Assembly: GCA_030706745.1 (NCBI GenBank)
Contig: JAUZNX010000001.1
Coordinates: forward strand, 496,001 to 560,000
DNA: 64,000 nucleotides
Source: Bacteroidota bacterium
Lineage (GTDB): Bacteria; Bacteroidota; Ignavibacteria; Palsa-1295
Reading direction: 5' to 3'
The notes beneath the pieces were generated by a model. That model was not told the origin of the DNA. It searched no databases and was given only the letters and a program-made list of their open reading frames with translations. The position numbers and the translations under genes are program-made. Below, piece by piece: positions 1 through 64,000 of the stretch (positions within the stretch are counted from its first letter, which is position 1; each line of letters begins with the position of its first letter).

Positions 1-45
1 TAGCCACATCCCCATTTTTATCCAGGATGGCACAAGGAGTGATTC

Positions 46-648
46 GTGATTGACTTCCGGCTGTACGTTGTGAGTAATCGACAGATGCGGGGCGATCTCG
101 TCGTGTTCGCACGCGAAGCCGCCGCTTATGGATTGCGCGCACTGCAATTGCGCGAGAAAGATCTTTCGACGCGCGCGTTGCTTGCGCTCGCTCTTCAGAT
201 TCGCGAGGTAGCGCCGGAGCTTCAACTCTTCATCAACGATCGGCCCGATGTCGCGCTGGCTTGCAGCGCAGCCGGTATCCAGGCGTCCGAAGCGGGCTGG
301 CCTGCCCACCGTCTGCACCAGAGCTTCGATCTCTTGTGCGGCAAGAGCATGCATTCGGTCGGACCGATGACGGATTGGTCTGGTGTTGATTTCGCTACTT
401 TCGGACCTGTCTTCGCAACTCCGTCGAAAACTGAACTTGGCATTGGCCCTCGCGGGCTCGGCGCGCTTCGGCAGACAGCCGAGTTGGCGCCAGTCCCGGT
501 CTTCGCGATCGGCGGCATGACGCCAGAACGCGCCGCGCGATGCCGCGAGAATGGCGCACAAGGGGTCGCAGTGATGTCCGACTTGCTGCTGGCCTCCGAC
601 CTTCGTGCGCGTCTCCAGGAGTACGAATCCGCTCTTGGCCAACTATGA
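46..648 (+). CDS. TenI-like thiamine phosphate synthase family protein (probable thiazole tautomerase)
   Basis: 200 aa, GTG start at 46 with an AAGGAG ribosome site at 34-39. It has the ThiE/TenI barrel landmarks QLREKD (about residue 35), NDRPDVA (about 64) and AIGGMTPERAA near the C-terminus. The loop that in true ThiE reads GVHLGQ.D is replaced here by an unrelated stretch (GIQASEAGW), whereas the next gene keeps it. That pattern fits TenI, which aromatises the thiazole phosphate tautomer, rather than the ThiE condensation enzyme. Its TGA overlaps the ATG of the next gene (ATGA at 645-648), so the pair should be translated together with the thiF-like gene after it. Family call is firm; the TenI subtype is inferred from the lost loop and the neighbouring full ThiE. 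Confidence 0.8.
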   Translation: MIDFRLYVVSNRQMRGDLVVFAREAAAYGLRALQLREKDLSTRALLALALQIREVAPELQLFINDRPDVALACSAAGIQASEAGWPAHRLHQSFDLLCGKSMHSVGPMTDWSGVDFATFGPVFATPSKTELGIGPRGLGALRQTAELAPVPVFAIGGMTPERAARCRENGAQGVAVMSDLLLASDLRARLQEYESALGQL

Positions 649-1268
649 TATACGACCTCACGGGCCTGCATGTTATTGTGGGTGGCGATCGTGCCATCGA
701 GTTAGCCACGCTTGCCGATCAACTTGGTGCGAGCGTGATTCAGCTTCGAGAAAAAGATAGACCTCTCGGGGAAATACTCGACGTCGCCGACGCGATTCGA
801 ACTCGCGTGACGCATGCTGCCTTCATCATCAACGATCGGGCAGACATTGCGCGCGCCGTTCATGCCGATGGCGTGCATCTTGGTAGTGACGATCTGCCTG
901 TCGAATACGCTCGCGTCTTGCTAGGGCCCGATGCAATCATTGGCGCCACATGCGGCTCGTTAACTGAAGCTATGGAAGCGCAAACTGTTGGGGCAAATTA
1001 TATTGGCTTCGGTCATATCTATCCAACCCGTTCCAAAGAAAAGCGAACGCCGCAGAAGACTCTGCAAGAGGTCTCTGATTTTGCGTCGGCTATTTCCGTC
1101 CCGCTTATTGCCATTGGCGGCATTACACCTGCGAACGCTGCGCCAGTACTTCAAGCCGGAGCTTCTGGTATCGCCGTAATTGGCGCAATTCAAAATTCTG
1201 ACGATCCGGCGCGGACGATTCGCGAGTTGCTCGCGCTTGTGAACCTTCGCGCCACGCCGCAGCCATGA
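645..1268 (+). CDS. thiE: Thiamine-phosphate synthase
   Basis: 207 aa from the ATG that overlaps the previous stop; an open frame continues upstream but without support. Keeps the full ThiE set: QLREKD, INDRADIA, DGVHLGSDD, a GATCGS turn, IGFGHIYPTRSK and AIGGITPANAA. ThiE joins HMP-pyrophosphate to the thiazole phosphate to make thiamine phosphate in the cytoplasm; the conserved acidic and Ser/Thr residues of those motifs bind Mg and pyrophosphate. Middle gene of a tenI-thiE-thiF chain with ATGA overlaps on both sides (645-648 and 1265-1268). No TPP riboswitch is visible, but any leader would lie left of the window. Confidence 0.9.
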   Translation: MIYDLTGLHVIVGGDRAIELATLADQLGASVIQLREKDRPLGEILDVADAIRTRVTHAAFIINDRADIARAVHADGVHLGSDDLPVEYARVLLGPDAIIGATCGSLTEAMEAQTVGANYIGFGHIYPTRSKEKRTPQKTLQEVSDFASAISVPLIAIGGITPANAAPVLQAGASGIAVIGAIQNSDDPARTIRELLALVNLRATPQP

Positions 1269-2413
1269 TGTTGTCGAACGAAGAACGCCAGCGCTATCAA
1301 CGCCACCTGACACTCGCCGAGATCGGCGAGCGCGGGCAAACACTGCTCAAAGCTGCCCGCGTGCTTGTAATCGGTGCGGGCGGACTTGGCTCCCCAGCTC
1401 TCCTTTATCTCGCGGCAGCCGGCGTTGGCACGATCGGCATTGTCGAGGATGATCGCGTCGATATTTCGAATCTCCATCGCCAGATTCTCTTTGGCGAGTC
1501 CTCCGCAGGACGCTCCAAAGCGCAAGAAGCAAAGCGGAGAGTTGTCGATGTCAATCCACACGTCACGGTTGCATTGCACGAAACTCGCTTCGCACCGGAT
1601 AACGCGCTGGATATTCTTACGGGCTACGATCTCGTGCTCGATGGATCGGATAATTTCTCGACACGCTATCTCGCCAATGACGCCTGTGTGATTCGCGGCA
1701 TCCCGCTGATCTCCGGCTCGATCGACCGCTTCGAAGGACAGGTCAGCGTATTTTCCACCCGTGGGGGTCCTTGCTATCGCTGCCTCTTCCCGGAAATCCC
1801 CGATCCATCGCTCGTGCCATCGTGCGCGGAGTCCGGTGTGTTGGGTGTACTGCCCGGGGTGATCGGAAGCCTCATGGCGACCGAGGCGATCAAGCTCCTA
1901 TGCGGCATTGGCGAGCCGCTCATCGGACGGCTGCTCCGTTACGATGCGCTTGCGATGCGTTTTGCGGAGTTTCGCATTGCTCGCGATCCCGATTGTCCGA
2001 TGTGCGGACGAGATGGGCGAAGCACGCTGTTTGAAAGTTATGAGTTCGCCTGCCAGACCGAACCGCTTGAGATCACCTTCGCGCAATTGCCGGATGATGC
2101 TTTGCTCATCGATGTCCGAGAATCGATTGAATTTCGAACGCGGCCATCGCGTGCTCAGCTAATCCCGATGAGCATATTTGCTTCACGCATCGAGGCATTG
2201 CCACGTGATCGAGCCATTGTCTTGCTTTGTGCCTCAGGCATTCGAAGCCTGACGGCAGCCAATATGCTTATCGCTCGCGGCTTCTCCAATGTTTGCAGCC
2301 TTGCCGGAGGATTGCAGCGCAATCCAGAACTTGCCATCAGCGTCGTGGCTTTGGATGGATTTTCTGCAACGTCAGCACCCGAAACTCCCCCAGCTTCAGC
2401 TCCTCAATCGTAA
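1265..2413 (+). CDS. thiF: ThiF/MoeB-type adenylyltransferase with C-terminal rhodanese domain
   Basis: 382 aa E1-like enzyme that adenylates the C-terminus of a sulfur carrier protein (ThiS or MoaD). Nucleotide-binding GAGGLG at about 38-43, DGSDNFSTR at about 126-134, zinc ligands C170/C173 and C244/C247, and the conserved catalytic-loop Cys187 in PSCAESGVLG. Residues about 270-355 form a rhodanese domain with active-site Cys322 (LLCASGIRS), so sulfur transfer and activation are fused. The thi neighbours favour ThiF over MoeB, though MoeB cannot be excluded from sequence. The last 30 or so residues are a Ser/Pro/Ala-rich tail that runs 77 bp into the convergent lipoprotein gene; the rhodanese fold itself ends before the overlap. 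Confidence 0.85.
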   Translation: MMLSNEERQRYQRHLTLAEIGERGQTLLKAARVLVIGAGGLGSPALLYLAAAGVGTIGIVEDDRVDISNLHRQILFGESSAGRSKAQEAKRRVVDVNPHVTVALHETRFAPDNALDILTGYDLVLDGSDNFSTRYLANDACVIRGIPLISGSIDRFEGQVSVFSTRGGPCYRCLFPEIPDPSLVPSCAESGVLGVLPGVIGSLMATEAIKLLCGIGEPLIGRLLRYDALAMRFAEFRIARDPDCPMCGRDGRSTLFESYEFACQTEPLEITFAQLPDDALLIDVRESIEFRTRPSRAQLIPMSIFASRIEALPRDRAIVLLCASGIRSLTAANMLIARGFSNVCSLAGGLQRNPELAISVVALDGFSATSAPETPPASAPQS

Positions 2414-2675
2414 AGTGCACCGTGTCACCTTCCTTGATCGGCTTCATAATCGAGTCGCTGATCAGGGGATAGGAATACATCATCGGGCTTAGCAGCTTCG
2501 GTACCGTCCCATGCTCCAGCGTTATGAGATGATGTTCGTAATCGATTCGCCGCACGATGCCACGGCCGCTCCCGGTGCCGGTATCAACCGGAAATAGTTT
2601 GTTACAGCCGAGCATGGCAAAAAGCAGCAGGAAGTAAGCGGTGACGTGAAATGAGTAGTACCGGACGACGCTCAT
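2337..2675 (-). CDS. CusF-like copper-binding-domain lipoprotein
   Basis: 112 aa from the ATG at 2675. Signal peptide with lipobox FAMLGC (Cys24), then a small beta-barrel-like domain of the CusF/copper-binding family: GIVRRIDYEHHLITLEHG, SPMMYSYPL, IKEGDTVHFTIEE. CusF proteins bind Cu(I) through a His and two Met near a Trp. Here one Met seems kept (PMM) while the Trp and second Met positions are changed, so metal binding is uncertain. A longer frame opens at ATG 2741, overlapping the upstream permease stop as ATGA, but those extra 22 codons come from a 7-bp repeat array and lie in front of a normal signal peptide. Last gene of the minus-strand ABC-2 exporter run; converges on and overlaps the thiF-like gene by 77 bp. 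Confidence 0.6.
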   Translation of the reverse strand: MSVVRYYSFHVTAYFLLLFAMLGCNKLFPVDTGTGSGRGIVRRIDYEHHLITLEHGTVPKLLSPMMYSYPLISDSIMKPIKEGDTVHFTIEELKLGEFRVLTLQKIHPKPRR

Positions 2676-2706
2676 GATTGCTCTACCTCGCTCTCTTGCC
2701 ATGCTA

Positions 2707-2741
2707 ATTCTCATACCCGATACTCTATTCCCCATTCTCAT
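2707..2741. repeat. Degenerate heptamer array at permease stop codon
   Basis: Five 7-bp units on the + strand (attctca, tacccga, tactcta, ttcccca, ttctcat). It covers the stop codon of the upstream permease gene (minus strand, 2738-2740) and precedes the lipoprotein start, creating an alternative in-frame start at 2741. Confidence 0.6.
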
Positions 2742-3868
2742 GCCAATTTCTTCCTAAAGCGAAGCGCACTCAATGTCAGGATCGCTGTCGCGAAGATGAA
2801 GAGCGCCAGTACCTGCGGCCAGAGTACATCCAGTCCCGCACCGCGAAGAAAAATGCCGCGGATGATTTCGAAGAAGTATCTGAGCGGCAGAAGATAACTG
2901 ATGACCTGGATCAATTTGGGCATGTTCTCGATCGGGAAGATAAATCCCGATAGGAAGTTCATCGGCAGCATCACAAAGAACATTGCGGTCATCATCGCTT
3001 GCTGTTGCGTGCTGCTGACAGTTGAGACGAAAAGCCCAATCCCAAGCGTTGTCAGAATAAACAGCACCGAAAGCCAGCCGAGCGTTATGATCGAACCGCG
3101 GACTGGGATGCCAAACAGCAGCGTCACGCCGGCCAGCGCAAGCAGAATATCGATCATGCCGATGATCGTAAATGGCGCAAGCTTTCCGACGATGATCTGC
3201 CACGTTTTGACCGGAGTCACGATGAGCTGTTCCATCGTCCCTTGCTCCTTTTCTTTCACGATCGCAAGTGCCGTCAGCACGACGGTCGCCTGCATCAGGA
3301 TCATCCCGAGCAGGCTCGGTAAAATGTAGTTGCGGCTCTTGAGATCGGGATTGTACCACACACGAATCTCCGGTTGGACCGTGATCGGCTTCAGCATTCC
3401 CAACCCTTTTCGTGCAAATCCCGACAGCATGACATCTTGGGAATATCCTGCCACGATCACTGCCGCATAGTTGAGCCCGACAGACGCCGCGTTACTCTCC
3501 GAACCATCCACAATCGCCTGGATCGGCGCCGGCTCGCCTCGTGAAAGCTTGCGTCCGAACTCCCGCGGAATTGTCAATGCAATCGAGGCTTTGCCACACA
3601 CGAGATAGTCGTCGATGTCCGACATTTTATTGACGTAGGCGACGATGGGGAAGTAACCGGAATTCTCAAATCGCGCGATGAAATCATGGCTTTGCAGCGA
3701 ATGGTCGAGATCGCATACGATCATCGGCACCGAGTTGACATCGAGATTGATCGCAAAGCCGAAAATCAGCAACTGCATGATCGGGCCAATAAAAATCAGC
3801 CGCACGATATTCGGATCACGCCGAAGTTGGAGGAATTCCTTGCGTAGAATATGAAGAATGGCTCGCAT
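2738..3868 (-). CDS. ABC-2 type transporter permease (YhhJ/YbhR-like)
   Basis: 376 aa. N-terminal helix after a KEFLQLRRDPN motif (typical start of ABC-2 exporters of the Ybh/Yhh type), a large extracytoplasmic domain of about 150 residues, then five C-terminal helices with the conserved cytoplasmic EKEQGTMEQL loop (about residue 205) and LPLRYFFEIIRGIFLRG near the end. Likely forms a heterodimer with the paralogous permease at 4467-5603, powered by the ATPase at 5715-6653. The usual HlyD-type adaptor of YbhGFSR-like exporters is not seen here. The substrate cannot be told from sequence. Confidence 0.88.
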   Translation of the reverse strand: MRAILHILRKEFLQLRRDPNIVRLIFIGPIMQLLIFGFAINLDVNSVPMIVCDLDHSLQSHDFIARFENSGYFPIVAYVNKMSDIDDYLVCGKASIALTIPREFGRKLSRGEPAPIQAIVDGSESNAASVGLNYAAVIVAGYSQDVMLSGFARKGLGMLKPITVQPEIRVWYNPDLKSRNYILPSLLGMILMQATVVLTALAIVKEKEQGTMEQLIVTPVKTWQIIVGKLAPFTIIGMIDILLALAGVTLLFGIPVRGSIITLGWLSVLFILTTLGIGLFVSTVSSTQQQAMMTAMFFVMLPMNFLSGFIFPIENMPKLIQVISYLLPLRYFFEIIRGIFLRGAGLDVLWPQVLALFIFATAILTLSALRFRKKLA

Positions 3869-3988
3869 TAATGTCTGTGCAACACTATGGTCGTACTTGA
3901 ATGCTCAACGCACTGCTCATGCAAAAGTACGATCTGTTGCCCATGACAGCAGGAACAACACAATACGAACATTCGGCGCGTCAAAAAC

Positions 3989-4009
3989 ACCACCGCCTAC
4001 TTCGGTGGT
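3989..4009 (-). terminator. Probable Rho-independent terminator
   Basis: Stem ACCACCG/CGGTGGT with a 7-nt loop; read on the minus strand the stem is followed by GTTTTTG. It would stop minus-strand transcripts coming from the 4467-5603 permease or the small ORF at 4078, making it likely that the second permease has its own promoter. Confidence 0.5.
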
Positions 4010-4077
4010 AGTTCGCAGCTTGCGAGAGAGTTCAATCCAACGGATCAGTGTCGCTGTGGATTTACAGACCAATCCCC

Positions 4078-4326
4078 TCAATTCCAATGTATCGGTTTCA
4101 CGGCATGGAAGGTCCGAAGATACTCGAAGTCGTCCATCTCCGTGTCCGACACGGCATTGCGAGCGATTGCGTCAGGTCGTGTGGCAAGACACACTGGTGT
4201 GCGACGCGGGGTGCGCAGTGAGTGCAGATGGTGTGCGCGAGCTCGCCCTTCGCTCGTATGCTCCAGCACCCAGCCGGAGACCAAACCACACACGATGGAT
4301 AATTTGATGAGAAGAAAATCTGGCAT
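4078..4326 (-). CDS. Small hypothetical protein with N-terminal hydrophobic segment
   Basis: 82 aa, not recognised. The first 20 residues (MPDFLLIKLSIVCGLVSGWV) could be a signal peptide or one membrane helix, and a CGAGG stretch lies about 8 nt before the ATG. The rest is basic and of low similarity to anything I know. It lies in the spacer between the two permeases on the same strand, upstream of a hairpin. May be spurious. Confidence 0.25.
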   Translation of the reverse strand: MPDFLLIKLSIVCGLVSGWVLEHTSEGRARAHHLHSLRTPRRTPVCLATRPDAIARNAVSDTEMDDFEYLRTFHAVKPIHWN

Positions 4327-4466
4327 AGACGCCTCGTGCTAATGTTACAAGCCCTTGTGCAACAGTCACACCATTCCGGGGATAGCGCGGAATGAGAAGA
4401 ATTGTCGGTCTCGTCGCCAGATTAGGGAAAGAATCTTTACTGCGGGTAGTAAGTACTTCCCGTGCA

Positions 4467-5603
4467 TTACAATACCTTCTTCCGCAGTCTGTTCCAGCTT
4501 ACAACGATGATCCAGGTGGCGAAGGCGAGCATGAAGAGCGTCTCTTGCCAGAAGACTTCAAGCCCCGCGCCGCGCAGCACAATGCCACGCAGGATCGAGA
4601 GGAAATAGCGCGCCGGATTGATATATGTCAGCGCCTGTATCGGCAGCGGCATGTTGCGGATCGGAAATGCAAAACCGGAGAGCATGAACGTCGGCAACAG
4701 CGAAAGCAGCGTCGCAAGCTGAAAGGCTTGTTCTTGCCGCGAGGAAACTGTCGAGACCCACAGCCCGAGTCCCAAACCACAGAGGATAAAGATCATTGCT
4801 TCGACATACAGCAATAGTAAATTGCCGCGCACAATCACATCGAACAGAACATAGCCCGTCAGGAGAATGAGCGATGTGCTGATGATCGAGATCAGCACAT
4901 AGGGCAACGTCTTGCCGGCGATGAGCTCCATTGGATGGACTGGCGAAACGATGATCTGTTCGATCGTCCCGTTTTCGCGCTCGCGCACGATCGAAAGCGA
5001 AGTCGAGATCACCGTTGCGATCATGAGAATAAACCCGATGAGTCCCGGCACCAGAAACTTCGGACTCGTCAGCTCGGGATTATACCAGATGCGTGCGCGG
5101 TAATCAATTGGCAACGCCGGTCTCCCGCCGCCCGCCCGGGCAAGCAGAGCGAGCGAAAGACGCGTCGAATAATCCTGCGCCATCTCGGCGAGATAGCCTG
5201 CGGCAGCAGTGGCATTCGTCGCGTTCGATCCATCGACCAGGACTTGGATCTTGACCGATCGGTTTGCCCGCAAATCTCGCTCGAAGTTTATCGGAATGAC
5301 GAGCACCGCGCGTGCGATCTGTCCGGTCAGGACACTATCGACCTGGTGGTCGCTTGTCAGCGCGGCGACTTTATCGAAATACTCAGTGTGGAGGAATCCA
5401 TCGGTGAGTTCGCGGCTGGTGGTCGTGCGGTCCTGATCGTAGATCGCAAGAGGGACATGCTTCACGTCGTAATTCAGCGCATAGCCAAAAAGCACGAGCA
5501 TGAAGGCCGGTACCACCAGCAGCACGCCAAGCGAGCGCTTATCCCGCCGGATTTGGCGAAACTCCTTCTTGATGATGGGCCGGATGCGATGAAGTGAGAT
5601 CAC
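4467..5603 (-). CDS. ABC-2 type transporter permease (YbhS-like)
   Basis: 378 aa, same architecture as the permease at 2738-3868: IKKEFRQIRRDKR start, one helix, large periplasmic domain, then five helices with the RERENGTIEQI loop and INPARYFLSILRGIVLRG end. Identity with the other permease is visible across the whole length, as in YbhS/YbhR pairs, which make a heterodimeric inner-membrane export channel. Lies 111 bp downstream of the ATPase gene; the gap is filled with inverted 7-bp repeat arrays. Confidence 0.88.
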   Translation of the reverse strand: MISLHRIRPIIKKEFRQIRRDKRSLGVLLVVPAFMLVLFGYALNYDVKHVPLAIYDQDRTTTSRELTDGFLHTEYFDKVAALTSDHQVDSVLTGQIARAVLVIPINFERDLRANRSVKIQVLVDGSNATNATAAAGYLAEMAQDYSTRLSLALLARAGGGRPALPIDYRARIWYNPELTSPKFLVPGLIGFILMIATVISTSLSIVRERENGTIEQIIVSPVHPMELIAGKTLPYVLISIISTSLILLTGYVLFDVIVRGNLLLLYVEAMIFILCGLGLGLWVSTVSSRQEQAFQLATLLSLLPTFMLSGFAFPIRNMPLPIQALTYINPARYFLSILRGIVLRGAGLEVFWQETLFMLAFATWIIVVSWNRLRKKVL

Positions 5604-5610
5604 TGTGTTT

Positions 5611-5720
5611 TACGTAACGCGTGGATGCGTAACGAGTAACGCGTGAAGAGTATTCTCATGCCAGGAGGTCCCGACGCGTTGAGCATCCGCGCATTACGCG
5701 TTGCTCTTTACGCGTTACTC
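5611..5720. repeat. Pair of inverted heptamer arrays between ATPase and permease genes
   Basis: Left arm 5611-5650 and right arm 5690-5720 both consist of 7-bp units of the ACGCGTAA type. The arms are reverse complements: 5634-5650 matches the complement of 5704-5720 with one mismatch, so RNA could fold into a long stem. The right arm carries the ATPase stop codon (5715-5717). Confidence 0.7.
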
Positions 5721-6653
5721 ACCCACTGCCTGCCGGTCCAGCAAATGCAGAAACACATCTTCGAGCGATGGCACAATCCGTTCGATGCGAATGAGCGGCA
5801 AATTGTGCTTCGCAAGAACTTCGCCAATCACTTGCTCCGCGTCGAGCTCGGGCTTCACACTCACGTGCAACAATGTGCCGAAGACAGATGTCTCTTCGAT
5901 CCTCTTATCATCCGAGAGCGCGCTCATGGCTTCGATCACATGCTCGGTCTCGACTTCCATCACCGGGTTCGTGATGTACTGCGTCTTCAACTCCTGCGGA
6001 CTACCGCCGGCGATAATGCGTCCGGCGTGAATCAGCATTAAGCGGTTGCAATACTCAGCCTCATCGAGATAGTGGGTGGTAACGAAGACTGTCGTCCCGC
6101 CCTCGGCAAGTTGGCGAATCAAATCCCAAAATCTTCGGCGCATGATCGGATCGACGCCGCCGGTCGGCTCGTCCAGAAAAACAATCTCCGGTTCATGCAG
6201 CATCGCGCAGGCAAGAGCAAGGCGTTGTTTAAACCCGCCAGGTAATTCGGTCGGAAGACTGTTCTCGCGGCCCTCGAGCCCGGCAGTCTGGATGGCCCAC
6301 GCGTGCTTCTTCGCGATGACTTCCTTGCTTAAGCCGTAGATGCCGCCCCAGAAGCGGATATTCTCAGCCACCGTGAGATCGCCATAGAGCGAAAACTTCT
6401 GCGACATATATCCGATGCGTTCTTTGACACGCTCCGGTTCTTTGTTGATGTCATATCCAGCGACGGTGGCAGTGCCGCTCGTCGACTGCAAAAGTCCCGT
6501 CAGCATCCGGATCGTCGTCGATTTGCCGGAGCCATTCGCGCCCAGGAATCCGAAGATCTCACCTTTGCGCACTTCGAACGAGACATCATCGACCGCCGTG
6601 AAGCTGCCAAAGCGTTTGGTGAGCGAGTGGGATTGGATGGAGAGATCGGGCAT
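5715..6653 (-). CDS. ABC transporter ATP-binding protein (YbhF-like half)
   Basis: 312 aa ATPase. Walker A GANGSGKST (about 39-47), signature LPGGFKQRLALACAM in the place of LSGGQ, Walker B IVFLDEPTGGVD, and H-loop VFVTTHYLDEAEYC, followed by the C-terminal domain usual in drug or lipid exporters of the CcmA/YadG type. It powers the two ABC-2 permeases downstream on the same strand. It starts 30 bp after the small membrane protein gene at 6683-6859. Confidence 0.92.
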   Translation of the reverse strand: MPDLSIQSHSLTKRFGSFTAVDDVSFEVRKGEIFGFLGANGSGKSTTIRMLTGLLQSTSGTATVAGYDINKEPERVKERIGYMSQKFSLYGDLTVAENIRFWGGIYGLSKEVIAKKHAWAIQTAGLEGRENSLPTELPGGFKQRLALACAMLHEPEIVFLDEPTGGVDPIMRRRFWDLIRQLAEGGTTVFVTTHYLDEAEYCNRLMLIHAGRIIAGGSPQELKTQYITNPVMEVETEHVIEAMSALSDDKRIEETSVFGTLLHVSVKPELDAEQVIGEVLAKHNLPLIRIERIVPSLEDVFLHLLDRQAVGE

Positions 6654-6682
6654 GATGCGGGAAAAACATCACAAATGTGGCT

Positions 6683-6859
6683 TTAATTATTCACCTCTTT
6701 ATGCTTGCCCCGCGCCTTCCGCCAAATTATTAGCGTCCAAATAATTATGACGAGAATAAAGTAATGTGGATAGGAATAGATTAAGCCTTCACGTCTTACA
6801 AAGACTTCTACTACAAACGTTAGGGAACAGACGAGGAAGAACAATATGGCGGATCTCAT
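6683..6859 (-). CDS. 58-aa two-helix membrane protein (EGLIYSYP family)
   Basis: Short ORF read directly from the minus strand: ATG 6857-6859, TAA 6683-6685. Two hydrophobic segments (about 4-20 and 31-47) flank a conserved loop EVFVRREGLIYSYPHYF, and a basic tail follows (WRKARGKHKE). A second, decayed copy lies at 23985-24147, where the loop reads EVFVRNEGLIYSYPQYF, and a distant look-alike at 22008-22175. The conservation of the loop between the two copies argues that this is a real gene. Sits between the hybrid kinase (stop 6895) and the ABC ATPase (start 6653). Function unknown. Confidence 0.65.
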   Translation of the reverse strand: MRSAILFFLVCSLTFVVEVFVRREGLIYSYPHYFILVIIIWTLIIWRKARGKHKEVNN

Positions 6860-6872
6860 CGCGTTTCAGCCA

Positions 6873-6900
6873 AGTTCCCAATTCACAATTGGCACTACAG
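6873..6900. repeat. Short heptamer array at kinase stop codon
   Basis: Four units (agttccc, aattcac, aattggc, actacag) covering the stop codon of the hybrid kinase gene (6895-6897). Short, but of the same kind as the other arrays. Confidence 0.4.
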
Positions 6901-9870
6901 CTTCGCCCGTAGCTCCTCGAAGGCTCTGGCGCAATCGGTTTGGACGGCTACGAACTCACGCTTGACGCGGTCGGGGTCTTTCGCATCGGCGCAGAGCTGC
7001 TCGATGGACTCGGCGAATCCTGCGGTGTGTTTCATGCCCATGAACTTGAGGTGTGGTTTCATGGCATGGATCTGGCGCTTGGTCGCGGCAAAATCGTTTG
7101 CTTCGAGCGCCACCCGAATGCTTTCGAGTTGCGGCGGCACACCATCCAGGAACATCTTGATGTATTTCTTCAATTGATTTTCGTCCCCGCCTGTGATGTC
7201 GCGGAGCGTGGAGAGATCTGTCAGAGCAGGCCCAGCGGCCGGTTGCATGTCGTTCATACCGTTACGCATTGGAGTTGGTTGAGCGCCCCCGCTCAACGTA
7301 ACTGCCTCCCGAGCCTCATCCGCATGGCCGTTTGCGATTGGTGCAGCCGCGGCGGGTGAGGGTACGGAGGATCGCTTGAAATATTTTACGAGCACCCGAA
7401 GTAGCTCGTCTCGTTTGAACGGCTTCGGCACATAATCGTTCATGCCGGCCGCAAAACAGCGGTCGATTTCACTCTTAATAACGCTCGCCGTCAACGCGAT
7501 GATCGGCACATCTTTCTTCGACCGTGGCAATCGGGCTCGGATGTGCTTTGTTGCTTCGATGCCGTCCATCTCGGGCATTTGTACGTCCATGAGTACAAGG
7601 TCGAATCCAAAGCGCTCGACGAGCGCAATGGCTTCGCGCCCATTGTTTGCGATTTCAAGCGCGACTTCGCCGATCACATTTCGCAACGTATCGGCAAGCA
7701 CGATCTGGTTGTATTCGTTGTCCTCGACGAGCAAAATGTGAATGCCGCGCAATAGCGCAGGATCGATGACTTCGGCTGCGCGTGTGGCTCGCGCCTCGCC
7801 ATTCAATGCTTCTTCACTCGTAACATCATAGGGTGTCGTGAAGGCAAACTCGGAGCCATGGCCTAACTCGCTCGTAACCCCGATTGTCCCACCCTGCAAT
7901 TCGACCAGCGTACGGGAAATCGTAAGGCCCAGTCCGGTCCCGCCATATTTTCGAGTCGTCTCCGAATCGGCTTGCGAGAAGGAATCGAAGATGGCGTGCT
8001 GTTTCTCTTTGGAGATACCGATGCCGGTATCCCGAACGGCAAAGCGAACGGTCATTCGATTATCGAGCCCCACGGCGCTCGCACTGGCGGTCAGCGTCAC
8101 TGTCCCGTGATCGGTGAACTTGATGGCGTTGCCCATGAGATTGACCAGGATCTGGTTGAGTCTTGTGCTATCGCCAATCACAACCTCAGGTGCTGATTCA
8201 TCGATTTCGGCCACGAGCTTTAGGCCCTTCGCCTCAGCTTTGAAGCGCATCATTTCCAGCACATGCCCCGTTACGTCGCGCAAGCGGAACGGCACGCGTT
8301 CGAACTCCATTTTGCCAGCCTGCAGCTTCGAAAGATCGAGAATATCATTGATGATGACGAGTAGATTATCCGCCGATGCCGCGATCGCTTCGAGGTAATC
8401 GCGCTGCTTTTGCACGAGATCAGTTTCGAGCAACAGACGGGTCATGCCGAGCACGGCATTCATTGGCGTGCGAATCTCATGGCTCATGTTTGCCAGGAAT
8501 TGCTTCTCGAGCAATTCGCTTGCCTCGGCGCGGTCCTTGGCGCGTGCCAGTTCTTCGTTGGCCCGTTGTTTTTGGCGGTCGCTTCGATAAATCAGGATCG
8601 AGATGATCGAGAGTGCAATCGCGACGAGGATAATCGCATAGGTGATCCATCGCTGACGCGATAGCTCTTCGCGCTGCGTGGAAAGCTCTGCCTCTTTCTT
8701 GGAGGATTGGTATTTCCCCTCCATGTCGGCCAGAATTCGACTTTTATCGCCATTGAAGAGAGAGTCGTGAAGTGCCGCACCCTTATCGAGGAATGCGTAC
8801 GCTTGTTTGAAATCCCCAACTTGCGCGTAGGCCTTCGCGAGGCTGAGATACCGGTCATAGAGTCCGCGCTTTGCCCCGGCCCGTTCATCGATTTCGCGCG
8901 CAAGATTCAAGTAGTAAAACGCGCTGTCATTCCGACGAACAGAAAGGAACAGATTGCCGAGCGAGGCATACGCACCGGCTGTATAGGTCGAACTCGCATC
9001 CGAATTCTCATGCAGTGAAATCGACTGACGATAATAATAGAGCGCGCTATCGAGCGTGCCTTTGCGTTCGAAGACGGCACCGATATTCCCAAGCACGCGG
9101 GCTCGCTGGACGCGGTCGTCAAGCTTCTCATAGAGATCGCCACTGCGGCGAAAATTCGAAAGCGCAGTATCCAAACCGCCAGCCATGCTATTGCGACCAG
9201 CATTCGAATCTGCATAGTTCAGGCCGATATTATTATAGACCGCAGCTTGTGTACGAAGATCGCCCGTGTGTCTGGAAAAGGCCAGTGCTCGTCCGAGATA
9301 ATTCAACGCGCTGCTGCGCTCTTTCTGATCGATGGCGAGACATCCAAGGCTATTATATGCAAGTCCGATAGCGACGGAATCGCGCGAATGAACTGCAAGA
9401 TCGAGCGCGCGTAGATGAAAGTCCAGCGCTTCCCGAAAGTCTCCGATCTCCATGTCATTCCAACCCAACTGCGAATAGGTCCGGACCCACAGATCGGTAT
9501 CTTTCGCTTCCTCCGCTTGCTTCATTGCCATCATCAGCCGCGGTCGCGCGCTATCGTAGCGGCCTTGTTGCGAGAATCGCTTTCCCATGAAGAGATCGAA
9601 GCGGGCCATCCGGGCCTGATCGCGCGCGGCACGCGCATACTCATAGGATTGCGTCGCATATCCAAGTGTGGCAGAAGTATCCGTTTCCTCGAGAGCGACT
9701 GACAGGGCGCGAAGAATATCACTCTTCTCCGCATCACTTCGCGCATATGCAAGTCGTGCGTGAAGGCTATCGAATAGCTTCTGCTCCTGTGCGCGGCTCG
9801 TCGAGACGAGAAACAGGAGTAAACAAATCAATGACAACTGACGAATGACAAATGGCAAATATCGTCTCAT
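6895..9870 (-). CDS. Hybrid sensor histidine kinase: TPR sensor, HisKA, HATPase, receiver, HPt
   Basis: 991 aa from the ATG at 9870 (an open frame reaches 9969 but lacks support). Signal peptide (LSLICLLLFLVSTSRAQ), periplasmic TPR array of roughly 350 residues, one membrane helix (about 409-428), coiled linker, HisKA with phospho-acceptor His464 (FLANMSHEIRTP), HATPase with N-box Asn581, receiver domain with Asp762 (LMDVQMP), and a C-terminal HPt domain with His935 in IHAMKPHLKFMG, where the usual LKG reads MKP. All residues for a four-step phosphorelay are present. It follows the response regulator gene on the same strand by 76 bp, a gap made largely of heptamer repeats. Ligand unknown; TPR sensors of this type often read protein-protein contacts. 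Confidence 0.9.
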   Translation of the reverse strand: MRRYLPFVIRQLSLICLLLFLVSTSRAQEQKLFDSLHARLAYARSDAEKSDILRALSVALEETDTSATLGYATQSYEYARAARDQARMARFDLFMGKRFSQQGRYDSARPRLMMAMKQAEEAKDTDLWVRTYSQLGWNDMEIGDFREALDFHLRALDLAVHSRDSVAIGLAYNSLGCLAIDQKERSSALNYLGRALAFSRHTGDLRTQAAVYNNIGLNYADSNAGRNSMAGGLDTALSNFRRSGDLYEKLDDRVQRARVLGNIGAVFERKGTLDSALYYYRQSISLHENSDASSTYTAGAYASLGNLFLSVRRNDSAFYYLNLAREIDERAGAKRGLYDRYLSLAKAYAQVGDFKQAYAFLDKGAALHDSLFNGDKSRILADMEGKYQSSKKEAELSTQREELSRQRWITYAIILVAIALSIISILIYRSDRQKQRANEELARAKDRAEASELLEKQFLANMSHEIRTPMNAVLGMTRLLLETDLVQKQRDYLEAIAASADNLLVIINDILDLSKLQAGKMEFERVPFRLRDVTGHVLEMMRFKAEAKGLKLVAEIDESAPEVVIGDSTRLNQILVNLMGNAIKFTDHGTVTLTASASAVGLDNRMTVRFAVRDTGIGISKEKQHAIFDSFSQADSETTRKYGGTGLGLTISRTLVELQGGTIGVTSELGHGSEFAFTTPYDVTSEEALNGEARATRAAEVIDPALLRGIHILLVEDNEYNQIVLADTLRNVIGEVALEIANNGREAIALVERFGFDLVLMDVQMPEMDGIEATKHIRARLPRSKKDVPIIALTASVIKSEIDRCFAAGMNDYVPKPFKRDELLRVLVKYFKRSSVPSPAAAAPIANGHADEAREAVTLSGGAQPTPMRNGMNDMQPAAGPALTDLSTLRDITGGDENQLKKYIKMFLDGVPPQLESIRVALEANDFAATKRQIHAMKPHLKFMGMKHTAGFAESIEQLCADAKDPDRVKREFVAVQTDCARAFEELRAKL
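9829..9863. repeat. Heptamer array encoding the kinase signal peptide
   Basis: Five 7-bp units on the + strand (caatgac, aactgac, gaatgac, aaatggc, aaatatc). Read on the minus strand they encode residues about 3-14 of the kinase (RYLPFVIRQLSL), that is the start of its signal peptide. Confidence 0.7.
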
Positions 9871-9876
9871 GCGGTC

Positions 9877-9932
9877 ATGCTCATATCCCATCATACACCC
9901 CAATATTCTCATTCCTCTGATGTCATTCGCAA
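9877..9932. repeat. Heptamer array between response regulator and kinase genes
   Basis: About eight units of a TNTNCCA-like heptamer (atgctca, tatccca, tcataca, ccccaat, attctca, ttcctct, gatgtca, ttcgcaa). A different sequence family from the array 14 bp to its left. Fills the gap before the kinase start codon. Confidence 0.6.
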
Positions 9933-9946
9933 TTCCGGGCCGCGAA

Positions 9947-10444
9947 TCAGTGAAGCCGCAAATACACAATATAAATTACGAGCGCGAGCACCAGCACCCA
10001 GAAGACAACATTCATCCCTTTTTGGAAGCCATGCGATTTTTTGAGTGTCCGGAGATTCGAAAGTTGCCGTACTGCGAGTTCCAACTTGTGAAATGCCGTT
10101 TCGCCTTTGACGATATAATCGTAGGCACCGTATTTAATCGTATTCGAAGCGACCTCCATACGGTCCTGCGCGCTCATAAAGATCACGGGCAATTCCGGAA
10201 ACCGTTCTTTAAGCTTCGAAAGGATCTGAATCCCGTTCATCGCATCCGGACGTACGGAATCCAGTTGATAATCGAGGACCACGATGTCCGGCTGATCCAC
10301 GAGTTGCGCGAGCGCATCCTCGCCGGTATTATACGTCACGAACTGCGTGCCGGGGAATTTCCGCGAAAGGGTATCGCGTACCATTTCACAGAGCGTGACA
10401 TCATCGTCGATAATTGCAATGGAAAGACTGGTCTCCGAGGCCAT
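9947..10444 (-). CDS. Response regulator receiver protein with C-terminal membrane anchor
   Basis: 165 aa. Receiver domain at 1-125 with the acidic pocket IIDDD (11-15), phospho-acceptor Asp58 (VVLDYQ), a Ser/Thr switch (FMSAQ) and Lys113. There is no DNA-binding or enzymatic output domain: residues 126-143 are a basic linker and 145-162 a single strong membrane helix (VVFWVLVLALVIYIVYL). Co-directional with and directly upstream of the hybrid kinase, so it is likely its phosphate acceptor or a sink held at the membrane. Membrane-tethered stand-alone receivers are uncommon. Confidence 0.85.
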   Translation of the reverse strand: MASETSLSIAIIDDDVTLCEMVRDTLSRKFPGTQFVTYNTGEDALAQLVDQPDIVVLDYQLDSVRPDAMNGIQILSKLKERFPELPVIFMSAQDRMEVASNTIKYGAYDYIVKGETAFHKLELAVRQLSNLRTLKKSHGFQKGMNVVFWVLVLALVIYIVYLRLH

Positions 10445-10763
10445 GAGATTCAGGTTGTGTGGTCAGGGGGCGGTTTTCGTTTTCACCCGTAACAGTACAA
10501 AAGGCAAATCGCTGGCTGAACCGTTCCGGGAAGACCGATGTCAATTCCGACGCGTTGCTACCCACATTGGCCCAAGAGTCGAAGATTCTTCGTCCTAGTT
10601 GGCCCGGAGACAGTTGAAACAGGCATCCCGTGCAGTCGACTGAAATCCGAAGGAATGCTCGTTATTCAAATTATTGATTGGCCTGGCTGTAACTATTTGA
10701 CCGTTTCGGAATTGTTATAGTTAAGGACGATTCTTCCATTTCGGACCTGGTCGCCTTTTGCAG
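10445..10763. other. Divergent intergenic region
   Basis: About 320 bp between the response regulator (minus) and the 10764 gene (plus), so it should hold both promoters. I see no clear consensus promoter, hairpin or small gene. A weak ACGCGTT-type heptamer stretch near 10546-10566 is not strong enough to call. Confidence 0.5.
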
Positions 10764-12947
10764 ATGATTATTTCGGTGAAACCCATTCGGTATATCATAC
10801 TCCTGCTGGCCATTTTCGGATGGTCTGAGCTGGGGCGCGGGCAAACCATCACCCTGGAGCATGACACGATCGACTTTGGGCGAGTGCGGGTCGGGACTCA
10901 GCGAGACAGCGTGTTTACCCTCCACGCGACCGGCGGAACGGTGCCTTTAGTGGATTACCACTACCGGGATTCTGTCAAGGACCAGGATTTCACGATTGAT
11001 TCCCTCAAAGATCCCGTGATTGATGATGGCAGCTCTCTCGTGGATTCGCTCCACTTCCGGCCTTCGAAAGAAGGGCGCGACACCGAGCGGATTCGCATTC
11101 GATATGTGAACGGGAGCAGTCCGCTTCTGCTCGTATTGATCGGCGAGGGAGTCGCGCCACGCATCGTCTCGGCCAGCCATACCGTTCGAAGTATTCGTGT
11201 CGATGATTCACTCTTCGATACGCTTGTGATTAGCAACCGTGGTTCAGATACGACCGCGATCGATAGCATCGGAATCATTGCGGGAAGCGATACAATCGAT
11301 TTTAGACTTTTCGGCGCCCTTCCCTCGCATGCGAGCAATACTACACTGGATTATAGCGGCCAGGACACGTCAATCCGGTTGCCCCTGCGGTTCTATCCGC
11401 GCTCGGTCGGCGCGCATACCGCCGTGTTGTTCATCCATACCATCGATGGCGATACTATTCTGAGCACGATCCACGGCACCGGTCTCGAGCCACTCGTCGT
11501 GATGCCGCAGGACACGGTTGCGTTCGATACCATCCACGTTACCAATGCCGTACCGGCACCGGTCGATACGTTCTTTACGATTTCGAACCTGGGCACATTT
11601 CCCGGCCAGATTCTCGCGCTCACTCATTCCGATACCAATTTCCATCCCGATGCCACTGTCGTCGGGCAGACGCTGGATACCGGTGCCAGCATTCGTGTTA
11701 ACGTCCAATTTGTAGTCAACGGGGAAGGCGACTTCACCGATTCGGTACGGCTCACGACGGACACCAGATACAGCCTGTATGGGAGCACGGTTTCGAAACA
11801 TGATACCCTGATCGTTCTCAAGGCGCACGTGCGGACTCCACCGCTGATTGTCCGTCCAATCTTCTTCGACACAATCAGAACATGCACCGTCTTCATCGAT
11901 TCGTTGGACATCCACAATCCGGCACCGATTGCGATTCGAATCGATACGATCACTTTCGATTCCACAGCATCGGGTCTCTCCTTCAATCCAGGTAATCCAT
12001 TTGGATGGCCGATCAACATTCCGGCTGATAGTGATTATATGCTGTATTTTGCATATTCCTTTCCCCCGGATTCTCTCAACGGATTGCAGCAAATAACATT
12101 GCACCTTGTTGAGCGACACGCTGATGGCGTGCCCACGATCGGCACAGCAACTGTACTCCTCTTTCGCAAACGGCCAGAATTGACATTGCATGCACAGTTG
12201 CCGACATTTGTGACCAGCGCAAACGATGTCGATCCTTTGCGGCTTCCGATCACAGTCGAAGGCCCGCGCGAAGGGGTGCATGAATTGGATGACTGGACAC
12301 TCGCCCTTACGTTTTCGAACGACCTGTTCGAACCAACAGGACTCGATACGAGTGGCGGACTCGTCACGGCGCATGATACGACACCATTCTCACTGGCCAC
12401 AAGATGGGACCAGCCGTCCCGCACCTATATCATCACCGTTCGCGGCGCAAAGCTCTCGGACTCCAACACCGTATTTAACGATCTGCTGTTTCGCGTCAAG
12501 ATGCGGGCATACCTCACCGCCGACACCGTGGTCACCGTTACCCCTGTCCTGACATTCGTGACGCATCCGTGCGCCTACAATCTGCACCCCTTCACGCTCA
12601 CCATTCCTTACGCGGATGATTGCGGCGATGTGACACTCCGGGCGTTTCTTCGCGACGATCCGCTTCCATTGCGTGTTACCAGCCTGTGGCCCAATCCGGC
12701 GGGCGAGCGTGGCATTTCAATCAATTATGAAATCGCGCAATCAGCGGCAATGACGGCGACGGTCTGTGATGCATCCGGCAATATTTGCGGCAGGGATACT
12801 TGGTCTAGCGCCGCGGGGCGCGGGATGCGTATGCTCCCGTCCGAGCTACTTCCATCCTCCGGAGCGGCATACGTCACGACGGAAGCGCGCTCCGCATCTG
12901 GAATGCTACTGAATCGGCGTACTTGTAAATTCACTGTCGAAAAGTAG
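10764..12947 (+). CDS. Secreted protein with choice-of-anchor D (ASH/Hydin-like) repeats and T9SS-type C-terminus
   Basis: About 727 aa; the ATG at 10764 is preferred over an in-frame TTG at 10758. Signal peptide (IILLLAIFGWSELGRGQ), then several repeats of about 100 residues that open with patterns like LEHDTIDFGRVRVGTQRDSVFTL and MPQDTVAFDTIHVTNAVP, the hallmark of ASPM/SPD-2/Hydin-type Ig domains in bacterial surface proteins. The last 80 residues start with VTSLWPNPAGE and form a Por-secretion-type sorting module. Probably exported and cell-surface attached or secreted. No catalytic motif seen. Its stop codon overlaps the GTG of the next gene by one base. Confidence 0.8.
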   Translation: MIISVKPIRYIILLLAIFGWSELGRGQTITLEHDTIDFGRVRVGTQRDSVFTLHATGGTVPLVDYHYRDSVKDQDFTIDSLKDPVIDDGSSLVDSLHFRPSKEGRDTERIRIRYVNGSSPLLLVLIGEGVAPRIVSASHTVRSIRVDDSLFDTLVISNRGSDTTAIDSIGIIAGSDTIDFRLFGALPSHASNTTLDYSGQDTSIRLPLRFYPRSVGAHTAVLFIHTIDGDTILSTIHGTGLEPLVVMPQDTVAFDTIHVTNAVPAPVDTFFTISNLGTFPGQILALTHSDTNFHPDATVVGQTLDTGASIRVNVQFVVNGEGDFTDSVRLTTDTRYSLYGSTVSKHDTLIVLKAHVRTPPLIVRPIFFDTIRTCTVFIDSLDIHNPAPIAIRIDTITFDSTASGLSFNPGNPFGWPINIPADSDYMLYFAYSFPPDSLNGLQQITLHLVERHADGVPTIGTATVLLFRKRPELTLHAQLPTFVTSANDVDPLRLPITVEGPREGVHELDDWTLALTFSNDLFEPTGLDTSGGLVTAHDTTPFSLATRWDQPSRTYIITVRGAKLSDSNTVFNDLLFRVKMRAYLTADTVVTVTPVLTFVTHPCAYNLHPFTLTIPYADDCGDVTLRAFLRDDPLPLRVTSLWPNPAGERGISINYEIAQSAAMTATVCDASGNICGRDTWSSAAGRGMRMLPSELLPSSGAAYVTTEARSASGMLLNRRTCKFTVEK

Positions 12948-13729
12948 TGGCATCAAAAGTATCTGCAGATTGGAGGATCGAAGAATCATTCGATCGGACC
13001 GGCGCGTATCACATGGAGCGTGATGAAGAGCTGGCGCGCGAACGGATCGACCAGCCGGACCTGCCAAACATACTGCGACTTTATTCCTGGCAACCGCATG
13101 CCGTTTCCACCGGCTATCAGCAGTCGATGGATGCAATCGATTTGGAAGCCTGCGCTCAGGCCAGCATCGATGTAGTGCGCCGTCCGACCGGTGGCCGGGC
13201 GGTATTGCACGCGAATGAATTGACCTACGCGGTCATCATGCGCGCCAACACAGGCATTTACCATACGCATAATCTCATCGTGCGGGCGCTATTGAAATCA
13301 TTCGAGACGCTCAGCGCGTCCGCGCGAGGACTTGACCTGACCGGCGGACAAACGAATATCCGCGCGGCGTACGCGCAGGGCACGCTGACGAATGCCGCCT
13401 GTTTCGCATCGAGCGCGCGGCACGAAGCAACGTTCGAAGGTCGCAAGGTCATTGGCTCCGCACAACGACGATTTGGCGATGTGGTCTTGCAGCATGGCTC
13501 GATCCTGCTCACAACGGACCATATGCAGCTTCCGAGTCTGCTACGGCTTAGCGAGGAGAATCGTGCTCGAATGCATGCATTATTAGAACGGGAAACTGCC
13601 ACGTTGGCCGATGTCTGCGGCAGACCGATCTCCATCGCCGAGGCAGGATTTGCAGTGCGCGAACGTTTTGTCCCGGAGATTTGTGAACTGCTCGCATGTC
13701 AAGAACCAGCACCAACGGCGCCCGCGTAA
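12947..13729 (+). CDS. Lipoate-protein ligase A-like (BPL/LplA/LipB family) protein
   Basis: 260 aa with a GTG start overlapping the previous TAG by one base. The family core is clear: a NILRLYSWQPHAVSTGYQQS strand-loop, the RRPTGGRAVLH motif that binds the lipoyl-adenylate (RRxTGGxxVxH), LTYAVI, and a Lys in EGRKVIGSAQRR that would be the catalytic lysine. Such proteins attach lipoate or octanoate to carrier domains (LplA, LipM or LipL roles); which one cannot be told from sequence. The 3' end overlaps panB by 34 bp. Confidence 0.82.
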   Translation: MASKVSADWRIEESFDRTGAYHMERDEELARERIDQPDLPNILRLYSWQPHAVSTGYQQSMDAIDLEACAQASIDVVRRPTGGRAVLHANELTYAVIMRANTGIYHTHNLIVRALLKSFETLSASARGLDLTGGQTNIRAAYAQGTLTNAACFASSARHEATFEGRKVIGSAQRRFGDVVLQHGSILLTTDHMQLPSLLRLSEENRARMHALLERETATLADVCGRPISIAEAGFAVRERFVPEICELLACQEPAPTAPA

Positions 13730-14589
13730 GCGCGGCAAAGACCTCCGCTCCTCCAAAAGTTACCGCGTCCCGCGACGCGCAACGCGAAACGCGGCGCGTG
13801 ACGACGCGCACGATCCGCGAGATGAAAGCGCGCGGCGAAAAGATCACCATGATCACTGCGTATGACTATACATTCGCACGGCTTTTTGATGAGGCTGGCG
13901 CCGATGTGATTCTGGTCGGCGATTCGCTTTCGAATGTTATTCAGGGCAACGAGACGACGATCCCGGTTACGCTCGATGAAATGATCTATCATGCGCGGCT
14001 TGTCGTGCGTGGCGCGCGTGAACATGCGATGGTCGTCTGCGATATGCCGTTTATGAGTTTTCAGGTTGGGCCGGACGAAGGCTTTCGCAACGCGGGGCGC
14101 ATCATGAAGGAAGCGGGCGCGGGAGCGGTTAAGGTCGAAGGTGGCGAGCGGGTCTGCGAGTTGGTCCGCCGCATGAGCGAAGCCGGAATCCCGGTCATGG
14201 GGCACCTCGGGCTCACGCCGCAATCGATCCACCAGTTTGGCTCGTATATCACACGTGGCAAGTCCCGCGATGAGGCCGAGCGGCTGAAGCATGATGCGAA
14301 AGCGCTCGAAGATGCCGGCGTATTTTCAATCGTGCTGGAAAAAATCCCTGCCTCGCTCGCAAAGGAAGTCACAGCGATGCTGAAAGTTTCGACCATTGGC
14401 ATCGGTGCCGGACCGGACTGCGACGGCCAGGTTCTCGTCATGCACGACATGCTCGGTCTGACAGAGGAATTTCACCCGCGGTTTGTCCGCCATTATGCCG
14501 CGCTGGCCGATACCGTCCGAGGAGCCGTTCGCAAATATGACGCGGACATTAAGAAGGGCAAGTTTCCAAGCAAAGAAGAGTCATATTAG
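13696..14589 (+). CDS. panB: 3-methyl-2-oxobutanoate hydroxymethyltransferase
   Basis: 297 aa; first step of pantothenate synthesis, adding a hydroxymethyl group from methylene-THF to ketoisovalerate. The PanB landmarks are present: ITMITAYDYTFARLFDEAGAD (in two parts), VGDSLSNV, the metal and substrate Asp/Glu residues (DMPFMSF, VKVEGG), GHLGLTPQS and IGIGAGPDCDGQVLV. A normal PanB begins about 10 residues before the first conserved Lys-Ile; this one has about 34 extra N-terminal residues, part of which is written by a heptamer array, and which overlap the lipoate ligase gene. A GTG at 13798 would give a near-normal length. The 3' end overlaps the convergent 14586 gene by 4 bp. Confidence 0.93.
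   Translation: MSRTSTNGARVSAAKTSAPPKVTASRDAQRETRRVTTRTIREMKARGEKITMITAYDYTFARLFDEAGADVILVGDSLSNVIQGNETTIPVTLDEMIYHARLVVRGAREHAMVVCDMPFMSFQVGPDEGFRNAGRIMKEAGAGAVKVEGGERVCELVRRMSEAGIPVMGHLGLTPQSIHQFGSYITRGKSRDEAERLKHDAKALEDAGVFSIVLEKIPASLAKEVTAMLKVSTIGIGAGPDCDGQVLVMHDMLGLTEEFHPRFVRHYAALADTVRGAVRKYDADIKKGKFPSKEESY
13766..13800. repeat. Heptamer array in the panB N-terminal extension
   Basis: Five units (cgtcccg, cgacgcg, caacgcg, aaacgcg, gcgcgtg) of the same NNACGCG family as the arrays at 5611-5720. Encodes residues about 24-35 of the annotated PanB. Confidence 0.6.
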
Positions 14590-16049
14590 TCCTTCACAAA
14601 CCGCGTGCGGTGCGGCGCATCATTGGTACTTCCACCATCGATAACGTAATAGACACCAGCGGGAAGGCGGGAAATGTCGAGTGTACTGCCATTGCGAGGG
14701 CACTCAAACGAGCGGCCAAGTGCATCGAAGATTTCTAAGTCCTTACCAGCGCCCTTAACTGTGATGCTTGTCTGCGCTGGATTGGGAAGCACAAACATCG
14801 GATCTGAACGCGATGCGACACTCTCCGCCACGTCACTCATTGCATCGGCATCGTAATACCACATGAAAAGGCTGTCGTGACTCCACGACGCGATCCAGCC
14901 GTGCCGTGCATCGATAAAGTGCATCTCTTCCAATGAGTCATCGACAAACGTTGTCGAGTCAATCAACCACGTTGCTCCATTATTAGAACTGTAAGCGATC
15001 TTACTGCAGTAATCGTTGGGCGCTCCCTGAACATCTTGCGGAGGGTAGATTTCGACATTCGCGCCGTTCTCTCCTGAACCGCTCTGGCCGATCATTGCCC
15101 ACAGAATTCCTGGCGCGGGATTCGCCAGCCGCCATAAGCGAACGCCGAAGGTTGAGTCCAACCGCCAGGTCGATCCATAGTCACTCGAATATGCAAAATC
15201 AATATCGCTGCTCGAATATGACACTTCAGATGCTCCCAAATTGCAGAGATAGAACGCCTCCCTCGACTTCGCATTTACAAACAAGTCCTTCACTTGTGTC
15301 TGACTTACCAATGCGCCAAAAATATTGCTCGTCTCCCAAAGGGTGCCGGCGTTCGTCGTGTGAATAATCTTATTGTACCGATAGTTTAGAGACCCCGCCG
15401 CGGTCCAAATATCATTGCTGTCAACTATATACCCTGTGAACATCGGCTCCGAGTGCATCTCTGCATATGTAGTATCCGGCGTGAGAATAAAGGCTGCACC
15501 ATACTCCTTCGAACTGTGCCAGCCATCATGTGTCACGAGGATGATGACACTATCGTCGTATTCATTTGGATCATGGGCGCTTAGGAGTTCCACAAGCCGG
15601 AAACCGTGCGCGGTGTCGTACATCTTTTCGGCGAGCGTAAGATATGCGCCGTAGTTTGCTTCGTCAGGTTCGGGAGGACCGAAGATACTCGTTCTCCCAG
15701 GGATTATGGAAAGAGTTACTTCGCGACCATGCAAAAACCCATGGTGCGGAGCGGTACACTCGAGGCTGCTCAGGTTCTCCTTGTGATAGCCCTGGGATCC
15801 AAAGTTAGTATCGAGAATCCAGATCTGGCCACCATTGGAGGTGGACATTATTGATCCATTATCTGATAAGCAGATCCCATTCAGGCTGTCGATGAAACTA
15901 AAATCGAGTGTATTGCTCGAGGAGGGTTGAGGCAATGCAACCTTGCGCCAGTGACCAGGAGCGTTTTGAGCGCAGGCCGAATGGGCCATCATCCAAATGA
16001 CGATAACCCAGACGGTACTGCGTACGAAACGAAGTGAGCTAATATCCAT
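14586..16049 (-). CDS. Secreted BNR/Ycf48-like repeat protein with T9SS sorting domain
   Basis: 487 aa. Signal peptide ending HSACAQ, then recurring short sequences such as IMSTSNGGQIWILD, IIHTTNAGTLWETS, YSSDYGSTWRLD and YSSNNGATWLID, the Asp-box-like blades seen in sialidase/Ycf48-type beta-propellers. The C-terminus (LPNPAQTSITVKGAGKDLEI through HRTRFVKD) is a type IX sorting module. Likely an extracellular beta-propeller; no enzymatic residues were assigned. Divergent from the 16218 gene and convergent with panB. Confidence 0.78.
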   Translation of the reverse strand: MDISSLRFVRSTVWVIVIWMMAHSACAQNAPGHWRKVALPQPSSSNTLDFSFIDSLNGICLSDNGSIMSTSNGGQIWILDTNFGSQGYHKENLSSLECTAPHHGFLHGREVTLSIIPGRTSIFGPPEPDEANYGAYLTLAEKMYDTAHGFRLVELLSAHDPNEYDDSVIILVTHDGWHSSKEYGAAFILTPDTTYAEMHSEPMFTGYIVDSNDIWTAAGSLNYRYNKIIHTTNAGTLWETSNIFGALVSQTQVKDLFVNAKSREAFYLCNLGASEVSYSSSDIDFAYSSDYGSTWRLDSTFGVRLWRLANPAPGILWAMIGQSGSGENGANVEIYPPQDVQGAPNDYCSKIAYSSNNGATWLIDSTTFVDDSLEEMHFIDARHGWIASWSHDSLFMWYYDADAMSDVAESVASRSDPMFVLPNPAQTSITVKGAGKDLEIFDALGRSFECPRNGSTLDISRLPAGVYYVIDGGSTNDAPHRTRFVKD

Positions 16050-16217
16050 TTGGATATTCCAAAAAGCAGACGAACTGACTTTGAACTGAGAATGAAACGA
16101 ATGCAGCCAAGTCCCAAGGAGTTCCGAGTTCAGTCGGGCCTACTGCCACTCTCTGCGCCACCTGCGCCCAAGTTGTTGGCATCGTATCCGCAATTCCGGT
16201 GTTTCTGCTCCGTGTGG

Positions 16218-16862
16218 ATGAACTCGCTTCGAATAGTAGTCAGCTTTATCTTGCTCTCCCTCGCATGTGCGGAGAGCTCCGCCCAATCTCAAACTTCAGC
16301 CGACACTACCCAACTTTCGAGCGCGCACCTTTTTGCAGGATTCGGTGGCTTCATCCCACTGCGAGATAGCTACCGAATCAATTATTCGACGAATCTCGGC
16401 GGACTCCCACTGGAAGTGTTCGGCGGTGTCATGATGCCAATTTCGGTTTCCACGCTTGTGCCGGTGACGATCCGGTACGAACGGCGTGCGGCGAATTTCA
16501 TCACGGGTACGTCGATCGGCGTGATCTCGATCGAGCCGGGCGTTCGATATTACCTGGAACACCAGCGAGATCGCGACTTGCGACTCTTCGGGATGATCGA
16601 AGCATTGCTGGCGCGCGCTACGGTACAAAGTACGTATGATGCGTCTGCTGATGGTACCGTTACCGGTCAGGCGGCTGTATCCAAAGACTATTTTAATATG
16701 GGGATTGGACTTGATGTTGGCGCGAGCTATCCGCTCAGCCCATCGAGTGCAATCGATGGGATTGTGCATGTCGCAACCTATCTCGGAAATCCGGTGTCGA
16801 GCGGTGGCCTGGGAAATATTGGTGGTGTCTCGCTGGACCTAATGTATCGCGCAGAATTCTAA
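16218..16862 (+). CDS. Predicted outer-membrane beta-barrel protein
   Basis: 214 aa from the ATG at 16218, chosen because it opens a good signal peptide (SLRIVVSFILLSLACAESSAQ). The open frame reaches back to 16050 but that part has no signal and no similarity. The mature part has alternating hydrophobic strands, turns with Gly/Asp/Asn, and ends in YRAEF, a terminal aromatic residue typical of outer-membrane barrels. Not assigned to a known family. Confidence 0.6.
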   Translation: MNSLRIVVSFILLSLACAESSAQSQTSADTTQLSSAHLFAGFGGFIPLRDSYRINYSTNLGGLPLEVFGGVMMPISVSTLVPVTIRYERRAANFITGTSIGVISIEPGVRYYLEHQRDRDLRLFGMIEALLARATVQSTYDASADGTVTGQAAVSKDYFNMGIGLDVGASYPLSPSSAIDGIVHVATYLGNPVSSGGLGNIGGVSLDLMYRAEF

Positions 16863-16868
16863 AACCGT

Positions 16869-17339
16869 ATGACGAAAAAGCCCAAACCAGGTCGGCAGGA
16901 GGGAAGTCTGCGCAAGCCTCATTCATCATTCGTCATTTGTCATTTATCATTGCTGTTAGCGTTGGCCGCTGGCTGCACGACGGATGTGCCCATCCCGCGA
17001 AATCAGTTGGAGTTCAATCTGAGCAAAGGTGGCTCCAGCATCCCCGACTCACTCTTTCCCATTTTTCCAAATCCCTTCAATCGCGTAACCGGAGATACGA
17101 CACTGCATATTCGTTTTGCGTTGAAGGATTCGGGTAGTGCAGTCGTTCTGGTCCAAAATGCGATTGGAGATGAGATCACCCAGTATTCCGACTCGGCGCT
17201 CGCGCCGGGGATCTATGCCACAAGTTGGGATCCGCTGAGTGCCGATGGCTCTCGACTGAACGCCGGACTGTATTTCATTACACTGCATACCCAGAACTAT
17301 ATTAACTCTCGACTGGTCAATATTGAAGAGAATGAATAA
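16869..17339 (+). CDS. Lipoprotein with FlgD/T9SS-like Ig domain
   Basis: 156 aa. A basic N-terminus, then a hydrophobic core (PHSSFVICHLSLLLALAAGC) with lipobox LAAGC. The first half of that core is encoded by a heptamer repeat array (16921-16955). The mature part (FPIFPNPFNRVTGDTTLHIR through LNAGLYFITLHT) is the FlgD-like Ig/T9SS type A fold, here without a larger passenger. It overlaps the next gene's start by a few bases. Probably a small surface or periplasmic lipoprotein of unknown role. Confidence 0.65.
   Translation: MTKKPKPGRQEGSLRKPHSSFVICHLSLLLALAAGCTTDVPIPRNQLEFNLSKGGSSIPDSLFPIFPNPFNRVTGDTTLHIRFALKDSGSAVVLVQNAIGDEITQYSDSALAPGIYATSWDPLSADGSRLNAGLYFITLHTQNYINSRLVNIEENE
16921..16955. 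repeat. Heptamer array encoding a lipoprotein signal peptide
   Basis: Units attcatc, attcgtc, atttgtc, atttatc, attgctg. Translated in frame they give HSSFVICHLSLL, the hydrophobic core of the signal peptide. Same unit family as 9829-9863 in the opposite orientation. Confidence 0.8.
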
Positions 17340-18285
17340 TCGCTTGTTCGCAATCCTCATCTGCCTCGCCACTGTTCTTACGGTCGCGACGGCATCGGCG
17401 CAATCCTCCGTTGATCGGTACCTTCAGCACGTTCAGCCGATTGGGTCCGCCAAACTGACGTTTCCGGGACCCAATGGTGGGTACACGCTGGCACATCTGC
17501 CGACACGCGAAGTTATGGAGTGGGGCGATACGGTCATCAGCAATCGGGCGTTCCTCATCGATCTTAACTTATCGCATGATGGCCTATTCCTTTCGCCGGA
17601 TACTGTGCATAGTGTGACTGGCAACACGCCGTTTGAGTTTGTATTCTCGAAGGGGCATATCATTCACGCGGGTCTTTCACCCACGCATACGCATGAGGAA
17701 TACCTCAATTTCGACACGACGTTCGATGGCGTGATTGGCTATGGACTCCTGAAGCAGTTCATAACCGTGTTCGATTTTAAGAATCAGCGGCTCACCATCT
17801 ATCCGCTCTACTCGCAAGTGGATGTCTCCGATACCGACGCGAGCCTCATGCAACTTCCGCTCATCGACGATGCCAAGGTTACGTATTGCCATTGTGAGTT
17901 TCACACGATCTGGCTCGATGCGACCGCCCCGCCGTTCCAACCCGGTCACGTGCAGTTGGCATTTCAACAACCGCTCTCGCAGATCTTCGCGGATGCACTC
18001 GATAAGAAGACCAGTACCCTGCTCGATAAGCAGTACCTCCAGGATTCGCTTTCCGGCGTCAAGCGGCCATTGGGGCTTTCGCTGACAGATTTCCGCGTGC
18101 GAATGCTCTCCGGGCAGAGTGATAACCTCGCAGGTCGCAGTCCACATCGTATTGTCGCCGGCCTGCCAAAAGAATATCACGATCTCAGCGTCCCCTTGCT
18201 TGGCACATTCGGCACCGACATTCTACGGACCTATTCTGCACTCATCATCGATCCCTCTCGGCAAAAGTTGATCTTCGTTAAGTAA
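17332..18285 (+). CDS. Secreted retropepsin-like aspartyl protease family protein, possibly degenerate
   Basis: About 317 aa from ATG 17332 (ATG 17323 also possible). Signal peptide (LFAILICLATVLTVATASAQ). Two stretches, GVIGYGLLKQFITVFDFKNQ and LLGTFGTDILRTYSALIIDP, match the paired 'G.L..F.V.ID...+.L.' ends of PDZ/retropepsin-type bacterial aspartyl proteases. The expected catalytic D-T/S-G is not obvious in either half, the closest being FLIDLNLSHDG. May be an inactive relative. Follows the lipoprotein gene with a short overlap. Confidence 0.5.
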   Translation: MNNRLFAILICLATVLTVATASAQSSVDRYLQHVQPIGSAKLTFPGPNGGYTLAHLPTREVMEWGDTVISNRAFLIDLNLSHDGLFLSPDTVHSVTGNTPFEFVFSKGHIIHAGLSPTHTHEEYLNFDTTFDGVIGYGLLKQFITVFDFKNQRLTIYPLYSQVDVSDTDASLMQLPLIDDAKVTYCHCEFHTIWLDATAPPFQPGHVQLAFQQPLSQIFADALDKKTSTLLDKQYLQDSLSGVKRPLGLSLTDFRVRMLSGQSDNLAGRSPHRIVAGLPKEYHDLSVPLLGTFGTDILRTYSALIIDPSRQKLIFVK

Positions 18286-18288
18286 AAA

Positions 18289-18846
18289 TCAGCGTAATCC
18301 AGGTTCTGACAAGAGTTGTATCTTCTCGTGATAATAGGCATCTCTGCCGGGATCGAGCCGCGAGAGTTGAATATAAATCTTCCGCGCTTCCTCGAACTTG
18401 CCTTGGTGGGTCATGATCTCAGCTAGTGTTTCGCTGACCAGGCCGGATTCCTCGGCGTGTTCGAATTCCTCCGGATCAATCGTACGCTCAGGAACAAATG
18501 GCACTGACTGAACAATCGGCATTGGTTTGTCTGATTGGAGACGCGTCATAGCCGGAGGCGGTTGTACCATCCGGTCCAATTCGATCATCTCCTGACATAG
18601 CTGGAGCAGGATTTCCGCGCGCGGCGAATTCGGCGCGAGTTCGAGTGTCTGTGCTGCCTCATCTCTGGCATCTGCATACCGGTGCAGTGCATAGCAACAC
18701 TCGGCGCGAACCAGATGATAGCTCGCGAATTGTTCTGCCCCGAGTGCTTCGAGTGTCTCGAGGGCAGACTCGGCATGGCCTGCCAGAAGCACTCGCCGGG
18801 CGCTATGAATACGAGTTGTGAGGCTTGGTTCGATATCTATCACCAC
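18289..18846 (-). CDS. TPR-containing hypothetical protein
   Basis: 185 aa, soluble. The N-terminal half contains TPR-like helical pairs (ARRVLLAGHAESALETLEAL, HRYADARDEAAQTLELAPNS); a Pro-rich linker and a C-terminal pair (MTHQGKFEEARKIYIQLSRL) follow. No signal peptide. Convergent with the 17332 gene, with 3 bp between stops. Role unknown. Confidence 0.65.
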   Translation of the reverse strand: MVIDIEPSLTTRIHSARRVLLAGHAESALETLEALGAEQFASYHLVRAECCYALHRYADARDEAAQTLELAPNSPRAEILLQLCQEMIELDRMVQPPPAMTRLQSDKPMPIVQSVPFVPERTIDPEEFEHAEESGLVSETLAEIMTHQGKFEEARKIYIQLSRLDPGRDAYYHEKIQLLSEPGLR

Positions 18847-18879
18847 GCAAATTTACGGCAAGTCATACGCCATAACCGT

Positions 18880-18913
18880 GAATCGCGCGTTCCGTTTCGG
18901 GAGCGCGCGATTC
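18880..18913. terminator. Long GC-rich hairpin, probable terminator
   Basis: Arms GAATCGCGCG and CGCGCGATTC are exact complements and extend inward by a few more pairs around a short loop. No T tract, so not a classic Rho-independent terminator, but it sits just after the stop of the 18949 gene (minus) and before the TPR gene. Confidence 0.5.
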
Positions 18914-18948
18914 GATGACGGATTCGTCTGAATGCCTCAGTAGCAAAC

Positions 18949-20160
18949 TCACTGCGGACTCAACATGAAAGTCTCCAGGTGGGTATAGCACTCACCGATC
19001 TGCCAGGTAAAGGTCTTCTCGTGGTAACCGTCATCCGAGATCGTCACGCTGTATTGCGAGTTGCCGGTGAGCGTGCTTGGGGTTTGGAAGTACCCGTTCA
19101 CATCAGTCTTGCCCTGAGCCAGAATATCGCTATGTCCGCTCAGCCGCACTGTGACTGCTGCATCACTCAGGCGCATGTCCTGATGAATTGAATCCACGAC
19201 GGTAATTCCTAAGGAAGCTGTATCGCAGACGCTATTCTGATGCACTGGCATTAAGCCCTTGGTGTAGCCAATCGTCTGGTTGCAGCCAAGCTGGAATTCG
19301 ATGACGCCCTGCGAATAACCGTCCATGATGATCGTCGCTCGGTAGGCGCCCGGGCACAGATGCGCGTAACGAACGCCACCATCCGCACCGGTCTTCATGC
19401 TCACACCGTTGAGCGTGACCGCCGCATCATTAATTGCATGGCCTGTCGAAGAATCGATGACTGTAATCTCCGCGACGCCGCCGCAGCAATCCGTGGTCGT
19501 CGTCGAACTCATCGTATGCGAAACGTTACGGACCGAGCTGCAGCCCATGCTATCGATACGGAATTCGGTGCCGTGGTATCCATCTTTCGAAAGGCTGAAC
19601 GAGTACTGTCCCGGGCACAGGCCGTCCCAAACGGTCCCATGCACCGACATCGGTTTCGAACCCATGTTATGACCATTCATCCATAGTGTCGCGGAACCGC
19701 CATCGAGCGCGGTGCCCGTTGCGGAGTCGTGGACGATCAGCGTGATGCTCCCGTGGCAGCAATCATTGTTGGTCACATGCGAGCTGACGCCGAGCGTGAT
19801 CGTATCACTGACCGTGTCATTGCAGGTCAGTTCGACGACGGTCTCCTTCGTCTGGTAGCCATCCTTCGAACTGTGAATGACATAACGGCCCGGGCACAGA
19901 TGGACCATGTGGGCATTGCCATCGCCATTGGTGGTTTCGGTGCGCGTTACACTGTTCGGCCCTGCAAGTGCGATTGTTCCACCGCTGATCGGCGAACCGG
20001 TCGAGTCCTGCAAGTGGTAACTGATCACGCCATTGCAGCAGGAATCCGGATTTGGCGTCGGATTGGGCTCGGTCGGCGAGGTGTGACGGCACGCGGAAAG
20101 AGCAAGGAGCACGAACCAGGCTCCTAGAAATGGAATGATGGAATATCGGCTAAATTTCAT
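18949..20160 (-). CDS. Cys-rich lipoprotein with four carboxypeptidase-regulatory-like repeats
   Basis: 403 aa from the ATG at 20160, which opens a signal peptide with lipobox LALSAC. Four repeats of about 90 residues follow. The first three begin with a paired cysteine (DSCCNGVISY, NDCCHGSITL, TDCCGGVAEI) and the fourth with a single one (SVCDTASLGI). Three share the core HLCPG.Y or LCPGQY followed by S.DGY and end with a single Cys (LTCND, MGCSS, LGCNQ). This is the carboxypeptidase-regulatory/Cna-B-like beta-sandwich, with a conserved Cys pattern that could form a disulfide in each domain. Likely a surface adhesin or stalk; no enzyme domain. Confidence 0.7.
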   Translation of the reverse strand: MKFSRYSIIPFLGAWFVLLALSACRHTSPTEPNPTPNPDSCCNGVISYHLQDSTGSPISGGTIALAGPNSVTRTETTNGDGNAHMVHLCPGRYVIHSSKDGYQTKETVVELTCNDTVSDTITLGVSSHVTNNDCCHGSITLIVHDSATGTALDGGSATLWMNGHNMGSKPMSVHGTVWDGLCPGQYSFSLSKDGYHGTEFRIDSMGCSSVRNVSHTMSSTTTTDCCGGVAEITVIDSSTGHAINDAAVTLNGVSMKTGADGGVRYAHLCPGAYRATIIMDGYSQGVIEFQLGCNQTIGYTKGLMPVHQNSVCDTASLGITVVDSIHQDMRLSDAAVTVRLSGHSDILAQGKTDVNGYFQTPSTLTGNSQYSVTISDDGYHEKTFTWQIGECYTHLETFMLSPQ

Positions 20161-20232
20161 AAATTTCGATAGAATGAGGACTGCGGAAAATCGCCAGCCG
20201 AACAAAGAACACTGCCAGAATTCGATCCTCAC

Positions 20233-20754
20233 GCAAAACTACGAAAATGCAGCCCCTGCCACGAAAAACCGGTCGCCACTCTTTGTTTTTTGAATTTCAT
20301 ATTCATAATCACTGCCGATTGCGAGCCAATTTCGCCATTTGATCCGATTTACTTCATGAATAATTTCTCTCTTTTGAGTTGTCATTTAATGAACGCCATC
20401 TCCGCTTCATACCTGAACCACGTCATCCTGAATGAAGCGTAGCGCAATGAAGGATCGCATGATGCGAAGCCAAGAGACCCATCGGAAGGCTGTTCTCCAG
20501 TTGGATAAGAATCTCTCTTGTCAATGAGCAAATAGGTGCCTGTGACCTCACCAACAATATACGACACCGAAACCGCGAGTGCAAGAAAAATCTTCGCGCG
20601 GCAGAAGCATTCATGGAGCACTCGATGCAGTCGCAAATAGAATCCTACAAAAGGAATGGCCCATCATGGCTTAACGTGACGGGCGATACTTGTTGGCAAA
20701 AGAGTTGTCGCGAACAACTGACTAGGTATTTACTCGCAGGTTTGTCTGACGTAT
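20233..20754. other. Intergenic region left of the effector island
   Basis: About 520 bp. It holds an AT-rich stretch (20280-20400), a sequence resembling the widespread 'CATCCTGAgcgAAGgATC' intergenic repeat (20424-20460), and one weak minus-strand ORF (20382-20636) with a single hydrophobic segment, which I do not consider proven. Confidence 0.5.
20424..20460. repeat. Copy of a common bacterial intergenic repeat motif
   Basis: Starts cgtcatcctgaatgaagcg and ends aatgaaggatcg, the pattern GTCATCCTGA...GAAGGATC seen in intergenic repeats of many genomes. Only one copy is visible in this window, so the assignment rests on recall of the motif. Confidence 0.45.
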
Positions 20755-21330
20755 CTATTTGAGTAATACCCGCACGCTATCGCCACAACCATGAGCTATT
20801 GCGATGTCGAGTGGTGTTTCCGATTTCAGGTCCTTTGCGTTCTTATTTGCACCATGTTGAAGTAAGAGAGCAATAATCGCTGAGTCGCAGAACGCTGCGG
20901 CATTGTGAAGCGGGGTTCCGCCCCATTTATCCGACACATTCGGTGAAGCGCCATGGCCGAGCAAGAAGCGAATGATTTCCAAGTATCTTGCGTGTCTTAT
21001 CAAGCCAGAAGAATCACGCCATCGTACCATATCGGCAGCAGCTTGAAGTTGACGGTTTGAATTGCCTTCGTAGTACGTTACCGCATCTGAAAATGGCGTA
21101 AAGCCCACCTTATTCTCTAAATTTGGGTCCGCCCCACTCTCCACAAGATGCTTGATCTTACCTAGATCGCCTTCGCCTACTGCCATATGCAAAGGTGAGT
21201 CGCCCAGCGAGTTGGCATCCTCGGACGAACCTGTGGTTCGATTGGCTCGACTGCAAGCGCAAAGGAGGAGGCAAGCCCAGATGAAAAGATACAATACTCG
21301 CGATGGTTTACATGCACTAATCATACTCAA
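20755..21330 (-). CDS. Ankyrin-repeat lipoprotein, candidate immunity protein
   Basis: 191 aa from TTG 21330 (ATG 21324 is equally possible). Lipobox LLLCAC after an N-terminal hydrophobic stretch, so it should face the periplasm. Four ankyrin repeats: DSPLHMAVGEGDLGKIKHLV, GFTPFSDAVTYYEG (with an insertion), GTPLHNAAAFCDSAIIALLL and ETPLDIAIAHGCGDSVRVLL. The start overlaps the stop of the upstream effector-like gene, so the two are probably translationally coupled. Ankyrin proteins are a recognised class of immunity protein in polymorphic toxin loci; that role here is inferred from position. Confidence 0.75.
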   Translation of the reverse strand: MSMISACKPSRVLYLFIWACLLLCACSRANRTTGSSEDANSLGDSPLHMAVGEGDLGKIKHLVESGADPNLENKVGFTPFSDAVTYYEGNSNRQLQAAADMVRWRDSSGLIRHARYLEIIRFLLGHGASPNVSDKWGGTPLHNAAAFCDSAIIALLLQHGANKNAKDLKSETPLDIAIAHGCGDSVRVLLK

Positions 21331-21998
21331 TGAGTGAGTTTCCAGTTAATTTCATCTGCTATGAATTGAAATTTATCTATCATGTTCTGAATCGAGTCCT
21401 TGAAATCGGACGCCGAAACACCAGATGGAGGAAGCAATGTCCCGGCACCGAGTTGAGTAAGAAGCTTTTTCAGCGAAGCAATATTCCCATTAATCGTTTG
21501 AAGATCAGTGCGGAGGTCATAACTATCAGATGGCAGAGCTGAGTCAATGAAGTCTTTGCCCTTAGCAATAAAGCGGTTTATAAGGTTGATAGTCAGAACG
21601 AGGATATTGTAAACGGTGTCATTCCAGTTAATCTGATTATACTCATTCGAGAGAATTGCGAGCCATGTGGAGGCGCCCCTAAGCACTGTATCAGCATTGG
21701 CCGCATTCTCCATTCGCTGCTGCGCGAGAGACTTCACGCCAGTATTATCAGCTTTCGGAAAACGTTGCGGGCCCCGATCATCCACCGGTGATTTATTTGG
21801 GTTGCTTGGGGGAGGCTGACCGAGGCAAGCATCATTATCCATCGTTGCGCCGCCATAGTCTTTCCGCCATTGATGGGTGCTATCAGCCCCATACGGAAGC
21901 GGACTGAACGGCTTCGGGCCGCGCGCAATGGAGAATCCGAGATCGCTCGGATCGCCGCTCGATGTTACCCATTCCTCAGGTGTGAGCTTCGTTGCCAT
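21327..21998 (-). CDS. Effector-like protein 1: conserved N-terminal module plus unknown helical domain
   Basis: 223 aa. Residues 1-69 are almost identical (two differences) to the start of the 23168-23929 protein: MATKLTPEEWVTSSGDPSDL and onwards to LGQPPPSNPNK. After a Pro/Asp-rich linker the C-terminal 130 residues are unrelated to that protein: mostly helical, with TVYNILVLTINLINRFIAK as a moderately hydrophobic helix and ending DEINWKLTH. No catalytic motif recognised; a membrane-active or binding domain is possible. No signal peptide. Immediately followed by the ankyrin lipoprotein (overlapping start) and preceded by the two-helix protein gene (9 bp). Confidence 0.7.
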   Translation of the reverse strand: MATKLTPEEWVTSSGDPSDLGFSIARGPKPFSPLPYGADSTHQWRKDYGGATMDNDACLGQPPPSNPNKSPVDDRGPQRFPKADNTGVKSLAQQRMENAANADTVLRGASTWLAILSNEYNQINWNDTVYNILVLTINLINRFIAKGKDFIDSALPSDSYDLRTDLQTINGNIASLKKLLTQLGAGTLLPPSGVSASDFKDSIQNMIDKFQFIADEINWKLTH

Positions 21999-22010
21999 AA
22001 GATGCGATCA
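21790..22010. repeat. Direct repeat, copy A: 5' module of effector-like gene
   Basis: About 215 bp that match 23722-23941 almost base for base, from 'gttgcttgggggaggctga' (21806) to 'gttgccataagatgcgatca' (22010), including about 12 bp upstream of the start codon. Encodes the shared 69-residue module. Conservation stops sharply at the linker. Confidence 0.9.
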
Positions 22011-22175
22011 GTATTTCCGCTGGTTCTTCATGTCCCTCCAAGCATTCAGCGCACCCAAAAACATCACTAAGCCTCCAAAATACTCGAATGTGTAATGGAT
22101 CTGACCACACACCCAAAGCGCCAAGTATGATATCAGACCAAGCGTCCATAGCCTAAATAAATATTCGGGTTTCAT
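22008..22175 (-). CDS. Small two-helix membrane protein
   Basis: 55 aa. Two hydrophobic segments around GQIHYTFEYF, with a charged C-terminus (AWRDMKNQRKY). Its layout (helix, tyrosine-rich loop ending YF, helix, W-R) resembles the EGLIYSYP family at 6683-6859, though identity is low. The ATG overlaps the TGA of the short leader ORF (ATGA), and the stop is 9 bp before effector-like gene 1. A longer reading to 22307 has no support. Candidate membrane immunity protein by position only. Confidence 0.55.
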   Translation of the reverse strand: MKPEYLFRLWTLGLISYLALWVCGQIHYTFEYFGGLVMFLGALNAWRDMKNQRKY

Positions 22176-22333
22176 CGATACTTGTATCCTCCATACATAA
22201 ACCATAACATCTCTCGAATTGCCTCTATCGCTTGCTCGCCGGACTGCTGCGGGCTGCGCGCAATGGAAAAGCCGAGATCGCTGGGATCGCCGGATGATGT
22301 AACCCATTCCTCATGAGTGATCTTCGTAGCCAT
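22172..22333 (-). CDS. Short leader-only copy of the effector N-terminal module
   Basis: 53 aa. Residues 1-29 repeat the module of the two full effector-like proteins (MATKITHEEWVTSSGDPSDL, then GFSIARSPQ) and then diverge into about 24 unrelated residues ending MYGGYKYR. Its ATG follows the stop codon of the 22334 gene directly, and its TGA overlaps the next ATG. Either a remnant of a third effector that lost its toxin domain, or a functional short protein coupled to the membrane protein downstream. Confidence 0.55.
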   Translation of the reverse strand: MATKITHEEWVTSSGDPSDLGFSIARSPQQSGEQAIEAIREMLWFMYGGYKYR

Positions 22334-23161
22334 TTACTTCCGCCCTAAAATCCGCACCGCATCAACGATGTGGAGATCAGGATACTTTGGCCGTGACCAA
22401 GAAGTGACTTCAAGAATAGTCGAATCTGGAACGAGAGAAGGAGGGCAAAGTGTGCATGGAGCATCTTTTCGAAGTGCATCAGCGAGACCCGGTAGATCTT
22501 CAGCGCCCTGCGCAATCAGCCGGTAAGATGGTTCGCCGTCAATCAAAAATGGAGGGGCAAGTGAGAACCCGGATTCAGAAGAATCATGGATACTTACTCG
22601 AAGTGTTGGTGTATATTTTATGCTTTCGGGATAGAAGCCCTTGAACGTCCCCGTATCCTTATGAATAACAGCGTTTGTGGGGCGATGAAAAGATCTTCTA
22701 AAATCGCTGTGGTCGCCCTTCAATACCGTAATGTCGTCAGTTGATTGCCAACAAAATTCATTCGAATCGCGGCACCACCATGTTACGACAAGAAGCGCAG
22801 AATCCGGGATGATCCAATTAGGTAATTCGTAATTCTTCAAAAGTTTGCGATAGTAAGACTTGCCATTAATCTTGAATGGAGGCACGATCATTGCCTGCAA
22901 TCCAGGGTATTCTGGGGAGACCAAGAAAGCCCAACCAGCTGGGTCCACCCAAATGTCCTGAAAGGTCACCGTATCGTGATGGAGCAAGACAAACTTCGGG
23001 CGTTTGCTATGTTCAGGTGAGTCTTTAAAATGCTGGGTTTCACGATAGCGTTCAGATATCGGAATATCCCCCCAATATGGCTTCGCTTGAGAGCGAGCAT
23101 TATGCATACTTGCAAGGAGAAGCAAACATACAGCGTAAAAGATGAAGAGCCGGGATAGCAT
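22334..23161 (-). CDS. Secreted two-repeat protein, candidate immunity partner of the muramidase
   Basis: 275 aa with a signal peptide (LFIFYAVCLLLLASMHNARSQ). The mature part is an internal duplication: HHDTVTFQDIW ... VPPFKINGKSYYRKLL ... IPDSALLVVTWWCRDS ... DDITVLKG, and again HKDTGTFKGFY ... APPFLIDGEPSYRLIA ... VPDSTILEVTSWSRPK ... DAVRILGRK. Not assigned to a known family. It begins 7 bp after the muramidase-domain gene and should reach the periplasm, where a peptidoglycan hydrolase would act, hence the immunity suggestion (inference). Confidence 0.65.
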   Translation of the reverse strand: MLSRLFIFYAVCLLLLASMHNARSQAKPYWGDIPISERYRETQHFKDSPEHSKRPKFVLLHHDTVTFQDIWVDPAGWAFLVSPEYPGLQAMIVPPFKINGKSYYRKLLKNYELPNWIIPDSALLVVTWWCRDSNEFCWQSTDDITVLKGDHSDFRRSFHRPTNAVIHKDTGTFKGFYPESIKYTPTLRVSIHDSSESGFSLAPPFLIDGEPSYRLIAQGAEDLPGLADALRKDAPCTLCPPSLVPDSTILEVTSWSRPKYPDLHIVDAVRILGRK

Positions 23162-23167
23162 GATTCC

Positions 23168-23929
23168 TTACCTGAAAGACCGCATGTAATGGCACACCTT
23201 CTGCGCGTAAGCGATAGTTACAGCGGTGCCCGGAGTACCATTATAGGATTCAACAAGTCTCATGACATTCCCTTGGTTCTTCTTTAGAGCCAAGTCATAG
23301 GCGATCAATTTTGCTGCCTGCATCGCACAATATGCAGGGTCGGACTGACATTTCAGTAATTGGGCTGCCGTAAGACTGAGTGGCGGCTTAGTACCATAGT
23401 GATCGTCAATCTGCCATAGGCCACGTCCATGACCGTTATCTCCTGTTCCCCCTTTTCCTGTACTAGGATCATAAGGAATGTAACCTTTTCCATCCCCCAA
23501 ATGAGATTCTTGGAGCCCTATTCCCGCTAATAATATCGGATTAATTCCATACTCTTTTGCGGCAGCAAGAATTGCTTTCTTGGTTTCTGGGTTGAAGGGG
23601 TACGTATCGGGAATTTGATCTGCAGCACTCTGTGACCAGCCCGTATCCATGTCCTGACATGGGAAATCGCTCGATATTGGCTTCCCCCTTGGCTGCCCAC
23701 TGCCGCCATCGTCTGGCGTGGGTTTGTTAGGGTTGCTTGGGGGAGGCTGACCGAGGCAAGCATCATTATCCATCGTTGCGCCGCCATAGTCTTTCCGCCA
23801 TTGATGGGTGCTATCAGCCCCATACGGAAGCGGACTGAACGGCTGCGGGCTGCGCGCAATGGAAAAGCCGAGATCGCTCGGATCGCCGGATGATGTAACC
23901 CATTCCTCAGGTGTGAGCTTCGTTGCCAT
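23168..23929 (-). CDS. Effector-like protein 2: conserved N-terminal module plus lysozyme/transglycosylase domain
   Basis: 253 aa. Residues 1-69 are the shared module. A linker (70-112) leads to a GH23/SLT-type lysozyme fold at about 115-253: GINPILLAGIGLQESHLG with candidate catalytic Glu141, GHGRGLWQIDDHYG at about 167-180 (the GLMQI-type motif), and a C-terminal Ala/Leu-rich helical part ending in RLVESYNGTPGTAV and YAQKVCHYMRSF. These enzymes cut the glycan strands of peptidoglycan. There is no signal peptide, so export must come from the N-terminal module or another route. Followed at 7 bp by a secreted partner. Confidence 0.78.
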   Translation of the reverse strand: MATKLTPEEWVTSSGDPSDLGFSIARSPQPFSPLPYGADSTHQWRKDYGGATMDNDACLGQPPPSNPNKPTPDDGGSGQPRGKPISSDFPCQDMDTGWSQSAADQIPDTYPFNPETKKAILAAAKEYGINPILLAGIGLQESHLGDGKGYIPYDPSTGKGGTGDNGHGRGLWQIDDHYGTKPPLSLTAAQLLKCQSDPAYCAMQAAKLIAYDLALKKNQGNVMRLVESYNGTPGTAVTIAYAQKVCHYMRSFR

Positions 23930-23941
23930 AAGATGCGATCA
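23722..23941. repeat. Direct repeat, copy B: 5' module of effector-like gene
   Basis: Almost identical to 21790-22010 (see copy A). A third, partial copy at about 22240-22333 covers the first 30 codons. The level of identity at DNA level points to recent duplication or ongoing recombination. Confidence 0.9.
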
Positions 23942-24405
23942 ATCTATGTGGTAATCCAATCTATTGTTCCCAGCCTCTCTCCGCTCATGATTTTACTTTC
24001 CGCCAAAAGGTTATGGTACAGAATATGATCACCTGTAGAAAATACTGAGGATAGGAGTATATCAAACCCTCATTTCTGACGAAAACCTCTAAGACGAACG
24101 CAAGCAGGCAAAATAAGAAATAATTAGATTGCGAAACGGTATGTCATTACCTCTAGTCAATGCCTCGCCGTCACGTTTGGTGCCATGCGTTCCGTCGCGG
24201 GCTCAAGGTTATTTATACGAACAAACTTCAAAAATTATCCAAAAAGATTGGGGGGTGGAGTACCAATCGTGCAAGCATGTGGTATATTACACGAGCTACT
24301 CCTCCTGAGGAAGTCTGTACCTCATCCTTAGGATTGCATTACGGCTGAGCGGGTGTTACATTCGGCGGCCGGAGGTTCATTCCCATATCATAAACTGCTG
24401 AAGCT
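23930..24405. other. Intergenic region right of the effector island
   Basis: About 475 bp. Holds the decayed two-helix gene copy (23985-24147), an AT-rich stretch around 24190-24300, and the leader of the 24406 gene. An open frame at 24160-24348 (+) has no supporting feature. Confidence 0.5.
23985..24147 (-). pseudogene. Decayed copy of the EGLIYSYP two-helix membrane protein gene
   Basis: In the minus frame ending at TGA 23985-23987 the translation contains FLFCLLAFVLEVFVRNEG and LIYSYPQYF, then a second helix and FWRKVKS. This aligns with the 58-aa protein at 6683-6859 through its whole core. No start codon exists in this frame after the upstream TGA; an ATG at 24147 is in another frame and would need a shift near 24130. 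Hence called a pseudogene, though a non-standard start cannot be ruled out. Confidence 0.55.
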
Positions 24406-25572
24406 ATGAAACATCTCTTACTGTTTACAGCCGTTCTGTTCCTTATCGGTTCGAGCGTTGCGCCGCGAGCCACAGCCCAGGTGCCGCGATACATCAGCTA
24501 TCAGGGCTTGATCAACAATCCGGGCGGACCACTCACCGGCACCCATAGCGTGCAGGTCTATTTCTTTCTCTCAGCGGATACGAATTCTGCGAGCGTGTAC
24601 AACGTGACGATGCCCGCTGTAACATTTTCGGAAGGCGTCTTCGGCGTGATGATTGCCGTCCCCGATAATACAGTTTTTTCGAAGCCGATCTATCTCGGAT
24701 TGAAGCTTGATAACGGAGGCTTCATCGGTCAGGCAACGGCGGTTACAGCAACGCCCTATGCGTTTTATTCCATCGAAGCGGCGCACGCGAAGCTAGCGGA
24801 TTCCGCGCTCAGCGCGAACACCGCCCGTTCGGCGGCAACCGCCGCGCGCGCCACCCTCGCCGACTCATCGTTACACGCACAGCATGCCGTCATCGCCGAC
24901 TCACTCAAAGGTGGTATTGGCACAATTTCGCGGCAGTCCATCGGCGCGGCATCGAGTGCGACGAACAATGATATCACATCGCTCTCGGGACTCACATCCC
25001 CACTGCCAGTCTATGAAGGCGGCACCGGCGCAAACGCGGCTGTTGGCGCGCGCGTGAATTTGGGTGCTGCGGCCAGCGGATCGAACAGCGATATCATGGC
25101 GCTCAACGCGCTGACTACTCCGATCTCGCTCGCGCAAGGTGGGACCGGCTCGAACACCGCCATTGGGGCACGCACAAATTTGGGACTCGGCTCGATCGCG
25201 ACACAGTCCTCCGGCGCAGTTGCTATCACCGGCGGTGCCATGGACGGCACGACCATTGGCGCGACAAATCCTGCCGCCGCTACGCTGACGACGTTGAGGT
25301 ATACGAACAACATCTTCACACTTGGCAACGAAAACGATAACGCGACCAACCTCAACACCGTCACGATCACGGGGACCGTGCCGATCGCAATCATAATGAC
25401 CGGTGCAGCAACGAATACGATCAGCGCGAATGTCACGAGCGCGGCGCAAGGCCAGTGGCTCTATCTCATCAACCGGACGCCATATAGCGTGGTCTTATTT
25501 GGAACGACAGTCCTCGCCAATGCCGCCGCACAATTTCTGTTCGCCGGCGGGACGTGGGTGTGGGTGCAATAA
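24406..25572 (+). CDS. Secreted surface protein with tail-fibre-like GGTGxNxAxGARxNLG repeats
   Basis: 388 aa. Signal peptide (LLLFTAVLFLIGSSVAPRATAQ). A beta-rich N-terminal domain (RYISYQGLINNPGGPLTGTH through ATPYAFYS, often found at the start of FCB surface proteins), an Ala/Ser/Asp-rich low-complexity region (ADSALSANTARSAATAARAT), then two repeats of the phage tail-fibre type (VYEGGTGANAAVGARVNLGA and LAQGGTGSNTAIGARTNLGL), and a compact C-terminal domain. Likely an extracellular fibre. Convergent with the 25584 gene. Confidence 0.7.
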   Translation: MKHLLLFTAVLFLIGSSVAPRATAQVPRYISYQGLINNPGGPLTGTHSVQVYFFLSADTNSASVYNVTMPAVTFSEGVFGVMIAVPDNTVFSKPIYLGLKLDNGGFIGQATAVTATPYAFYSIEAAHAKLADSALSANTARSAATAARATLADSSLHAQHAVIADSLKGGIGTISRQSIGAASSATNNDITSLSGLTSPLPVYEGGTGANAAVGARVNLGAAASGSNSDIMALNALTTPISLAQGGTGSNTAIGARTNLGLGSIATQSSGAVAITGGAMDGTTIGATNPAAATLTTLRYTNNIFTLGNENDNATNLNTVTITGTVPIAIIMTGAATNTISANVTSAAQGQWLYLINRTPYSVVLFGTTVLANAAAQFLFAGGTWVWVQ

Positions 25573-25583
25573 GATTTCAGGGA

Positions 25584-26354
25584 CTAGCGCACAACAAACA
25601 TAACCGCGTTCCCACCTAGCCTCGCAACGTACATCCCCGGTGTGAGGTGAGCGCTATTGTACTCGTAGCTCTCGCTTCCCGGCGCGATTGAAATCACATC
25701 GCGCTCGCGGCCGAGGAGATCGAAGATACGAATCGATGTAGCCTCCGCGTGAGTCTCGAATGAGAATCGAATACTATTGTCGGGCGCGGCGATAGCTCTG
25801 AATACATTTATCGGAGCTTGCTTTTGGGATACACTTGCTGGCGGTGATGCACCACCCAACGTTAACCATCCCGAAAACGACGAGGATCCATTTTGGCAAT
25901 CTGGCGAGTACCATGTGACATACAGTTCAACGCTCACATGCTTTTTGCTGCCGACGATCTGATACGGTTTATGGTTAAAGTCGACGTATGCTTGGTGCGG
26001 CGGATTCGACACCCCTTCACTGAAGTTGAATGTACGTACCTCCTGGCGCAAGGTATCAATCGTAATCAACAAGGAACGATGATATGACGACGGACCGCCC
26101 CAGATATTGAATATAATGGTATCGCCTCCGCTTGTACGACTGCATGAATCGGAATCCCAATCAATTGCCCCCGGCCCAAAAGCGAGATCCCAAGTTCCAA
26201 AGGTATCTCGCGGATAATAACAGTGCCACTGCATGGAACCAATGACCGGCATCAATGAAAGCAATAGAGAATCCTTCGAGCATGCCGTCTGTGCTTGGGC
26301 GCAATGTTGTGTAAATAATACCATGAGCACGCAAAGTCCAAGTTTTCTAAACAT
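25584..26354 (-). CDS. Secreted protein with T9SS-type C-terminal module, paralogue 1
   Basis: 256 aa from the ATG at 26354, which opens a signal peptide (KLGLCVLMVLFTQHCAQAQ); an open frame extends to 26432 without support. The N-terminal 150 residues are of unknown function, with a single GWLTLGGASPPASVS transition. The last 75 residues (NSIRFSFETHAEATSIRIFD, LLGRERDVISIAPGSESYEY, LTPGMYVARLGG) form a type IX sorting-like module almost identical to that of the next gene upstream. Tandem duplicate of 26447-27244. Confidence 0.7.
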   Translation of the reverse strand: MFRKLGLCVLMVLFTQHCAQAQTACSKDSLLLSLMPVIGSMQWHCYYPRDTFGTWDLAFGPGAIDWDSDSCSRTSGGDTIIFNIWGGPSSYHRSLLITIDTLRQEVRTFNFSEGVSNPPHQAYVDFNHKPYQIVGSKKHVSVELYVTWYSPDCQNGSSSFSGWLTLGGASPPASVSQKQAPINVFRAIAAPDNSIRFSFETHAEATSIRIFDLLGRERDVISIAPGSESYEYNSAHLTPGMYVARLGGNAVMFVVR

Positions 26355-26370
26355 GACGATCTTATGAGCA

Positions 26371-26394
26371 AAATAAACGAGCAGCTCATGCTCG
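26371..26394 (-). terminator. Probable terminator of the 26447 gene
   Basis: Stem CGAGCA/TGCTCG with a 4-nt loop; on the minus strand it is followed by a T-rich run (GTTTATTTTG). The flanking sequence (cttcttaggtcaattctgaatc and a ggacatgc...gcttgt hairpin) is repeated at 27271-27346, so the terminator region was duplicated with the gene. Confidence 0.6.
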
Positions 26395-26446
26395 CTTCTT
26401 AGGTCAATTCTGAATCCTGTGGTGTGGGACATGCTTTAGCTTGTTC

Positions 26447-27244
26447 TTACCGCACAACAATCTTTACCGCGCTTCCACCCAGCGTCGCAACGTACATCCC
26501 CTGTGTGAGGTGAGCGCTATTGTACTCGTAGCTCTCGCTTCCCGGTGCAATTGAAATCACATCGCGCTCGCGGCCTAGGAGATCGAAGATAAGAAGTGGG
26601 GAAGCTTCAGTGCGCGTCTCGAATGAAAATCGAATGCTATTGTCGGGCATCGCGATAGCTTTGAATGTGTTTGACGGAATCTGTTTTGTAGATACGCTCG
26701 CGGGAGGAGAGGCGTCACCGATAGTAACCCAACCATTTACCAAGAAGCATGTATGTCCTGCCTTTCCTTCCCATTCTGCGCTAATTTTTGTAGTTAAGCC
26801 TTGAATGTTGAATTTATCCATGACGAATGACATCGAATCAAAACTAAATGATCCTGCTCCATGTGGAATGAAGTATGGGTCGGGTGTGTGTTCATCGTAC
26901 GAGATCGAAATTAGACGCACAATGGTATCCAGCTTGATTGTCGCATCCCATCCATAACCTATTGGACCATAGAGAACATGGTATGGTGCACCTGAGTGAA
27001 TAATGTAGGTCGGCCCATTCTTGATCTCAAAAGTATCGCCAGAATAAAACGAATCATAAGCAGTAAGGTCTCGACTGCCGGACCAAATGTGCCTTACGTC
27101 TGGTGTGTCGTTCGGCAGATCAGCATAGCACATAAAATTCAACTGCCAAGTTAACGGAGACAAAGCTCGTAGTACTGGATCGTTGATTGGCTGAGCCTTG
27201 GCATTACAAGCCACCAAAACTATAAGGACCATCAAACACTTCAT
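26447..27244 (-). CDS. Secreted protein with T9SS-type C-terminal module, paralogue 2
   Basis: 265 aa. Signal peptide (KCLMVLIVLVACNAKAQ). Same build as the 25584 protein: variable N-terminal domain, the transition GWVTIGDASPPASVSTKQ, and a C-terminal module that differs from the neighbour at only a few residues. The N-terminal halves have diverged much more than the C-terminal ones. Function unknown; expected to be secreted or surface-bound. Confidence 0.72.
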   Translation of the reverse strand: MKCLMVLIVLVACNAKAQPINDPVLRALSPLTWQLNFMCYADLPNDTPDVRHIWSGSRDLTAYDSFYSGDTFEIKNGPTYIIHSGAPYHVLYGPIGYGWDATIKLDTIVRLISISYDEHTPDPYFIPHGAGSFSFDSMSFVMDKFNIQGLTTKISAEWEGKAGHTCFLVNGWVTIGDASPPASVSTKQIPSNTFKAIAMPDNSIRFSFETRTEASPLLIFDLLGRERDVISIAPGSESYEYNSAHLTQGMYVATLGGSAVKIVVR

Positions 27245-27255
27245 AATTCTAATAC

Positions 27256-27281
27256 AAAAAAAGCGAGCATATCATGCTCGC
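27256..27281 (-). terminator. Rho-independent terminator of the sigma factor gene
   Basis: Perfect stem GCGAGCAT/ATGCTCGC with a 3-nt loop, followed on the minus strand by seven T. Lies about 55 bp after the sigma factor stop. A second, imperfect hairpin (ggacatgcc/ggcttgtcc) overlaps the stop codon itself at 27326-27346. Confidence 0.85.
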
Positions 27282-27335
27282 TTCTTAGGTCAATTCTGAA
27301 TCACCTCAGATGTAGGACATGCCTCTGGCTTGTCC

Positions 27336-28037
27336 TTAGTGCCGGCCGTTGGTGAACGGCTCGCCGTTCTCGATAGGCATGCCGCTATCTTTGCCGATGA
27401 GCTGGCCGCTTTCGTTCTCGTAGAGGCCTTGCGTGGACTTGCGGTGACGCTCTTCGTCCACGTTGTACCCGCGGACGCGCGCGTATTCGATCAGCTTGTT
27501 GCGGAGTAACTTACGGCCACGATGCAAGCGCGAACGGACTGTCCCTATCGGGCAATCGACAAACTCCGCGATCTCTTCGTAGGTGAAGCCTTCGATATCG
27601 CACAAGATGACGACCGTGCGGAAGTCCTCCGGCAGCGATTCGACCGCGCGGGTCAGATCGTCGTCCAGCAAGTTACGGTAGAGGCGTGCCTCCATATCGT
27701 TCGGATCGGTATATTCCGAACGGATGGTGTTGTAGAAATTCTGGATGTCCTCGTAATCAACTTTATCCGGCTCTTTCGATTCTTTCCGGTAAATGTTGAT
27801 GTAGGAGTTCTTCATGATGCGGAAGAGCCACGCCTTGCAGTTCGTGCCAGGCTCGAACTTATCCCAGAAGCGATAGGCCTTCATGTAGGTCTCCTGGAGG
27901 AGATCGTTCGCATCGTCCGGATCGCCGGTCATGCGCAACGCGAAGTTATAGAGCGCGTTGATGTGCGGCATCGCCTCGCGTTCAAAGTCGCGATGTCGGT
28001 CCCGGATTCCTTTTTCGTCTAATTCACTAAGCGTCAT
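27336..28037 (-). CDS. ECF-type RNA polymerase sigma factor
   Basis: 233 aa. Region 2 at about 20-95 (FALRMTGDPDDANDLLQETY, KAYRFWDKFEPGTNCKAWLF) and region 4 at about 130-185 (SLPEDFRTVVILCDIEGFTY, EEIAEFVDCPIGTVRSRLHR). Unusually long for an ECF factor: about 45 extra hydrophilic C-terminal residues, rich in Glu, Asn and Gly. No anti-sigma gene lies next to it. The neighbouring secreted-protein genes could be targets, but nothing in the sequence shows this. Confidence 0.9.
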   Translation of the reverse strand: MTLSELDEKGIRDRHRDFEREAMPHINALYNFALRMTGDPDDANDLLQETYMKAYRFWDKFEPGTNCKAWLFRIMKNSYINIYRKESKEPDKVDYEDIQNFYNTIRSEYTDPNDMEARLYRNLLDDDLTRAVESLPEDFRTVVILCDIEGFTYEEIAEFVDCPIGTVRSRLHRGRKLLRNKLIEYARVRGYNVDEERHRKSTQGLYENESGQLIGKDSGMPIENGEPFTNGRH

Positions 28038-28518
28038 GGTCTATCCTCTCTGCGGCTGCAACGTCTCTTGAACGGTAGTCCTCATCGGTCATCCGTGCAA
28101 GGGCAATTCAAAATCAATTCATGGCTCTGGAAGGATTCTTTCATCGAGCCGCCACTGTTGTATCGGGCTGTCTTCAAATGTCCTTCTCACTCCGAATTTG
28201 GCGTGCAAAAGTACGAAACTTTTTGGGGCGGAGCATCAAATCGTCATTGACCGAGAGTCTCCTTCGTTATTTTCCAGCATTTCCGGCAATTCTCCGAGAC
28301 GGAAAAATGGCTCGTAAGTTTCAATTCCGCCAGCCCGAAGGTACAACACATGAGAATCCCAAAAGACACAGATGTCACAGAATATGAAGAAGAATTCAGG
28401 TCATTTATTGTCGGGACGGCTTGATTATCACACCCTTGCAGGAGAATCACACCAGATGGGTGAAACTTGGGGAGCCGCTCCGGCGTAGTATTTGTTCAAA
28501 CAAATAAATTATTCGGTT
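28038..28518. other. Divergent promoter region between sigma factor and doxX-like gene
   Basis: About 480 bp with no credible gene. The only structured element is the palindrome at 28490-28505 next to the DoxX-like start. Frames at 28068-28387 lack start signals and similarity. Confidence 0.5.
28490..28505. promoter_or_regulatory. Candidate operator palindrome before the DoxX-like gene
   Basis: Perfect inverted repeat ATTTGTT-CA-AACAAAT, 14 bp before the preferred ATG at 28519. Position and symmetry fit a dimeric repressor of the MarR, TetR or HxlR kind, which often control doxX genes. No regulator gene is adjacent. Confidence 0.45.
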
Positions 28519-29022
28519 ATGAATTTAGGAAAGCTTTTTACCTCCTCAAATAGTCGTCTGATCGATGTGGGAATATTGGTCATTCGTCTCATGCTCGGCG
28601 CGGTGATGTTCGCGCATGGCTCTCAGAAAGTCCTTGGAGTCTTTGGCGGCAAGGGTCTCGAGACGACGGTCGGCATGATGAGCGGTTCGTATGGATCATT
28701 GCTTCCGTACCTGTCCGCATTTACGGAGTTCCTTGGCGGCGCCGCAATGATTTTGGGTATCCTTACGCGATTCTGGGGCATCGGAATCCTGATCAATATG
28801 TCAGTAGCAGTCATGACGGTCCACCTGAAGAATGGCTTTATCGGCCAGGGTGGATTTGAATTTCCGCTGACACTCGCGATGATCGCGCTCGCGATCACGA
28901 TCATGGGACCCGGCCGCTTCAGTCTCGATGCGCTACTCTTCAAAGCGCACAAGAAAGTCGAGCTGACTTCCAAAGCTGGTAATCGACGAACCATGCCGCC
29001 GCTTGTGCGCAAGGCAGTTTAA
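28519..29022 (+). CDS. DoxX family membrane protein
   Basis: 167 aa from ATG 28519; the longer TTG start at 28492 falls inside the palindrome and is unlikely. Four hydrophobic segments, with the family motifs IRLMLGAVMFAHGSQKVLG and AFTEFLGGAAMILGILTRFW, HLKNGFIGQGGFEFPLTLAM. DoxX-like proteins are inner-membrane proteins linked to redox or thiol stress in several bacteria; the exact reaction is not established. Monocistronic here. Confidence 0.85.
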   Translation: MNLGKLFTSSNSRLIDVGILVIRLMLGAVMFAHGSQKVLGVFGGKGLETTVGMMSGSYGSLLPYLSAFTEFLGGAAMILGILTRFWGIGILINMSVAVMTVHLKNGFIGQGGFEFPLTLAMIALAITIMGPGRFSLDALLFKAHKKVELTSKAGNRRTMPPLVRKAV

Positions 29023-29042
29023 GCCGAAGCGCCTGGCAATGT

Positions 29043-30590
29043 TTACCAGGGAATCGGAATCAACTCAACCGAATCCGATGCTGGCACTGACCCCGCAATT
29101 GCGTAGTGGATATTCTTCGCGGCTTGCTCTTCGGGCGTGAGCGTCTGCGTGAGATACGCGATGCCTTGTGCCAGAATCGGGATGCCGTGTGCGGTTGTAT
29201 CGCCGAACGGAGAGAGGACGTAGCGCCGCTTCGAGGAAGAGTGTTCTTCGAGTGATTTAGCCAGATCATATTGCCGATAGGAATACGCTGTGTGCATTTC
29301 CGCACGATCGGTGTACTGATGGAAGAGGAGATTGTATTCGTATCCGGTCAGGACGATCAGCACGATCGCGAGAATGCCATTGGTCCAGGCTCGCGGAATG
29401 GCAAGTCTCGCGCTAAGCCAATCGAACGTGCGGACCATGCCAAAGGCGACTACCAGCGTGATCGCGGGTGCGATCAGGAGGAGACGTAAGCCGTGGGGTT
29501 GCGTGTGCGACTCGGCCAGAACATTCGGCAGAGAGCCAAAGACAAACCACAAAACCATGACGGCCTCTCGCCAGAAGCCATGGAGATTGTTGCGTTGCGT
29601 GAGGATCCGACGCAGCATGAGAAGAATGCCCACGACAAAAAACGGCTGAAGCAACCAAGGGATCATCGGGGCTCCTCCGAAATTATGGCGCCAGTTCATG
29701 TCGCCGCGCCAGAAGCACATCTGAAGCTCCATCCAGAGATTATATCCGATTCCAAGCAGGACCTTGTGCTGACCAAACACCGAGACTTGCTCGATATGGC
29801 CGGAGGCCATCGATGGATGCTGTAAAAAATATACCATAAGCGGAGCGGTAAGAGCGGCCGCGAAGCAAGCGATAACCGCAGTGCTACCCCAAACATATTT
29901 ACGGCGTGCCAAAACTGCCAGAACAATGACTCCTATGACGATCGCTGGTGCCGCGCGAAACGCGATATACGAGTTAAGTCCAATCCCGAGAAACACTCCT
30001 GCAAGTGCGGACCACATGAAGCGAGAGGTTCTGGTATGAACCCAATTGCAGTTATATAATCGAAGAAAGGCCCAGAGCACCCAGACAATTGCCGCGGACG
30101 ACATCTGCGCCCGCAATCCCAGCCGAGAGGTGATTACCGGCCAAATCAACACCGCGTGGATTGTACCGGCAACGAGTGCGTAGCGCGGCCATCGCGAAAA
30201 TAATGCGCTGCGACCCGGCTCTCCATGGCCACGGACGTCAAAGAAATCTCGGACCAGCATGAACAGCCCGATCGCCGCGAGAACACCCATCATCGCGCTT
30301 ACCGCCCGCAACGCAAACGGAGTAGCACCGAACAACCGGATCGAGATTGCCTGAAGGTTGATGAAGAGTCCTTCGCGGCCATTGTTGTCTGGATAAAAGA
30401 CGTGCCACACTCCGGTTCGCAATGCAATGAGCGCATCGTTGCCGTTCATGCCCTCGTCATGATACAGGCCAAGCGGGAGTGTGTGTAGGCGATAGAAACG
30501 GAAGAACCCGGCGAGCCCGGCGATGAGACTGATCGAGAGTCCGAGCCTGGCTCGGTGGGGCAACGTCATCGCCAAAGCAACAGAATGCAT
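29043..30590 (-). CDS. GT39/ArnT-like membrane glycosyltransferase
   Basis: About 515 aa; ATG at 30590 or 30569 are both possible. First periplasmic loop LGLYHDEGMNGNDALIAL with the acidic HDEG typical of PMT/ArnT-type (GT-C) enzymes, then NNGREGLFINLQAISIRLFG, about ten further membrane helices and a soluble C-terminal tail. These enzymes move a sugar from a polyprenyl-phosphate donor onto protein or lipid at the outer face of the inner membrane. Acceptor unknown. Convergent with the doxX-like gene. Confidence 0.78.
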   Translation of the reverse strand: MHSVALAMTLPHRARLGLSISLIAGLAGFFRFYRLHTLPLGLYHDEGMNGNDALIALRTGVWHVFYPDNNGREGLFINLQAISIRLFGATPFALRAVSAMMGVLAAIGLFMLVRDFFDVRGHGEPGRSALFSRWPRYALVAGTIHAVLIWPVITSRLGLRAQMSSAAIVWVLWAFLRLYNCNWVHTRTSRFMWSALAGVFLGIGLNSYIAFRAAPAIVIGVIVLAVLARRKYVWGSTAVIACFAAALTAPLMVYFLQHPSMASGHIEQVSVFGQHKVLLGIGYNLWMELQMCFWRGDMNWRHNFGGAPMIPWLLQPFFVVGILLMLRRILTQRNNLHGFWREAVMVLWFVFGSLPNVLAESHTQPHGLRLLLIAPAITLVVAFGMVRTFDWLSARLAIPRAWTNGILAIVLIVLTGYEYNLLFHQYTDRAEMHTAYSYRQYDLAKSLEEHSSSKRRYVLSPFGDTTAHGIPILAQGIAYLTQTLTPEEQAAKNIHYAIAGSVPASDSVELIPIPW

Positions 30591-30655
30591 ACGCTGAGAA
30601 GTTGCCGCACACACAATGGGTACGGCAGGCTCATCTCAATTCCAGTGCAGATCAC

Positions 30656-31195
30656 TCAGGGTTGAAAACTTGATGCGGCCTGCTCATGATTTCTTCTGGC
30701 ACTCATGATCGCGGCTTTGGCCTTATTCGATGGCAGCCAATGTCCGACCTGTACACCTTTGCCTTCGAGCAGCTTGTAGGTTTCGAAAAAGTGTTCGATC
30801 TCGAGGCGCCGGTGTTCCGCCAATTCGGTGTATTCCGTCATCTGGTTCACACTCTGATCGCCCGCTGCGACTGCGACAATCTTCAGGTCGCTTCCTTTGT
30901 CATCGGTCATTTCCAGCGCGCCAATGGGAATCACTTCGAGCAGCAGACCCGTAAACAGGTCCTGATCGCAAAAGACCAGAATGTCGAGCGGATCACCATC
31001 GCCCCAGAGGGTTGAAGGGATGAAGCCATACGAATAGGGATAATGAACCGACGAGTAGAGGACTCGGTCCAGCCGAAAGAGCCCGAGTTCAGGGTCATAC
31101 TCCACCTTCATCCGGGAGCCTCGTGGAATTTCAATGATTGCGTTAATGACGTCGGGCGCGTTGGCTCCGATCGGAACATCTTTAAGGTTTTGCAT
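30656..31195 (-). CDS. ppa: Inorganic pyrophosphatase (soluble, family I)
   Basis: 179 aa. Contains IIEIPRGSRMKVEYD, YPYSYGFIPSTLWGDGDPLD with the metal-binding D-x-D-P-x-D signature, and the C-terminal HFFETYKLLEGKGVQVGHW. Full length for the family. Hydrolyses the pyrophosphate from biosynthetic reactions in the cytoplasm. Divergent from the ABC exporter gene at 31341. Confidence 0.95.
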   Translation of the reverse strand: MQNLKDVPIGANAPDVINAIIEIPRGSRMKVEYDPELGLFRLDRVLYSSVHYPYSYGFIPSTLWGDGDPLDILVFCDQDLFTGLLLEVIPIGALEMTDDKGSDLKIVAVAAGDQSVNQMTEYTELAEHRRLEIEHFFETYKLLEGKGVQVGHWLPSNKAKAAIMSARRNHEQAASSFQP

Positions 31196-31312
31196 CGGTC
31201 AGTGGTCGAGGATTGATCCCATAAACGATGCCACCACGTTCAACATTACTGAAAATTAGCAAATGGAATGATCGAATTCCTCCGAATTGAGGGTTGCGAG
31301 AACGCGCAAGTG

Positions 31313-31340
31313 AGGAATATTCGTTACCCGTTGCTCATCC
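31313..31340. repeat. Heptamer array directly before an ABC transporter start
   Basis: Units aggaata, ttcgtta, cccgttg, ctcatcc end exactly at the ATG (31341). Similar in type to the TCACTCG/TTACTCG units before the rubrerythrin gene. No ribosome-binding site is left between array and start. Confidence 0.45.
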
Positions 31341-33137
31341 ATGCAAGAAGAAGAGATTTTAGGAAAGGCATACGATGCGCGGCTGATGCGCCGCCTGCTC
31401 CGCTATTTGGCGCCGCGGCGGACGCAGGTAGTCCTGGCGATCGTGATCACCGTGGTTGTCTCCGCGCTCGGTCCTTTGCGTCCGTACCTCACAATGCTCG
31501 CGATCGACAAGTACATCGCGAAGAATGACATGGGCGGATTGATGACGATCGTAGCGATCATCGTCGCGACGCTGGTGCTGCAGTCCATCGTGCTCTATGC
31601 ACAGGCGTTGCTCACAGCATGGATCGGTCAGCAAACGGTGCTCGATCTCCGTCGCGAGCTATTCGCCCATTTACACCAGCTCTCGATGCGGTTCTTCGAC
31701 CGCAATCCTGTGGGCCGGCTTGTCACACGCCTGACGAATGATGTTGAAGTCCTCAACGAGCTCTTCAGCTCGGGTATTATCATGATCGTGGCCGATGTCT
31801 TCGTCGTGCTCTGGATCTTCATCTTTATGTTCGCGACGAGTTGGAAGCTATCGCTCGTCACGCTTACGGTCTTTCCGCTGCTGATGCTGGCGACCGCAAT
31901 CTTCCGCAAAAAGGCGCGCGAGTCCTATCGCGAAGTCCGCAAGCTGGTTGCGCGATTGAACACATTCCTTAACGAGCACGTCGGTGGCATGATCACCGTG
32001 CAACTCTTCGGGCGGGAGGCACACGCATTCCGCACCTTCGATAAGATCAACCGGGAGCAGGCCGATGCGAACATCCGGAGTATCTTTTACTATGCGGTCT
32101 TCTATCCCGCGGTAGAATTCTTGTCGTCGGTCGCGACGGCACTCATCATCTGGTATGGCGGTGCTTTGGTGCTGGGCTATCGGACGAACCCCACCGACGC
32201 GCTGACGATCGGGACGCTCGTCGCATTCTATCAATATACGGAGCAGTTCTTTCGCCCAATTCGCGACCTTGCAGATAAATATAATATTCTGCAATCCGCA
32301 ATGGCCGCAAGTGAACGGATATTCAAGTTGTTGGACGACCAATCCGTCCTTCCGCTTGCGGCGGAGGCCATTACCATCGGACGCATTCGCGGTGAAGTCG
32401 AATTCCGAAATGTCTGGTTCGCGTATAACGATGAAGATTATGTGTTGCGCGATATTTCTTTTCACATCAAGCCAGGACAGACCGTCGCATTCGTCGGCGC
32501 GACAGGCGCCGGCAAAACCTCGATCACGAATCTCCTAACCCGTCTCTACGATTTCCAAAAGGGCCAGATTCTCATCGATGGCATTGATATTCGTACGCTC
32601 GACGCGCGCGATCTCCGGCGCAACATGGCGATTGTCCTGCAGGATGTATTCCTGTTCAGTGCCGACGTTGCGACCAATATCAGTCTTGGCAATCCGGATA
32701 TTTCGCAAGAATCAATCGAGCAAGCAGCACGGAATGTCGGCGCCGGGGATTTTATTGCGCGGTTGCCGCAAGGGTTTCACTCCCAAGTCAAGGAGCGCGG
32801 GGCGATCCTCTCCGTGGGTGAGAAACAGTTGATCTCGTTTGCGCGAGCGCTTGCGTATAATCCGAGTATTCTCGTGCTCGATGAAGCGACGTCCTCCGTG
32901 GATACCGAAAGCGAACAGATGATCACTCGCGCAACCCAGACACTCTTGCGAGACCGGACCTCCATCGTGATCGCCCACCGGCTCTCGACCATTCAGCGGG
33001 CCGATGCGATTATCGTCATGCACCACGGCGAAATCCGCGAGATGGGCACACATGATGAACTGCTCCGCATGGGTGGCATTTACCGCACGCTATACGAATT
33101 GCAATACAAAGAGCAGGCAGTGGCACAGGCGGCGTGA
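31341..33137 (+). CDS. ABC exporter, fused membrane and ATPase domains (MsbA/multidrug type)
   Basis: 598 aa. Six-helix type 1 exporter domain at about 20-330 (ARLMRRLLRYLAPRRTQVVL; MRFFDRNPVGRLVTRLTNDV) and a nucleotide-binding domain at about 360-590: Walker A GATGAGKTS, signature LSVGEKQLISFARAL (LSVGE instead of LSGGQ), Walker B ILVLDEATSSVD, H-loop IVIAHRLST. The LSVGE signature is usual in the YheH/LmrD-type clade of heterodimeric exporters, but no partner subunit lies nearby. Substrate (lipid or drug) not predictable. Confidence 0.9.
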   Translation: MQEEEILGKAYDARLMRRLLRYLAPRRTQVVLAIVITVVVSALGPLRPYLTMLAIDKYIAKNDMGGLMTIVAIIVATLVLQSIVLYAQALLTAWIGQQTVLDLRRELFAHLHQLSMRFFDRNPVGRLVTRLTNDVEVLNELFSSGIIMIVADVFVVLWIFIFMFATSWKLSLVTLTVFPLLMLATAIFRKKARESYREVRKLVARLNTFLNEHVGGMITVQLFGREAHAFRTFDKINREQADANIRSIFYYAVFYPAVEFLSSVATALIIWYGGALVLGYRTNPTDALTIGTLVAFYQYTEQFFRPIRDLADKYNILQSAMAASERIFKLLDDQSVLPLAAEAITIGRIRGEVEFRNVWFAYNDEDYVLRDISFHIKPGQTVAFVGATGAGKTSITNLLTRLYDFQKGQILIDGIDIRTLDARDLRRNMAIVLQDVFLFSADVATNISLGNPDISQESIEQAARNVGAGDFIARLPQGFHSQVKERGAILSVGEKQLISFARALAYNPSILVLDEATSSVDTESEQMITRATQTLLRDRTSIVIAHRLSTIQRADAIIVMHHGEIREMGTHDELLRMGGIYRTLYELQYKEQAVAQAA

Positions 33138-33217
33138 TATGGACCTATCGCTCGTATGGGACTCATGGGACTTGTGCGACAAATATGACCCATGCGTCAC
33201 AGGAGTCCGATCAGCCC
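33137..33217. repeat. Degenerate nonamer array after the ABC exporter gene
   Basis: Nine consecutive 9-bp units with consensus n-A-T-n-G-G-A-C-C (atatggacc, tatcgctcg, tatgggact, catgggact, tgtgcgaca, aatatgacc, catgcgtca, caggagtcc, gatcagccc). The C at position 8 is constant. Begins at the last base of the stop codon. Confidence 0.8.
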
Positions 33218-33227
33218 ATAGATGAAA

Positions 33228-34127
33228 TTACTCCAGCTTCGCCAGCTCGCTCCGGGCGCGGCGGGCGAGATCGGGCGGCATGCGGCCCGAGCGGCGCATG
33301 GTGTCGGCAATCTTGACCGCTTCGGCAAAGGCATCTCGCGCATCGAATGGCTTCTCATCAGCTAAGAACATCTTGCCGATATTGTAGTAGGCAACGACAA
33401 GATTCGAATCGCCATGCATTTGCTTGGAGAGCACTTCGAGTGATTCGGCATATCGTCCGCGCCGAAAATATGCGAACGACAGATTGCGGAGCACGGTATC
33501 ATTGTCTGGTACATGCCGAAGATACTGTTCGTAGTACTTGGCTGCCGATCGGTATTCGCCGAGCGAAAACAGAATATCGCCATGCCGTTTCAGGCGATCG
33601 GCACTGTCATCCGGAATTGCTGCTGTATCGGCCTTCGACGTATCGATAAACATCGGCTCGATGCGCCGGTATCTTGCGATAATATCTTTGATTGGCTCGA
33701 CAGGATTCGGCTGCACGGCAAGCAGCTCATAGACCAGGGTCCCGATCGTTCCGAGGACCAACACAGCCACAATCCCGTTGAGGTACTTTTTCCATTTGCG
33801 GTCCCAGGGGCTTCGCGGTCGCTCGATCTTCGGGGTATACTGCGTGACGGGTTGAAACCGCGGATTATTGCGAAGCTCTTCGATACGCTTGGCGGATAGA
33901 TTGTCTCGGAGCCCAAGCAGAACGCGATGCTCCTCTCGCTTAACGGGGTCGAACAGAACAGATTTTGCCTCATTCAGCACCCGCATTTTGAGGGCGCTCT
34001 CAGGATTGTCTGGATTCGGATCGGGATGATGGAGTTTTGCCAGTTTCCGGTATGCCTCTCGGATCTCACGATCCGAAGCGCGGGATGTGAGTCCAAGCAC
34101 GGCAAAATAATCGATGACAGGCTTCAT
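33228..34127 (-). CDS. DnaJ-domain membrane protein with TPR C-terminus
   Basis: 299 aa. J domain at 1-70 with an intact HPD (LAKLHHPDPNPDN) preceded by DREIREAYRKLAK, one membrane helix at about 118-138 (LNGIVAVLVLGTIGTLVYEL), and TPR repeats in the C-terminal 110 residues (ILFSLGEYRSAAKYYEQYLR, LSFAYFRRGRYAESLEVLSK). The J domain faces the cytoplasm and would recruit DnaK, while the TPRs lie on the other side of the membrane if the helix spans it. Not a canonical DnaJ: no Gly/Phe or zinc domain. Client unknown. Confidence 0.85.
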   Translation of the reverse strand: MKPVIDYFAVLGLTSRASDREIREAYRKLAKLHHPDPNPDNPESALKMRVLNEAKSVLFDPVKREEHRVLLGLRDNLSAKRIEELRNNPRFQPVTQYTPKIERPRSPWDRKWKKYLNGIVAVLVLGTIGTLVYELLAVQPNPVEPIKDIIARYRRIEPMFIDTSKADTAAIPDDSADRLKRHGDILFSLGEYRSAAKYYEQYLRHVPDNDTVLRNLSFAYFRRGRYAESLEVLSKQMHGDSNLVVAYYNIGKMFLADEKPFDARDAFAEAVKIADTMRRSGRMPPDLARRARSELAKLE

Positions 34128-34207
34128 ACCGGCAAACTCGGAAAGTATATTAATGCTACAAATGGCGGGCTGTTATTAGTTTCGACACGGCATTTGGGCA
34201 CGGCAGA

Positions 34208-34234
34208 CGCCCTCGGGTGGCATCGCTGAGGGCG
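34208..34234. other. Hairpin upstream of the 34288 gene
   Basis: Stem CGCCCTC/GAGGGCG with a 13-nt loop, in the 160-bp divergent region between the DnaJ-like gene and the 34288 gene. Could act in the leader of the latter; nothing else supports a regulatory role. Confidence 0.3.
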
Positions 34235-34287
34235 AGTGGATTCCGGCGAATCTGAATGTCCTTACGGCCGCTGCTGTTCCACTCCTT

Positions 34288-34653
34288 GTGATTGATCAAG
34301 AACCATCTGCCAGCGAAGCCGTCTCCAATGCTTCGGATGCTCCCGTACGGGTGAAAGTCCTGCCGAACGAGCTGACCTACGACTCGATCAAAGGCGCGAT
34401 CTATGCGCAGGCGAAGTATCTTCGCGAGAAAGGCCGGCCCATGGCGACCCTCATGCTTTCCCGCGACCTTTATGAAATTTTGAATCGCCGACTCGTGTTC
34501 AAGGCCCCCGCGCATGGAGGGGATGCCGCGAAATCCGAAAAGGCCTCCTCCGCGCGCGAAAAACCTTTTTTCATTACGCCCTATGGCAACCTCCGCGTGG
34601 AAGTAATGAATGAGGAATTGGACGAACCATTATCGTTTATAGTCAGTGCTTAG
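34288..34653 (+). CDS. Hypothetical protein upstream of etfB
   Basis: 121 aa with a GTG start at 34288; no ribosome site is evident and the same frame is open further upstream without an ATG. Soluble and charged, with LPNELTYDSIKGAIYAQAKY, LREKGRPMATLMLSRDLYEI and a C-terminal FFITPYGNLRVEVMNEELDE. I do not recognise the family. The last codons (…VSA, stop) are written by a heptamer array. Confidence 0.5.
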   Translation: MIDQEPSASEAVSNASDAPVRVKVLPNELTYDSIKGAIYAQAKYLREKGRPMATLMLSRDLYEILNRRLVFKAPAHGGDAAKSEKASSAREKPFFITPYGNLRVEVMNEELDEPLSFIVSA

Positions 34654-34721
34654 TGCTGAGTGCTAAGTGCGAAGACGCAGAACGGAGCAAACGTAGCACT
34701 CAGCATTGAGCACTCAGCACT
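34641..34721. repeat. Two inverted heptamer arrays between the 34288 gene and etfB
   Basis: Left arm 34641-34675 (agtcagt, gcttagt, gctgagt, gctaagt, gcgaaga) and right arm 34691-34721 (acgtagc, actcagc, attgagc, actcagc, act). The arms are near-complements (AGTGCT versus AGCACT) and could form a long stem around a 15-bp loop. The left arm carries the upstream stop codon; the right arm ends at the etfB ATG (34722). Confidence 0.85.
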
Positions 34722-35474
34722 ATGAATATTATTGTTTGCGTTAGTCACGTACCGGATACAACCACCCGCATCAATGTTGCGGGCGATGCGAAATCCATCG
34801 ACGCAGCCGGTGTCAAGTTTATCCTTAATCCCTACGACGAATTCGCGGTCGAAGAGGCATTACGTCTGCGCGATAAGTTGAAGGGTGAAGTCACGGTAGT
34901 TACGGTCGGCGCCGATAATGCGAAAGAAGCACTCCGTCAGGCGCTTGCCATGGGAGCCGACAAAGGCGTGCTCGTCAAAGGCGAGAAGAAAGACTCCTGG
35001 CAAGTTGCGGAAATGCTCGCAACTGCAATCAAACCACTCAATGCCGACCTCATCTTGCTCGGCAAGCAGTCAATTGATTTTGACGGTATGGAGATCGCGC
35101 CGATGCTCTCCGAATTACTCAATCTGCCGGCCGTGACCGTTGCCGTCGCATTGAACATTGAAGATACGAAAGCAACCGTCGAGAAGGAAGTCGAAGGCGG
35201 TCGCGAGGTAATCGAGATCGATCTGCCCTGCATCATCGCGGCGCAAAAGGGACTCAACGATCCGCGTTATCCTTCATTGCCGAATATTATGAAGGCGAAG
35301 CAGAAACCGATCGCCGAAGTGCAGGGCGCACCATCCGCTGCGCGTACGGAAGTCGTACAGATGACGAAACCGGAAAAGAAGCGCGCGAACAAGATCTTCA
35401 AGACCGATGGCAATGCTACGCATGCCGCACAAGAACTCGCAAGAATGCTCCACGAAGACGCAAAGGTAATCTAA
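34722..35474 (+). CDS. etfB: Electron transfer flavoprotein subunit beta
   Basis: 250 aa. Typical EtfB: IIVCVSHVPDTTTRINVAGD start, ILNPYDEFAVEEALRLRDKL, VTVGADNAKEALRQALAMGAD, LLGKQSIDFDGMEIAPMLSE and the C-terminal IAAQKGLNDPRYPSLPNIMK, KAKQKPI. Binds AMP and, with EtfA, carries electrons from acyl-CoA or other dehydrogenases to ETF:quinone oxidoreductase. Directly followed by etfA with no gap. Confidence 0.95.
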   Translation: MNIIVCVSHVPDTTTRINVAGDAKSIDAAGVKFILNPYDEFAVEEALRLRDKLKGEVTVVTVGADNAKEALRQALAMGADKGVLVKGEKKDSWQVAEMLATAIKPLNADLILLGKQSIDFDGMEIAPMLSELLNLPAVTVAVALNIEDTKATVEKEVEGGREVIEIDLPCIIAAQKGLNDPRYPSLPNIMKAKQKPIAEVQGAPSAARTEVVQMTKPEKKRANKIFKTDGNATHAAQELARMLHEDAKVI

Positions 35475-36440
35475 ATGAATATTCTCGTTTACCTCGAAGA
35501 CCGTAACGGTCAAATCCGCAAGCCATCACTTGAAGCGATTAGCGCAGCGCATGCCCTGGGTGGCACAGTGAGTGTCGCAATCGTGGCGGCCGACGCGAGT
35601 GCACTTATTGAGCAGGCGAAGAGCCTGAATGTCAGTTCGGTGATCGTTGCGAGCGATGCACGACTCACGAATTACTCATCGCGCGCATTTGGTCGTGCAT
35701 TGGCCGCCATTGCCAAAGAAGCGAAGGCGGATGTTATCATCATCGGCGCGACGGGACGCGGCAAAGACCTTGCACCGCGCGTCGCAGTGCGCCTGGAAGC
35801 TGGCTACGTGCCGGAGATCACCGCGCTTTCGATCGATGGCGGCGAGATCCTTGCCACACATCCTGTTTATGCCGGCAAAGCGCAAATGGTGATGAAAGTC
35901 ACGACCCCGATCAAAGTGTTTTCGACGCGTCCGAATCTTTGGAAGGCTCCGAAGGATGGAGTCACGGGGGAGCCGACGATGCAGAATGTTGCCGTAGATT
36001 GGTCCGATGCAGACTTTAAGGAGCATACGAAAGACCTCGTGCTCTCACAAGGCAAGCTCGATGTTGCCGAGGCCGATATCATTGTTTCCGGTGGACGCGG
36101 ACTGCGCGGCCCGGAAAACTGGCCGCTGATCGAGGATCTCGCCCAGGCATTCGGTGCCGCGACGGGGGCCTCACGCGCCGTGGTGGACGCCGGATGGAGA
36201 CCGCATTCCGAGCAAGTCGGGCAAACCGGCAAGACCGTTTCCCCGACGCTCTACGTCGCTGTCGGAATTTCAGGAGCGGTGCAGCATCTGGCTGGTATGT
36301 CGAGCGCGAAGACCATCGTGGCTATCAACAAGGACGAAAACGCGCCGATTTTTTCGATTGCCGATTACGGCATTATCGGCGATGCCTTCGAAATCTTGCC
36401 GCCGCTTACGGAAGAAATCAAGAAACTGCGGGGACACTAA
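35475..36440 (+). CDS. etfA: Electron transfer flavoprotein subunit alpha
   Basis: 321 aa. Start codon follows the etfB stop directly. The C-terminal FAD domain shows the EtfA pattern: IVSGGRGLRGPENWPLIEDL, SRAVVDAGWRPHSEQVGQTG, VSPTLYVAVGISGAVQHLAG, INKDENAPIFSIADYGIIGD. Full length. Forms the FAD-binding heterodimer with EtfB. No partner dehydrogenase is encoded nearby. A nonamer array follows the stop. Confidence 0.95.
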   Translation: MNILVYLEDRNGQIRKPSLEAISAAHALGGTVSVAIVAADASALIEQAKSLNVSSVIVASDARLTNYSSRAFGRALAAIAKEAKADVIIIGATGRGKDLAPRVAVRLEAGYVPEITALSIDGGEILATHPVYAGKAQMVMKVTTPIKVFSTRPNLWKAPKDGVTGEPTMQNVAVDWSDADFKEHTKDLVLSQGKLDVAEADIIVSGGRGLRGPENWPLIEDLAQAFGAATGASRAVVDAGWRPHSEQVGQTGKTVSPTLYVAVGISGAVQHLAGMSSAKTIVAINKDENAPIFSIADYGIIGDAFEILPPLTEEIKKLRGH

Positions 36441-36445
36441 AGGGC

Positions 36446-36481
36446 TTCGGATTCGATCGGCCGGATCAGTCCGAGCCGACC
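36446..36481. repeat. Nonamer array between etfA and the isomerase gene
   Basis: Four 9-bp units (ttcggattc, gatcggccg, gatcagtcc, gagccgacc) fitting the n-A-T-n-n-G-A-C-C consensus seen at 33137-33217. Fills the 45-bp gap between two convergent stop codons. Confidence 0.6.
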
Positions 36482-36485
36482 CGTT

Positions 36486-37559
36486 TTATTCTCGGCTTAG
36501 TTTCTTCTTAAGCTCTTCCATGGTCTGAATCGGCGTCGGATCAGTGCCGGCAAACAGTGCCAGGTACAAGCTTGTCCAGTCGGCCATTGCGATGAGGCTA
36601 AGCATTCGTTCGAGCCGCGTCGTGCCTTCGGCTTTGATTTCCACGACCGGCACTTGCTTGCCCCGAAGGATGTCGCTCAGTGCGGCGAACCGCAGTTGGA
36701 TCCGAGGGTTCTCATCTTCCGGAGCGCGCAGAATGATCACGAACAAGTGCTCGATCACATCGGCCGGATGCGACCAGCCCTCAATTTCATTGTGGTTCAT
36801 CTCCGGCAGCACATTGCCAAAAGCAAGGTGCTTGGCATTCTCCTCCATCTGTCCACGCCAGCGCAGACACACCGCTTCGAAGTCACTCGCGGAATAAATG
36901 ACCGGAATCCTGTGAAGAAACTGGCCGGCTAATTGAAACGCGGGATTAGATTCCTCGAGATGACCGGTGCCATATCGCTCTGCAAGCGTATCCAACAGAG
37001 TTGCGGCGGCTTCAAGGTTCTTCTGCTCGCCGCTCGTGAATCCCAGTCGATCGAGCACAAGCAAGACCGGTACAAATGAGTATGCAAATGCTGCGCGCGG
37101 CATGAGTCCTTCATGCAACGGCAACACGAGTATGCCTTGCGCTTTTGCGCGCTCGACTAATTCGCCTCCCGTGGAAATGCAAACGATTGGGCACTTGCGC
37201 CGCGAAGCTTCGTCGAACATCGCAAGCGTTTCCTCGGTATTGCCCGAGTAGCTCGAAGCGATAATCAGTGTGTGTGCATCGGCGTAGGCCGGAAGTTCGT
37301 ACGACCGATTCACGGCGAATGGAACGTGCAACGCCGAGCCAAGATAGGAACGGACGAAATCCCCACCAATAGCTGAGCCACCCATGCCGCAGACAATAAT
37401 TTGCTTCACATCCTTCAAAAGTGTCGCGCCGCTGAGCGCGGCATTCGTCAGCTCGATCGATTCTCGAATCTGACTTCCCATCGCGGCGATGTGCGCGGTC
37501 ATGCCACTCTGGTCGATGCGACGAACGTCATCCGGCGTGAGACGATGTGTAAAGCTCAT
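36486..37559 (-). CDS. Bifunctional phosphoglucose/phosphomannose isomerase
   Basis: 357 aa. SIS-type sugar isomerase: IIVCGMGGSAIGGDFVRSYL (about 54-73), IIASSYSGNTEETLAMFDEA (about 99-118), a conserved Glu/His region (GNVLPEMNHNEIEGW) and C-terminal RMLSLIAMADWTSLYLAL. This clade interconverts glucose-6-P, mannose-6-P and fructose-6-P and feeds GDP-mannose synthesis. Its ATG overlaps the stop of the GT117 gene (ATGA type) in a common minus-strand transcript, in keeping with glycan synthesis. Confidence 0.88.
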   Translation of the reverse strand: MSFTHRLTPDDVRRIDQSGMTAHIAAMGSQIRESIELTNAALSGATLLKDVKQIIVCGMGGSAIGGDFVRSYLGSALHVPFAVNRSYELPAYADAHTLIIASSYSGNTEETLAMFDEASRRKCPIVCISTGGELVERAKAQGILVLPLHEGLMPRAAFAYSFVPVLLVLDRLGFTSGEQKNLEAAATLLDTLAERYGTGHLEESNPAFQLAGQFLHRIPVIYSASDFEAVCLRWRGQMEENAKHLAFGNVLPEMNHNEIEGWSHPADVIEHLFVIILRAPEDENPRIQLRFAALSDILRGKQVPVVEIKAEGTTRLERMLSLIAMADWTSLYLALFAGTDPTPIQTMEELKKKLSRE

Positions 37560-39646
37560 GGTTTGGTGAGTTGTTTTTGTAACGCTTCGATTTGACCGAA
37601 TCGCTCGTTGGCAACATCGGCGAGCGATCGGTCGCGTTCGCCAAGATCGTCCAGGCTTGCGCCAAGATCCGGTTTGAATGTGAGTGCGGCATCCACGAAC
37701 GCGCGGGCCCTGTCGCGCTCCCCACGTTTGAGCAATTCTTGCGCATAGATCACAAGCGGCATCGCTTGCAGCATACGCGAATCATCCGTATAATAGTTGC
37801 GCTTTCGGTAGTTCTTGTCGTGCCACCGAAGCTTTGGCAACGGTGCTTCGATTGTGGTGTCGTGCGGCACAAGTTGCCAGAGAAGTCCCGCAGGCACCGG
37901 CTTCCATTTGGGCGCGAAGAGATCGTCGTGCTCGTCGACCATCTCCTGCGTGACGAATATCGGTCGTTCGCTATTGCGTTCGACGAGTGCGCTCGTGAAT
38001 TGCTCGTAGGCGGGTGCAATACCGGCCTGATCGAATGCCTCGCCGCGATCGAACGCCCAGAGATACCGGAGAAATGCATCTTGCTCCGGCTTCACGCGCC
38101 GGAACACGTCCGGCGCGCGCTGCGCAAGTTGCGCGTAATACCACGGACGGTCGCGGAGCATGGCCTTATCGATGACAAGCACGTCCGGCCGAATATGCTC
38201 GACTGTTTGGTAGTAAAATGCACCGCTGACCCAGAAATCCCATAGCGTCGAGAAGACGATTGCATTGGGCGGCAAATTCGTCAGCACGTTCTTTGTCATG
38301 TCCTCGACAAAGTAATTGCCGCTCTCATCTACTTCCGCATAATTCATGCCGATCTCGATCGCACCAAGCACAACCGCAGCGATGGCGATTGCCACGGCAG
38401 GCGATGCTGCTCTGCGCTCTGTTGCATCGGTCTTCGATGGCATCAGCCGAGTCGCCAGCATTAGAATGCCAGCACCAACCCACAGCGCCACCGCGAGAAA
38501 TGCAAGCAGAAAATACGAGTCGATATCGTGTATGTCGTAGTTGATCGCATACAGCAGACAACCGAAAAACAGCAAAAGTGTAAATGCCAGCACATGCGTC
38601 CGACGAGCTTTGCCGGACATAAACATGCTATAGATTCCGGCCAGCGCCAAGAGTGCGCCAACAATCGTAAACTCTTGTGGCACCCGGTGCCAGAAGTATG
38701 ACCACTGCTTTGCTGCAGCACCGCCCCCGGTGAACATCCAGATCTTATACTGCCCGCCGGTCACGTGACGCAGGAATGCTCCGAGTGTCGTTGGGTGGCC
38801 CCAGTCCATCGGCGGATACATCGCGGAGCGGATGGGTAAGTAAAGATAGACTGCAAGACCAGCCAGGAAGAACGGCGCAAGATGCAGCACGCGCCGCCAG
38901 GCAAGGCGGTCGAATCCATATCGCGCGAAGAACATATAGAGACACGCCGGCGCAAGTAAGACCGTCGTCATGTGGTTCGCAAAACTGAGACCGAGTATGA
39001 CGGCGAAGAGCTTTCCATCGCGCTCAATCCTTTCCGTCCCCTCCCTGCAGAGCATTCGAAGAAAGAATGTCAGCACGAGCGGCACCAGAAACACGTGGAC
39101 CGGATAGACTTCGATCGAAGTGGACTGCGACCACCACGTTGCACTAAATGCCGCTGCAACGCCGGACGCAACCGCTGCGAAAAGTGCGAGTTCGTGAGGT
39201 GTCTCCTTCAACGGTGGTGCCGCAACTTCCTTCTCAACGGCGGCTTTTCGTTGTACCGGCCGTTTCGTCCCTTTTGCCGTCTGGGATTTCTGGGGCGCAG
39301 GTCTTGCGGATGTCGTTCGCCTCAGACGCTCCGGCATCCAGAAACGAAATACTTCATAGGCCAACAGGACGACACCACCGGCACCCAGTGCGGTGAAGAA
39401 TGCCGCCATGATGTTCAGCCGCAGAATAACGCTGCTGACGATTGGCACATGTGCGAAGATCCAACCGATGAGCGTAAACAATGGGTAACCCGTTGGGTGT
39501 GCAATGCCGAGCGTCCAGCAGACGGTGGAGAGCTCGCCATCGTCGATAAAATCGACCGTAGGAGCCAGCGTGAACAAATAAACGATGAAGGCACTGGTGG
39601 CCACAAGCGCCGCCAAAACGATCGGACGTGAGAATAGTCGGGTCAT
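37556..39646 (-). CDS. DUF2723 / GT117 membrane protein O-mannosyltransferase-like
   Basis: About 696 aa from ATG 39646 (an open frame to 39691 adds a Cys-rich stretch without support). First-loop motif TVDFIDDGELSTVCWTLGIA followed by HPTGYPLFTLIGW is the DUF2723 signature, common in Bacteroidota. About ten membrane helices, with an inserted cytoplasmic basic/Pro-rich segment (about 110-150, SARPAPQKSQTAKGTKRPVQ). The C-terminal 260 residues are soluble and end in a TPR-like helical pair. Proposed GT-C fold transferase; upstream partner of the isomerase gene. Confidence 0.85.
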   Translation of the reverse strand: MTRLFSRPIVLAALVATSAFIVYLFTLAPTVDFIDDGELSTVCWTLGIAHPTGYPLFTLIGWIFAHVPIVSSVILRLNIMAAFFTALGAGGVVLLAYEVFRFWMPERLRRTTSARPAPQKSQTAKGTKRPVQRKAAVEKEVAAPPLKETPHELALFAAVASGVAAAFSATWWSQSTSIEVYPVHVFLVPLVLTFFLRMLCREGTERIERDGKLFAVILGLSFANHMTTVLLAPACLYMFFARYGFDRLAWRRVLHLAPFFLAGLAVYLYLPIRSAMYPPMDWGHPTTLGAFLRHVTGGQYKIWMFTGGGAAAKQWSYFWHRVPQEFTIVGALLALAGIYSMFMSGKARRTHVLAFTLLLFFGCLLYAINYDIHDIDSYFLLAFLAVALWVGAGILMLATRLMPSKTDATERRAASPAVAIAIAAVVLGAIEIGMNYAEVDESGNYFVEDMTKNVLTNLPPNAIVFSTLWDFWVSGAFYYQTVEHIRPDVLVIDKAMLRDRPWYYAQLAQRAPDVFRRVKPEQDAFLRYLWAFDRGEAFDQAGIAPAYEQFTSALVERNSERPIFVTQEMVDEHDDLFAPKWKPVPAGLLWQLVPHDTTIEAPLPKLRWHDKNYRKRNYYTDDSRMLQAMPLVIYAQELLKRGERDRARAFVDAALTFKPDLGASLDDLGERDRSLADVANERFGQIEALQKQLTKP

Positions 39647-39719
39647 TGTCGCTTGGCAACAGCATGGCCCGGCATTTTGTCGCAGAAACACACGGCGCTT
39701 TCTTCCGTGTTAGGCTCCG

Positions 39720-41507
39720 ATGAAGATTCTCTCGCCACTCCTTCGAATAACCCAACGGCTCGGCCCCGTGGGAGCCGTCGGTTTGGTATTCCGAAAGTTT
39801 GCAAAGAAGGCGCGCTACCACGCGATGCTGCGAGAGGTTCCGAAGAGCGATACGCCCGCCAGGCTGCTGCCCATCAAATGGAATGCGACATTCGCGGCCG
39901 ACGCCACCATCATCGAAAGGGCAAACAACCTTCTGCAGGACCGCAACCGGATATTCTCCTGGGATTACTCGCTTCGAAACGTCGATCGCGCGTGGGAATA
40001 CGACCCTGTGGAAAAGAAGCACTGGCCACGCCGGCACTATACCGAGTCGCATCTTCATGCGAGTGATACTCCGCGCGATGTGAAGATCGTATGGGAGATC
40101 AACCGCTTCGTCGAATTGCCGACCCTTGCTCAGGCTGCGTTGATGACACGAGATGAGACCTTCGCCGCAGAAGCGGAGAAGCGAATGCTTTCATGGATCG
40201 ATGAGAATCCATTTGCCCAAACGATCAACTGGGCCAGCGCACTCGAAATCTCGATTCGGCTGCTGTCATGGACGGCAACGCTTGCTATCTTGCGCGAAGC
40301 GGGCTTCGCACTCGATACAAACGGGACCATTGCCCGCTCCATATTTCATCAAGCCGCGTATCTTGCGGCCGATCTTTCAACCGATAAGGTCGTGCCGACG
40401 AATCACCTGATCGGTGAAGCCGCGGGTCTCTTCGTTGTCGCATCGATGTGGGAGTTTCCTGCCGCGGAAGAGTATCGCGTCCGTGCACGCGCAATTCTCG
40501 AGCGCGAGATGTTCCGCCAAACATATTCCGATGGCGTGACACGCGAGGCGTCGAGTTGGTACCATCAATTTGTGACCGACCTGTTCGATCTCGTTGAGCG
40601 GGTTGCCTCGCGCGTTGGGCAGCCGATGAGTGAAGACGTTCGTGCGCATCTCACGAAGATGAAGTCCTACATAGCGGCGCTCACTGCCAATGCATCGATC
40701 GTGCGCTACGGTGACGCAGATGACGGACGCGCTATTGATATCGATGAAGATTGGAAGGCTGCGATCTTCGGGCCGGCATCAACTGTTGCTGCGCGTGAGC
40801 AGAGCGTATTCCCGATTGCGCGTCAGGTGGCATTCCATGTCGGTCCATCATTCATGTTTATGCGCGCCGGTGAGTTCGGTATGGGAGGCGATGGATTCTC
40901 TTCGCACGCCCATGATGACTTTCTTTCGCCGATCGCGTTCTTAGGGGGTCTGCCCGTCCTGGCCGATCCCGGCACATTCGTCTATAATGGTAACACCGCA
41001 GAGCGCGCGAAATATCGTGGCGTTGAGGCACATAATAGTTTGGTCATCAGTGATGCAACGGGTGCCGTCCAGAAACTCAACTTCGGGTGGCAGCGTGTGC
41101 GGCCGAATGCGATTTTGCTGGATGCGGCCAAATCCGATGACTCGGCCACGCTCGCTGGTCGCTTTGGTGAGTGGCCGCTGCATGCTCGCCAATTAGAACT
41201 CACTTCGAACCGACTTCGCATTACGGACACATTCCATCATCCACCGGATGCAGCTTGCCAATGGTGGTTCCATCTGGACCCGATTTGGTTGCGGCAGACC
41301 AAAACAGAGACTGGGTATCGCTTCGAGACAGTAAACGGCGACACACTTGAAATCACGCTATTGGGACAATTTGAAACTGAGAGCATCGAGGAATACGACT
41401 ATTCACCGTCCTATGGTGTTCACGCACGAGCCATGATGCTCCGTCTTACTGCCAACGGCCCCAAGGGTGCCTACACAATTCACATGACCCTGAAACGCGC
41501 CGCATGA
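39720..41507 (+). CDS. Heparinase II/III family polysaccharide lyase-like protein
   Basis: 595 aa. N-terminal helical toroid at about 60-330 (INWASALEISIRLLSWTATL; TNHLIGEAAGLFVVASMWEF; SSWYHQFVTDLFDL) with the Asn-His and Tyr-His pairs used by these lyases, then the C-terminal beta domain with FSSHAHDDFLSPIAFLGGLP, VLADPGTFVYNGN and EAHNSLVI. No signal peptide, which is common for members encoded in exopolysaccharide clusters. Followed by the flippase gene with an ATGA overlap. Substrate would be an acidic polysaccharide; identity unknown. Confidence 0.85.
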   Translation: MKILSPLLRITQRLGPVGAVGLVFRKFAKKARYHAMLREVPKSDTPARLLPIKWNATFAADATIIERANNLLQDRNRIFSWDYSLRNVDRAWEYDPVEKKHWPRRHYTESHLHASDTPRDVKIVWEINRFVELPTLAQAALMTRDETFAAEAEKRMLSWIDENPFAQTINWASALEISIRLLSWTATLAILREAGFALDTNGTIARSIFHQAAYLAADLSTDKVVPTNHLIGEAAGLFVVASMWEFPAAEEYRVRARAILEREMFRQTYSDGVTREASSWYHQFVTDLFDLVERVASRVGQPMSEDVRAHLTKMKSYIAALTANASIVRYGDADDGRAIDIDEDWKAAIFGPASTVAAREQSVFPIARQVAFHVGPSFMFMRAGEFGMGGDGFSSHAHDDFLSPIAFLGGLPVLADPGTFVYNGNTAERAKYRGVEAHNSLVISDATGAVQKLNFGWQRVRPNAILLDAAKSDDSATLAGRFGEWPLHARQLELTSNRLRITDTFHHPPDAACQWWFHLDPIWLRQTKTETGYRFETVNGDTLEITLLGQFETESIEEYDYSPSYGVHARAMMLRLTANGPKGAYTIHMTLKRAA

Positions 41508-42829
41508 GACTTTCCGAGCACCTGAACAGTGGAATTTGGACGGTCGCAGATAAAACGCTGTTATTGCTGTATGGCTTTGGCGTTATTGTGCTCGTCGCCA
41601 ACGTGCTGCCACCCGATGAGTTTGGCGCGTTCTCGCTGTTTCAATCGATCTTTCTGATTTTGTGCGTGCTGGCGGACTCAATCTTCCTGCAGCCGATGGT
41701 AAAATTCGCAAGCGAGCACGAAGCGGAAGTCCCGGAGGTATTAGCAGGCAGTTTCAATCTATATGTGAGTTCGATGCTCCTGAGCGGCTTTGCGCTTGCC
41801 GCATTCGCCGCGACTCTCGGTGCGATGTTCAGTAGCCCCGAACTCACTGAAATGATGCCGCTCCTGCCGGTATTCATCATTCTTACGTTGTTCCGGAATG
41901 TCGGCATTCGGTATCAGCAAATATTCCTTCGCATCAACGCAATCTTCTGGATCGATCTCGCCTATTTTGGGTCGGTTATTATTCTGACTGTCCTCGCCAA
42001 TGCGCTGAACATGTTCCACACGGCGATGGACTTCCTGATCATCAATCTGATCGGCGGCGCGCTTTCGAGTCTCGTGGCGATCGTCTTTTGCGCAAAGGCA
42101 TTTCGCACAATGCCGCTCTTCCGGGTCCCTCGCCAGGAATACTTGCGTATGATGTCCTTTGCGAAGTTCCAAGCCGGGACAAGCGCACTTCTGACGCTCC
42201 AACAATGGTCGGACGTGCTCGTCGTCGGCTTTTACTACAAGCCGACCGAAGTCGCGATCTATACTGCTGCGAAGAACATGTATCGCTTTTTGGATGCGGT
42301 CCGGGAAGGAGCGACACTTCTCATTGTGCCGTTGACTTCGAAGCTCTACACGCAACGGGATATTTCCGGACTTTCGACATTCATTGAGAAGTCGCTCTTC
42401 ATCGCGTTTGCCGCACTGGTCCCGCTATCATTTGTGCTGGCGCTCGGCGCACATCCGCTGCTTCATATTCTGTATCGTGGCCAATACGATGCGGCTTCAA
42501 CAGTCTTTCAGATATTGATACTCTCAGGCTTCACGCTTCCGCTCTCGCTTGTCGGTACGAACGCTCTGATTGGTATGGGTAAAGCACGCAGTTTGTTCTT
42601 GGCGACGTTGGGTGCAGTCACGACCTTTTTCGTGGCGAGTTATTTCCTCGTGCCGTTCATGGCTTCGCGTGGTCAGGCACTTGCGGTGTTTCTCTCAATG
42701 ACGGTCCTCGCGTTTCTCCAATTCTTTGCGATGCGCTCAGAGGTCCAGCTCTCCGCTCGTGGAATCATACGCCGGGCTTCCGATGCCCGAAGGTTTGTGG
42801 CCGAGCGCACGCGAAGAGGTGGCGAGTAA
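41504..42829 (+). CDS. Polysaccharide flippase (Wzx/MATE-like, MOP superfamily)
   Basis: 441 aa with about twelve membrane helices in two halves: LNSGIWTVADKTLLLLYGFG start, FAKFQAGTSALLTLQQWSDV and LVVGFYYKPTEVAIYTAAKN in the middle, a repeat-type second half with LHILYRGQYDAASTVFQILI. This is the oligosaccharide flippase (RfbX-like) pattern that moves lipid-linked sugar units across the inner membrane. Translationally coupled to the lyase-like gene. Confidence 0.87.
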   Translation: MRLSEHLNSGIWTVADKTLLLLYGFGVIVLVANVLPPDEFGAFSLFQSIFLILCVLADSIFLQPMVKFASEHEAEVPEVLAGSFNLYVSSMLLSGFALAAFAATLGAMFSSPELTEMMPLLPVFIILTLFRNVGIRYQQIFLRINAIFWIDLAYFGSVIILTVLANALNMFHTAMDFLIINLIGGALSSLVAIVFCAKAFRTMPLFRVPRQEYLRMMSFAKFQAGTSALLTLQQWSDVLVVGFYYKPTEVAIYTAAKNMYRFLDAVREGATLLIVPLTSKLYTQRDISGLSTFIEKSLFIAFAALVPLSFVLALGAHPLLHILYRGQYDAASTVFQILILSGFTLPLSLVGTNALIGMGKARSLFLATLGAVTTFFVASYFLVPFMASRGQALAVFLSMTVLAFLQFFAMRSEVQLSARGIIRRASDARRFVAERTRRGGE

Positions 42830-43012
42830 TGGACCGTTCGCTAAACGGCTCTCGGATCACCTGCTTTGTCCGCCATTTCCGGTGCGTCGTGGCTGTCTCT
42901 GTGAGTAAGAGCCTTGAAACGGCCCAGCCAACAGAATTGATTGCTTGTCCACGGTGAATAATGAGCTACTCTGGACACCTTGACGGCTGAACTGTGTTAA
43001 AGGACATAATTG

Positions 43013-43759
43013 ATGAGGCCAGACCTGACCGACACCCAAGTGCACATGCCACATTTTTCGACCGCATGGTTCGACGATAAGATCGAGTATTGGTCGCGGG
43101 AGCTCGCGCCCCTCAAAGATAGGCCCTCGCTGCGATTTCTCGAAATCGGTTGCTTCGAAGGCCGGGCCACGCATTGGATGCTGGAAAATATCCTTACACA
43201 TCCCACCAGTTCTATCGATGTCATCGATACGTTCGAAGGCTCACCGGAACACGAGGGCGAGCAATACCAGAATATCATCCGCACCCTCCGCGGGATTTTC
43301 GAGCACAACATCGAGCAATTCCGGAGCAAAGTTCGTATCCATCAGGGATACTCACAAGAAGTATTACCGTCGTTTCAAATGCTCGGCCCGGTCTTCGATT
43401 TCATCTACGTTGACGGCTCTCACCATCAGGACGACGTCTACCGCGATGCCGTGCTTGTCTGGCCGCTATTGAAGGATGGGGGCATCCTTGCCTTCGATGA
43501 TTATCGGTGGACATGGAAGGATTCGATCACGGGAGAGGTCCAATCGCCAAAGATCGGAATTAACCGCTTCCTCGAGGAGTATAGAGGAGACTTTGCCCTG
43601 CTTCACAAGCTTTGGCAGCTTCACGTGCGAAAACGTCCGACAACCTCTTTCGAGCAGCTGCTTTTGTCCGTGCGCTGGGTTTGGCCTTTTTCGAAGTTGC
43701 CAATCCGACGCAGTAAAATTGTCGGGGCGCTGCAGAAGCTCGGCTTGGCGACAAGTTAA
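43013..43759 (+). CDS. Class I SAM-dependent methyltransferase
   Basis: 248 aa from ATG 43013 (AAAGGA ribosome site at 42999-43004; the frame also has a TTG one codon earlier). SAM-binding motif LRFLEIGCFEGRATHWML, acidic DVIDTFEG, then FIYVDGSHHQDDVYRDAVLV and GGILAFDDYRW, the pattern of the Methyltransf_24/macrocin-like family that often modifies sugars or lipids. Closes the glycan group; 180 bp after the flippase gene with nothing recognisable between. Substrate unknown. Confidence 0.8.
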   Translation: MRPDLTDTQVHMPHFSTAWFDDKIEYWSRELAPLKDRPSLRFLEIGCFEGRATHWMLENILTHPTSSIDVIDTFEGSPEHEGEQYQNIIRTLRGIFEHNIEQFRSKVRIHQGYSQEVLPSFQMLGPVFDFIYVDGSHHQDDVYRDAVLVWPLLKDGGILAFDDYRWTWKDSITGEVQSPKIGINRFLEEYRGDFALLHKLWQLHVRKRPTTSFEQLLLSVRWVWPFSKLPIRRSKIVGALQKLGLATS

Positions 43760-43871
43760 GCATGTAATTCTCTCGAGAAACGGGCGCGTTCAGGCCCGAT
43801 CTGTTGTTTGGGGGTCTGTCAATCGTGGCGGCGTGAATTCGTACGCATCGGAGCGGGAGCCCGCCACAATA

Positions 43872-43902
43872 ATTTCACTCATCACTCGTTACTTTTTCTA
43901 TC
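43872..43902. repeat. Heptamer array directly before the rubrerythrin start
   Basis: Units atttcac, tcatcac, tcgttac, tttttct, atc, ending at the ATG at 43903. No separate Shine-Dalgarno sequence is seen. Confidence 0.6.
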
Positions 43903-44325
43903 ATGGCTAATCTAAAAGACAGCAAAACATTCGAGAATTTAAAGGAAGGCTTCGCCGGCGAGTCGCAGGCGAATCGACGCTATCTCTACTTCGCACGCAC
44001 GGCGGATATCGAAGGACATCCGGATGTGGCCGGCGTGTTCCGTGACACGGCGGAAGGCGAGACGGGACATGCATTCGGTCACATGGAGTATCTCGCCGAA
44101 GTCGGCGATCCCGCTACCGGCAAACCGGTCGGTGACACAAAAACCAATCTGCTGGCTGCGATCGCCGGCGAGACCTACGAATATACCGAGATGTATCCTG
44201 GCTTCGCCCGCACTGCCCGTGAAGAAGGCTTCGACGAAATCGCGGAGTGGTTCGAGACCCTCGCGCGTGCTGAGAAATCGCATGCCGGCCGCTTCCAGAA
44301 GGCGCACGACTCGGTAGGCGTCTAA
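43903..44325 (+). CDS. Rubrerythrin family protein (diiron domain only)
   Basis: 140 aa ferritin-like four-helix protein. Iron-ligand Glu/His positions appear in [54 protein letters not shown] and [11 protein letters not shown]. The C-terminal rubredoxin domain of classical rubrerythrin is absent. Such proteins reduce peroxide using electrons from rubredoxin or Fe-S proteins. Paired with the GlpC-like gene 72 bp downstream, a pairing also known from other bacteria, suggesting that the Fe-S protein is its partner. Confidence 0.9.
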
Positions 44326-44343
44326 CCTTTCTGCGCAAGATTC

Positions 44344-44397
44344 TCATCGGACTTATAGAGCCCATGGGCCCTATAGGTCCCTTGGGACGATACCAGC
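44344..44397. repeat. Nonamer array between rubrerythrin and GlpC-like genes
   Basis: Six 9-bp units (tcatcggac, ttatagagc, ccatgggcc, ctataggtc, ccttgggac, gataccagc) with a C at the last position of each, ending at the ATG at 44398. Confidence 0.7.
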
Positions 44398-45741
44398 ATG
44401 GTCTTCGACACACACGATCCGCTCTATTGGGACTCCGCCGACCTCCAGCGCGAGTTCACCCGCATTCTGGATGTCTGCAACGGTTGTCGCTTATGCGACA
44501 ACCTGTGTCCGCCGTTTTCGGACATCTTCGACCGGATCGAAGCCGAGGACGACAAGCTGACGGCAGCGGGGAAGACCTCCGAAAGCGCAGTTCACCATCT
44601 GACTAAAGCAGACTACGATCATACGGTCGATTACTGCTATCAGTGCAAGCTTTGTTATCCAAAGTGCCCGTACACTCCACCGCACGAGTATCAGCTTGAT
44701 TTTCCGCGACTACTCTTGCGTGCCGATGCGATCAAGACGAAAGAGCACGGCAAACCGATCAAAAGCAGGTTGCGCGATTTCGTGACTGGCGATACCGATC
44801 GCGCCGGCGCGATTGGCGCAGCCATCCCTGGATTGATGAATTGGGGCGCGAAGAATCCACTCGCCCGAACGGCCATGGAAGTGACCATCGGAATTGATCG
44901 GCGTAAGAAACTACCCGAGTATGCGAGGGAGACGTTTCATGGGTGGTGGAAGATAAGAACCCCCGCCTTAAGGCAGGGCACATTGACCACGATGCAGGGG
45001 GTGGTCGATGAAAAAATTGCGCTCTTCTACACTTGCATGCTCGATCAGAATAAGCCATGGATCGGCAGGCAGTATGTCCAGATTCTAGAGAAATTCGGAA
45101 TCGAGATTGCGGTGCCGGAACAAGAGTGCTGCGGCATGCCGGAGCTTGGCACTGGGAATATCGAGAAAGTAACTGGAACGGTCGATCGAAACATTGCACG
45201 GTTGTTACCATGGGTCGAGAAAGGCTACAAGATCATCGCCATGAGTCCAAGCTGCTCGATGATGATGCGGCTCGAGTACGAGAATTACGCAACCGACAAG
45301 GCCGCCGCAAAGCGTGTCATGGCTGCGATTTTCGATCCATGCGAATACCTGATGAAGTTACATCGAGAGAAGAAGATCGCGTTGGAATTTCCGGTGAGTG
45401 TTACTGAAAACGTGACGTACCACGTGCCGTGCCACCTTCGGGTACAGAATATCGGCTACAACTCGCGTGACCTGATGAAGCTGATTCCCGGCGTGAACGT
45501 TACGATGGTCCAGCAGTGCTCAGGACATGATGGCTCATGGTCCGCGAAAAAAGAGTACTACGAGATTTCGCTCGATGTTGGTAAGAAGCTGTTCAAGGCA
45601 ATCGACAAAGATAAACCGGCGACGGTTGTCAGCGATTGTTCGCTTGCCCACCTCCACATCGAGGAAGGCACGGGCGAGCATGCGCTACATCCCATCGAGA
45701 TTGTCTATCGCGCAATGGGACTCGCTCCGGCCCAAGGATGA
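44398..45741 (+). CDS. GlpC/HdrD-like (Fe-S)-binding oxidoreductase
   Basis: 447 aa. Two 4Fe-4S cluster motifs near the N-terminus (CNGCRLCDNLCP and CYQCKLCYPKCP) and two CCG-type domains: EQECCGMPELGTGN with SPSCSMMM, and VPCHLRVQNIGYN with QQCSGHDG. This is the layout of GlpC and heterodisulfide reductase D subunits, which pass electrons between a flavoprotein and membrane quinones or thiols. Likely electron partner of the rubrerythrin upstream. The stop codon falls inside a heptamer array that reaches into the start of hutI. Confidence 0.85.
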   Translation: MVFDTHDPLYWDSADLQREFTRILDVCNGCRLCDNLCPPFSDIFDRIEAEDDKLTAAGKTSESAVHHLTKADYDHTVDYCYQCKLCYPKCPYTPPHEYQLDFPRLLLRADAIKTKEHGKPIKSRLRDFVTGDTDRAGAIGAAIPGLMNWGAKNPLARTAMEVTIGIDRRKKLPEYARETFHGWWKIRTPALRQGTLTTMQGVVDEKIALFYTCMLDQNKPWIGRQYVQILEKFGIEIAVPEQECCGMPELGTGNIEKVTGTVDRNIARLLPWVEKGYKIIAMSPSCSMMMRLEYENYATDKAAAKRVMAAIFDPCEYLMKLHREKKIALEFPVSVTENVTYHVPCHLRVQNIGYNSRDLMKLIPGVNVTMVQQCSGHDGSWSAKKEYYEISLDVGKKLFKAIDKDKPATVVSDCSLAHLHIEEGTGEHALHPIEIVYRAMGLAPAQG

Positions 45742-45784
45742 GGGACGAAGCATGAGGGATGAAGGTTGTGATTCTCGATTGTGA
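45736..45784. repeat. Heptamer array joining a stop codon to the hutI start
   Basis: Seven units (ggatgag, ggacgaa, gcatgag, ggatgaa, ggttgtg, attctcg, attgtga). It holds the TGA of the upstream gene (45739-45741) and the GTG start of hutI (45781-45783). Confidence 0.75.
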
Positions 45785-47016
45785 CTCTATTTCATAATAT
45801 CCGCAAGCTTTACACACCGCTCGGCCCTGCAGCCGTGCGAGGCGTGAGCATGAGAAGTATTCTCGAACTTGATGATGCCGCAATCCTTGTCCGCGATGAC
45901 GGCACCATTGAAGCGGTCGGCCCCGCTTCATCATTCGACATCCATCATTCATCATTTGAATTGGTCGATTGTCGCGGACTTGTTGCTCTCCCTGGCTTCG
46001 TCGATTCTCACACACACTGCGCCTTCGCCGGTGAGCGAAGTGCTGAAGCCGCCATGCGCGCCGAAGGCCGTTCGTATCAGGAGATTGCACAAATGGGCGG
46101 CGGCATTCGATCGTCCGTCGAGCAGGTGCGAGCGGCCAGCATAGATGATATTGTCACGTATTCGAAGCCATTTGCTCAGCGTGCACTTGCGCTCGGCACG
46201 ACAACGATGGAGATCAAATCTGGCTATGGGCTTTCGACCTCTGATGAACGGAAGCTGCTCGAAGCAGCAGCGCGACTTGGCAGCGAGACTTCGATGGAAG
46301 TCATCGTGACATATCTCGGTGCGCACGCCGTCCCAAAAAACAAGTCGCAGACGGAGTATGTCGAAGAGATCGTAGCTGAGCAGCTTCCAACGCTGCACGG
46401 CCTGGCGGAGTTTTGCGATGTCTTCATGGACGAAGGATATTTTACGCGTGCGGAGACAATTCGCATCTGCATACGCGCCAAAGAGCTTGGCTTGAAGATC
46501 AAGCTTCACGCGGATGAACTCGCCGAGACGAATGGCGCGAGAACAGCCGCCGAACTCGGCGCATTCAGCGCCGATCATCTTCTCAAAATAAGCGATGATG
46601 GGATTGGGGCTTTGGCATCGAGCGAGCGGACGGTCGCAACGTTGCTGCCGATCACTGCACTCAGTCTCCGCGCGCCTTACGCCCCGGCTCGCAAGTTGAT
46701 CGATGCCGGATGCGCGGTCGCGATCGCAACGGACTGCAATCCGGGAAGCGCCATGAGCGAGAATATGCAGCTTGCGATATCGCTTGCCGTGTTCGGTATG
46801 CAAATGACACCAGCCGAAGCGCTCTGTGCCGCGACAATAAATGGCGCCGCCGCACTTGACCGCGCCAGTACTCACGGCTCCATCGAGCGGAATAAACTCG
46901 CGGACTTCGTGTTGTGTTATATTCCAAGACTCGAATATCTTCCGTATCACGTTGGCGTCAGTGATGTCGTAAGCGTTGTGAAAGCAGGGAAGATCGTGTA
47001 CGGAGACCGGATTTAG
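45781..47016 (+). CDS. hutI: Imidazolonepropionase
   Basis: 411 aa, amidohydrolase of histidine breakdown (opens 4-imidazolone-5-propionate to formiminoglutamate). Metal-binding GFVDSHTHCAFAGER, EIKSGYGLSTSDERKLL, substrate and metal motif LGLKIKLHADELAETNGA, second His in FSADHLLK, and Asp in ATDCNPGSA. The GTG start is inside a heptamer array and another array writes residues about 49-62 (ASSFDIHHSSFELV), which replace the short turn normally found before the first metal motif. No other hut gene is in the window. Confidence 0.92.
   Translation: MTLFHNIRKLYTPLGPAAVRGVSMRSILELDDAAILVRDDGTIEAVGPASSFDIHHSSFELVDCRGLVALPGFVDSHTHCAFAGERSAEAAMRAEGRSYQEIAQMGGGIRSSVEQVRAASIDDIVTYSKPFAQRALALGTTTMEIKSGYGLSTSDERKLLEAAARLGSETSMEVIVTYLGAHAVPKNKSQTEYVEEIVAEQLPTLHGLAEFCDVFMDEGYFTRAETIRICIRAKELGLKIKLHADELAETNGARTAAELGAFSADHLLKISDDGIGALASSERTVATLLPITALSLRAPYAPARKLIDAGCAVAIATDCNPGSAMSENMQLAISLAVFGMQMTPAEALCAATINGAAALDRASTHGSIERNKLADFVLCYIPRLEYLPYHVGVSDVVSVVKAGKIVYGDRI
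45926..45967. repeat. Heptamer array inside hutI
   Basis: Units cttcatc, attcgac, atccatc, attcatc, atttgaa, ttggtcg, of the TCATTCATC family also present at 16921. In frame with the gene; two 21-bp turns give the heptapeptide-like FDIHHSS/F. Confidence 0.75.
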
Positions 47017-47022
47017 GAACGC

Positions 47023-47478
47023 ATGAAACAGATCGTATTACTCATCATCATCATTTTGTGGAGCGTGCTCAAGGCGCGCCGCAAAGCGCTGCGTGAAGAG
47101 AAGCGGAAGCAAGCGGCAGCCATGGCGATTCCAACGACTGACAATGCTTACACGAGCACGAACGTCGTCCCTGACGAGCCCTACGTACCCTACGATGAAG
47201 GAGACCTCCCTCCGGAGGTCCAGCGACTTTTACAGTATTCGCGCCGTCAGCAGCCCGCCGAAAGTGAGACAATAGCGCCGGAGCAGCCGGAGGTTGTTGA
47301 GACGATCGTTCCTGAAGTCGCACCTGTCGCCGATGCGTATACAACTTCTGCGGTGGTGCGTCCTCGCTTTGTATTCGATCGGGCCGCGATTCAGACTTTT
47401 GTCGTGACCCGTGAGGTTCTTGGCCCTCCTCGCTCGAAAAAGCCATTTTCCAGTCGATTCCGCGGCCGCTCCTATTAA
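47023..47478 (+). CDS. Hypothetical membrane-anchored protein
   Basis: 151 aa. N-terminal helix (QIVLLIIIILWSVL) followed at once by a very basic stretch (KARRKALREEKRKQ), so the rest lies in the cytoplasm. The body is Pro/Glu/Val-rich and looks disordered (DEPYVPYDEGDLPPEVQRLL; PEQPEVVETIVPEVAPVADA) with a basic end (RSKKPFSSRFRGRSY). Seven bp after hutI. Not recognised. Confidence 0.6.
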   Translation: MKQIVLLIIIILWSVLKARRKALREEKRKQAAAMAIPTTDNAYTSTNVVPDEPYVPYDEGDLPPEVQRLLQYSRRQQPAESETIAPEQPEVVETIVPEVAPVADAYTTSAVVRPRFVFDRAAIQTFVVTREVLGPPRSKKPFSSRFRGRSY

Positions 47479-47526
47479 CGGCACTTCATTCGCGCCGTTC
47501 GGCCCGGCTTTTGGATAGGACAATGC

Positions 47527-48711
47527 ATGACTAATCTATTCCGAGATATTATTCGTGGGCTTGCGACGCGCAAGGATCCCGCGGACGTTCTTGGATATAT
47601 CGCCGAGCAATCGGCTATACTGACCGGTGCCTCTGGCGCGTACATCGAGCGCCTCGAGGATAACGAAACCGTTGCCCTAGCAGCCTATGGCGAGGGGCTT
47701 CCACCGGCGGGGACCCGCGGGCCGTATGAAGGATCGATCATTCAACGCGTAATTGAACTCGGCGAGCCAATTACTGTTGCCGATGTCCGTTCGGAAAGCC
47801 GGTCGATTTTACAGTCGATTGGGTACCATGCGCCGGCAGCGGTATTGCCCCTTGTTGCCGAAGAGCGGAAAATTGGCGCGCTCATTGTGATTCGAGCCAA
47901 ACCATTTGAGGCCAGTGAGATAGTCAGCATGCAGACGCTTGCCGAGGCGGCTGCGATTGGCGTGAATCGGATTATTTTGCTGCAGGAATCGGAGCGGCAG
48001 CGGGTAGAACTCGAACGCTCCGTTCACATTCGCGATCAAATGGTCCGCCTCCTCGCGCACGATCTCCGCAATCCGCTGAACACCGTTTCGATTGTACTCG
48101 AAGCCATTGCCGATCAAAAGCTTCCGGTTCAGCAGCGGGATGAGCTGCTCGGAATGGCGATGGATTCGGTCAATCGCATGAGCCGAATGCTTCGCGATTT
48201 GTTGGATACCGCCATCGTCGAACGGACGGGAGAGTTGCCACTCAGTCCAGTGCCGCAGGAAGCCAAAGAACTTACTCAGCAAGCCTGCGAAGCGGCGATG
48301 CTCCACACCAAATCGAAAGGGGTGGACATTGTATGCGACCTCGAGGGCAGCACCATTATCCATGCGGACCGCGATCGGCTTATGCAGGTGCTTACGAACC
48401 TGATCGATAATGCGATCAAGTTTACCCCGGAGGGCGGAAAGGTCAGGGTCAGAACCCAAGTTGTCGAAGGTGATGTCCGATTCACGGTCGAGGACACGGG
48501 CCCCGGTATTCCTGATGAATATCAAGACAAAATCTTCGAACAATACTGGCAGGCACCCGAAACGGCGCATTTGGGAACGGGGCTCGGGCTCGCCATTGCC
48601 AAGCAGATTGTCAAGCAGCACGGCGGGAAGATCTGGGTCGAGCGGAACGACGGTCAGGGTTCGACGTTCGCATTTACGATTCCTGCACATACGAAGCCAG
48701 AGTTGGCTTAA
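47527..48711 (+). CDS. Soluble GAF-domain sensor histidine kinase
   Basis: 394 aa without membrane segments. GAF domain at about 15-150, HisKA with His178 (VRLLAHDLRNPLNT), HATPase at about 270-390 with NLIDNAIKFTPEGG, VEDTGPGIPDEYQ and LGTGLGLAIAKQI. Ribosome site (AGGA) about 8 nt before the ATG. No response regulator lies beside it, so the partner is elsewhere. Signal read by the GAF domain unknown. Confidence 0.9.
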   Translation: MTNLFRDIIRGLATRKDPADVLGYIAEQSAILTGASGAYIERLEDNETVALAAYGEGLPPAGTRGPYEGSIIQRVIELGEPITVADVRSESRSILQSIGYHAPAAVLPLVAEERKIGALIVIRAKPFEASEIVSMQTLAEAAAIGVNRIILLQESERQRVELERSVHIRDQMVRLLAHDLRNPLNTVSIVLEAIADQKLPVQQRDELLGMAMDSVNRMSRMLRDLLDTAIVERTGELPLSPVPQEAKELTQQACEAAMLHTKSKGVDIVCDLEGSTIIHADRDRLMQVLTNLIDNAIKFTPEGGKVRVRTQVVEGDVRFTVEDTGPGIPDEYQDKIFEQYWQAPETAHLGTGLGLAIAKQIVKQHGGKIWVERNDGQGSTFAFTIPAHTKPELA

Positions 48712-48771
48712 TGGTGTTCTCGGTTACCGAACACGTTCGCACCCGATTTTTGCAACTCCGACCTGAACGCA

Positions 48772-50022
48772 ATGCCAGCCGATCGCAAACAGATCGAATT
48801 TCCCGAGATGCTCGAGCGGAAGAACTTCGATATCACGACGTTCTTCTCCGTTTTGCTGCTGGTTACGGCTGGATTTCTCGCGATTTACAGCGCGACATAC
48901 GCCGCCAACATGAACAACCGCTTCGGCTCGCAGCTGCTCTTTGCGGCGGGCGGTATCGGCGGGATGATCGTGATGGCGATGCTGCCGGTCCGATGGTTTC
49001 AAGCGGTCGCCTATCCGCTCTACGGGATCAGTCTTGCGCTGCTCGTTTTTGTTGCGTTCAAAGGTAAGCTTGTCTATGGACATCGAAGCTGGATCGCGAT
49101 CGGTGGATTTCAATTCCAGCCGTCGGAGATTGCGAAGCTCGCGACCATCTTCACCATCGGTGCCTTCCTGAACAAAGGACGCGATCTCTCCAATGTTAAA
49201 AATCTGCTGACCGTCTGCGGATTGGTCATCCTTCCTGTCGCGCTGATCTTAAAAGAACCGGATCCCGGCACCGCCGTAATTTTTGCCGGACTGCTCGTCG
49301 TGATCTTGCTTTGGTCGGGCATCGATCTCTTCCTGCTGGCGGCGGTGGTTATTCCCGCGCTCGTCGCTGTGCTCTCTCTCTTCGGACAAACGCCGACCGT
49401 CATTGCTGTGCTCGCGGGTGGACTTGTGCTATTTTTTGTCTTCCGGCGCAACCTTGTGCTTACGGTGCTGGCCTTCGGCATTGTGATTGCCATCGCATTT
49501 TCGACGAATTTTATTTACGAGCATTTGCACCAGTACCAGCGCAATCGCGTGCAGGTGCTGCTCGATCCCGAACTCGATCCGCTCGGCGCGGGATACAACG
49601 TGATCCAAACGCGCATGGCCATCGGCTCCGGCGGACTCACCGGCAAAGGCTATCTGCGCGGCACGCAGACGCAACTCCGATACGTGCCGAAACAGTGGAC
49701 CGACTTCATCATCAGCGTCCCAGCGGAAGAATTCGGATTCGTCGGCGCGGTCGTGATTCTCTTGCTCTATCTCTTCGTAATCTTCCGGGGCGTCGCGATC
49801 GCCTCCTCAGTGCGCAGTATATTTTCGAGCGTGGTCGCGATCGGCATTGCCGGCATCTGGTTCTTGCACGTGACGGTGAACATCGGCATGGCGCTCGGAC
49901 TCATGCCCGTCATCGGTATTCCGCTGCCGTTCATGTCCTACGGTGGCTCCGCGTTGCTGACCAATCTCCTCATGGCCGGCATCCTGATGAATTTGTATCG
50001 TAACCGGAAGGTGCTGTTTTAG
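48772..50022 (+). CDS. rodA: Rod shape-determining peptidoglycan polymerase RodA (SEDS family)
   Basis: 416 aa, about ten membrane helices. SEDS motifs: GHRSWIAIGGFQFQPSEIAK with the conserved Asn/Ser-Trp region, LKEPDPGTAVIFAGLL, QTRMAIGSGGLTGKGYLRGT, TDFIISVPAEEFGFVGAV, and GLMPVIGIPLPFMSYGGSAL. RodA polymerises glycan strands during cell elongation together with a class B PBP, implying rod-shaped cells. The partner pbpA (mrdA) is not adjacent in this window. RodA rather than FtsW by overall sequence and length. Confidence 0.9.
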   Translation: MPADRKQIEFPEMLERKNFDITTFFSVLLLVTAGFLAIYSATYAANMNNRFGSQLLFAAGGIGGMIVMAMLPVRWFQAVAYPLYGISLALLVFVAFKGKLVYGHRSWIAIGGFQFQPSEIAKLATIFTIGAFLNKGRDLSNVKNLLTVCGLVILPVALILKEPDPGTAVIFAGLLVVILLWSGIDLFLLAAVVIPALVAVLSLFGQTPTVIAVLAGGLVLFFVFRRNLVLTVLAFGIVIAIAFSTNFIYEHLHQYQRNRVQVLLDPELDPLGAGYNVIQTRMAIGSGGLTGKGYLRGTQTQLRYVPKQWTDFIISVPAEEFGFVGAVVILLLYLFVIFRGVAIASSVRSIFSSVVAIGIAGIWFLHVTVNIGMALGLMPVIGIPLPFMSYGGSALLTNLLMAGILMNLYRNRKVLF

Positions 50023-50064
50023 CAGGGACAACGGGCTAACAGTGAGGGCCGAAGTGCGCATCAC

Positions 50065-50403
50065 TCAGCGGATATAGAAGATACCATCACGAAGATTATT
50101 ATGCTCATCGAGCGATCGCAGAATTCTTCGCAACATTTCACCAATCGGCAATTGCGGACAGGTCAAGATACCAAAGTGGTGATATCCTTCTTCCATATAC
50201 TACTTGCAATGTAGTCTCGTAAAATCACCGCGATTGAACGTAACGAACGCTCGCTCTAATCGGACCGCCAAGGCCAATTGATCGGGATCGTCGGCTCCCG
50301 ATGTTCCAACCTCCTGAATGCGAATGGCATCGATTCCTCTCGCACGCAATGCTTTGGCGAGATCGCCTTGGATATCCTCATCGAGCAACAGCCGGTGGCT
50401 CAC
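50065..50403 (-). pseudogene. DUF5615 PIN-like toxin interrupted by an in-frame amber codon
   Basis: GTG start at 50403 overlapping the DUF433 stop. The first 67 codons match the N-terminal part of DUF5615 proteins (LLLDEDIQGDLAKALRARGI, AFVTFNRGDFTRLHCK). A TAG at 50200-50202 follows, and the same frame continues for 44 codons with the family's normal C-terminus (YMEEGYHHFGILTCPQLPIG, EMLRRILRSLDEH) to TGA 50065-50067. The total of 113 codons is the usual length. So one nonsense codon splits the gene; it may be inactive or read through. Confidence 0.75.
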
Positions 50404-50702
50404 GACGGCCGTTTCGCGGCTCGTGCCATCGCGTCCCAGCGATCGACATCATTATTCTCAGCGATGTTAGCATCGATCTCTGACTTGTGATCGAAGTAAT
50501 ACGAAAGTGCCGAAAACACAAGACCAAAATTGAGATACGGCAGCGCGATCAGAATTTCATCGACCGACATGCCCATATTGAAATACGTTGCAATACTCCG
50601 CACCGGCGTGCGCGTACCCTCGACGATTGGCACGCCGCTCAGAATGCGCGCGTCCGACGTAATGTGCGGATAACCAACTGCCTGCTGTGTAACCATCTGC
50701 AT
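50400..50702 (-). CDS. DUF433 family antitoxin
   Basis: 100 aa. Contains the DUF433 core: PHITSDARILSGVPIVEGTR, TPVRSIATYFNMGMSVDEIL and LPYLNFGLVFSALSYYFDHK, a small winged-helix-like DNA-binding fold. DUF433 and DUF5615 genes form a known toxin-antitoxin-like pair; here they overlap by 4 bp (GTGA). Upstream lies a 45-bp sequence shared with the second TA operon. Confidence 0.82.
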   Translation of the reverse strand: MQMVTQQAVGYPHITSDARILSGVPIVEGTRTPVRSIATYFNMGMSVDEILIALPYLNFGLVFSALSYYFDHKSEIDANIAENNDVDRWDAMARAAKRPS

Positions 50703-50709
50703 ATTCTCA

Positions 50710-50754
50710 CAACCGGCCCCGCGAGCATTCTGTGCCCAAAGCCGCCACCGGCCC
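50710..50754. repeat. Sequence shared upstream of both TA operons, copy 1
   Basis: Begins caaccggccccgcgagc and ends gccgccaccggccc, matching 51423-51466 with several substitutions and small gaps. It lies just upstream of the DUF433 gene (start 50702). Candidate shared promoter/operator or small mobile repeat. Confidence 0.55.
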
Positions 50755-50790
50755 TAAACAAGGGTCATCAGCGCATGGCAAGCAACAGGG

Positions 50791-51177
50791 TTATGACCAG
50801 CGGATTACAGCAAGCCTTTCGACCTCCCCGAAATGCTTATCATTCGTAACGAGCGGCAAGCGGTGCCGAATTGCTGTTGCGGCGATCCACATATCGTTCT
50901 CCGGAATTGGTTTGCCCTTGCTCCGAAGTGTTGCTTTGATTTGACCGTACATCTCTGCTACCTCCAGATCACTGCTAACGAGCGAAACCAAATCGAGAAA
51001 CGTGAGAAGCCTCCGACGATTCTCAGTGACCCGCGCCGATTTATGAACGCCAAAGAATAGCTCACCGACGACGGTCATCGGCACCAGAATTTCATCGAAG
51101 CCAAGCCGAGGGAGATCAAGCTTGCCATTCAGGATTTGAACGACTGCGTTCGAATCCAGTAAGGCCTTACCATTCAT
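50791..51177 (-). CDS. PIN-domain ribonuclease toxin, VapC family
   Basis: 128 aa from the ATG at 51177 (the frame is open to 51237, overlapping the antitoxin more). PIN-domain acidic residues: Asp in ALLDSNAVVQIL, Glu in MTVVGELFFGV, Asp in IPENDMWIAATAIRH and Asp in LPLVTNDKHF. VapC toxins are Mg-dependent RNases acting on tRNA or rRNA. Start overlaps the antitoxin stop by 11 bp. Confidence 0.87.
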   Translation of the reverse strand: MNGKALLDSNAVVQILNGKLDLPRLGFDEILVPMTVVGELFFGVHKSARVTENRRRLLTFLDLVSLVSSDLEVAEMYGQIKATLRSKGKPIPENDMWIAATAIRHRLPLVTNDKHFGEVERLAVIRWS

Positions 51178-51397
51178 CGAGATCGATATTTTCGCAACCG
51201 GCTTCGATTGCCGAAATGATTTCTTTAGCATCTTCATCCGGGAGCGTACCGGTAAGGTGCTGAATCTCTGACCAGGGTGTGCCTTTCGGAGTCTCCGATC
51301 TCATTGCCCGAGCGCTCGCAAGTAGCCGCAATTGCTCAGCCGCGCTGAGCTTGTCGATCTCCTCGTAAAGCTGATGTTGAATTTCGGATTGTGACAT
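51167..51397 (-). CDS. Antitoxin of the VapC pair
   Basis: 76 aa from ATG 51397. N-terminal half helical (QHQLYEEIDKLSAAEQLRLL), C-terminal half acidic (LPDEDAKEIISAIEAGCENI, DLDEW), as expected for an antitoxin whose acidic tail wraps the PIN toxin. No recognised DNA-binding family; called from its size, charge and overlap with vapC. Confidence 0.7.
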   Translation of the reverse strand: MSQSEIQHQLYEEIDKLSAAEQLRLLASARAMRSETPKGTPWSEIQHLTGTLPDEDAKEIISAIEAGCENIDLDEW

Positions 51398-51422
51398 AAC
51401 AATACTACCTCCCAACTCTTAG

Positions 51423-51466
51423 CAACCGCCCCCGCGCGCGTTCTGTGCCCAGCCGCCGCCGGGCCC
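51423..51466. repeat. Sequence shared upstream of both TA operons, copy 2
   Basis: Begins caaccgcccccgcgcgcg and ends gccgccgccgggccc; see copy 1 at 50710-50754. Lies 26 bp upstream of the antitoxin start. Confidence 0.55.
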
Positions 51467-51659
51467 GTGCTGCCAAAGGTGTGGAGCATGCTTCAGCTTG
51501 CGCGGATTAGCGAAGCAACGATGCAGTCGCACACCGGCCGCTCAGGTCGCGTGTGGGAGTGGTTGCTCGCGGACCCACTTGGGCGCGGCAGCGACAATGT
51601 GGCGAAGGCACGAAGTACCCGCACAGCCCAGGGTGGAGCACCAGCGACTTCAGATGATA

Positions 51660-52379
51660 TTACATCCAACTTGGTTTGTTGCCTGCAATGATCTTCGAAC
51701 CTGTCTTACAGATGGATAAGAATGGGCATTCGCGACAAAGGGGCTGCCAGGGGTTTGGCCGACAAATCTGCATCGAGAAATCAAGAAACGCTAATGTGAA
51801 CCGTCTCGCGTCTTTGGGCGGAAGAATCATCGCGAAGAAATCCGCAGCTTCATCCACCGTTACTTTTTGTCCGATTAATCTACTTGCAGCGCGCTGAACA
51901 TTCGAATCCGCAATCGCCACTGCTTGATTTGCATGAAGACATAAGAAGGCAGATGCAGCGTAGCGACCAACACCAGGAAGGGAAAGCAAAACGTCAAAAT
52001 CTTGGGGCACATCCGCCGAGTGTTCATCGACTAGTATCCTCGCCATCTCAACGAGTGTATTCGCACGAGAGTAAATGCCCAGCGGCCTTATGATTTCGAG
52101 AACTTGTTCTGGAGTAGATTTTGCGAGCGATTGAACGGAAGGAAATCTTGTCACAAAGGCTTCGTAGACGCGATGAGCCGCTTTTGCCGTCGTGCGCTGC
52201 AACAGCACTTCGGCTATTAGGCCATGGAATTTATTGTTCGCGTCGCGCCACTTAAATGACTGGTAAAACTCTTGGCCCCAAGCAAGTAGATTTCGGCGAA
52301 TACTATACCTCCTCCTTATCTGTCTCGCGACCTTGAAAAGAAGATCGGTTCTTTTTTGTTTTGCTGTGATTGCCGCCAA
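51660..52379 (-). CDS. HhH-GPD DNA glycosylase, MIG/MutY-type T:G mismatch repair
   Basis: 239 aa. HhH motif LLSLPGVGRYAASAFLCL followed by AIADSNVQR with the catalytic Asp. The position that is Lys in endonuclease III is Tyr here (GVGRYAAS), as in MIG thymine-DNA glycosylases and MutY. C-terminal Fe-S ligands appear as C-x8-C-x2-C-x5-C (ICRPNPWQPLCRECPFLSIC). It is the third gene of a cytosine-methyltransferase R-M set, where deamination of 5mC would create T:G mismatches. Too short for MutY: the C-terminal NUDIX-like domain is missing. Confidence 0.78.
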   Translation of the reverse strand: MAAITAKQKRTDLLFKVARQIRRRYSIRRNLLAWGQEFYQSFKWRDANNKFHGLIAEVLLQRTTAKAAHRVYEAFVTRFPSVQSLAKSTPEQVLEIIRPLGIYSRANTLVEMARILVDEHSADVPQDFDVLLSLPGVGRYAASAFLCLHANQAVAIADSNVQRAASRLIGQKVTVDEAADFFAMILPPKDARRFTLAFLDFSMQICRPNPWQPLCRECPFLSICKTGSKIIAGNKPSWM

Positions 52380-52412
52380 TGTGATTAACAGTCAATATCC
52401 ACATACTCACAA

Positions 52413-53165
52413 TTAACGATTCAAGATCGGCCTTATCTCATTACCCACCGCTTCGGCAACTTCGAGCAGTTCATCGTAGGTTTGGTCGTCTCCTATCTTA
52501 CTCCAGAACTGTCGACCAACTAGCAAATCCTGACCTATCTCCAGAAACTGTCGCGCGTAATTGTTCATATAGGGAGCATCATCGCCATTCGGATTGTAGG
52601 CAGCCGCGGCGTATGCTTCCGCGCTGTGACCCTTTCTAAGAGCCGAGATCAGCAGTATGTCGTGCTTCATTTTCTTGCACTGACCTTTGTTAGGATCAGG
52701 TGTCTTCATTTCGAAATAGAGCTCAGAGTCGTCGTGCCGAAGGATAAAGAGATCGCTAATGATGGATCGATCGACTCCGCCAGGATCTTGAACCCCGAGA
52801 ACACGGGCGATGTCGTTCGCACGATTTGGAATCCGACGTGGCACACCGTGATCCATAAGTTCGGTGATGGCAACAATATCAGCTTCCGCAGCAGGCTGAA
52901 TGCGGCCCGTCACAGAGTACCCGAGAGTCGCTGCTCTGTGGAACTGGGAAGCAACAAGGCGTGCCATCTCTTGAAACCATGAGCCAGAACGAGTAGAAAA
53001 TGAACGTTCAGAGAACTTCACCTCAGAGAGTATTGGAAGAAGACGAACGTGAAACGGCTTTTGTCGAGCGGTGGCTCGGTTGTCTTGGACGAAACGTGTC
53101 ACCTGTCTCAGTAGGTAATCGTGAATTGCCTGTCGAGTCGTTTCAGTAAGTGGCATTGTCGTCAA
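52413..53165 (-). CDS. Type II restriction endonuclease, TdeIII-like
   Basis: 250 aa. Resembles the TdeIII family (GGNCC specificity) as I recall it: PFHVRLLPILSEVKFSERSF with FSTRSGSWFQEMARLVAS, then a nuclease core ISDLFILRHDDSELYFEMKT (Asp ... Glu-x-Lys, PD-(D/E)xK type) and YNPNGDDAPYMNNYARQFLE, FWSKIGDDQTYDELLEVAEA. It starts 8 bp after the methyltransferase stop. That it is the cognate endonuclease is well supported by position; the GGNCC specificity is only a family inference. Confidence 0.7.
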   Translation of the reverse strand: MTTMPLTETTRQAIHDYLLRQVTRFVQDNRATARQKPFHVRLLPILSEVKFSERSFSTRSGSWFQEMARLVASQFHRAATLGYSVTGRIQPAAEADIVAITELMDHGVPRRIPNRANDIARVLGVQDPGGVDRSIISDLFILRHDDSELYFEMKTPDPNKGQCKKMKHDILLISALRKGHSAEAYAAAAYNPNGDDAPYMNNYARQFLEIGQDLLVGRQFWSKIGDDQTYDELLEVAEAVGNEIRPILNR

Positions 53166-53172
53166 TCAATTA

Positions 53173-54306
53173 CTAATTCGAGAACGCAAGCGGTATCATG
53201 CGATGGTGTACCGACGTACCCCGTGCTCTTTTAACATGCACCTTCGCGGTGCCTGTAGCAACGCTAATGAGCATCTGTCCAATTGCTTTGCCAAGACCAA
53301 CGGGAACAGCGTTGCCGATCTGTTTATAAGCTTGTGTTGATTCCCCAGCAAATTTCCAGGAATCCGGAAATTGCTGAATCCTCGCATATTCGCTAACACT
53401 CAAAGGGCGTGGTGGCCGTGCCGTGGGATGTGTTAGCATTGTACTCTTATGAATGGGACTTGTGACCAGGGTCGGAGATGGCTGGTCGTATGAAAGTCTC
53501 CGATAAAAACCTACCTTACCGCCTCCGGATTCAAACGCACCGCCCATGGCCTTAGCTACAATGTCCTTGGGCAGGGATTTCCAGTTGCCGCCTTCCGGTA
53601 CGAGCTTCAGTAGCATGCTGCGTTCTTTGCTGTACTTCGCACCTTCTCCGGGATTGGCTTCCAGATCGCTGATCGCATTACGTAACGTCTGCCAGCGGTA
53701 ATCCGGATTTTGGTGTGACTGAAAGTGCGTGGGATTAGGAATAAAAATCGGCTCGTTGTCGCGACTTCCAATTACGATAAGACGCTCACGAAATTGCGGC
53801 ACCCCATAATGAACTGCATCTACTATGCTATGCGTCAATTTGTAACCAAGCTTTTCGAGCTCCTCCATGATAATCTCGAACGCAGTGGTAGGAAACCCGT
53901 TCTCCCGTATCACGGGAGCAGAAAGAATGCCCTTGACATTCTCCATCACAAAGAAGCGGGGACGTACTTCATCAATGACGCGCTTGAATTCCATGAAGAG
54001 GCTGCCACGCGGGTCGTTAAGGCTACCTCGAAGTCCGGCTGTGCTAAATGGCTGGCATGGCGGCCCTCCCGCGACCAAGAATACGTCTTTGGGGCGCACA
54101 CCACCGGCTATGCAGAGATCCTTCCCGCTTATATCGCGAATGTCTCCCAAGATCATTTTGCGCTTATTGAGCTTTGCAGTCTCAGCGCAATACTTATCAT
54201 AATCTTGAGAAATGCGCGTGCTGATCCCCGCCTCTTCCAGCCCAAGGTCGAGACCCATAGCTCCTGAAAATAGCGAGATCGAATTGAACTCTGTTACGCG
54301 AATCAT
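53173..54306 (-). CDS. DNA (cytosine-5) methyltransferase of a type II R-M system
   Basis: 377 aa from ATG 54306 (frame open to 54330). All key C5-MTase motifs: I SLFSGAMGLDLGLEEAG, IV VAGGPPCQPFSTAGLRG with the catalytic Cys, VI RFFVMENVKG, VIII PQFRERLIVIGSRD, IX-like RLSYDQPSPTLVTSP, and X YKQIGNAVPVGLGKAIG. Leads a minus-strand operon MTase-REase-glycosylase with gaps of 7 and 33 bp. It protects the host recognition sites from the downstream endonuclease. Confidence 0.95.
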   Translation of the reverse strand: MIRVTEFNSISLFSGAMGLDLGLEEAGISTRISQDYDKYCAETAKLNKRKMILGDIRDISGKDLCIAGGVRPKDVFLVAGGPPCQPFSTAGLRGSLNDPRGSLFMEFKRVIDEVRPRFFVMENVKGILSAPVIRENGFPTTAFEIIMEELEKLGYKLTHSIVDAVHYGVPQFRERLIVIGSRDNEPIFIPNPTHFQSHQNPDYRWQTLRNAISDLEANPGEGAKYSKERSMLLKLVPEGGNWKSLPKDIVAKAMGGAFESGGGKVGFYRRLSYDQPSPTLVTSPIHKSTMLTHPTARPPRPLSVSEYARIQQFPDSWKFAGESTQAYKQIGNAVPVGLGKAIGQMLISVATGTAKVHVKRARGTSVHHRMIPLAFSN

Positions 54307-54423
54307 ACTGGCACTTTCACTTGGAATCAATAATCCACAAGGACTGCTCCTAGGTTCAGAAAGTTGTTAACATTCTGAAAAAATAAAACGATTGAGTCGT
54401 TCAGCGAGGCTCATAATGCGACG

Positions 54424-54580
54424 TCAATCGCGGTCATTCCCTTCGGCGTCTTTGAAGAGCACGGAGTAATCGCGCTTCGAATTGAAAGGGGGCGGCCCCA
54501 AGATAAGTCAGATCGACCGTCTCATCCTTGATATACTCGCGAAGGATGTCGAGGTTATCGCCGAAATAGAGTTTGTTCAT
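54424..54580 (-). pseudogene. Frameshifted N-terminal fragment of an N6-adenine/N4-cytosine DNA methyltransferase
   Basis: The ATG at 54580 starts MNKLYFGDNLDILREYIKDE, TVDLTYL, a typical opening of site-specific amino-MTases, where DPPF should follow. A shift at about 54493-54503 breaks the motif (LGAA), and the next frame continues PPFNSKRDYSVLFKDAEGND to a TGA at 54424. The remaining 300 or more residues are missing. A dead relic next to a live R-M operon. Confidence 0.7.
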
Positions 54581-54614
54581 CGGATAATGATTACCACAAT
54601 CCAACAGTGTGATT

Positions 54615-54650
54615 CCCGCGAACGCGGGACTGTGGAGTACAACTCCACAG
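54615..54650. terminator. Double hairpin after the MCE gene
   Basis: Two adjacent perfect palindromes: CCCGCG-AA-CGCGGG (54615-54628), within the common 'GATTCCCGCGnnnGCGGGA' intergenic repeat pattern, and CTGTGGAGT-ACA-ACTCCACAG (54630-54650). They follow the stop of the minus-strand MCE gene by 30 bp. Likely transcription stop or mRNA end structure. Confidence 0.55.
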
Positions 54651-54679
54651 TACACGAAGGGCGAGATGGTGCCCGAGTC

Positions 54680-55618
54680 CTACTTCCCCGGCTTCGCGCT
54701 GTTGAAGAACCGAATATTCGCGTCGAGTCCCTGGAGGCGGAGTTGCTCCATGAGTTTTAGGAGGGAGGAGACTGTACTGTCCAAGCGTGTGGCGAACTGC
54801 TCGTCCTTCGTCAGACGGTACAACATGGTGTTCGGCTTGTTGGCGCTTGCCAGAAGGCTGTCGAAGCGCACCGCTAAGTTACTCGCTCGAATCAGCGCCG
54901 TTCGCGCTTCGCCCACGGCCATGGAGCCAGTGTCAATCAAAGTCTTGAGGCCGGCTCGGTTCTCGGAGAGCATCGCGGATAGATCGCGCGTGACCGTGTC
55001 CGCTTGCGAGAACGTATGCCGGATGGCCGTACCGTTCTCGGCCAGCATCGCGGTTGCCCGCTTCGCGGCCTGATCCACGCTCACCAGCACGGCACTCAGT
55101 TGGGTCTTCATACTATCGCCACGGAACACACTGTTGAGCGACGTGAAGAGTGTATCCGCCTTGACGGTCACCGATTGGAGCGTTGCCGATAGCGAGTTGA
55201 CCATCGCGACCAGCGTGCTGACATCCCCGGAATAGACTCCGTACATGATCGCACCGGCCGGCAGCCGTTCGCTCGCCACACCGGGATCGATCTCGACTTT
55301 TTTACCGCTCATGAGTTCGAGCATGGAGATCTTTGCCGAGGCATCCCGTCGCAAATCGACCGGCGGGTCAAAGCCCATCGTGACCATGACGCCGGTATCG
55401 CGCAGAAGGACTTCGCGGACCAGGCCGCGTTTGATCCCGCTCACCATGACGGGGTCGCCCTTCTCAATGCCACCGGCGGTCGGGAAGATGGCCCGCACGA
55501 CAACCTCATTTGGGCCAAAATGCCAGCCTTTAGCCCAAAGAATGCCGAAAAGCAGCAGGGCGATCGCCACAAGCACCGTTGCGCCTACCTTAATGTCCGT
55601 TCGTTCTTCTTTGGTCAC
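54680..55618 (-). CDS. MCE/MlaD family protein
   Basis: 312 aa with GTG start. One N-terminal membrane helix (VGATVLVAIALLLFGILWA), then the MlaD/MCE domain at about 35-115 (VRAIFPTAGGIEKGDPVMVS, GIKRGLVREVLL, MSGKKVEIDPGVASERLPAG) and a long C-terminal helical, coiled-coil-like tail. MCE proteins form rings that shuttle phospholipids between the inner and outer membranes. The MlaE/MlaF-like permease and ATPase genes are not adjacent in this window. Confidence 0.88.
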   Translation of the reverse strand: MTKEERTDIKVGATVLVAIALLLFGILWAKGWHFGPNEVVVRAIFPTAGGIEKGDPVMVSGIKRGLVREVLLRDTGVMVTMGFDPPVDLRRDASAKISMLELMSGKKVEIDPGVASERLPAGAIMYGVYSGDVSTLVAMVNSLSATLQSVTVKADTLFTSLNSVFRGDSMKTQLSAVLVSVDQAAKRATAMLAENGTAIRHTFSQADTVTRDLSAMLSENRAGLKTLIDTGSMAVGEARTALIRASNLAVRFDSLLASANKPNTMLYRLTKDEQFATRLDSTVSSLLKLMEQLRLQGLDANIRFFNSAKPGK

Positions 55619-55731
55619 GGTACAATCTAACGAGATTGTCTGAACAATGACTTCACCCGTTCGCCGAGCAACTCGGTCAGTTGCTCCGCCTTCGTGCGGT
55701 CCTTAGAACGCCAGCCACAACGTCACTTCGC

Positions 55732-56607
55732 TCAGCCCTTCCAAAAGAGAAGTATTGGACTGGCGTCCGCAGCCTTGCCGGCGTAGCGTAAGTGATAGAG
55801 TTGCTCGATCGTCCGGAGGACCGAAAAGTGATCGATCCGCTGACCGTAGATGCCACCCTTCACTTGCGAGCCGATAAAGATTGTCGGGATATGGTTGCCG
55901 GTCGCGTAATCATCCTCATCGAATGTGATGATGAGCAGACTATTATGCTCCTTCGCCCAGTGAATGTAGGAATCCAGATGATCTTTGACCCATCTGTCGC
56001 CCCTCTGGATCGTTGCCGCGGCAACGCCATTGTGCATGTCGTTATCCTGGTTGGGAACGACCATCGAGACGGTTGGAAGCTGCGAGTAATCGGACGGAAA
56101 TGCGGCAAGAGTCTGATTGGTTGTCGGTGGGATTTGATGCAGGCCTGTCCCGATCCAGTTGACCGATGCATTGTGTTTGCGCGCATAGAGACCGCAGGAC
56201 TCCGTATCGGAACCGACAGCCGGAAGGTCCTCGGAGTAGGTCACGTAAGACTTGCCGGCATCGATCAACTCGCTGGCGAGATTATCGGTGGTGAATGGGT
56301 ACCCCTTGGGCAGTGAATCGCTCGTCACGCCCTGGTTCGATCCGGAAAACAGATCGAGGTAATTCGGCTCGCTGGGATGCTCGATGCCGAAGGAACTGGT
56401 AAAGAGCGCGGCATTCGGATCGCTTAGCAAGGAATTCAGATATGGTGCATTCGGAGAACCGATGATGTTTCCATAGCTTCGGTTTTCGAGCATCAGAATC
56501 ACAATGTGATCTGGCCGCGCGGGTTTGTGCGCACATCCGCCGAGGGACAGCACGCCGGCAAGTAAAGCGATCGCGAGTTCAGAATAACGAACAATTCGAG
56601 AATGCAT
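55732..56607 (-). CDS. Phosphoesterase family lipoprotein (acid phosphatase/phospholipase C-like)
   Basis: 291 aa from ATG 56607. Lipobox SLGGC (Cys25). Alkaline-phosphatase-like fold of the phosphoesterase family: HIVILMLENRSYGNIIGSPN (the nucleophile region), GIEHPSEPNYLDLFSGSNQG, then VVPNQDNDMHNG and LLIITFDEDDYATGNHIPTI with metal-binding Asp/His, ending DHFSVLRTIEQLYHL. Members hydrolyse phosphomonoesters or phospholipids outside the cytoplasm; substrate not predictable. Divergent from uvrA. Confidence 0.85.
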   Translation of the reverse strand: MHSRIVRYSELAIALLAGVLSLGGCAHKPARPDHIVILMLENRSYGNIIGSPNAPYLNSLLSDPNAALFTSSFGIEHPSEPNYLDLFSGSNQGVTSDSLPKGYPFTTDNLASELIDAGKSYVTYSEDLPAVGSDTESCGLYARKHNASVNWIGTGLHQIPPTTNQTLAAFPSDYSQLPTVSMVVPNQDNDMHNGVAAATIQRGDRWVKDHLDSYIHWAKEHNSLLIITFDEDDYATGNHIPTIFIGSQVKGGIYGQRIDHFSVLRTIEQLYHLRYAGKAADASPILLFWKG

Positions 56608-56808
56608 AGCTACCAGCAAGATCAGTTATGAGTAGAGAACGGATGCATTATACTCAACCCTGTCGCGCATTGGCTCCGTTTCGAGCCTCCATGCGGCGTC
56701 GCGTGCGGCTCGCATCTCAGAATACGGAATACTGCTGAATTTCACGCGATTTCCCGGTTTGGTCGCTCCGTATTAAGATATTGTGAAAAATGCGGCAGTC
56801 GAATTCTT

Positions 56809-56833
56809 CCCGGTCAAAAAGCATTTTACCGGG
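56809..56833. promoter_or_regulatory. Imperfect palindrome in the uvrA leader
   Basis: CCCGGT-c-AAAA ... TTTT-ACCGGG, about 40 bp before the proposed uvrA start. Could be an operator or an mRNA hairpin. It does not match an SOS box I know. Confidence 0.35.
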
Positions 56834-56873
56834 TTCGGGATAACCACCTCACAGTTTTTCACATTTTTTCCGC

Positions 56874-59795
56874 TTGGCCAAGACCGTTCGTACGTCGAGA
56901 TCGAAAGTGCTGCCTGCGAGCGGCAAGAAAGCTATTGTGCCGCAGAACGGAACATCTACTGCTCTCAACCCTCAACTTGCTGCCCCAAACAAGCTTCCCT
57001 CGGCGAAGCGGCCGATTTCGGTCAAGGGCGCGCGTCTGCACAACCTGAAGAACCTCTCGCTCGATTTGGAGCGCAACAAGATTCACGTCTTCACCGGCGT
57101 GAGCGGTTCGGGAAAGTCGTCGCTGGCATTCGATACCCTCTATGCCGAAGGTCAGCGCCGATACGTCGAAAGTCTCTCGGTGTATGCGCGGCAGTTTTTG
57201 GAGCGGATGCAGAAGCCGGATGTCGATTCGATTACCGGTATCAGTCCGGCCGTGGCGATCGAGCAGAAGACCACGACGCGCAACCCACGCTCGACGGTTG
57301 CCACGCAGACTGAGATTTACGATTACCTGCGGTTGCTCTTCGCGCGCGTGGGCAAAACATATTGCATTCGGTGTGGCCGGCTTGTCCGCAAGGATACGAC
57401 GCAGTCGATTGTCGAGTCGATTCGTCAGCACATACGCGAAGGTCAAAAGTTTTACGTGCTCTTCCCGATGCACCAGCACGAGGATCACACACTGAACGAA
57501 GAATGGGACAACTTGCGCCAGCAAGGATACTTCCGCATTGTCCTGCAAGGCGAAGCGCGGGTTCTCGATCTCTCGGAGGAGAATCCAAAACAGATCGATC
57601 CGTCGACGGTGCGCATTCTGATCGACCGGCTTATCTGGCGTGCCGAGGATGATGGACTGCCCTCGCGCATCGCGGATTCGATCGAAACCGCTTTCCGCGA
57701 AAGTAGTGGCCGCGTGATTATCGCCTACATGGATGGCGATGCTTCGACGCACGAAGAGCTATACTCAGAGCTGTTCGAATGTGCGAACGATGGCCTCGCG
57801 TATGAAGAGCCGGAGCCGCGACTGTTCTCCTTCAACAATCCGTATGGCGCGTGCCCGGAGTGCCAGGGTTTTGGCCGCGCAATCGGGATCGACGCCGATC
57901 TCGTTGTGCCGGATAGAACGCGTTCGATTCGTGGTGGTGCAATCGTCTGCTGGTCGGGTCCAAAGTTCTCCGAATACAATCGCGAATTGATCGCAATCGC
58001 AAAAGAAGCTGGCGTGCGCACGGATGTTCCTTACAACTCACTGACGGACCACGAGCGCGAAGTGGTTTGGAGCGGTCATGGGGCCTTCGTCGGCGTAAAT
58101 GGATTCTTCACCGAACTTGAACGGCAGACGTACAAACTGCACTACCGCGTGATGCTCTCGCGCTTTCGCGGCTACACCGTTTGCCCGAAATGTCACGGCT
58201 CACGGTTGCGGCCGGCTGCGATGAATGTCCGTGTTGCCGATAAGACAATCCACGATATTGTCCGCATGACGACGCGCGAGGCGCGCCGCTTCTTCGAAGA
58301 GCTGGTGCTTCCCGAGTACGAACAGACGATAGCCGTTCGCATCCTGGATGAGTTGCGCAAGCGCACACGCTACCTGGACGAAGTCGGTCTCAGCTATCTG
58401 ACGCTCGATCGACTTTCGAATACGCTTTCGGGCGGTGAATCTCAGCGGATCAATCTTGCGACCTCGCTCGGTGGTGCGCTTGTCGGCGCCCTCTATGTGC
58501 TCGATGAGCCGACCATTGGCTTACATCAGCGCGACACGGCAAAGCTGCTCGCCATTTTGCACCGGGTCCGCGATCTCGGCAATACCGTGATCGTTGTCGA
58601 GCATGATGAAGAGGTAATTCTTGCCGCCGATCAGGTCGTGGATTTCGGTCCACTGGCCGGTGAGCTTGGCGGCGAGATTCTGTTTCAGGGAAGTGTGGCG
58701 GGCTTGCTCGCCGATAAGAAGGGCCGATCTCTGACCGGTAAGTATTTGCGACGCGAGCGCGAAATCGCGGTGCCGATCAAGCGCCGGCGCACCGATCCTA
58801 GATATGTGATCCGTGTGACCGGCGCCAGCGAGCATAATCTCAAAGACCTGACGGTCTCATTTCCGCTGGAGTCGTTTGTCGTTGTAACTGGCGTCTCCGG
58901 CTCTGGCAAATCCACGCTGGTTCACTCGGTGCTCTATTCCGCCCTGAAGAAGTTGAAAGGTGAAAGTGTGGGAGCCGTGGGCTCGCACCATGAGATCGAA
59001 GGAGCCGATCATGTCAGGCACGTGGAGCTTGTCGATCAAACGCCGATCGGTCGCACGCCGCGCTCGAATCCGGCGACGTATGTGAAAGTATTCGATCTGA
59101 TCCGCGAGGCATTCAGCCGCACGGTCTATGCGAAGCAACGGGGCTGGGCGCCGGGATATTTTTCGTTCAACATTCCGGGTGGACGATGCGAAGCCTGTCA
59201 GGGTGAGGGATACGTAAAAGTCGAGATGCAATTCCTGGCCGACATGTATCTGCTTTGTGACTCATGCGGCGGCAAACGGTATAAGCAAGAAGTACTCGAC
59301 GCCACGTTGGACGGAAAAAACATCGTCGATGTGCTGGGTATGACTGTAAGCGAAGCCGTCACGTTCTTCGAAGAGCACGACCGTATTCGCCGCCGATTGC
59401 AGGTACTCGATGATGTTGGCTTGGGCTATATGCGGCTGGGTCAGCCGGCTACGACGCTTTCGGGTGGCGAAGCGCAACGCGTGAAACTCGCCGCGCATCT
59501 GGCGGACGAGGCCGAGGAACACACACTCTTTATCTTCGATGAGCCGACGACGGGACTTCACTTCGATGACATTGCAAAGTTGCTCGCCGCGCTGAATGCA
59601 CTTGTCGAGCGTGGGCACTCGGTGATTGCCATCGAGCACAATCTCGATGTGATCAAAACTGCCGACTGGGTGATCGATCTCGGCCCCGATGCCGGCTCGG
59701 ATGGTGGCGAGATCGTGGCCGAAGGCACACCGGAAGTGATCGCGAAGGAAGCGCGGTCGTATACCGGAAAATATCTCGCACCGTTATTGAAATGA
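56874..59795 (+). CDS. uvrA: Excinuclease ABC subunit A
   Basis: 973 aa. Damage-recognition ATPase of nucleotide excision repair. Two ABC modules: VSGSGKSSLAFDTLYAEGQR with signature NTLSGGESQRINLATSLGGA, and VSGSGKSTLVHSVLYSALKK with TTLSGGEAQRVKLAAHLADE. Zinc motifs CIRCG, CPECQGFG/CPKCHGSR and CEACQGEGYVKVEMQFLADM/CDSCGGKRY. TTG start proposed at 56874: the family core begins about residue 47, and the preceding 46 residues are a basic, Ser/Thr-rich extension, so a later GTG is possible. The stop overlaps the lpxB start (ATGA). Confidence 0.95.
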   Translation: MAKTVRTSRSKVLPASGKKAIVPQNGTSTALNPQLAAPNKLPSAKRPISVKGARLHNLKNLSLDLERNKIHVFTGVSGSGKSSLAFDTLYAEGQRRYVESLSVYARQFLERMQKPDVDSITGISPAVAIEQKTTTRNPRSTVATQTEIYDYLRLLFARVGKTYCIRCGRLVRKDTTQSIVESIRQHIREGQKFYVLFPMHQHEDHTLNEEWDNLRQQGYFRIVLQGEARVLDLSEENPKQIDPSTVRILIDRLIWRAEDDGLPSRIADSIETAFRESSGRVIIAYMDGDASTHEELYSELFECANDGLAYEEPEPRLFSFNNPYGACPECQGFGRAIGIDADLVVPDRTRSIRGGAIVCWSGPKFSEYNRELIAIAKEAGVRTDVPYNSLTDHEREVVWSGHGAFVGVNGFFTELERQTYKLHYRVMLSRFRGYTVCPKCHGSRLRPAAMNVRVADKTIHDIVRMTTREARRFFEELVLPEYEQTIAVRILDELRKRTRYLDEVGLSYLTLDRLSNTLSGGESQRINLATSLGGALVGALYVLDEPTIGLHQRDTAKLLAILHRVRDLGNTVIVVEHDEEVILAADQVVDFGPLAGELGGEILFQGSVAGLLADKKGRSLTGKYLRREREIAVPIKRRRTDPRYVIRVTGASEHNLKDLTVSFPLESFVVVTGVSGSGKSTLVHSVLYSALKKLKGESVGAVGSHHEIEGADHVRHVELVDQTPIGRTPRSNPATYVKVFDLIREAFSRTVYAKQRGWAPGYFSFNIPGGRCEACQGEGYVKVEMQFLADMYLLCDSCGGKRYKQEVLDATLDGKNIVDVLGMTVSEAVTFFEEHDRIRRRLQVLDDVGLGYMRLGQPATTLSGGEAQRVKLAAHLADEAEEHTLFIFDEPTTGLHFDDIAKLLAALNALVERGHSVIAIEHNLDVIKTADWVIDLGPDAGSDGGEIVAEGTPEVIAKEARSYTGKYLAPLLK

Positions 59796-60973
59796 CCCGT
59801 ACCATCATGCTCATTGCCGGAGAAGCCTCCGGTGACAGAATCGCGTCGCGGGCCGTGCGTGCGGTGAATGCACTTGCACGCGAGCGTGGCATCGAGGTGA
59901 GTATCTTTGGTATTGCTGGCGATGAATCTTTGGCAGAAGGAGTCGAGTGCCTCTACAATGCTCGCGAGATGTCGGTCGTGGGGTTTGTCGAAGTTGCACG
60001 GCGGTTTCGGTTCTTTCGAAATGTGTTGCGAGAGATGACGGAGTTGCTCGACACACGACGCCCGGATGTCTTACTTCTCATCGATTATCCCGGCTTTAAT
60101 ATTCGTCTCGCCCGCGAAGCAAAGAAGCGCGGCATTCGGGTTGTCTATTATGTGAGTCCGCAAGTGTGGGCATGGCATGCTTCGCGCATCGAAGTGTTGA
60201 AGCAAGTCGTCGATGAGATGTTGGTCGTGTTTCCGTTCGAGGAGAAGCTCTATCGGGATTACGGACTCGCAAACGCGCATTTCATCGGCCATCCGCTTGT
60301 CGAGCGGATCGAAGAGGAGCGTTCGGCATTCCGCTCTCGTGAAGAGTTCGCCAGGGCATACGGGCTCGATGCAACAAAAGACTGGCTGCTCGTATTCTCC
60401 GGCAGCCGAACGGAAGAGGTGCGACGCTTCCTTCCAACGATGGCGCGGGCCGCCAATGTATTTGTTGCGCGTCATAACTTCTTGCCAATTCTGGTCGAGT
60501 CAGAAGCGATCGAGGAGTTTCGATACGACCTATCGGTCGAATCCGACCCATCAGACCGATCCACGAAGCTGATACGCTTCCGCGATGCAAAGGCCACGCA
60601 CGAACTAATGTCCCACGCAACGCTCGGTATCCTCAAGAGCGGGACGACGACGCTCGAAGCGGCCTTGCTCGGGTTGCCTGGCGTTATCTGCTACAAGACG
60701 CATCCCATATCCTTCGCGATCGGAAAGCGGCTCGTGAAGCTGCCGTATGTTGGACTTGCGAATATCGTACTCGGGCGAAAACTCTATCCGGAACTTCTGC
60801 AGAAGGACATGTCTGTCGAACAAATCGTAACCGAACTGGACGAAATATTGGCGCGCGCCGATGATTTTCGCCGATCGTTGCAGGGGCTTGCCGACACTTT
60901 ACGCGGACCCGCGCATCGTGATCAATGGCCCGGACCTTCGCGGCGCGTCGCGGAAACTTTGCTTGCATCATGA
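59792..60973 (+). CDS. lpxB: Lipid-A-disaccharide synthase
   Basis: 393 aa GT19 enzyme joining UDP-diacylglucosamine and lipid X. LIAGEASGDRIASRAVRAVN, SVVGFVEVARRF, LIDYPGFNIRLA, YYVSPQVWAWHASRI, LPILVESE, GTTTLEAALLGLPGVICYKT. Residues about 244-259 (RYDLSVESDPSDRSTK) are written by a 9-bp repeat array, so the loop is likely an in-frame insertion. Overlaps uvrA (4 bp) and the DUF374 gene (4 bp). Confidence 0.94.
   Translation: MTRTIMLIAGEASGDRIASRAVRAVNALARERGIEVSIFGIAGDESLAEGVECLYNAREMSVVGFVEVARRFRFFRNVLREMTELLDTRRPDVLLLIDYPGFNIRLAREAKKRGIRVVYYVSPQVWAWHASRIEVLKQVVDEMLVVFPFEEKLYRDYGLANAHFIGHPLVERIEEERSAFRSREEFARAYGLDATKDWLLVFSGSRTEEVRRFLPTMARAANVFVARHNFLPILVESEAIEEFRYDLSVESDPSDRSTKLIRFRDAKATHELMSHATLGILKSGTTTLEAALLGLPGVICYKTHPISFAIGKRLVKLPYVGLANIVLGRKLYPELLQKDMSVEQIVTELDEILARADDFRRSLQGLADTLRGPAHRDQWPGPSRRVAETLLAS
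60522..60566. repeat. Nonamer array inside lpxB
   Basis: Five 9-bp units (gatacgacc, tatcggtcg, aatccgacc, catcagacc, gatccacga), consensus n-A-T-n-n-G-A-C-C, same family and phase as 33137-33217. Being a multiple of three it keeps the reading frame. Confidence 0.75.
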
Positions 60974-61536
60974 TCGAACGGCTGCTGCCATTCGGCGCGA
61001 CAATTCTTGCACGGACGCTCCGCTTCCGCTGGAGCGGCGAGACCTTGCCCGAACGTAGCATCGTCATGTTCTGGCATGGGAAAATGCTCGCGGGATGGTA
61101 CGCCGTCCGCACGCGAGCACCGGTCGCGCTGGTCAGTCGAAGCAAGGACGGGCAACTCTTATCCAGTGTTCTCGTGCGTTGGGGTTACCAGCTTGCTCGC
61201 GGCTCGACCGGCAAGCGTGGCCGCGAAGCACTCGACGTGGCAATACGAATGCTGAATGAAGGTGAAGCAGACACGCTTGCCATTACACCGGATGGTCCTC
61301 GCGGGCCACGACACATCTTTAAGCGCGGTGCGTTTATCGCCGCAAGAGAGGCGGATGTGCCACTGTATATGCTTACGATTCGCTATCGTTGGCGTACAGT
61401 TCTCACAAAGAGTTGGGACCGGTTCGAGGTGCCGTTGCCATTTTCAAGAGTGGAGATTCAGGTTGACCGAGTTCCAGCAACAAACGAATTGGACGATGCG
61501 ACGCTTGAACGAGCATCGCTTTCTTTTGCCGAATGA
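60970..61536 (+). CDS. DUF374 lysophospholipid acyltransferase-like protein
   Basis: 188 aa from ATG 60970 (ATGA overlap with lpxB). DUF374 motifs: IVMFWHGKMLAGWYAVRTRA, LVSRSKDGQLLSSVLVRWGY, GREALDVAIRML, ITPDGPRGPRHIFKRGAFIA. This family is related to LPLAT/LpxL acyltransferases and is found in lipid A clusters where it is thought to add an acyl or modify Kdo-lipid A. Active-site order (His in WHG rather than HX4D) is as in other DUF374 members. Confidence 0.85.
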   Translation: MIERLLPFGATILARTLRFRWSGETLPERSIVMFWHGKMLAGWYAVRTRAPVALVSRSKDGQLLSSVLVRWGYQLARGSTGKRGREALDVAIRMLNEGEADTLAITPDGPRGPRHIFKRGAFIAAREADVPLYMLTIRYRWRTVLTKSWDRFEVPLPFSRVEIQVDRVPATNELDDATLERASLSFAE

Positions 61537-62552
61537 CCGCGATCTTCGATTATCTGAATCCATACGCGTATGCGATGCGCCTGCGTCGCTGGTTCTATGA
61601 ACGCGGGCTATTGAAAGCGTCCCATCCCGGCGTTCCGGTCATCAGTGTTGGAAATCTCTCACTGGGCGGGACCGGCAAATCGCCGATGGTCTTGCTCGTT
61701 GCACACTATCTCACGCAGAAACGCCAACGGCGCGTTGCCATTGTTTCGCGAGGATACAAACGGCGTTCGAAGGGCCTCGTTGTAGTCAGCGATGCTCGTC
61801 GCATCCTGGCTTCGATCGAAGATTCTGGCGATGAAGCGCAAATGCTCGCGCAGTCGCTGCCTGGCACTATCGTTATTGTGAGCGAGGATCGCCTTCGTGG
61901 TGCGCTCGAAGCAAAACGACTCGGTGCCAATGTGATCCTTCTCGATGACGGCTTTCAGCATCAGCGCTTGCAGCGCGATTTGGATATCGTGCTGATCGAT
62001 GCGGAGCGTCCGCTTTCTGCGGTCATTCCGTTTGGCCGATTTCGAGAGCCGTTCAGTGCCGTGCGTGCGGCTGGTGCGATTGCGTTTACGAATGCCAGCG
62101 ATAAGTCACGGCTTCGAGACTATTGGGAGCGGCTGAAGCCCTATGCGAATACGAATGTTGTTGTCGCAGCAATTCACGCGATTCCGATCGCACTTGAATC
62201 TTTGAGGGACGGTGAGCAGCTTCCGCTTGCAGCAATACGCGCGAAACGGGTTTTGGCGCTCTCCGGTATTGCTTCGCCCGCGCGCTTTCATCGAATGCTC
62301 GAGTCGTTGGGCGCCGAAGTTATTTCGCGCTCGCTCGGCGATCACGCAGAGTATTCTCAGGCGTTGGCGCGATCGCTCGTGAGCGATGCGGAACGCTCGG
62401 GCGCTCAACTGTTAGTCACGACCATGAAGGATGCGGTCAAAAGCCGTGGATATTTCGGGCAATCGTCCCTGCCCGTTCTTGTTCTCAAGCAAGAACTTGA
62501 ATTCTTGAGTGGTGAGCAGAGTTTGTACGACTCCATCGATCGAATCTTATGA
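61533..62552 (+). CDS. lpxK: Tetraacyldisaccharide 4'-kinase
   Basis: 339 aa. P-loop ISVGNLSLGGTGKSPMVLLV, VAIVSRGYKRRSKGLVVV, GDEAQMLAQSLPGTIVIV, ILLDDGFQHQRLQRDLDIVL, IPFGRFREP and the C-terminal LLVTTMKDAVKSRGYF. Phosphorylates the 4'-position of the lipid A precursor at the inner membrane. Coupled to its neighbours by ATGA overlaps at both ends. Confidence 0.94.
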   Translation: MTAIFDYLNPYAYAMRLRRWFYERGLLKASHPGVPVISVGNLSLGGTGKSPMVLLVAHYLTQKRQRRVAIVSRGYKRRSKGLVVVSDARRILASIEDSGDEAQMLAQSLPGTIVIVSEDRLRGALEAKRLGANVILLDDGFQHQRLQRDLDIVLIDAERPLSAVIPFGRFREPFSAVRAAGAIAFTNASDKSRLRDYWERLKPYANTNVVVAAIHAIPIALESLRDGEQLPLAAIRAKRVLALSGIASPARFHRMLESLGAEVISRSLGDHAEYSQALARSLVSDAERSGAQLLVTTMKDAVKSRGYFGQSSLPVLVLKQELEFLSGEQSLYDSIDRIL

Positions 62553-63274
62553 TGCTAACCATCGGTCTTTCCTACGCACCCGAATCGAACGAGAAGTACA
62601 ATTTCTATCGAGACGCGATACGGGCTGCCGCCGGGCGTCTGGAGGAAGACGTTACGCTGATCGATCTTTCGGCGCATCCGAATCGGCTCGGCGAGTGTGA
62701 TGGCGTTCTCTTTACCGGCGGGGCGGACATCGATCCGGCCCGATATGGAAAACAAGCCGAAGAGCAGCTCTGTAAGGACATTGATGATGCTCGCGATCAG
62801 GCCGAGTTCGATCTGGCATCAAACGTCGAGGAGAAGCGTATTCCAACTCTCGGCATTTGTCGTGGGCTGCAACTCTTGAACGTGCATCGCGGTGGAACAC
62901 TCGTGACCGACATCGAAACGTTTGGTGGAAGAAGTCACAGCAAGTTGGATGGCTATGACCAGCGGCATCGTGTTAAGGTCGAGCCAGGATCGTATCTAAG
63001 CGGTATTCTTCGCACGCGTGAAGGTGAGATCAATTCGGCTCACCACCAAGCGGCCGAGCGTCCCGGCGATGGTCTTCTTGTGACCGCTCGCGCGGAAGAA
63101 GATGGCACCATTGAAGCGCTCGAATGGGCCGATCCAACCGGAAAACCGTTCTTTCTTGCCGTGCAATGGCATCCCGAGCGAATGGATTTCAGTGAGCGGT
63201 TCGCCGGTCAGGTCTTTGAGTCCTTCCTGTGGGAAGTAGCGGCACACAAGGCGCTTCGAGCACGGACCGCGTAG
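62549..63274 (+). CDS. Gamma-glutamyl-gamma-aminobutyrate hydrolase-like class I glutamine amidotransferase (peptidase C26)
   Basis: 241 aa. Nucleophile Cys in PTLGICRGLQLLNVHRGGTL, catalytic His/Glu in FLAVQWHPERMDF, and VLFTGGADIDPARYG. PuuD-type enzymes cleave gamma-glutamyl-GABA in putrescine use; other members act on different gamma-glutamyl amides. Its place behind lpxK is through an ATGA overlap and looks like shared transcription rather than shared pathway. Confidence 0.85.
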   Translation: MMLTIGLSYAPESNEKYNFYRDAIRAAAGRLEEDVTLIDLSAHPNRLGECDGVLFTGGADIDPARYGKQAEEQLCKDIDDARDQAEFDLASNVEEKRIPTLGICRGLQLLNVHRGGTLVTDIETFGGRSHSKLDGYDQRHRVKVEPGSYLSGILRTREGEINSAHHQAAERPGDGLLVTARAEEDGTIEALEWADPTGKPFFLAVQWHPERMDFSERFAGQVFESFLWEVAAHKALRARTA

Positions 63275-63318
63275 CTATATCGAATGAGTCTTTTTTTCCG
63301 GGAGCGCGTTATCAAAAC

Positions 63319-64000
63319 ATGACTCGCGATCTCGATACTGCGTTTGGCGTGCGGCCGCTCGTGCTCGATGGTGCCCTAGGCACAGAGCTCGAAGGCCGTG
63401 GCGTGAAAACGCACGGCAAGAGCTGGACCGCCCGTGGACTCATCACCCATCCCGATCTCATCTATCGCGTTCACAAAGATTATCTTTGGGAAGGCGCGGA
63501 CATAATCACCGCCAACACATTCCGCACGAACCCTCGCGCCCTCAAAGGCACCGGGATGGATGCCGAAGCGCTCACGAAGAAAGCGGTCCGCATCGCGCGC
63601 CGAGCACGGCGTGAAAAAAACCGTGGGATGCAGGTCGCGGGATCGATCGCGCCGGTCGAAGATTGTTTCTCGCCGGAGTTGGTGCCGGCCAGCGACGCTG
63701 CGCTTATCGAAGAACATCGTGTCATGGCGCGATGGCTTGATGAAGCAAGAGTCGATATTATTTTGATCGAGACGATGAACTCGATTCGCGAGGCGCTGTG
63801 CGCGCTCGCGGCAGCGAAAGCGGAATCCAATAAATATGTATGGGTTTCGCTTGTACCCAAAGATGGCGAGACGATGCTCGATGGCACGCCGCTCGATTAT
63901 GCGGTCAAACGTCTGGCCGAAGGCGGGGCGCACTTAGTCGCGCTGAATTGTGCGCCGCTTTCGGTCATCATGGATGCGCTGCCAATTTTTTCGAAAGCGG
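63319..64000 (+). CDS. Homocysteine S-methyltransferase family protein (3' end outside window)
   Basis: 227 codons visible from ATG 63319, then cut by the window end. Hcy-binding barrel: PLVLDGALGTELEGRGVKTH, PDLIYRVHKDYLWEGADIIT, ANTFRTNPRAL, QVAGSIAPVEDCFSPELV, ILIETMNSIREALCAL, and ALNCAPLSVIMDAL with the first zinc-ligand Cys region (GxNC type). The GG-CC zinc motif would lie further right. Either a stand-alone MmuM/BHMT-like enzyme or the N-terminal module of MetH; not resolvable here. Starts 44 bp after the peptidase C26 gene. Confidence 0.85.
   Translation, partial: MTRDLDTAFGVRPLVLDGALGTELEGRGVKTHGKSWTARGLITHPDLIYRVHKDYLWEGADIITANTFRTNPRALKGTGMDAEALTKKAVRIARRARREKNRGMQVAGSIAPVEDCFSPELVPASDAALIEEHRVMARWLDEARVDIILIETMNSIREALCALAAAKAESNKYVWVSLVPKDGETMLDGTPLDYAVKRLAEGGAHLVALNCAPLSVIMDALPIFSKA

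Follow-up and report, generated by a model that had tools for sequence, protein, structure and literature searches.

A repair gene accompanies some, but not all, of the restriction-modification (R-M) systems that use the mutagenic mark 5-methylcytosine (m5C); the locus described here belongs to a Bacteroidota bacterium of the class Ignavibacteria. The DNA analyzed here (hereafter, the window) is a stretch of 64,000 nucleotides of contig JAUZNX010000001.1 (positions 496,001 to 560,000) and harbors, at positions 51660-54306, three closely packed genes on the minus strand, in the order C5-cytosine DNA methyltransferase (M), TdeIII-family type II restriction endonuclease (R), and HhH-GPD glycosylase. 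M spans 53173..54306 (377 aa from an ATG; an alternative TTG at 54330 would give 385 aa), R spans 52413..53165 (250 aa from a TTG; an alternative ATG lies at 53156), and the predicted MIG-type mismatch glycosylase spans 51660..52379 (239 aa, TTG start); the intergenic gaps measure 7 nt between M and R (with the TTG start of R) and 33 nt between R and the glycosylase gene. Both the gene order and the coordinates had been given correctly by a first-pass annotation. The matches to PF00145 (236 bits, E 8e-70), PF09520 (E 3e-42), and PF00730 (65 bits, E 7e-18) are well beyond what chance would give. We consider it likely that the three genes represent a type II m5C R-M operon that was acquired horizontally and includes a predicted glycosylase for T:G repair, that is, a mosaic of known parts; the arrangement is of a known kind and the mix of parts unusual.

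The three genes and two toxin-antitoxin-like modules occupy a variable interval (50023..54679) between FtsW/RodA-like and MlaD-like genes; DNA similarity to a congener (G001) ends at both borders of this interval, where the congener harbors 2.9 kb of different cargo. Two findings were counted toward a horizontal acquisition: PF09520 was found in none of the six genomes of the same genus searched (0/6), and the G+C content is 0.498, against 0.536 across 380 kb of the genome.

The analysis of M revealed the C5 motifs I, IV (GGPPCQPF), VI (ENV), VIII, IX, and X in the expected order, and a target-recognition region similar to that of seven SinI-linked methyltransferases (six plasmid-borne, the other encoded by a phage), with a shared pattern of the type GGNWKSLP..GGGK(T/V)GF.RR..PSPTL(V/L)TSP; both features are those of SinI/Eco47II-type C5 methyltransferases. 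The identity between M and these seven enzymes, the specificity of which was taken from the family of their partner endonuclease, is 37-45%. Among 12 plasmid relatives of M examined, out of at least 5000 records, the adjacent endonuclease belongs to the SinI type in seven and to the Eco47II type in two (9/9 confirmed by Pfam), and in the other three a recognised endonuclease is absent from the visible flank. No glycosylase is annotated in the flanks shown for the SinI-/Eco47II-type plasmid operons examined, the gene table of which is incomplete. In the host genome, the window M is the one C5 methyltransferase found. A relative of M in Streptococcus phage YS162 is accompanied by both SinI and TdeIII endonucleases.

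As far as R is concerned, it matches PF09520, the TdeIII/MjaII endonuclease family, along residues 8-241 (profile positions 6-242), with 145 bits vs. a cut-off of 27.2, and keeps the invariant residues of the family; it is a divergent member, its relatives scoring up to 335 bits. In the AlphaFold2 model (ma1a7a577e63d; pLDDT 89.5), strand 131-142 holds D138, and E152-x-K154 sits where strand 148-153 ends; judging from this placement of the residues on the strands, the modeled R carries a PD-(D/E)XK catalytic core. The nearest fold is that of EcoO109I (Z 11.5 vs. 7.2 for the best other enzyme), to which Foldseek assigned an E of 0.002, with TM-scores of only 0.34-0.44; the profile of R matched PDB sequences at chance level only. 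Relatives of R were found neither in viral_contigs nor, with a two-row alignment, in genome_contigs, and one phage record was retrieved; plasmids gave none using either the window R or that of locus L066 as a query, and a single Vibrio record using that of L042, with no methyltransferase in its annotated flank (the gene table being incomplete).

TdeIII, MjaII, and Eco47II recognise GGNCC, and SinI recognises GGWCC. From the endonuclease family, the first-pass annotation had predicted GGNCC as the site of this operon; our data support the GG..CC core, GGNCC being one of two live options and GGWCC the other. The GG(N/W)CC core probably holds on two supports, i.e., the SinI/Eco47II-type partners of the relatives of M and the fold of R, nearest to that of EcoO109I, an enzyme that, according to the available text of PMC7337904, recognises RGGNCCY and resembles AvaII (GGWCC). 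The accessible part of PMC4752239 reports the cloning of the MjaII endonuclease and does not name its site. The observed/expected ratio of GGNCC is 0.951 over 380 kb of the host, compared with 0.890 for G001 (140 kb) and 0.908 for the congener G004 (260 kb); since there is no special depletion in the host, avoidance says nothing on the site. The operon contains no GGWCC, 2.9 copies being expected (P 0.06); such a lack was found in 0/113 other tiles of the window and in 1/133 genome tiles, that one being among the 15 low-G+C tiles, and nothing comparable was seen in seven SinI-type units. Not being significant, the absence of GGWCC was dropped as evidence on the site.

The survey of the TdeIII-family loci of relatives revealed a different kind of partner. 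Indeed, 76 out of 84 adjoin an SPPY-type (N4/N6) methyltransferase, the SPPY motif being presumably the sign of an m4C methyltransferase, and 0/76 have a glycosylase within 2.5 kb. The profile detected no R in one (L242, G433:C209) of the 85 R loci fetched, which was left out, and six partnerless loci (three at contig ends and three fragments) were retained among the 84; the SPPY-type profile was built from the partner genes of 25 of the same loci, and in a first batch the motif was directly visible in 27/32 TdeIII loci. Three pairings of a TdeIII endonuclease with a C5 methyltransferase emerged, and the MIG gene is present in the window only: phage YS162 has none in the 12 kb examined, and locus L068 is cut by a contig end. 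The latter, where only a 72-aa fragment of R reaches the contig end and the C5 enzyme does not resemble the window M, was left out as support. Within the 84-locus survey, only the window has both a C5 partner and a glycosylase beside a TdeIII-family R, and this is what is new here; a literature search did not find TdeIII by name, and no such operon was described among the matches listed.

The third protein exhibits the HhH-GPD fold, the catalytic Asp, and the four-Cys cluster of its superfamily, with key residues E57, A65, Y140, D158, and L196 and cysteines 206/215/218/224; D158 and the four cysteines are invariant in the glycosylase alignment (A9), where the first spacing of the window cluster (C-x8-C-x2-C-x5-C) differs from the x5 or x6 of the other 15 aligned rows. 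The first-pass annotation had relied upon a Tyr replacing the Lys of endonuclease III. The Tyr is indeed there (Y140 in LPGVGRY vs. K in LRGVGRK of the host Nth-like protein L002) and sets the protein apart from endonuclease III; as evidence for a MIG-type enzyme it fails, since of 79 distinct homologue loci of genome_contigs (after one duplicate, L081, was dropped), 71 of them MutY-like by other residues, 78 have Tyr in the HhH column. Rather, at the sequence level, a MIG-type assignment is supported by the Ala65/Leu196 pair, the absent C-terminal domain, and the relatives. The best PDB sequence match is the thymine-DNA glycosylase 1kea (102.5 bits vs. 85 for the best MutY), which is also the best fold match of the model (pLDDT 92.2; rmsd 1.6 over 216 columns, 27% identity), with a small margin in Foldseek (E 3.5e-13 vs. 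4.4e-12 for MutY). A65 and L196 correspond to A50 and L187 of Mig.MthI, where MutY has V45 and Q182. As reported in the available text of PMC2714593, changing the A50 and L187 positions switched Mig.MthI from T/G to A/G, whereas E. coli MutY did not acquire T/G activity when both V45A and Q182L were introduced; hence, the two residues alone do not prove T:G activity. In the glycosylase tree, the window protein and L240 both lie on long branches, as the program warned, and the clade of 16 has a support of 79/65; in the phylum search, the score of the window protein (348.6 bits vs. 199.4 for the next) is inflated because the query (A6) includes that very protein.

The genomic context points in the same direction. 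In genome_contigs, a C5 methyltransferase lies in the flank of 3/8 Ala-type loci and 0/71 V/I-type loci (Fisher p 0.0007, the loci being related to each other and the flanks of unequal length); all eight Ala-type loci have Leu or Trp at the second specificity place, and five of them have no C5 methyltransferase within reach. The C5 profile used for this count included partners of the counted loci, and BLAST with the window M alone found the same three loci. Among the phylum matches listed, below which weaker short homologues may lie, both homologues other than the window one with an open frame shorter than 260 aa are also C5-linked; in plasmids, the linkage was found in seven of the eight glycosylase loci examined, out of 90 matching records; a MIG search in viral_contigs found none. 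The main claim of the first-pass annotation, an m5C R-M operon with a MIG-type glycosylase, is backed by the sequence and its specificity residues, by the tree and the fold, and by the genomic linkage.

According to a different explanation, which we regard as improbable, the glycosylase might be a divergent MutY-like adenine glycosylase, a chance member of the operon acting on A:G or A:8-oxoG. Its best NCBIfam model is indeed mutY, the score (141.5 bits) being half of the cut-off (286.5); Tyr, the catalytic Glu, and Asp are common to both proteins, and plasmid relatives are often annotated as mutY. Moreover, Ala occupies the Val45 place in 6/10 MutY-like proteins of related genomes, so that A65 carries little weight and is not diagnostic alone. 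Against this explanation, thymine-DNA glycosylase is the best match by both sequence and fold; where MutY has Gln182 the window protein has Leu, a residue found in none of those ten proteins, which have Glu there (10/10), as does the longer MutY-like protein already present in the host (L004, 310 aa). In addition, the 239-aa window protein ends soon after the Cys cluster and lacks the MutY C-terminal 8-oxoG domain, most V/I-type (MutY-like) loci encoding at least 345 aa.

One might also imagine the glycosylase as a second restriction effector, directed against modified or mismatched bases of invading DNA rather than toward the repair of host m5C decay. Restriction glycosylases such as R.PabI exist (PMC10273834, accessible part), the available text of PMC13160076 reports phage defence for a 5hmC glycosylase, and MIG-type proteins adjoin several defence systems, including DISARM and Mza components. 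However, the window enzyme is an HhH protein akin to Mig.Mth, an endonuclease is already encoded in the operon, and the linkage tracks the C5 methyltransferase and no single effector, which makes this role scarcely probable. It is slightly less probable still that the operon is decayed or silent and its genes lack a present function: immediately upstream, positions 54434-54580 hold what is left of another methyltransferase gene, with a frameshift, and the glycosylase TTG is not preceded by an evident strong ribosome-binding site, but the three tightly packed genes have intact frames with their catalytic motifs kept.

Returning to the m5C operon with its own repair glycosylase, the closest known arrangement is that of the Mig.MthI gene, which we take to be linked to the C5 R-M system MthTI; the site of MthTI is GGCC. 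The Mig.MthI protein (1kea), as described in the available text of PMC2714593, shares with the window glycosylase the HhH-GPD domain with Glu, Tyr, and Asp, the four-Cys cluster, and Ala plus Leu at the specificity positions, and differs in identity (27% over the fold alignment) and in the x8 first Cys spacing. The window system differs from MthTI in its TdeIII-family R and in the likely site (GG(N/W)CC vs. GGCC). With the TdeIII/MjaII family it shares the full-length match and the invariant residues, whereas its R is divergent and paired with a C5 enzyme instead of the usual SPPY-type one; the SinI/Eco47II-type m5C systems have a similar methyltransferase, but not a TdeIII-family endonuclease plus a glycosylase.

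We infer the modified base, the recognition site, the T:G activity, and the order of operon assembly. M would place m5C in GG(N/W)CC, and R, judging from its family and fold, would cut the unmethylated sites; deamination of m5C would yield T:G mismatches, from which the glycosylase, as its residues, tree, and linkage suggest, may remove the thymine, leaving an abasic site that would be passed to base excision repair. The operon is a mosaic in that related genomes nearly always pair this endonuclease family with an N4/N6-type methyltransferase, the product of which, in the case of m4C, would not yield thymine by deamination, while here an m5C enzyme is the partner and a predicted T:G repair gene accompanies it.

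A similar task, mending T:G mismatches from m5C deamination, has been proposed for Vsr, an unrelated protein also linked to C5 methyltransferases (PMC6116569, available text). The host of the window gave no Vsr match, and in the congeners G001 and G004 and a family member (G007) Vsr shares a contig with a C5 methyltransferase. In two of the six related genomes that bear C5 methyltransferases (G002 and G003), neither MIG nor Vsr was detected; together with the SinI/Eco47II plasmid operons, these C5 systems without a detected repair gene imply that such a gene is not required.

A broader reading, which we offer tentatively and hold to be possible rather than probable, is that the presence of the repair gene depends on the chemistry of the mark rather than on the endonuclease or its site, a TdeIII system having replaced an N4-type methyltransferase by an m5C enzyme and the T:G glycosylase having been fixed with the swap. 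If this were true, MIG would be a general accessory of m5C defence marks, DISARM included, interchangeable with Vsr, and TdeIII operons that share a site and differ in chemistry would offer a natural experiment on the value of the repair gene. In the present data, two kinds of methyltransferase accompany a single endonuclease family, the site core of which is probably the same, and only the m5C kind has the repair gene beside it, so that the cost of m5C becomes testable at a fixed site. A literature search did not find glycosylase, DISARM, mismatch, and cytosine methyltransferase treated together; the link of MIG to DISARM and Mza components, if holding in more genomes, would broaden the range of this accessory.

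The three genes lie on the minus strand at 51660-54306, in the transcription order C5-cytosine methyltransferase (M), TdeIII-family endonuclease (R) and HhH-GPD glycosylase, separated by 7 and 33 nt, and they match PF00145, PF09520 and PF00730, respectively, each well over the cut-off. The order proposed in the first-pass annotation is borne out by Pfam and by the gene map, and its limits were also right, 54306 being the ATG start of M and 51660 the stop of the glycosylase gene. The C5 motifs of M are present in order, and the host genome (3.81 Mb, 99.5% complete) yielded a single C5 methyltransferase.

The association between such an endonuclease and a C5 enzyme is unusual. PF09520 occurs in 5/41 near relatives (host counted), in none of the six other genomes of the same genus, in 29/395 genomes of the phylum and in 73/391 of the class. 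Every place listed was fetched (85 loci), and R was recovered in 84. In 76 of them R has an SPPY-type methyltransferase no more than 2.5 kb away, and in none of these 76 was a C5 methyltransferase or an HhH glycosylase found within the same distance. R has no partner in six loci, which are contig ends or fragments; another (L068) combines a C5 enzyme with a fragmentary R at the end of a contig, and the window alone (1/84) harbors both a C5 enzyme and a glycosylase beside R. The two SPPY enzymes scanned match PF01555 (N6_N4_Mtase). The SPPY motif is taken as a sign of m4C, and since these partners carry it and the site is without adenine, we infer that they would make m4C. A third pairing of TdeIII-type and C5 enzymes, with a SinI-type endonuclease added, is that of Streptococcus phage YS162 (L325/L329, OP662530.1), where the C5 methyltransferase lies between the SinI-type and TdeIII-type endonucleases, both on the opposite strand, as though the two endonucleases shared a methyltransferase. 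The 12 kb opened there shows no annotated glycosylase and no annotated mismatch endonuclease Vsr, and the three hypothetical proteins scanned have no Pfam match. The annotation also has antibiotic-resistance genes close by.

As regards the recognition site, at least 5000 plasmid records match M, the closest relatives sharing at most 46% identity with it. Among the 12 opened, a SinI-type endonuclease stands beside seven relatives of M (L321-L324, L327, L328 and L346) and an Eco47II-type one beside two (L342 and L345), Pfam bearing out each of the nine; no recognisable endonuclease was found beside the other three, of which L341 starts at the record start, L343 is unannotated and was read as a list of open frames, and L344 has a 203-aa neighbour without a Pfam match. 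The stretch separating motifs VIII and IX is alike in M and seven SinI-linked enzymes, YS162's among them. For the model of R (pLDDT 89.5), the match to EcoO109I covers 188 residues with a Z of 11.5, and no other enzyme exceeds 7.2; Foldseek too places EcoO109I first, but with an E of 0.002 and TM-scores of 0.34-0.44. According to PMC7337904, EcoO109I cuts RGGNCCY and resembles AvaII (GGWCC). The SinI/Eco47II-linked relatives of M and the EcoO109I-like fold of R thus represent two independent supports for a GG.CC core, and the site is probably this core with one central base, N or W. The GGNCC previously suggested is one of two candidate sites, GGWCC being the other. For other bacteria, m5C modification of GGNCC is reported in PMC4675945 and PMC9465063.

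Concerning the glycosylase, its best solved relative by sequence is 1kea (102.5 bits, versus 85 for the best MutY), named in the PDB as a possible G-T mismatch repair enzyme and thermostable thymine-DNA glycosylase. Its model (pLDDT 92.2) has 1kea as the top fold match (rmsd 1.6), with MutY cores trailing by only about tenfold in E-value, and against the NCBIfam mutY model the protein reaches 141.5 bits, half the cut-off. According to PMC2714593, base choice is set by two positions (Val45/Gln182 in MutY, Ala50/Leu187 in Mig); changing both in Mig.MthI shifted it towards A/G, whereas E. coli MutY did not gain T/G excision from the converse change. The glycosylase has Ala65 and Leu196 there, and because of the latter result these residues suggest, but do not prove, T:G activity. 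The tyrosine replacing the endonuclease III lysine, from which the protein had been called a MIG-type mismatch glycosylase, cannot tell MIG from MutY, since 78 of 79 distinct loci have Tyr at that column; the assignment itself, as a predicted activity, is upheld by the 1kea match, Ala65/Leu196, the tree and the C5 linkage. The host also encodes its own Nth-like (L002) and MutY-like (L004) proteins. Neither the host's MutY-like protein (L004) nor those of ten related genomes (L347-L356) have the Val and Gln found in E. coli MutY; the first position is Thr or Ala (Ala in 6/10) and the second Glu, so that within this lineage it is the second residue that separates.

The 79 loci derive from the best 80 of 295 relatives (one genome per species, one duplicate dropped). 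In eight of them the Val45 position is Ala and the second is Leu or Trp; in the other 71 the first is Val or Ile and the second mostly Gln. A C5 methyltransferase is in the fetched flank of 3/8 Ala-type vs 0/71 Val/Ile-type loci (Fisher p 0.0007, a guide only, since the loci are related and no flank exceeds 5 kb). In addition, 90 plasmid records match the glycosylase, and in seven of the eight opened (H1-H5, H8, H14, H18) it lies near a profile-checked DNA cytosine methyltransferase. All 296 phylum genomes gave some match, the window's protein scoring 348.6 bits and the next 199.4, with a query that includes the window's own protein. Among the phylum matches listed, only L240 and L241 share with it an open frame below 260 aa; in each, Ala occupies the first position and an aromatic residue the second, and the locus contains a C5 methyltransferase. 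FastTree and IQ-TREE group the window's protein with these short or MIG-residue proteins and Mig.Mth. L240 is its nearest neighbour (join support 100/97), both being long branches, of which IQ-TREE warns; support for the clade of 16 is only 79/65. Four cyanobacterial proteins (L075, L107, L141 and L144) carry the MIG residues (Ala, Leu), with no C5 methyltransferase found in the fetched flanks; in FastTree they fall inside a 21-row group and outside the 17-row group holding the window's protein and Mig.Mth.

In the ten other genomes of the genus or family, the best match to the glycosylase is the MutY-like protein described above, with Glu at the second position (10/10). Its open frame spans 308-412 aa, except in G006, where it has 246 aa and lies at a contig end. 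A full-length C5 methyltransferase is present in G001-G004 and in G007, whereas G006 gives a weak partial match. Vsr, searched for in seven of the ten, was found in G001, G004 and G007, as if it took the place of MIG; it shares a contig with a C5 methyltransferase, about 3.5 kb apart in G001:C175 and within about 250 nt in G004:C13 and G007:C7. With the host included, six genomes carry a full-length C5 enzyme; a T:G repair gene is present in four (MIG in one, Vsr in three) and none was found in G002 and G003, so that such a gene is common but not obligatory.

On this basis, M would most likely mark GG(N/W)CC with m5C and R would cut DNA without this mark; deamination of m5C would yield T:G pairs, from which the glycosylase is predicted to remove T, leaving an abasic site to host base excision repair. 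Of this, the gene content, residues and linkage are observed, and the site, mark and activity predicted. That Mig.MthI belongs to a restriction-modification setting is already known. What is new is the mosaic: unlike the usual TdeIII-family loci with an N4/N6-type partner, here R is joined to a SinI/Eco47II-like m5C methyltransferase and a MIG.

The operon, probably acquired horizontally, lies in the FtsW/RodA-like to MlaD-like interval, which is 4.66 kb in the host and holds 2.9 kb of unrelated cargo in the congener G001; the G+C of the operon (0.498) is below that of the genome sample (0.536). Just upstream (54434-54580, minus strand) is a frameshifted remnant without a Pfam match, which we take to resemble the N-terminus of another, N6/N4-type methyltransferase. 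Two toxin-antitoxin-like modules (50200-51415, minus strand) comprise DUF5615 with DUF433 and a PIN domain with a short partner, the latter module lying between two copies of a 29-nt repeat (50710 and 51423) that are 90% alike.

MIG-type glycosylases also occur beside other defence genes. L240 (G207:C1:2662000-2672000, 4658-9802) encodes one of 239 aa with a DrmMII-like C5 methyltransferase and DrmB, which are DISARM parts, and is by gene content a DISARM-like locus carrying its own predicted mismatch glycosylase. In L241 (G030:C35:245000-255000, 2-4888), a C5 methyltransferase truncated by the locus end precedes the glycosylase, and the locus also encodes a HATPase-like protein of 743 aa that matches REase_II and a protein of 434 aa assigned to no family. 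L084 (3649-10388), on a contig labelled Euryarchaeota, has the same order of the two genes, with an MzaC-like protein (548 bits) nearby.
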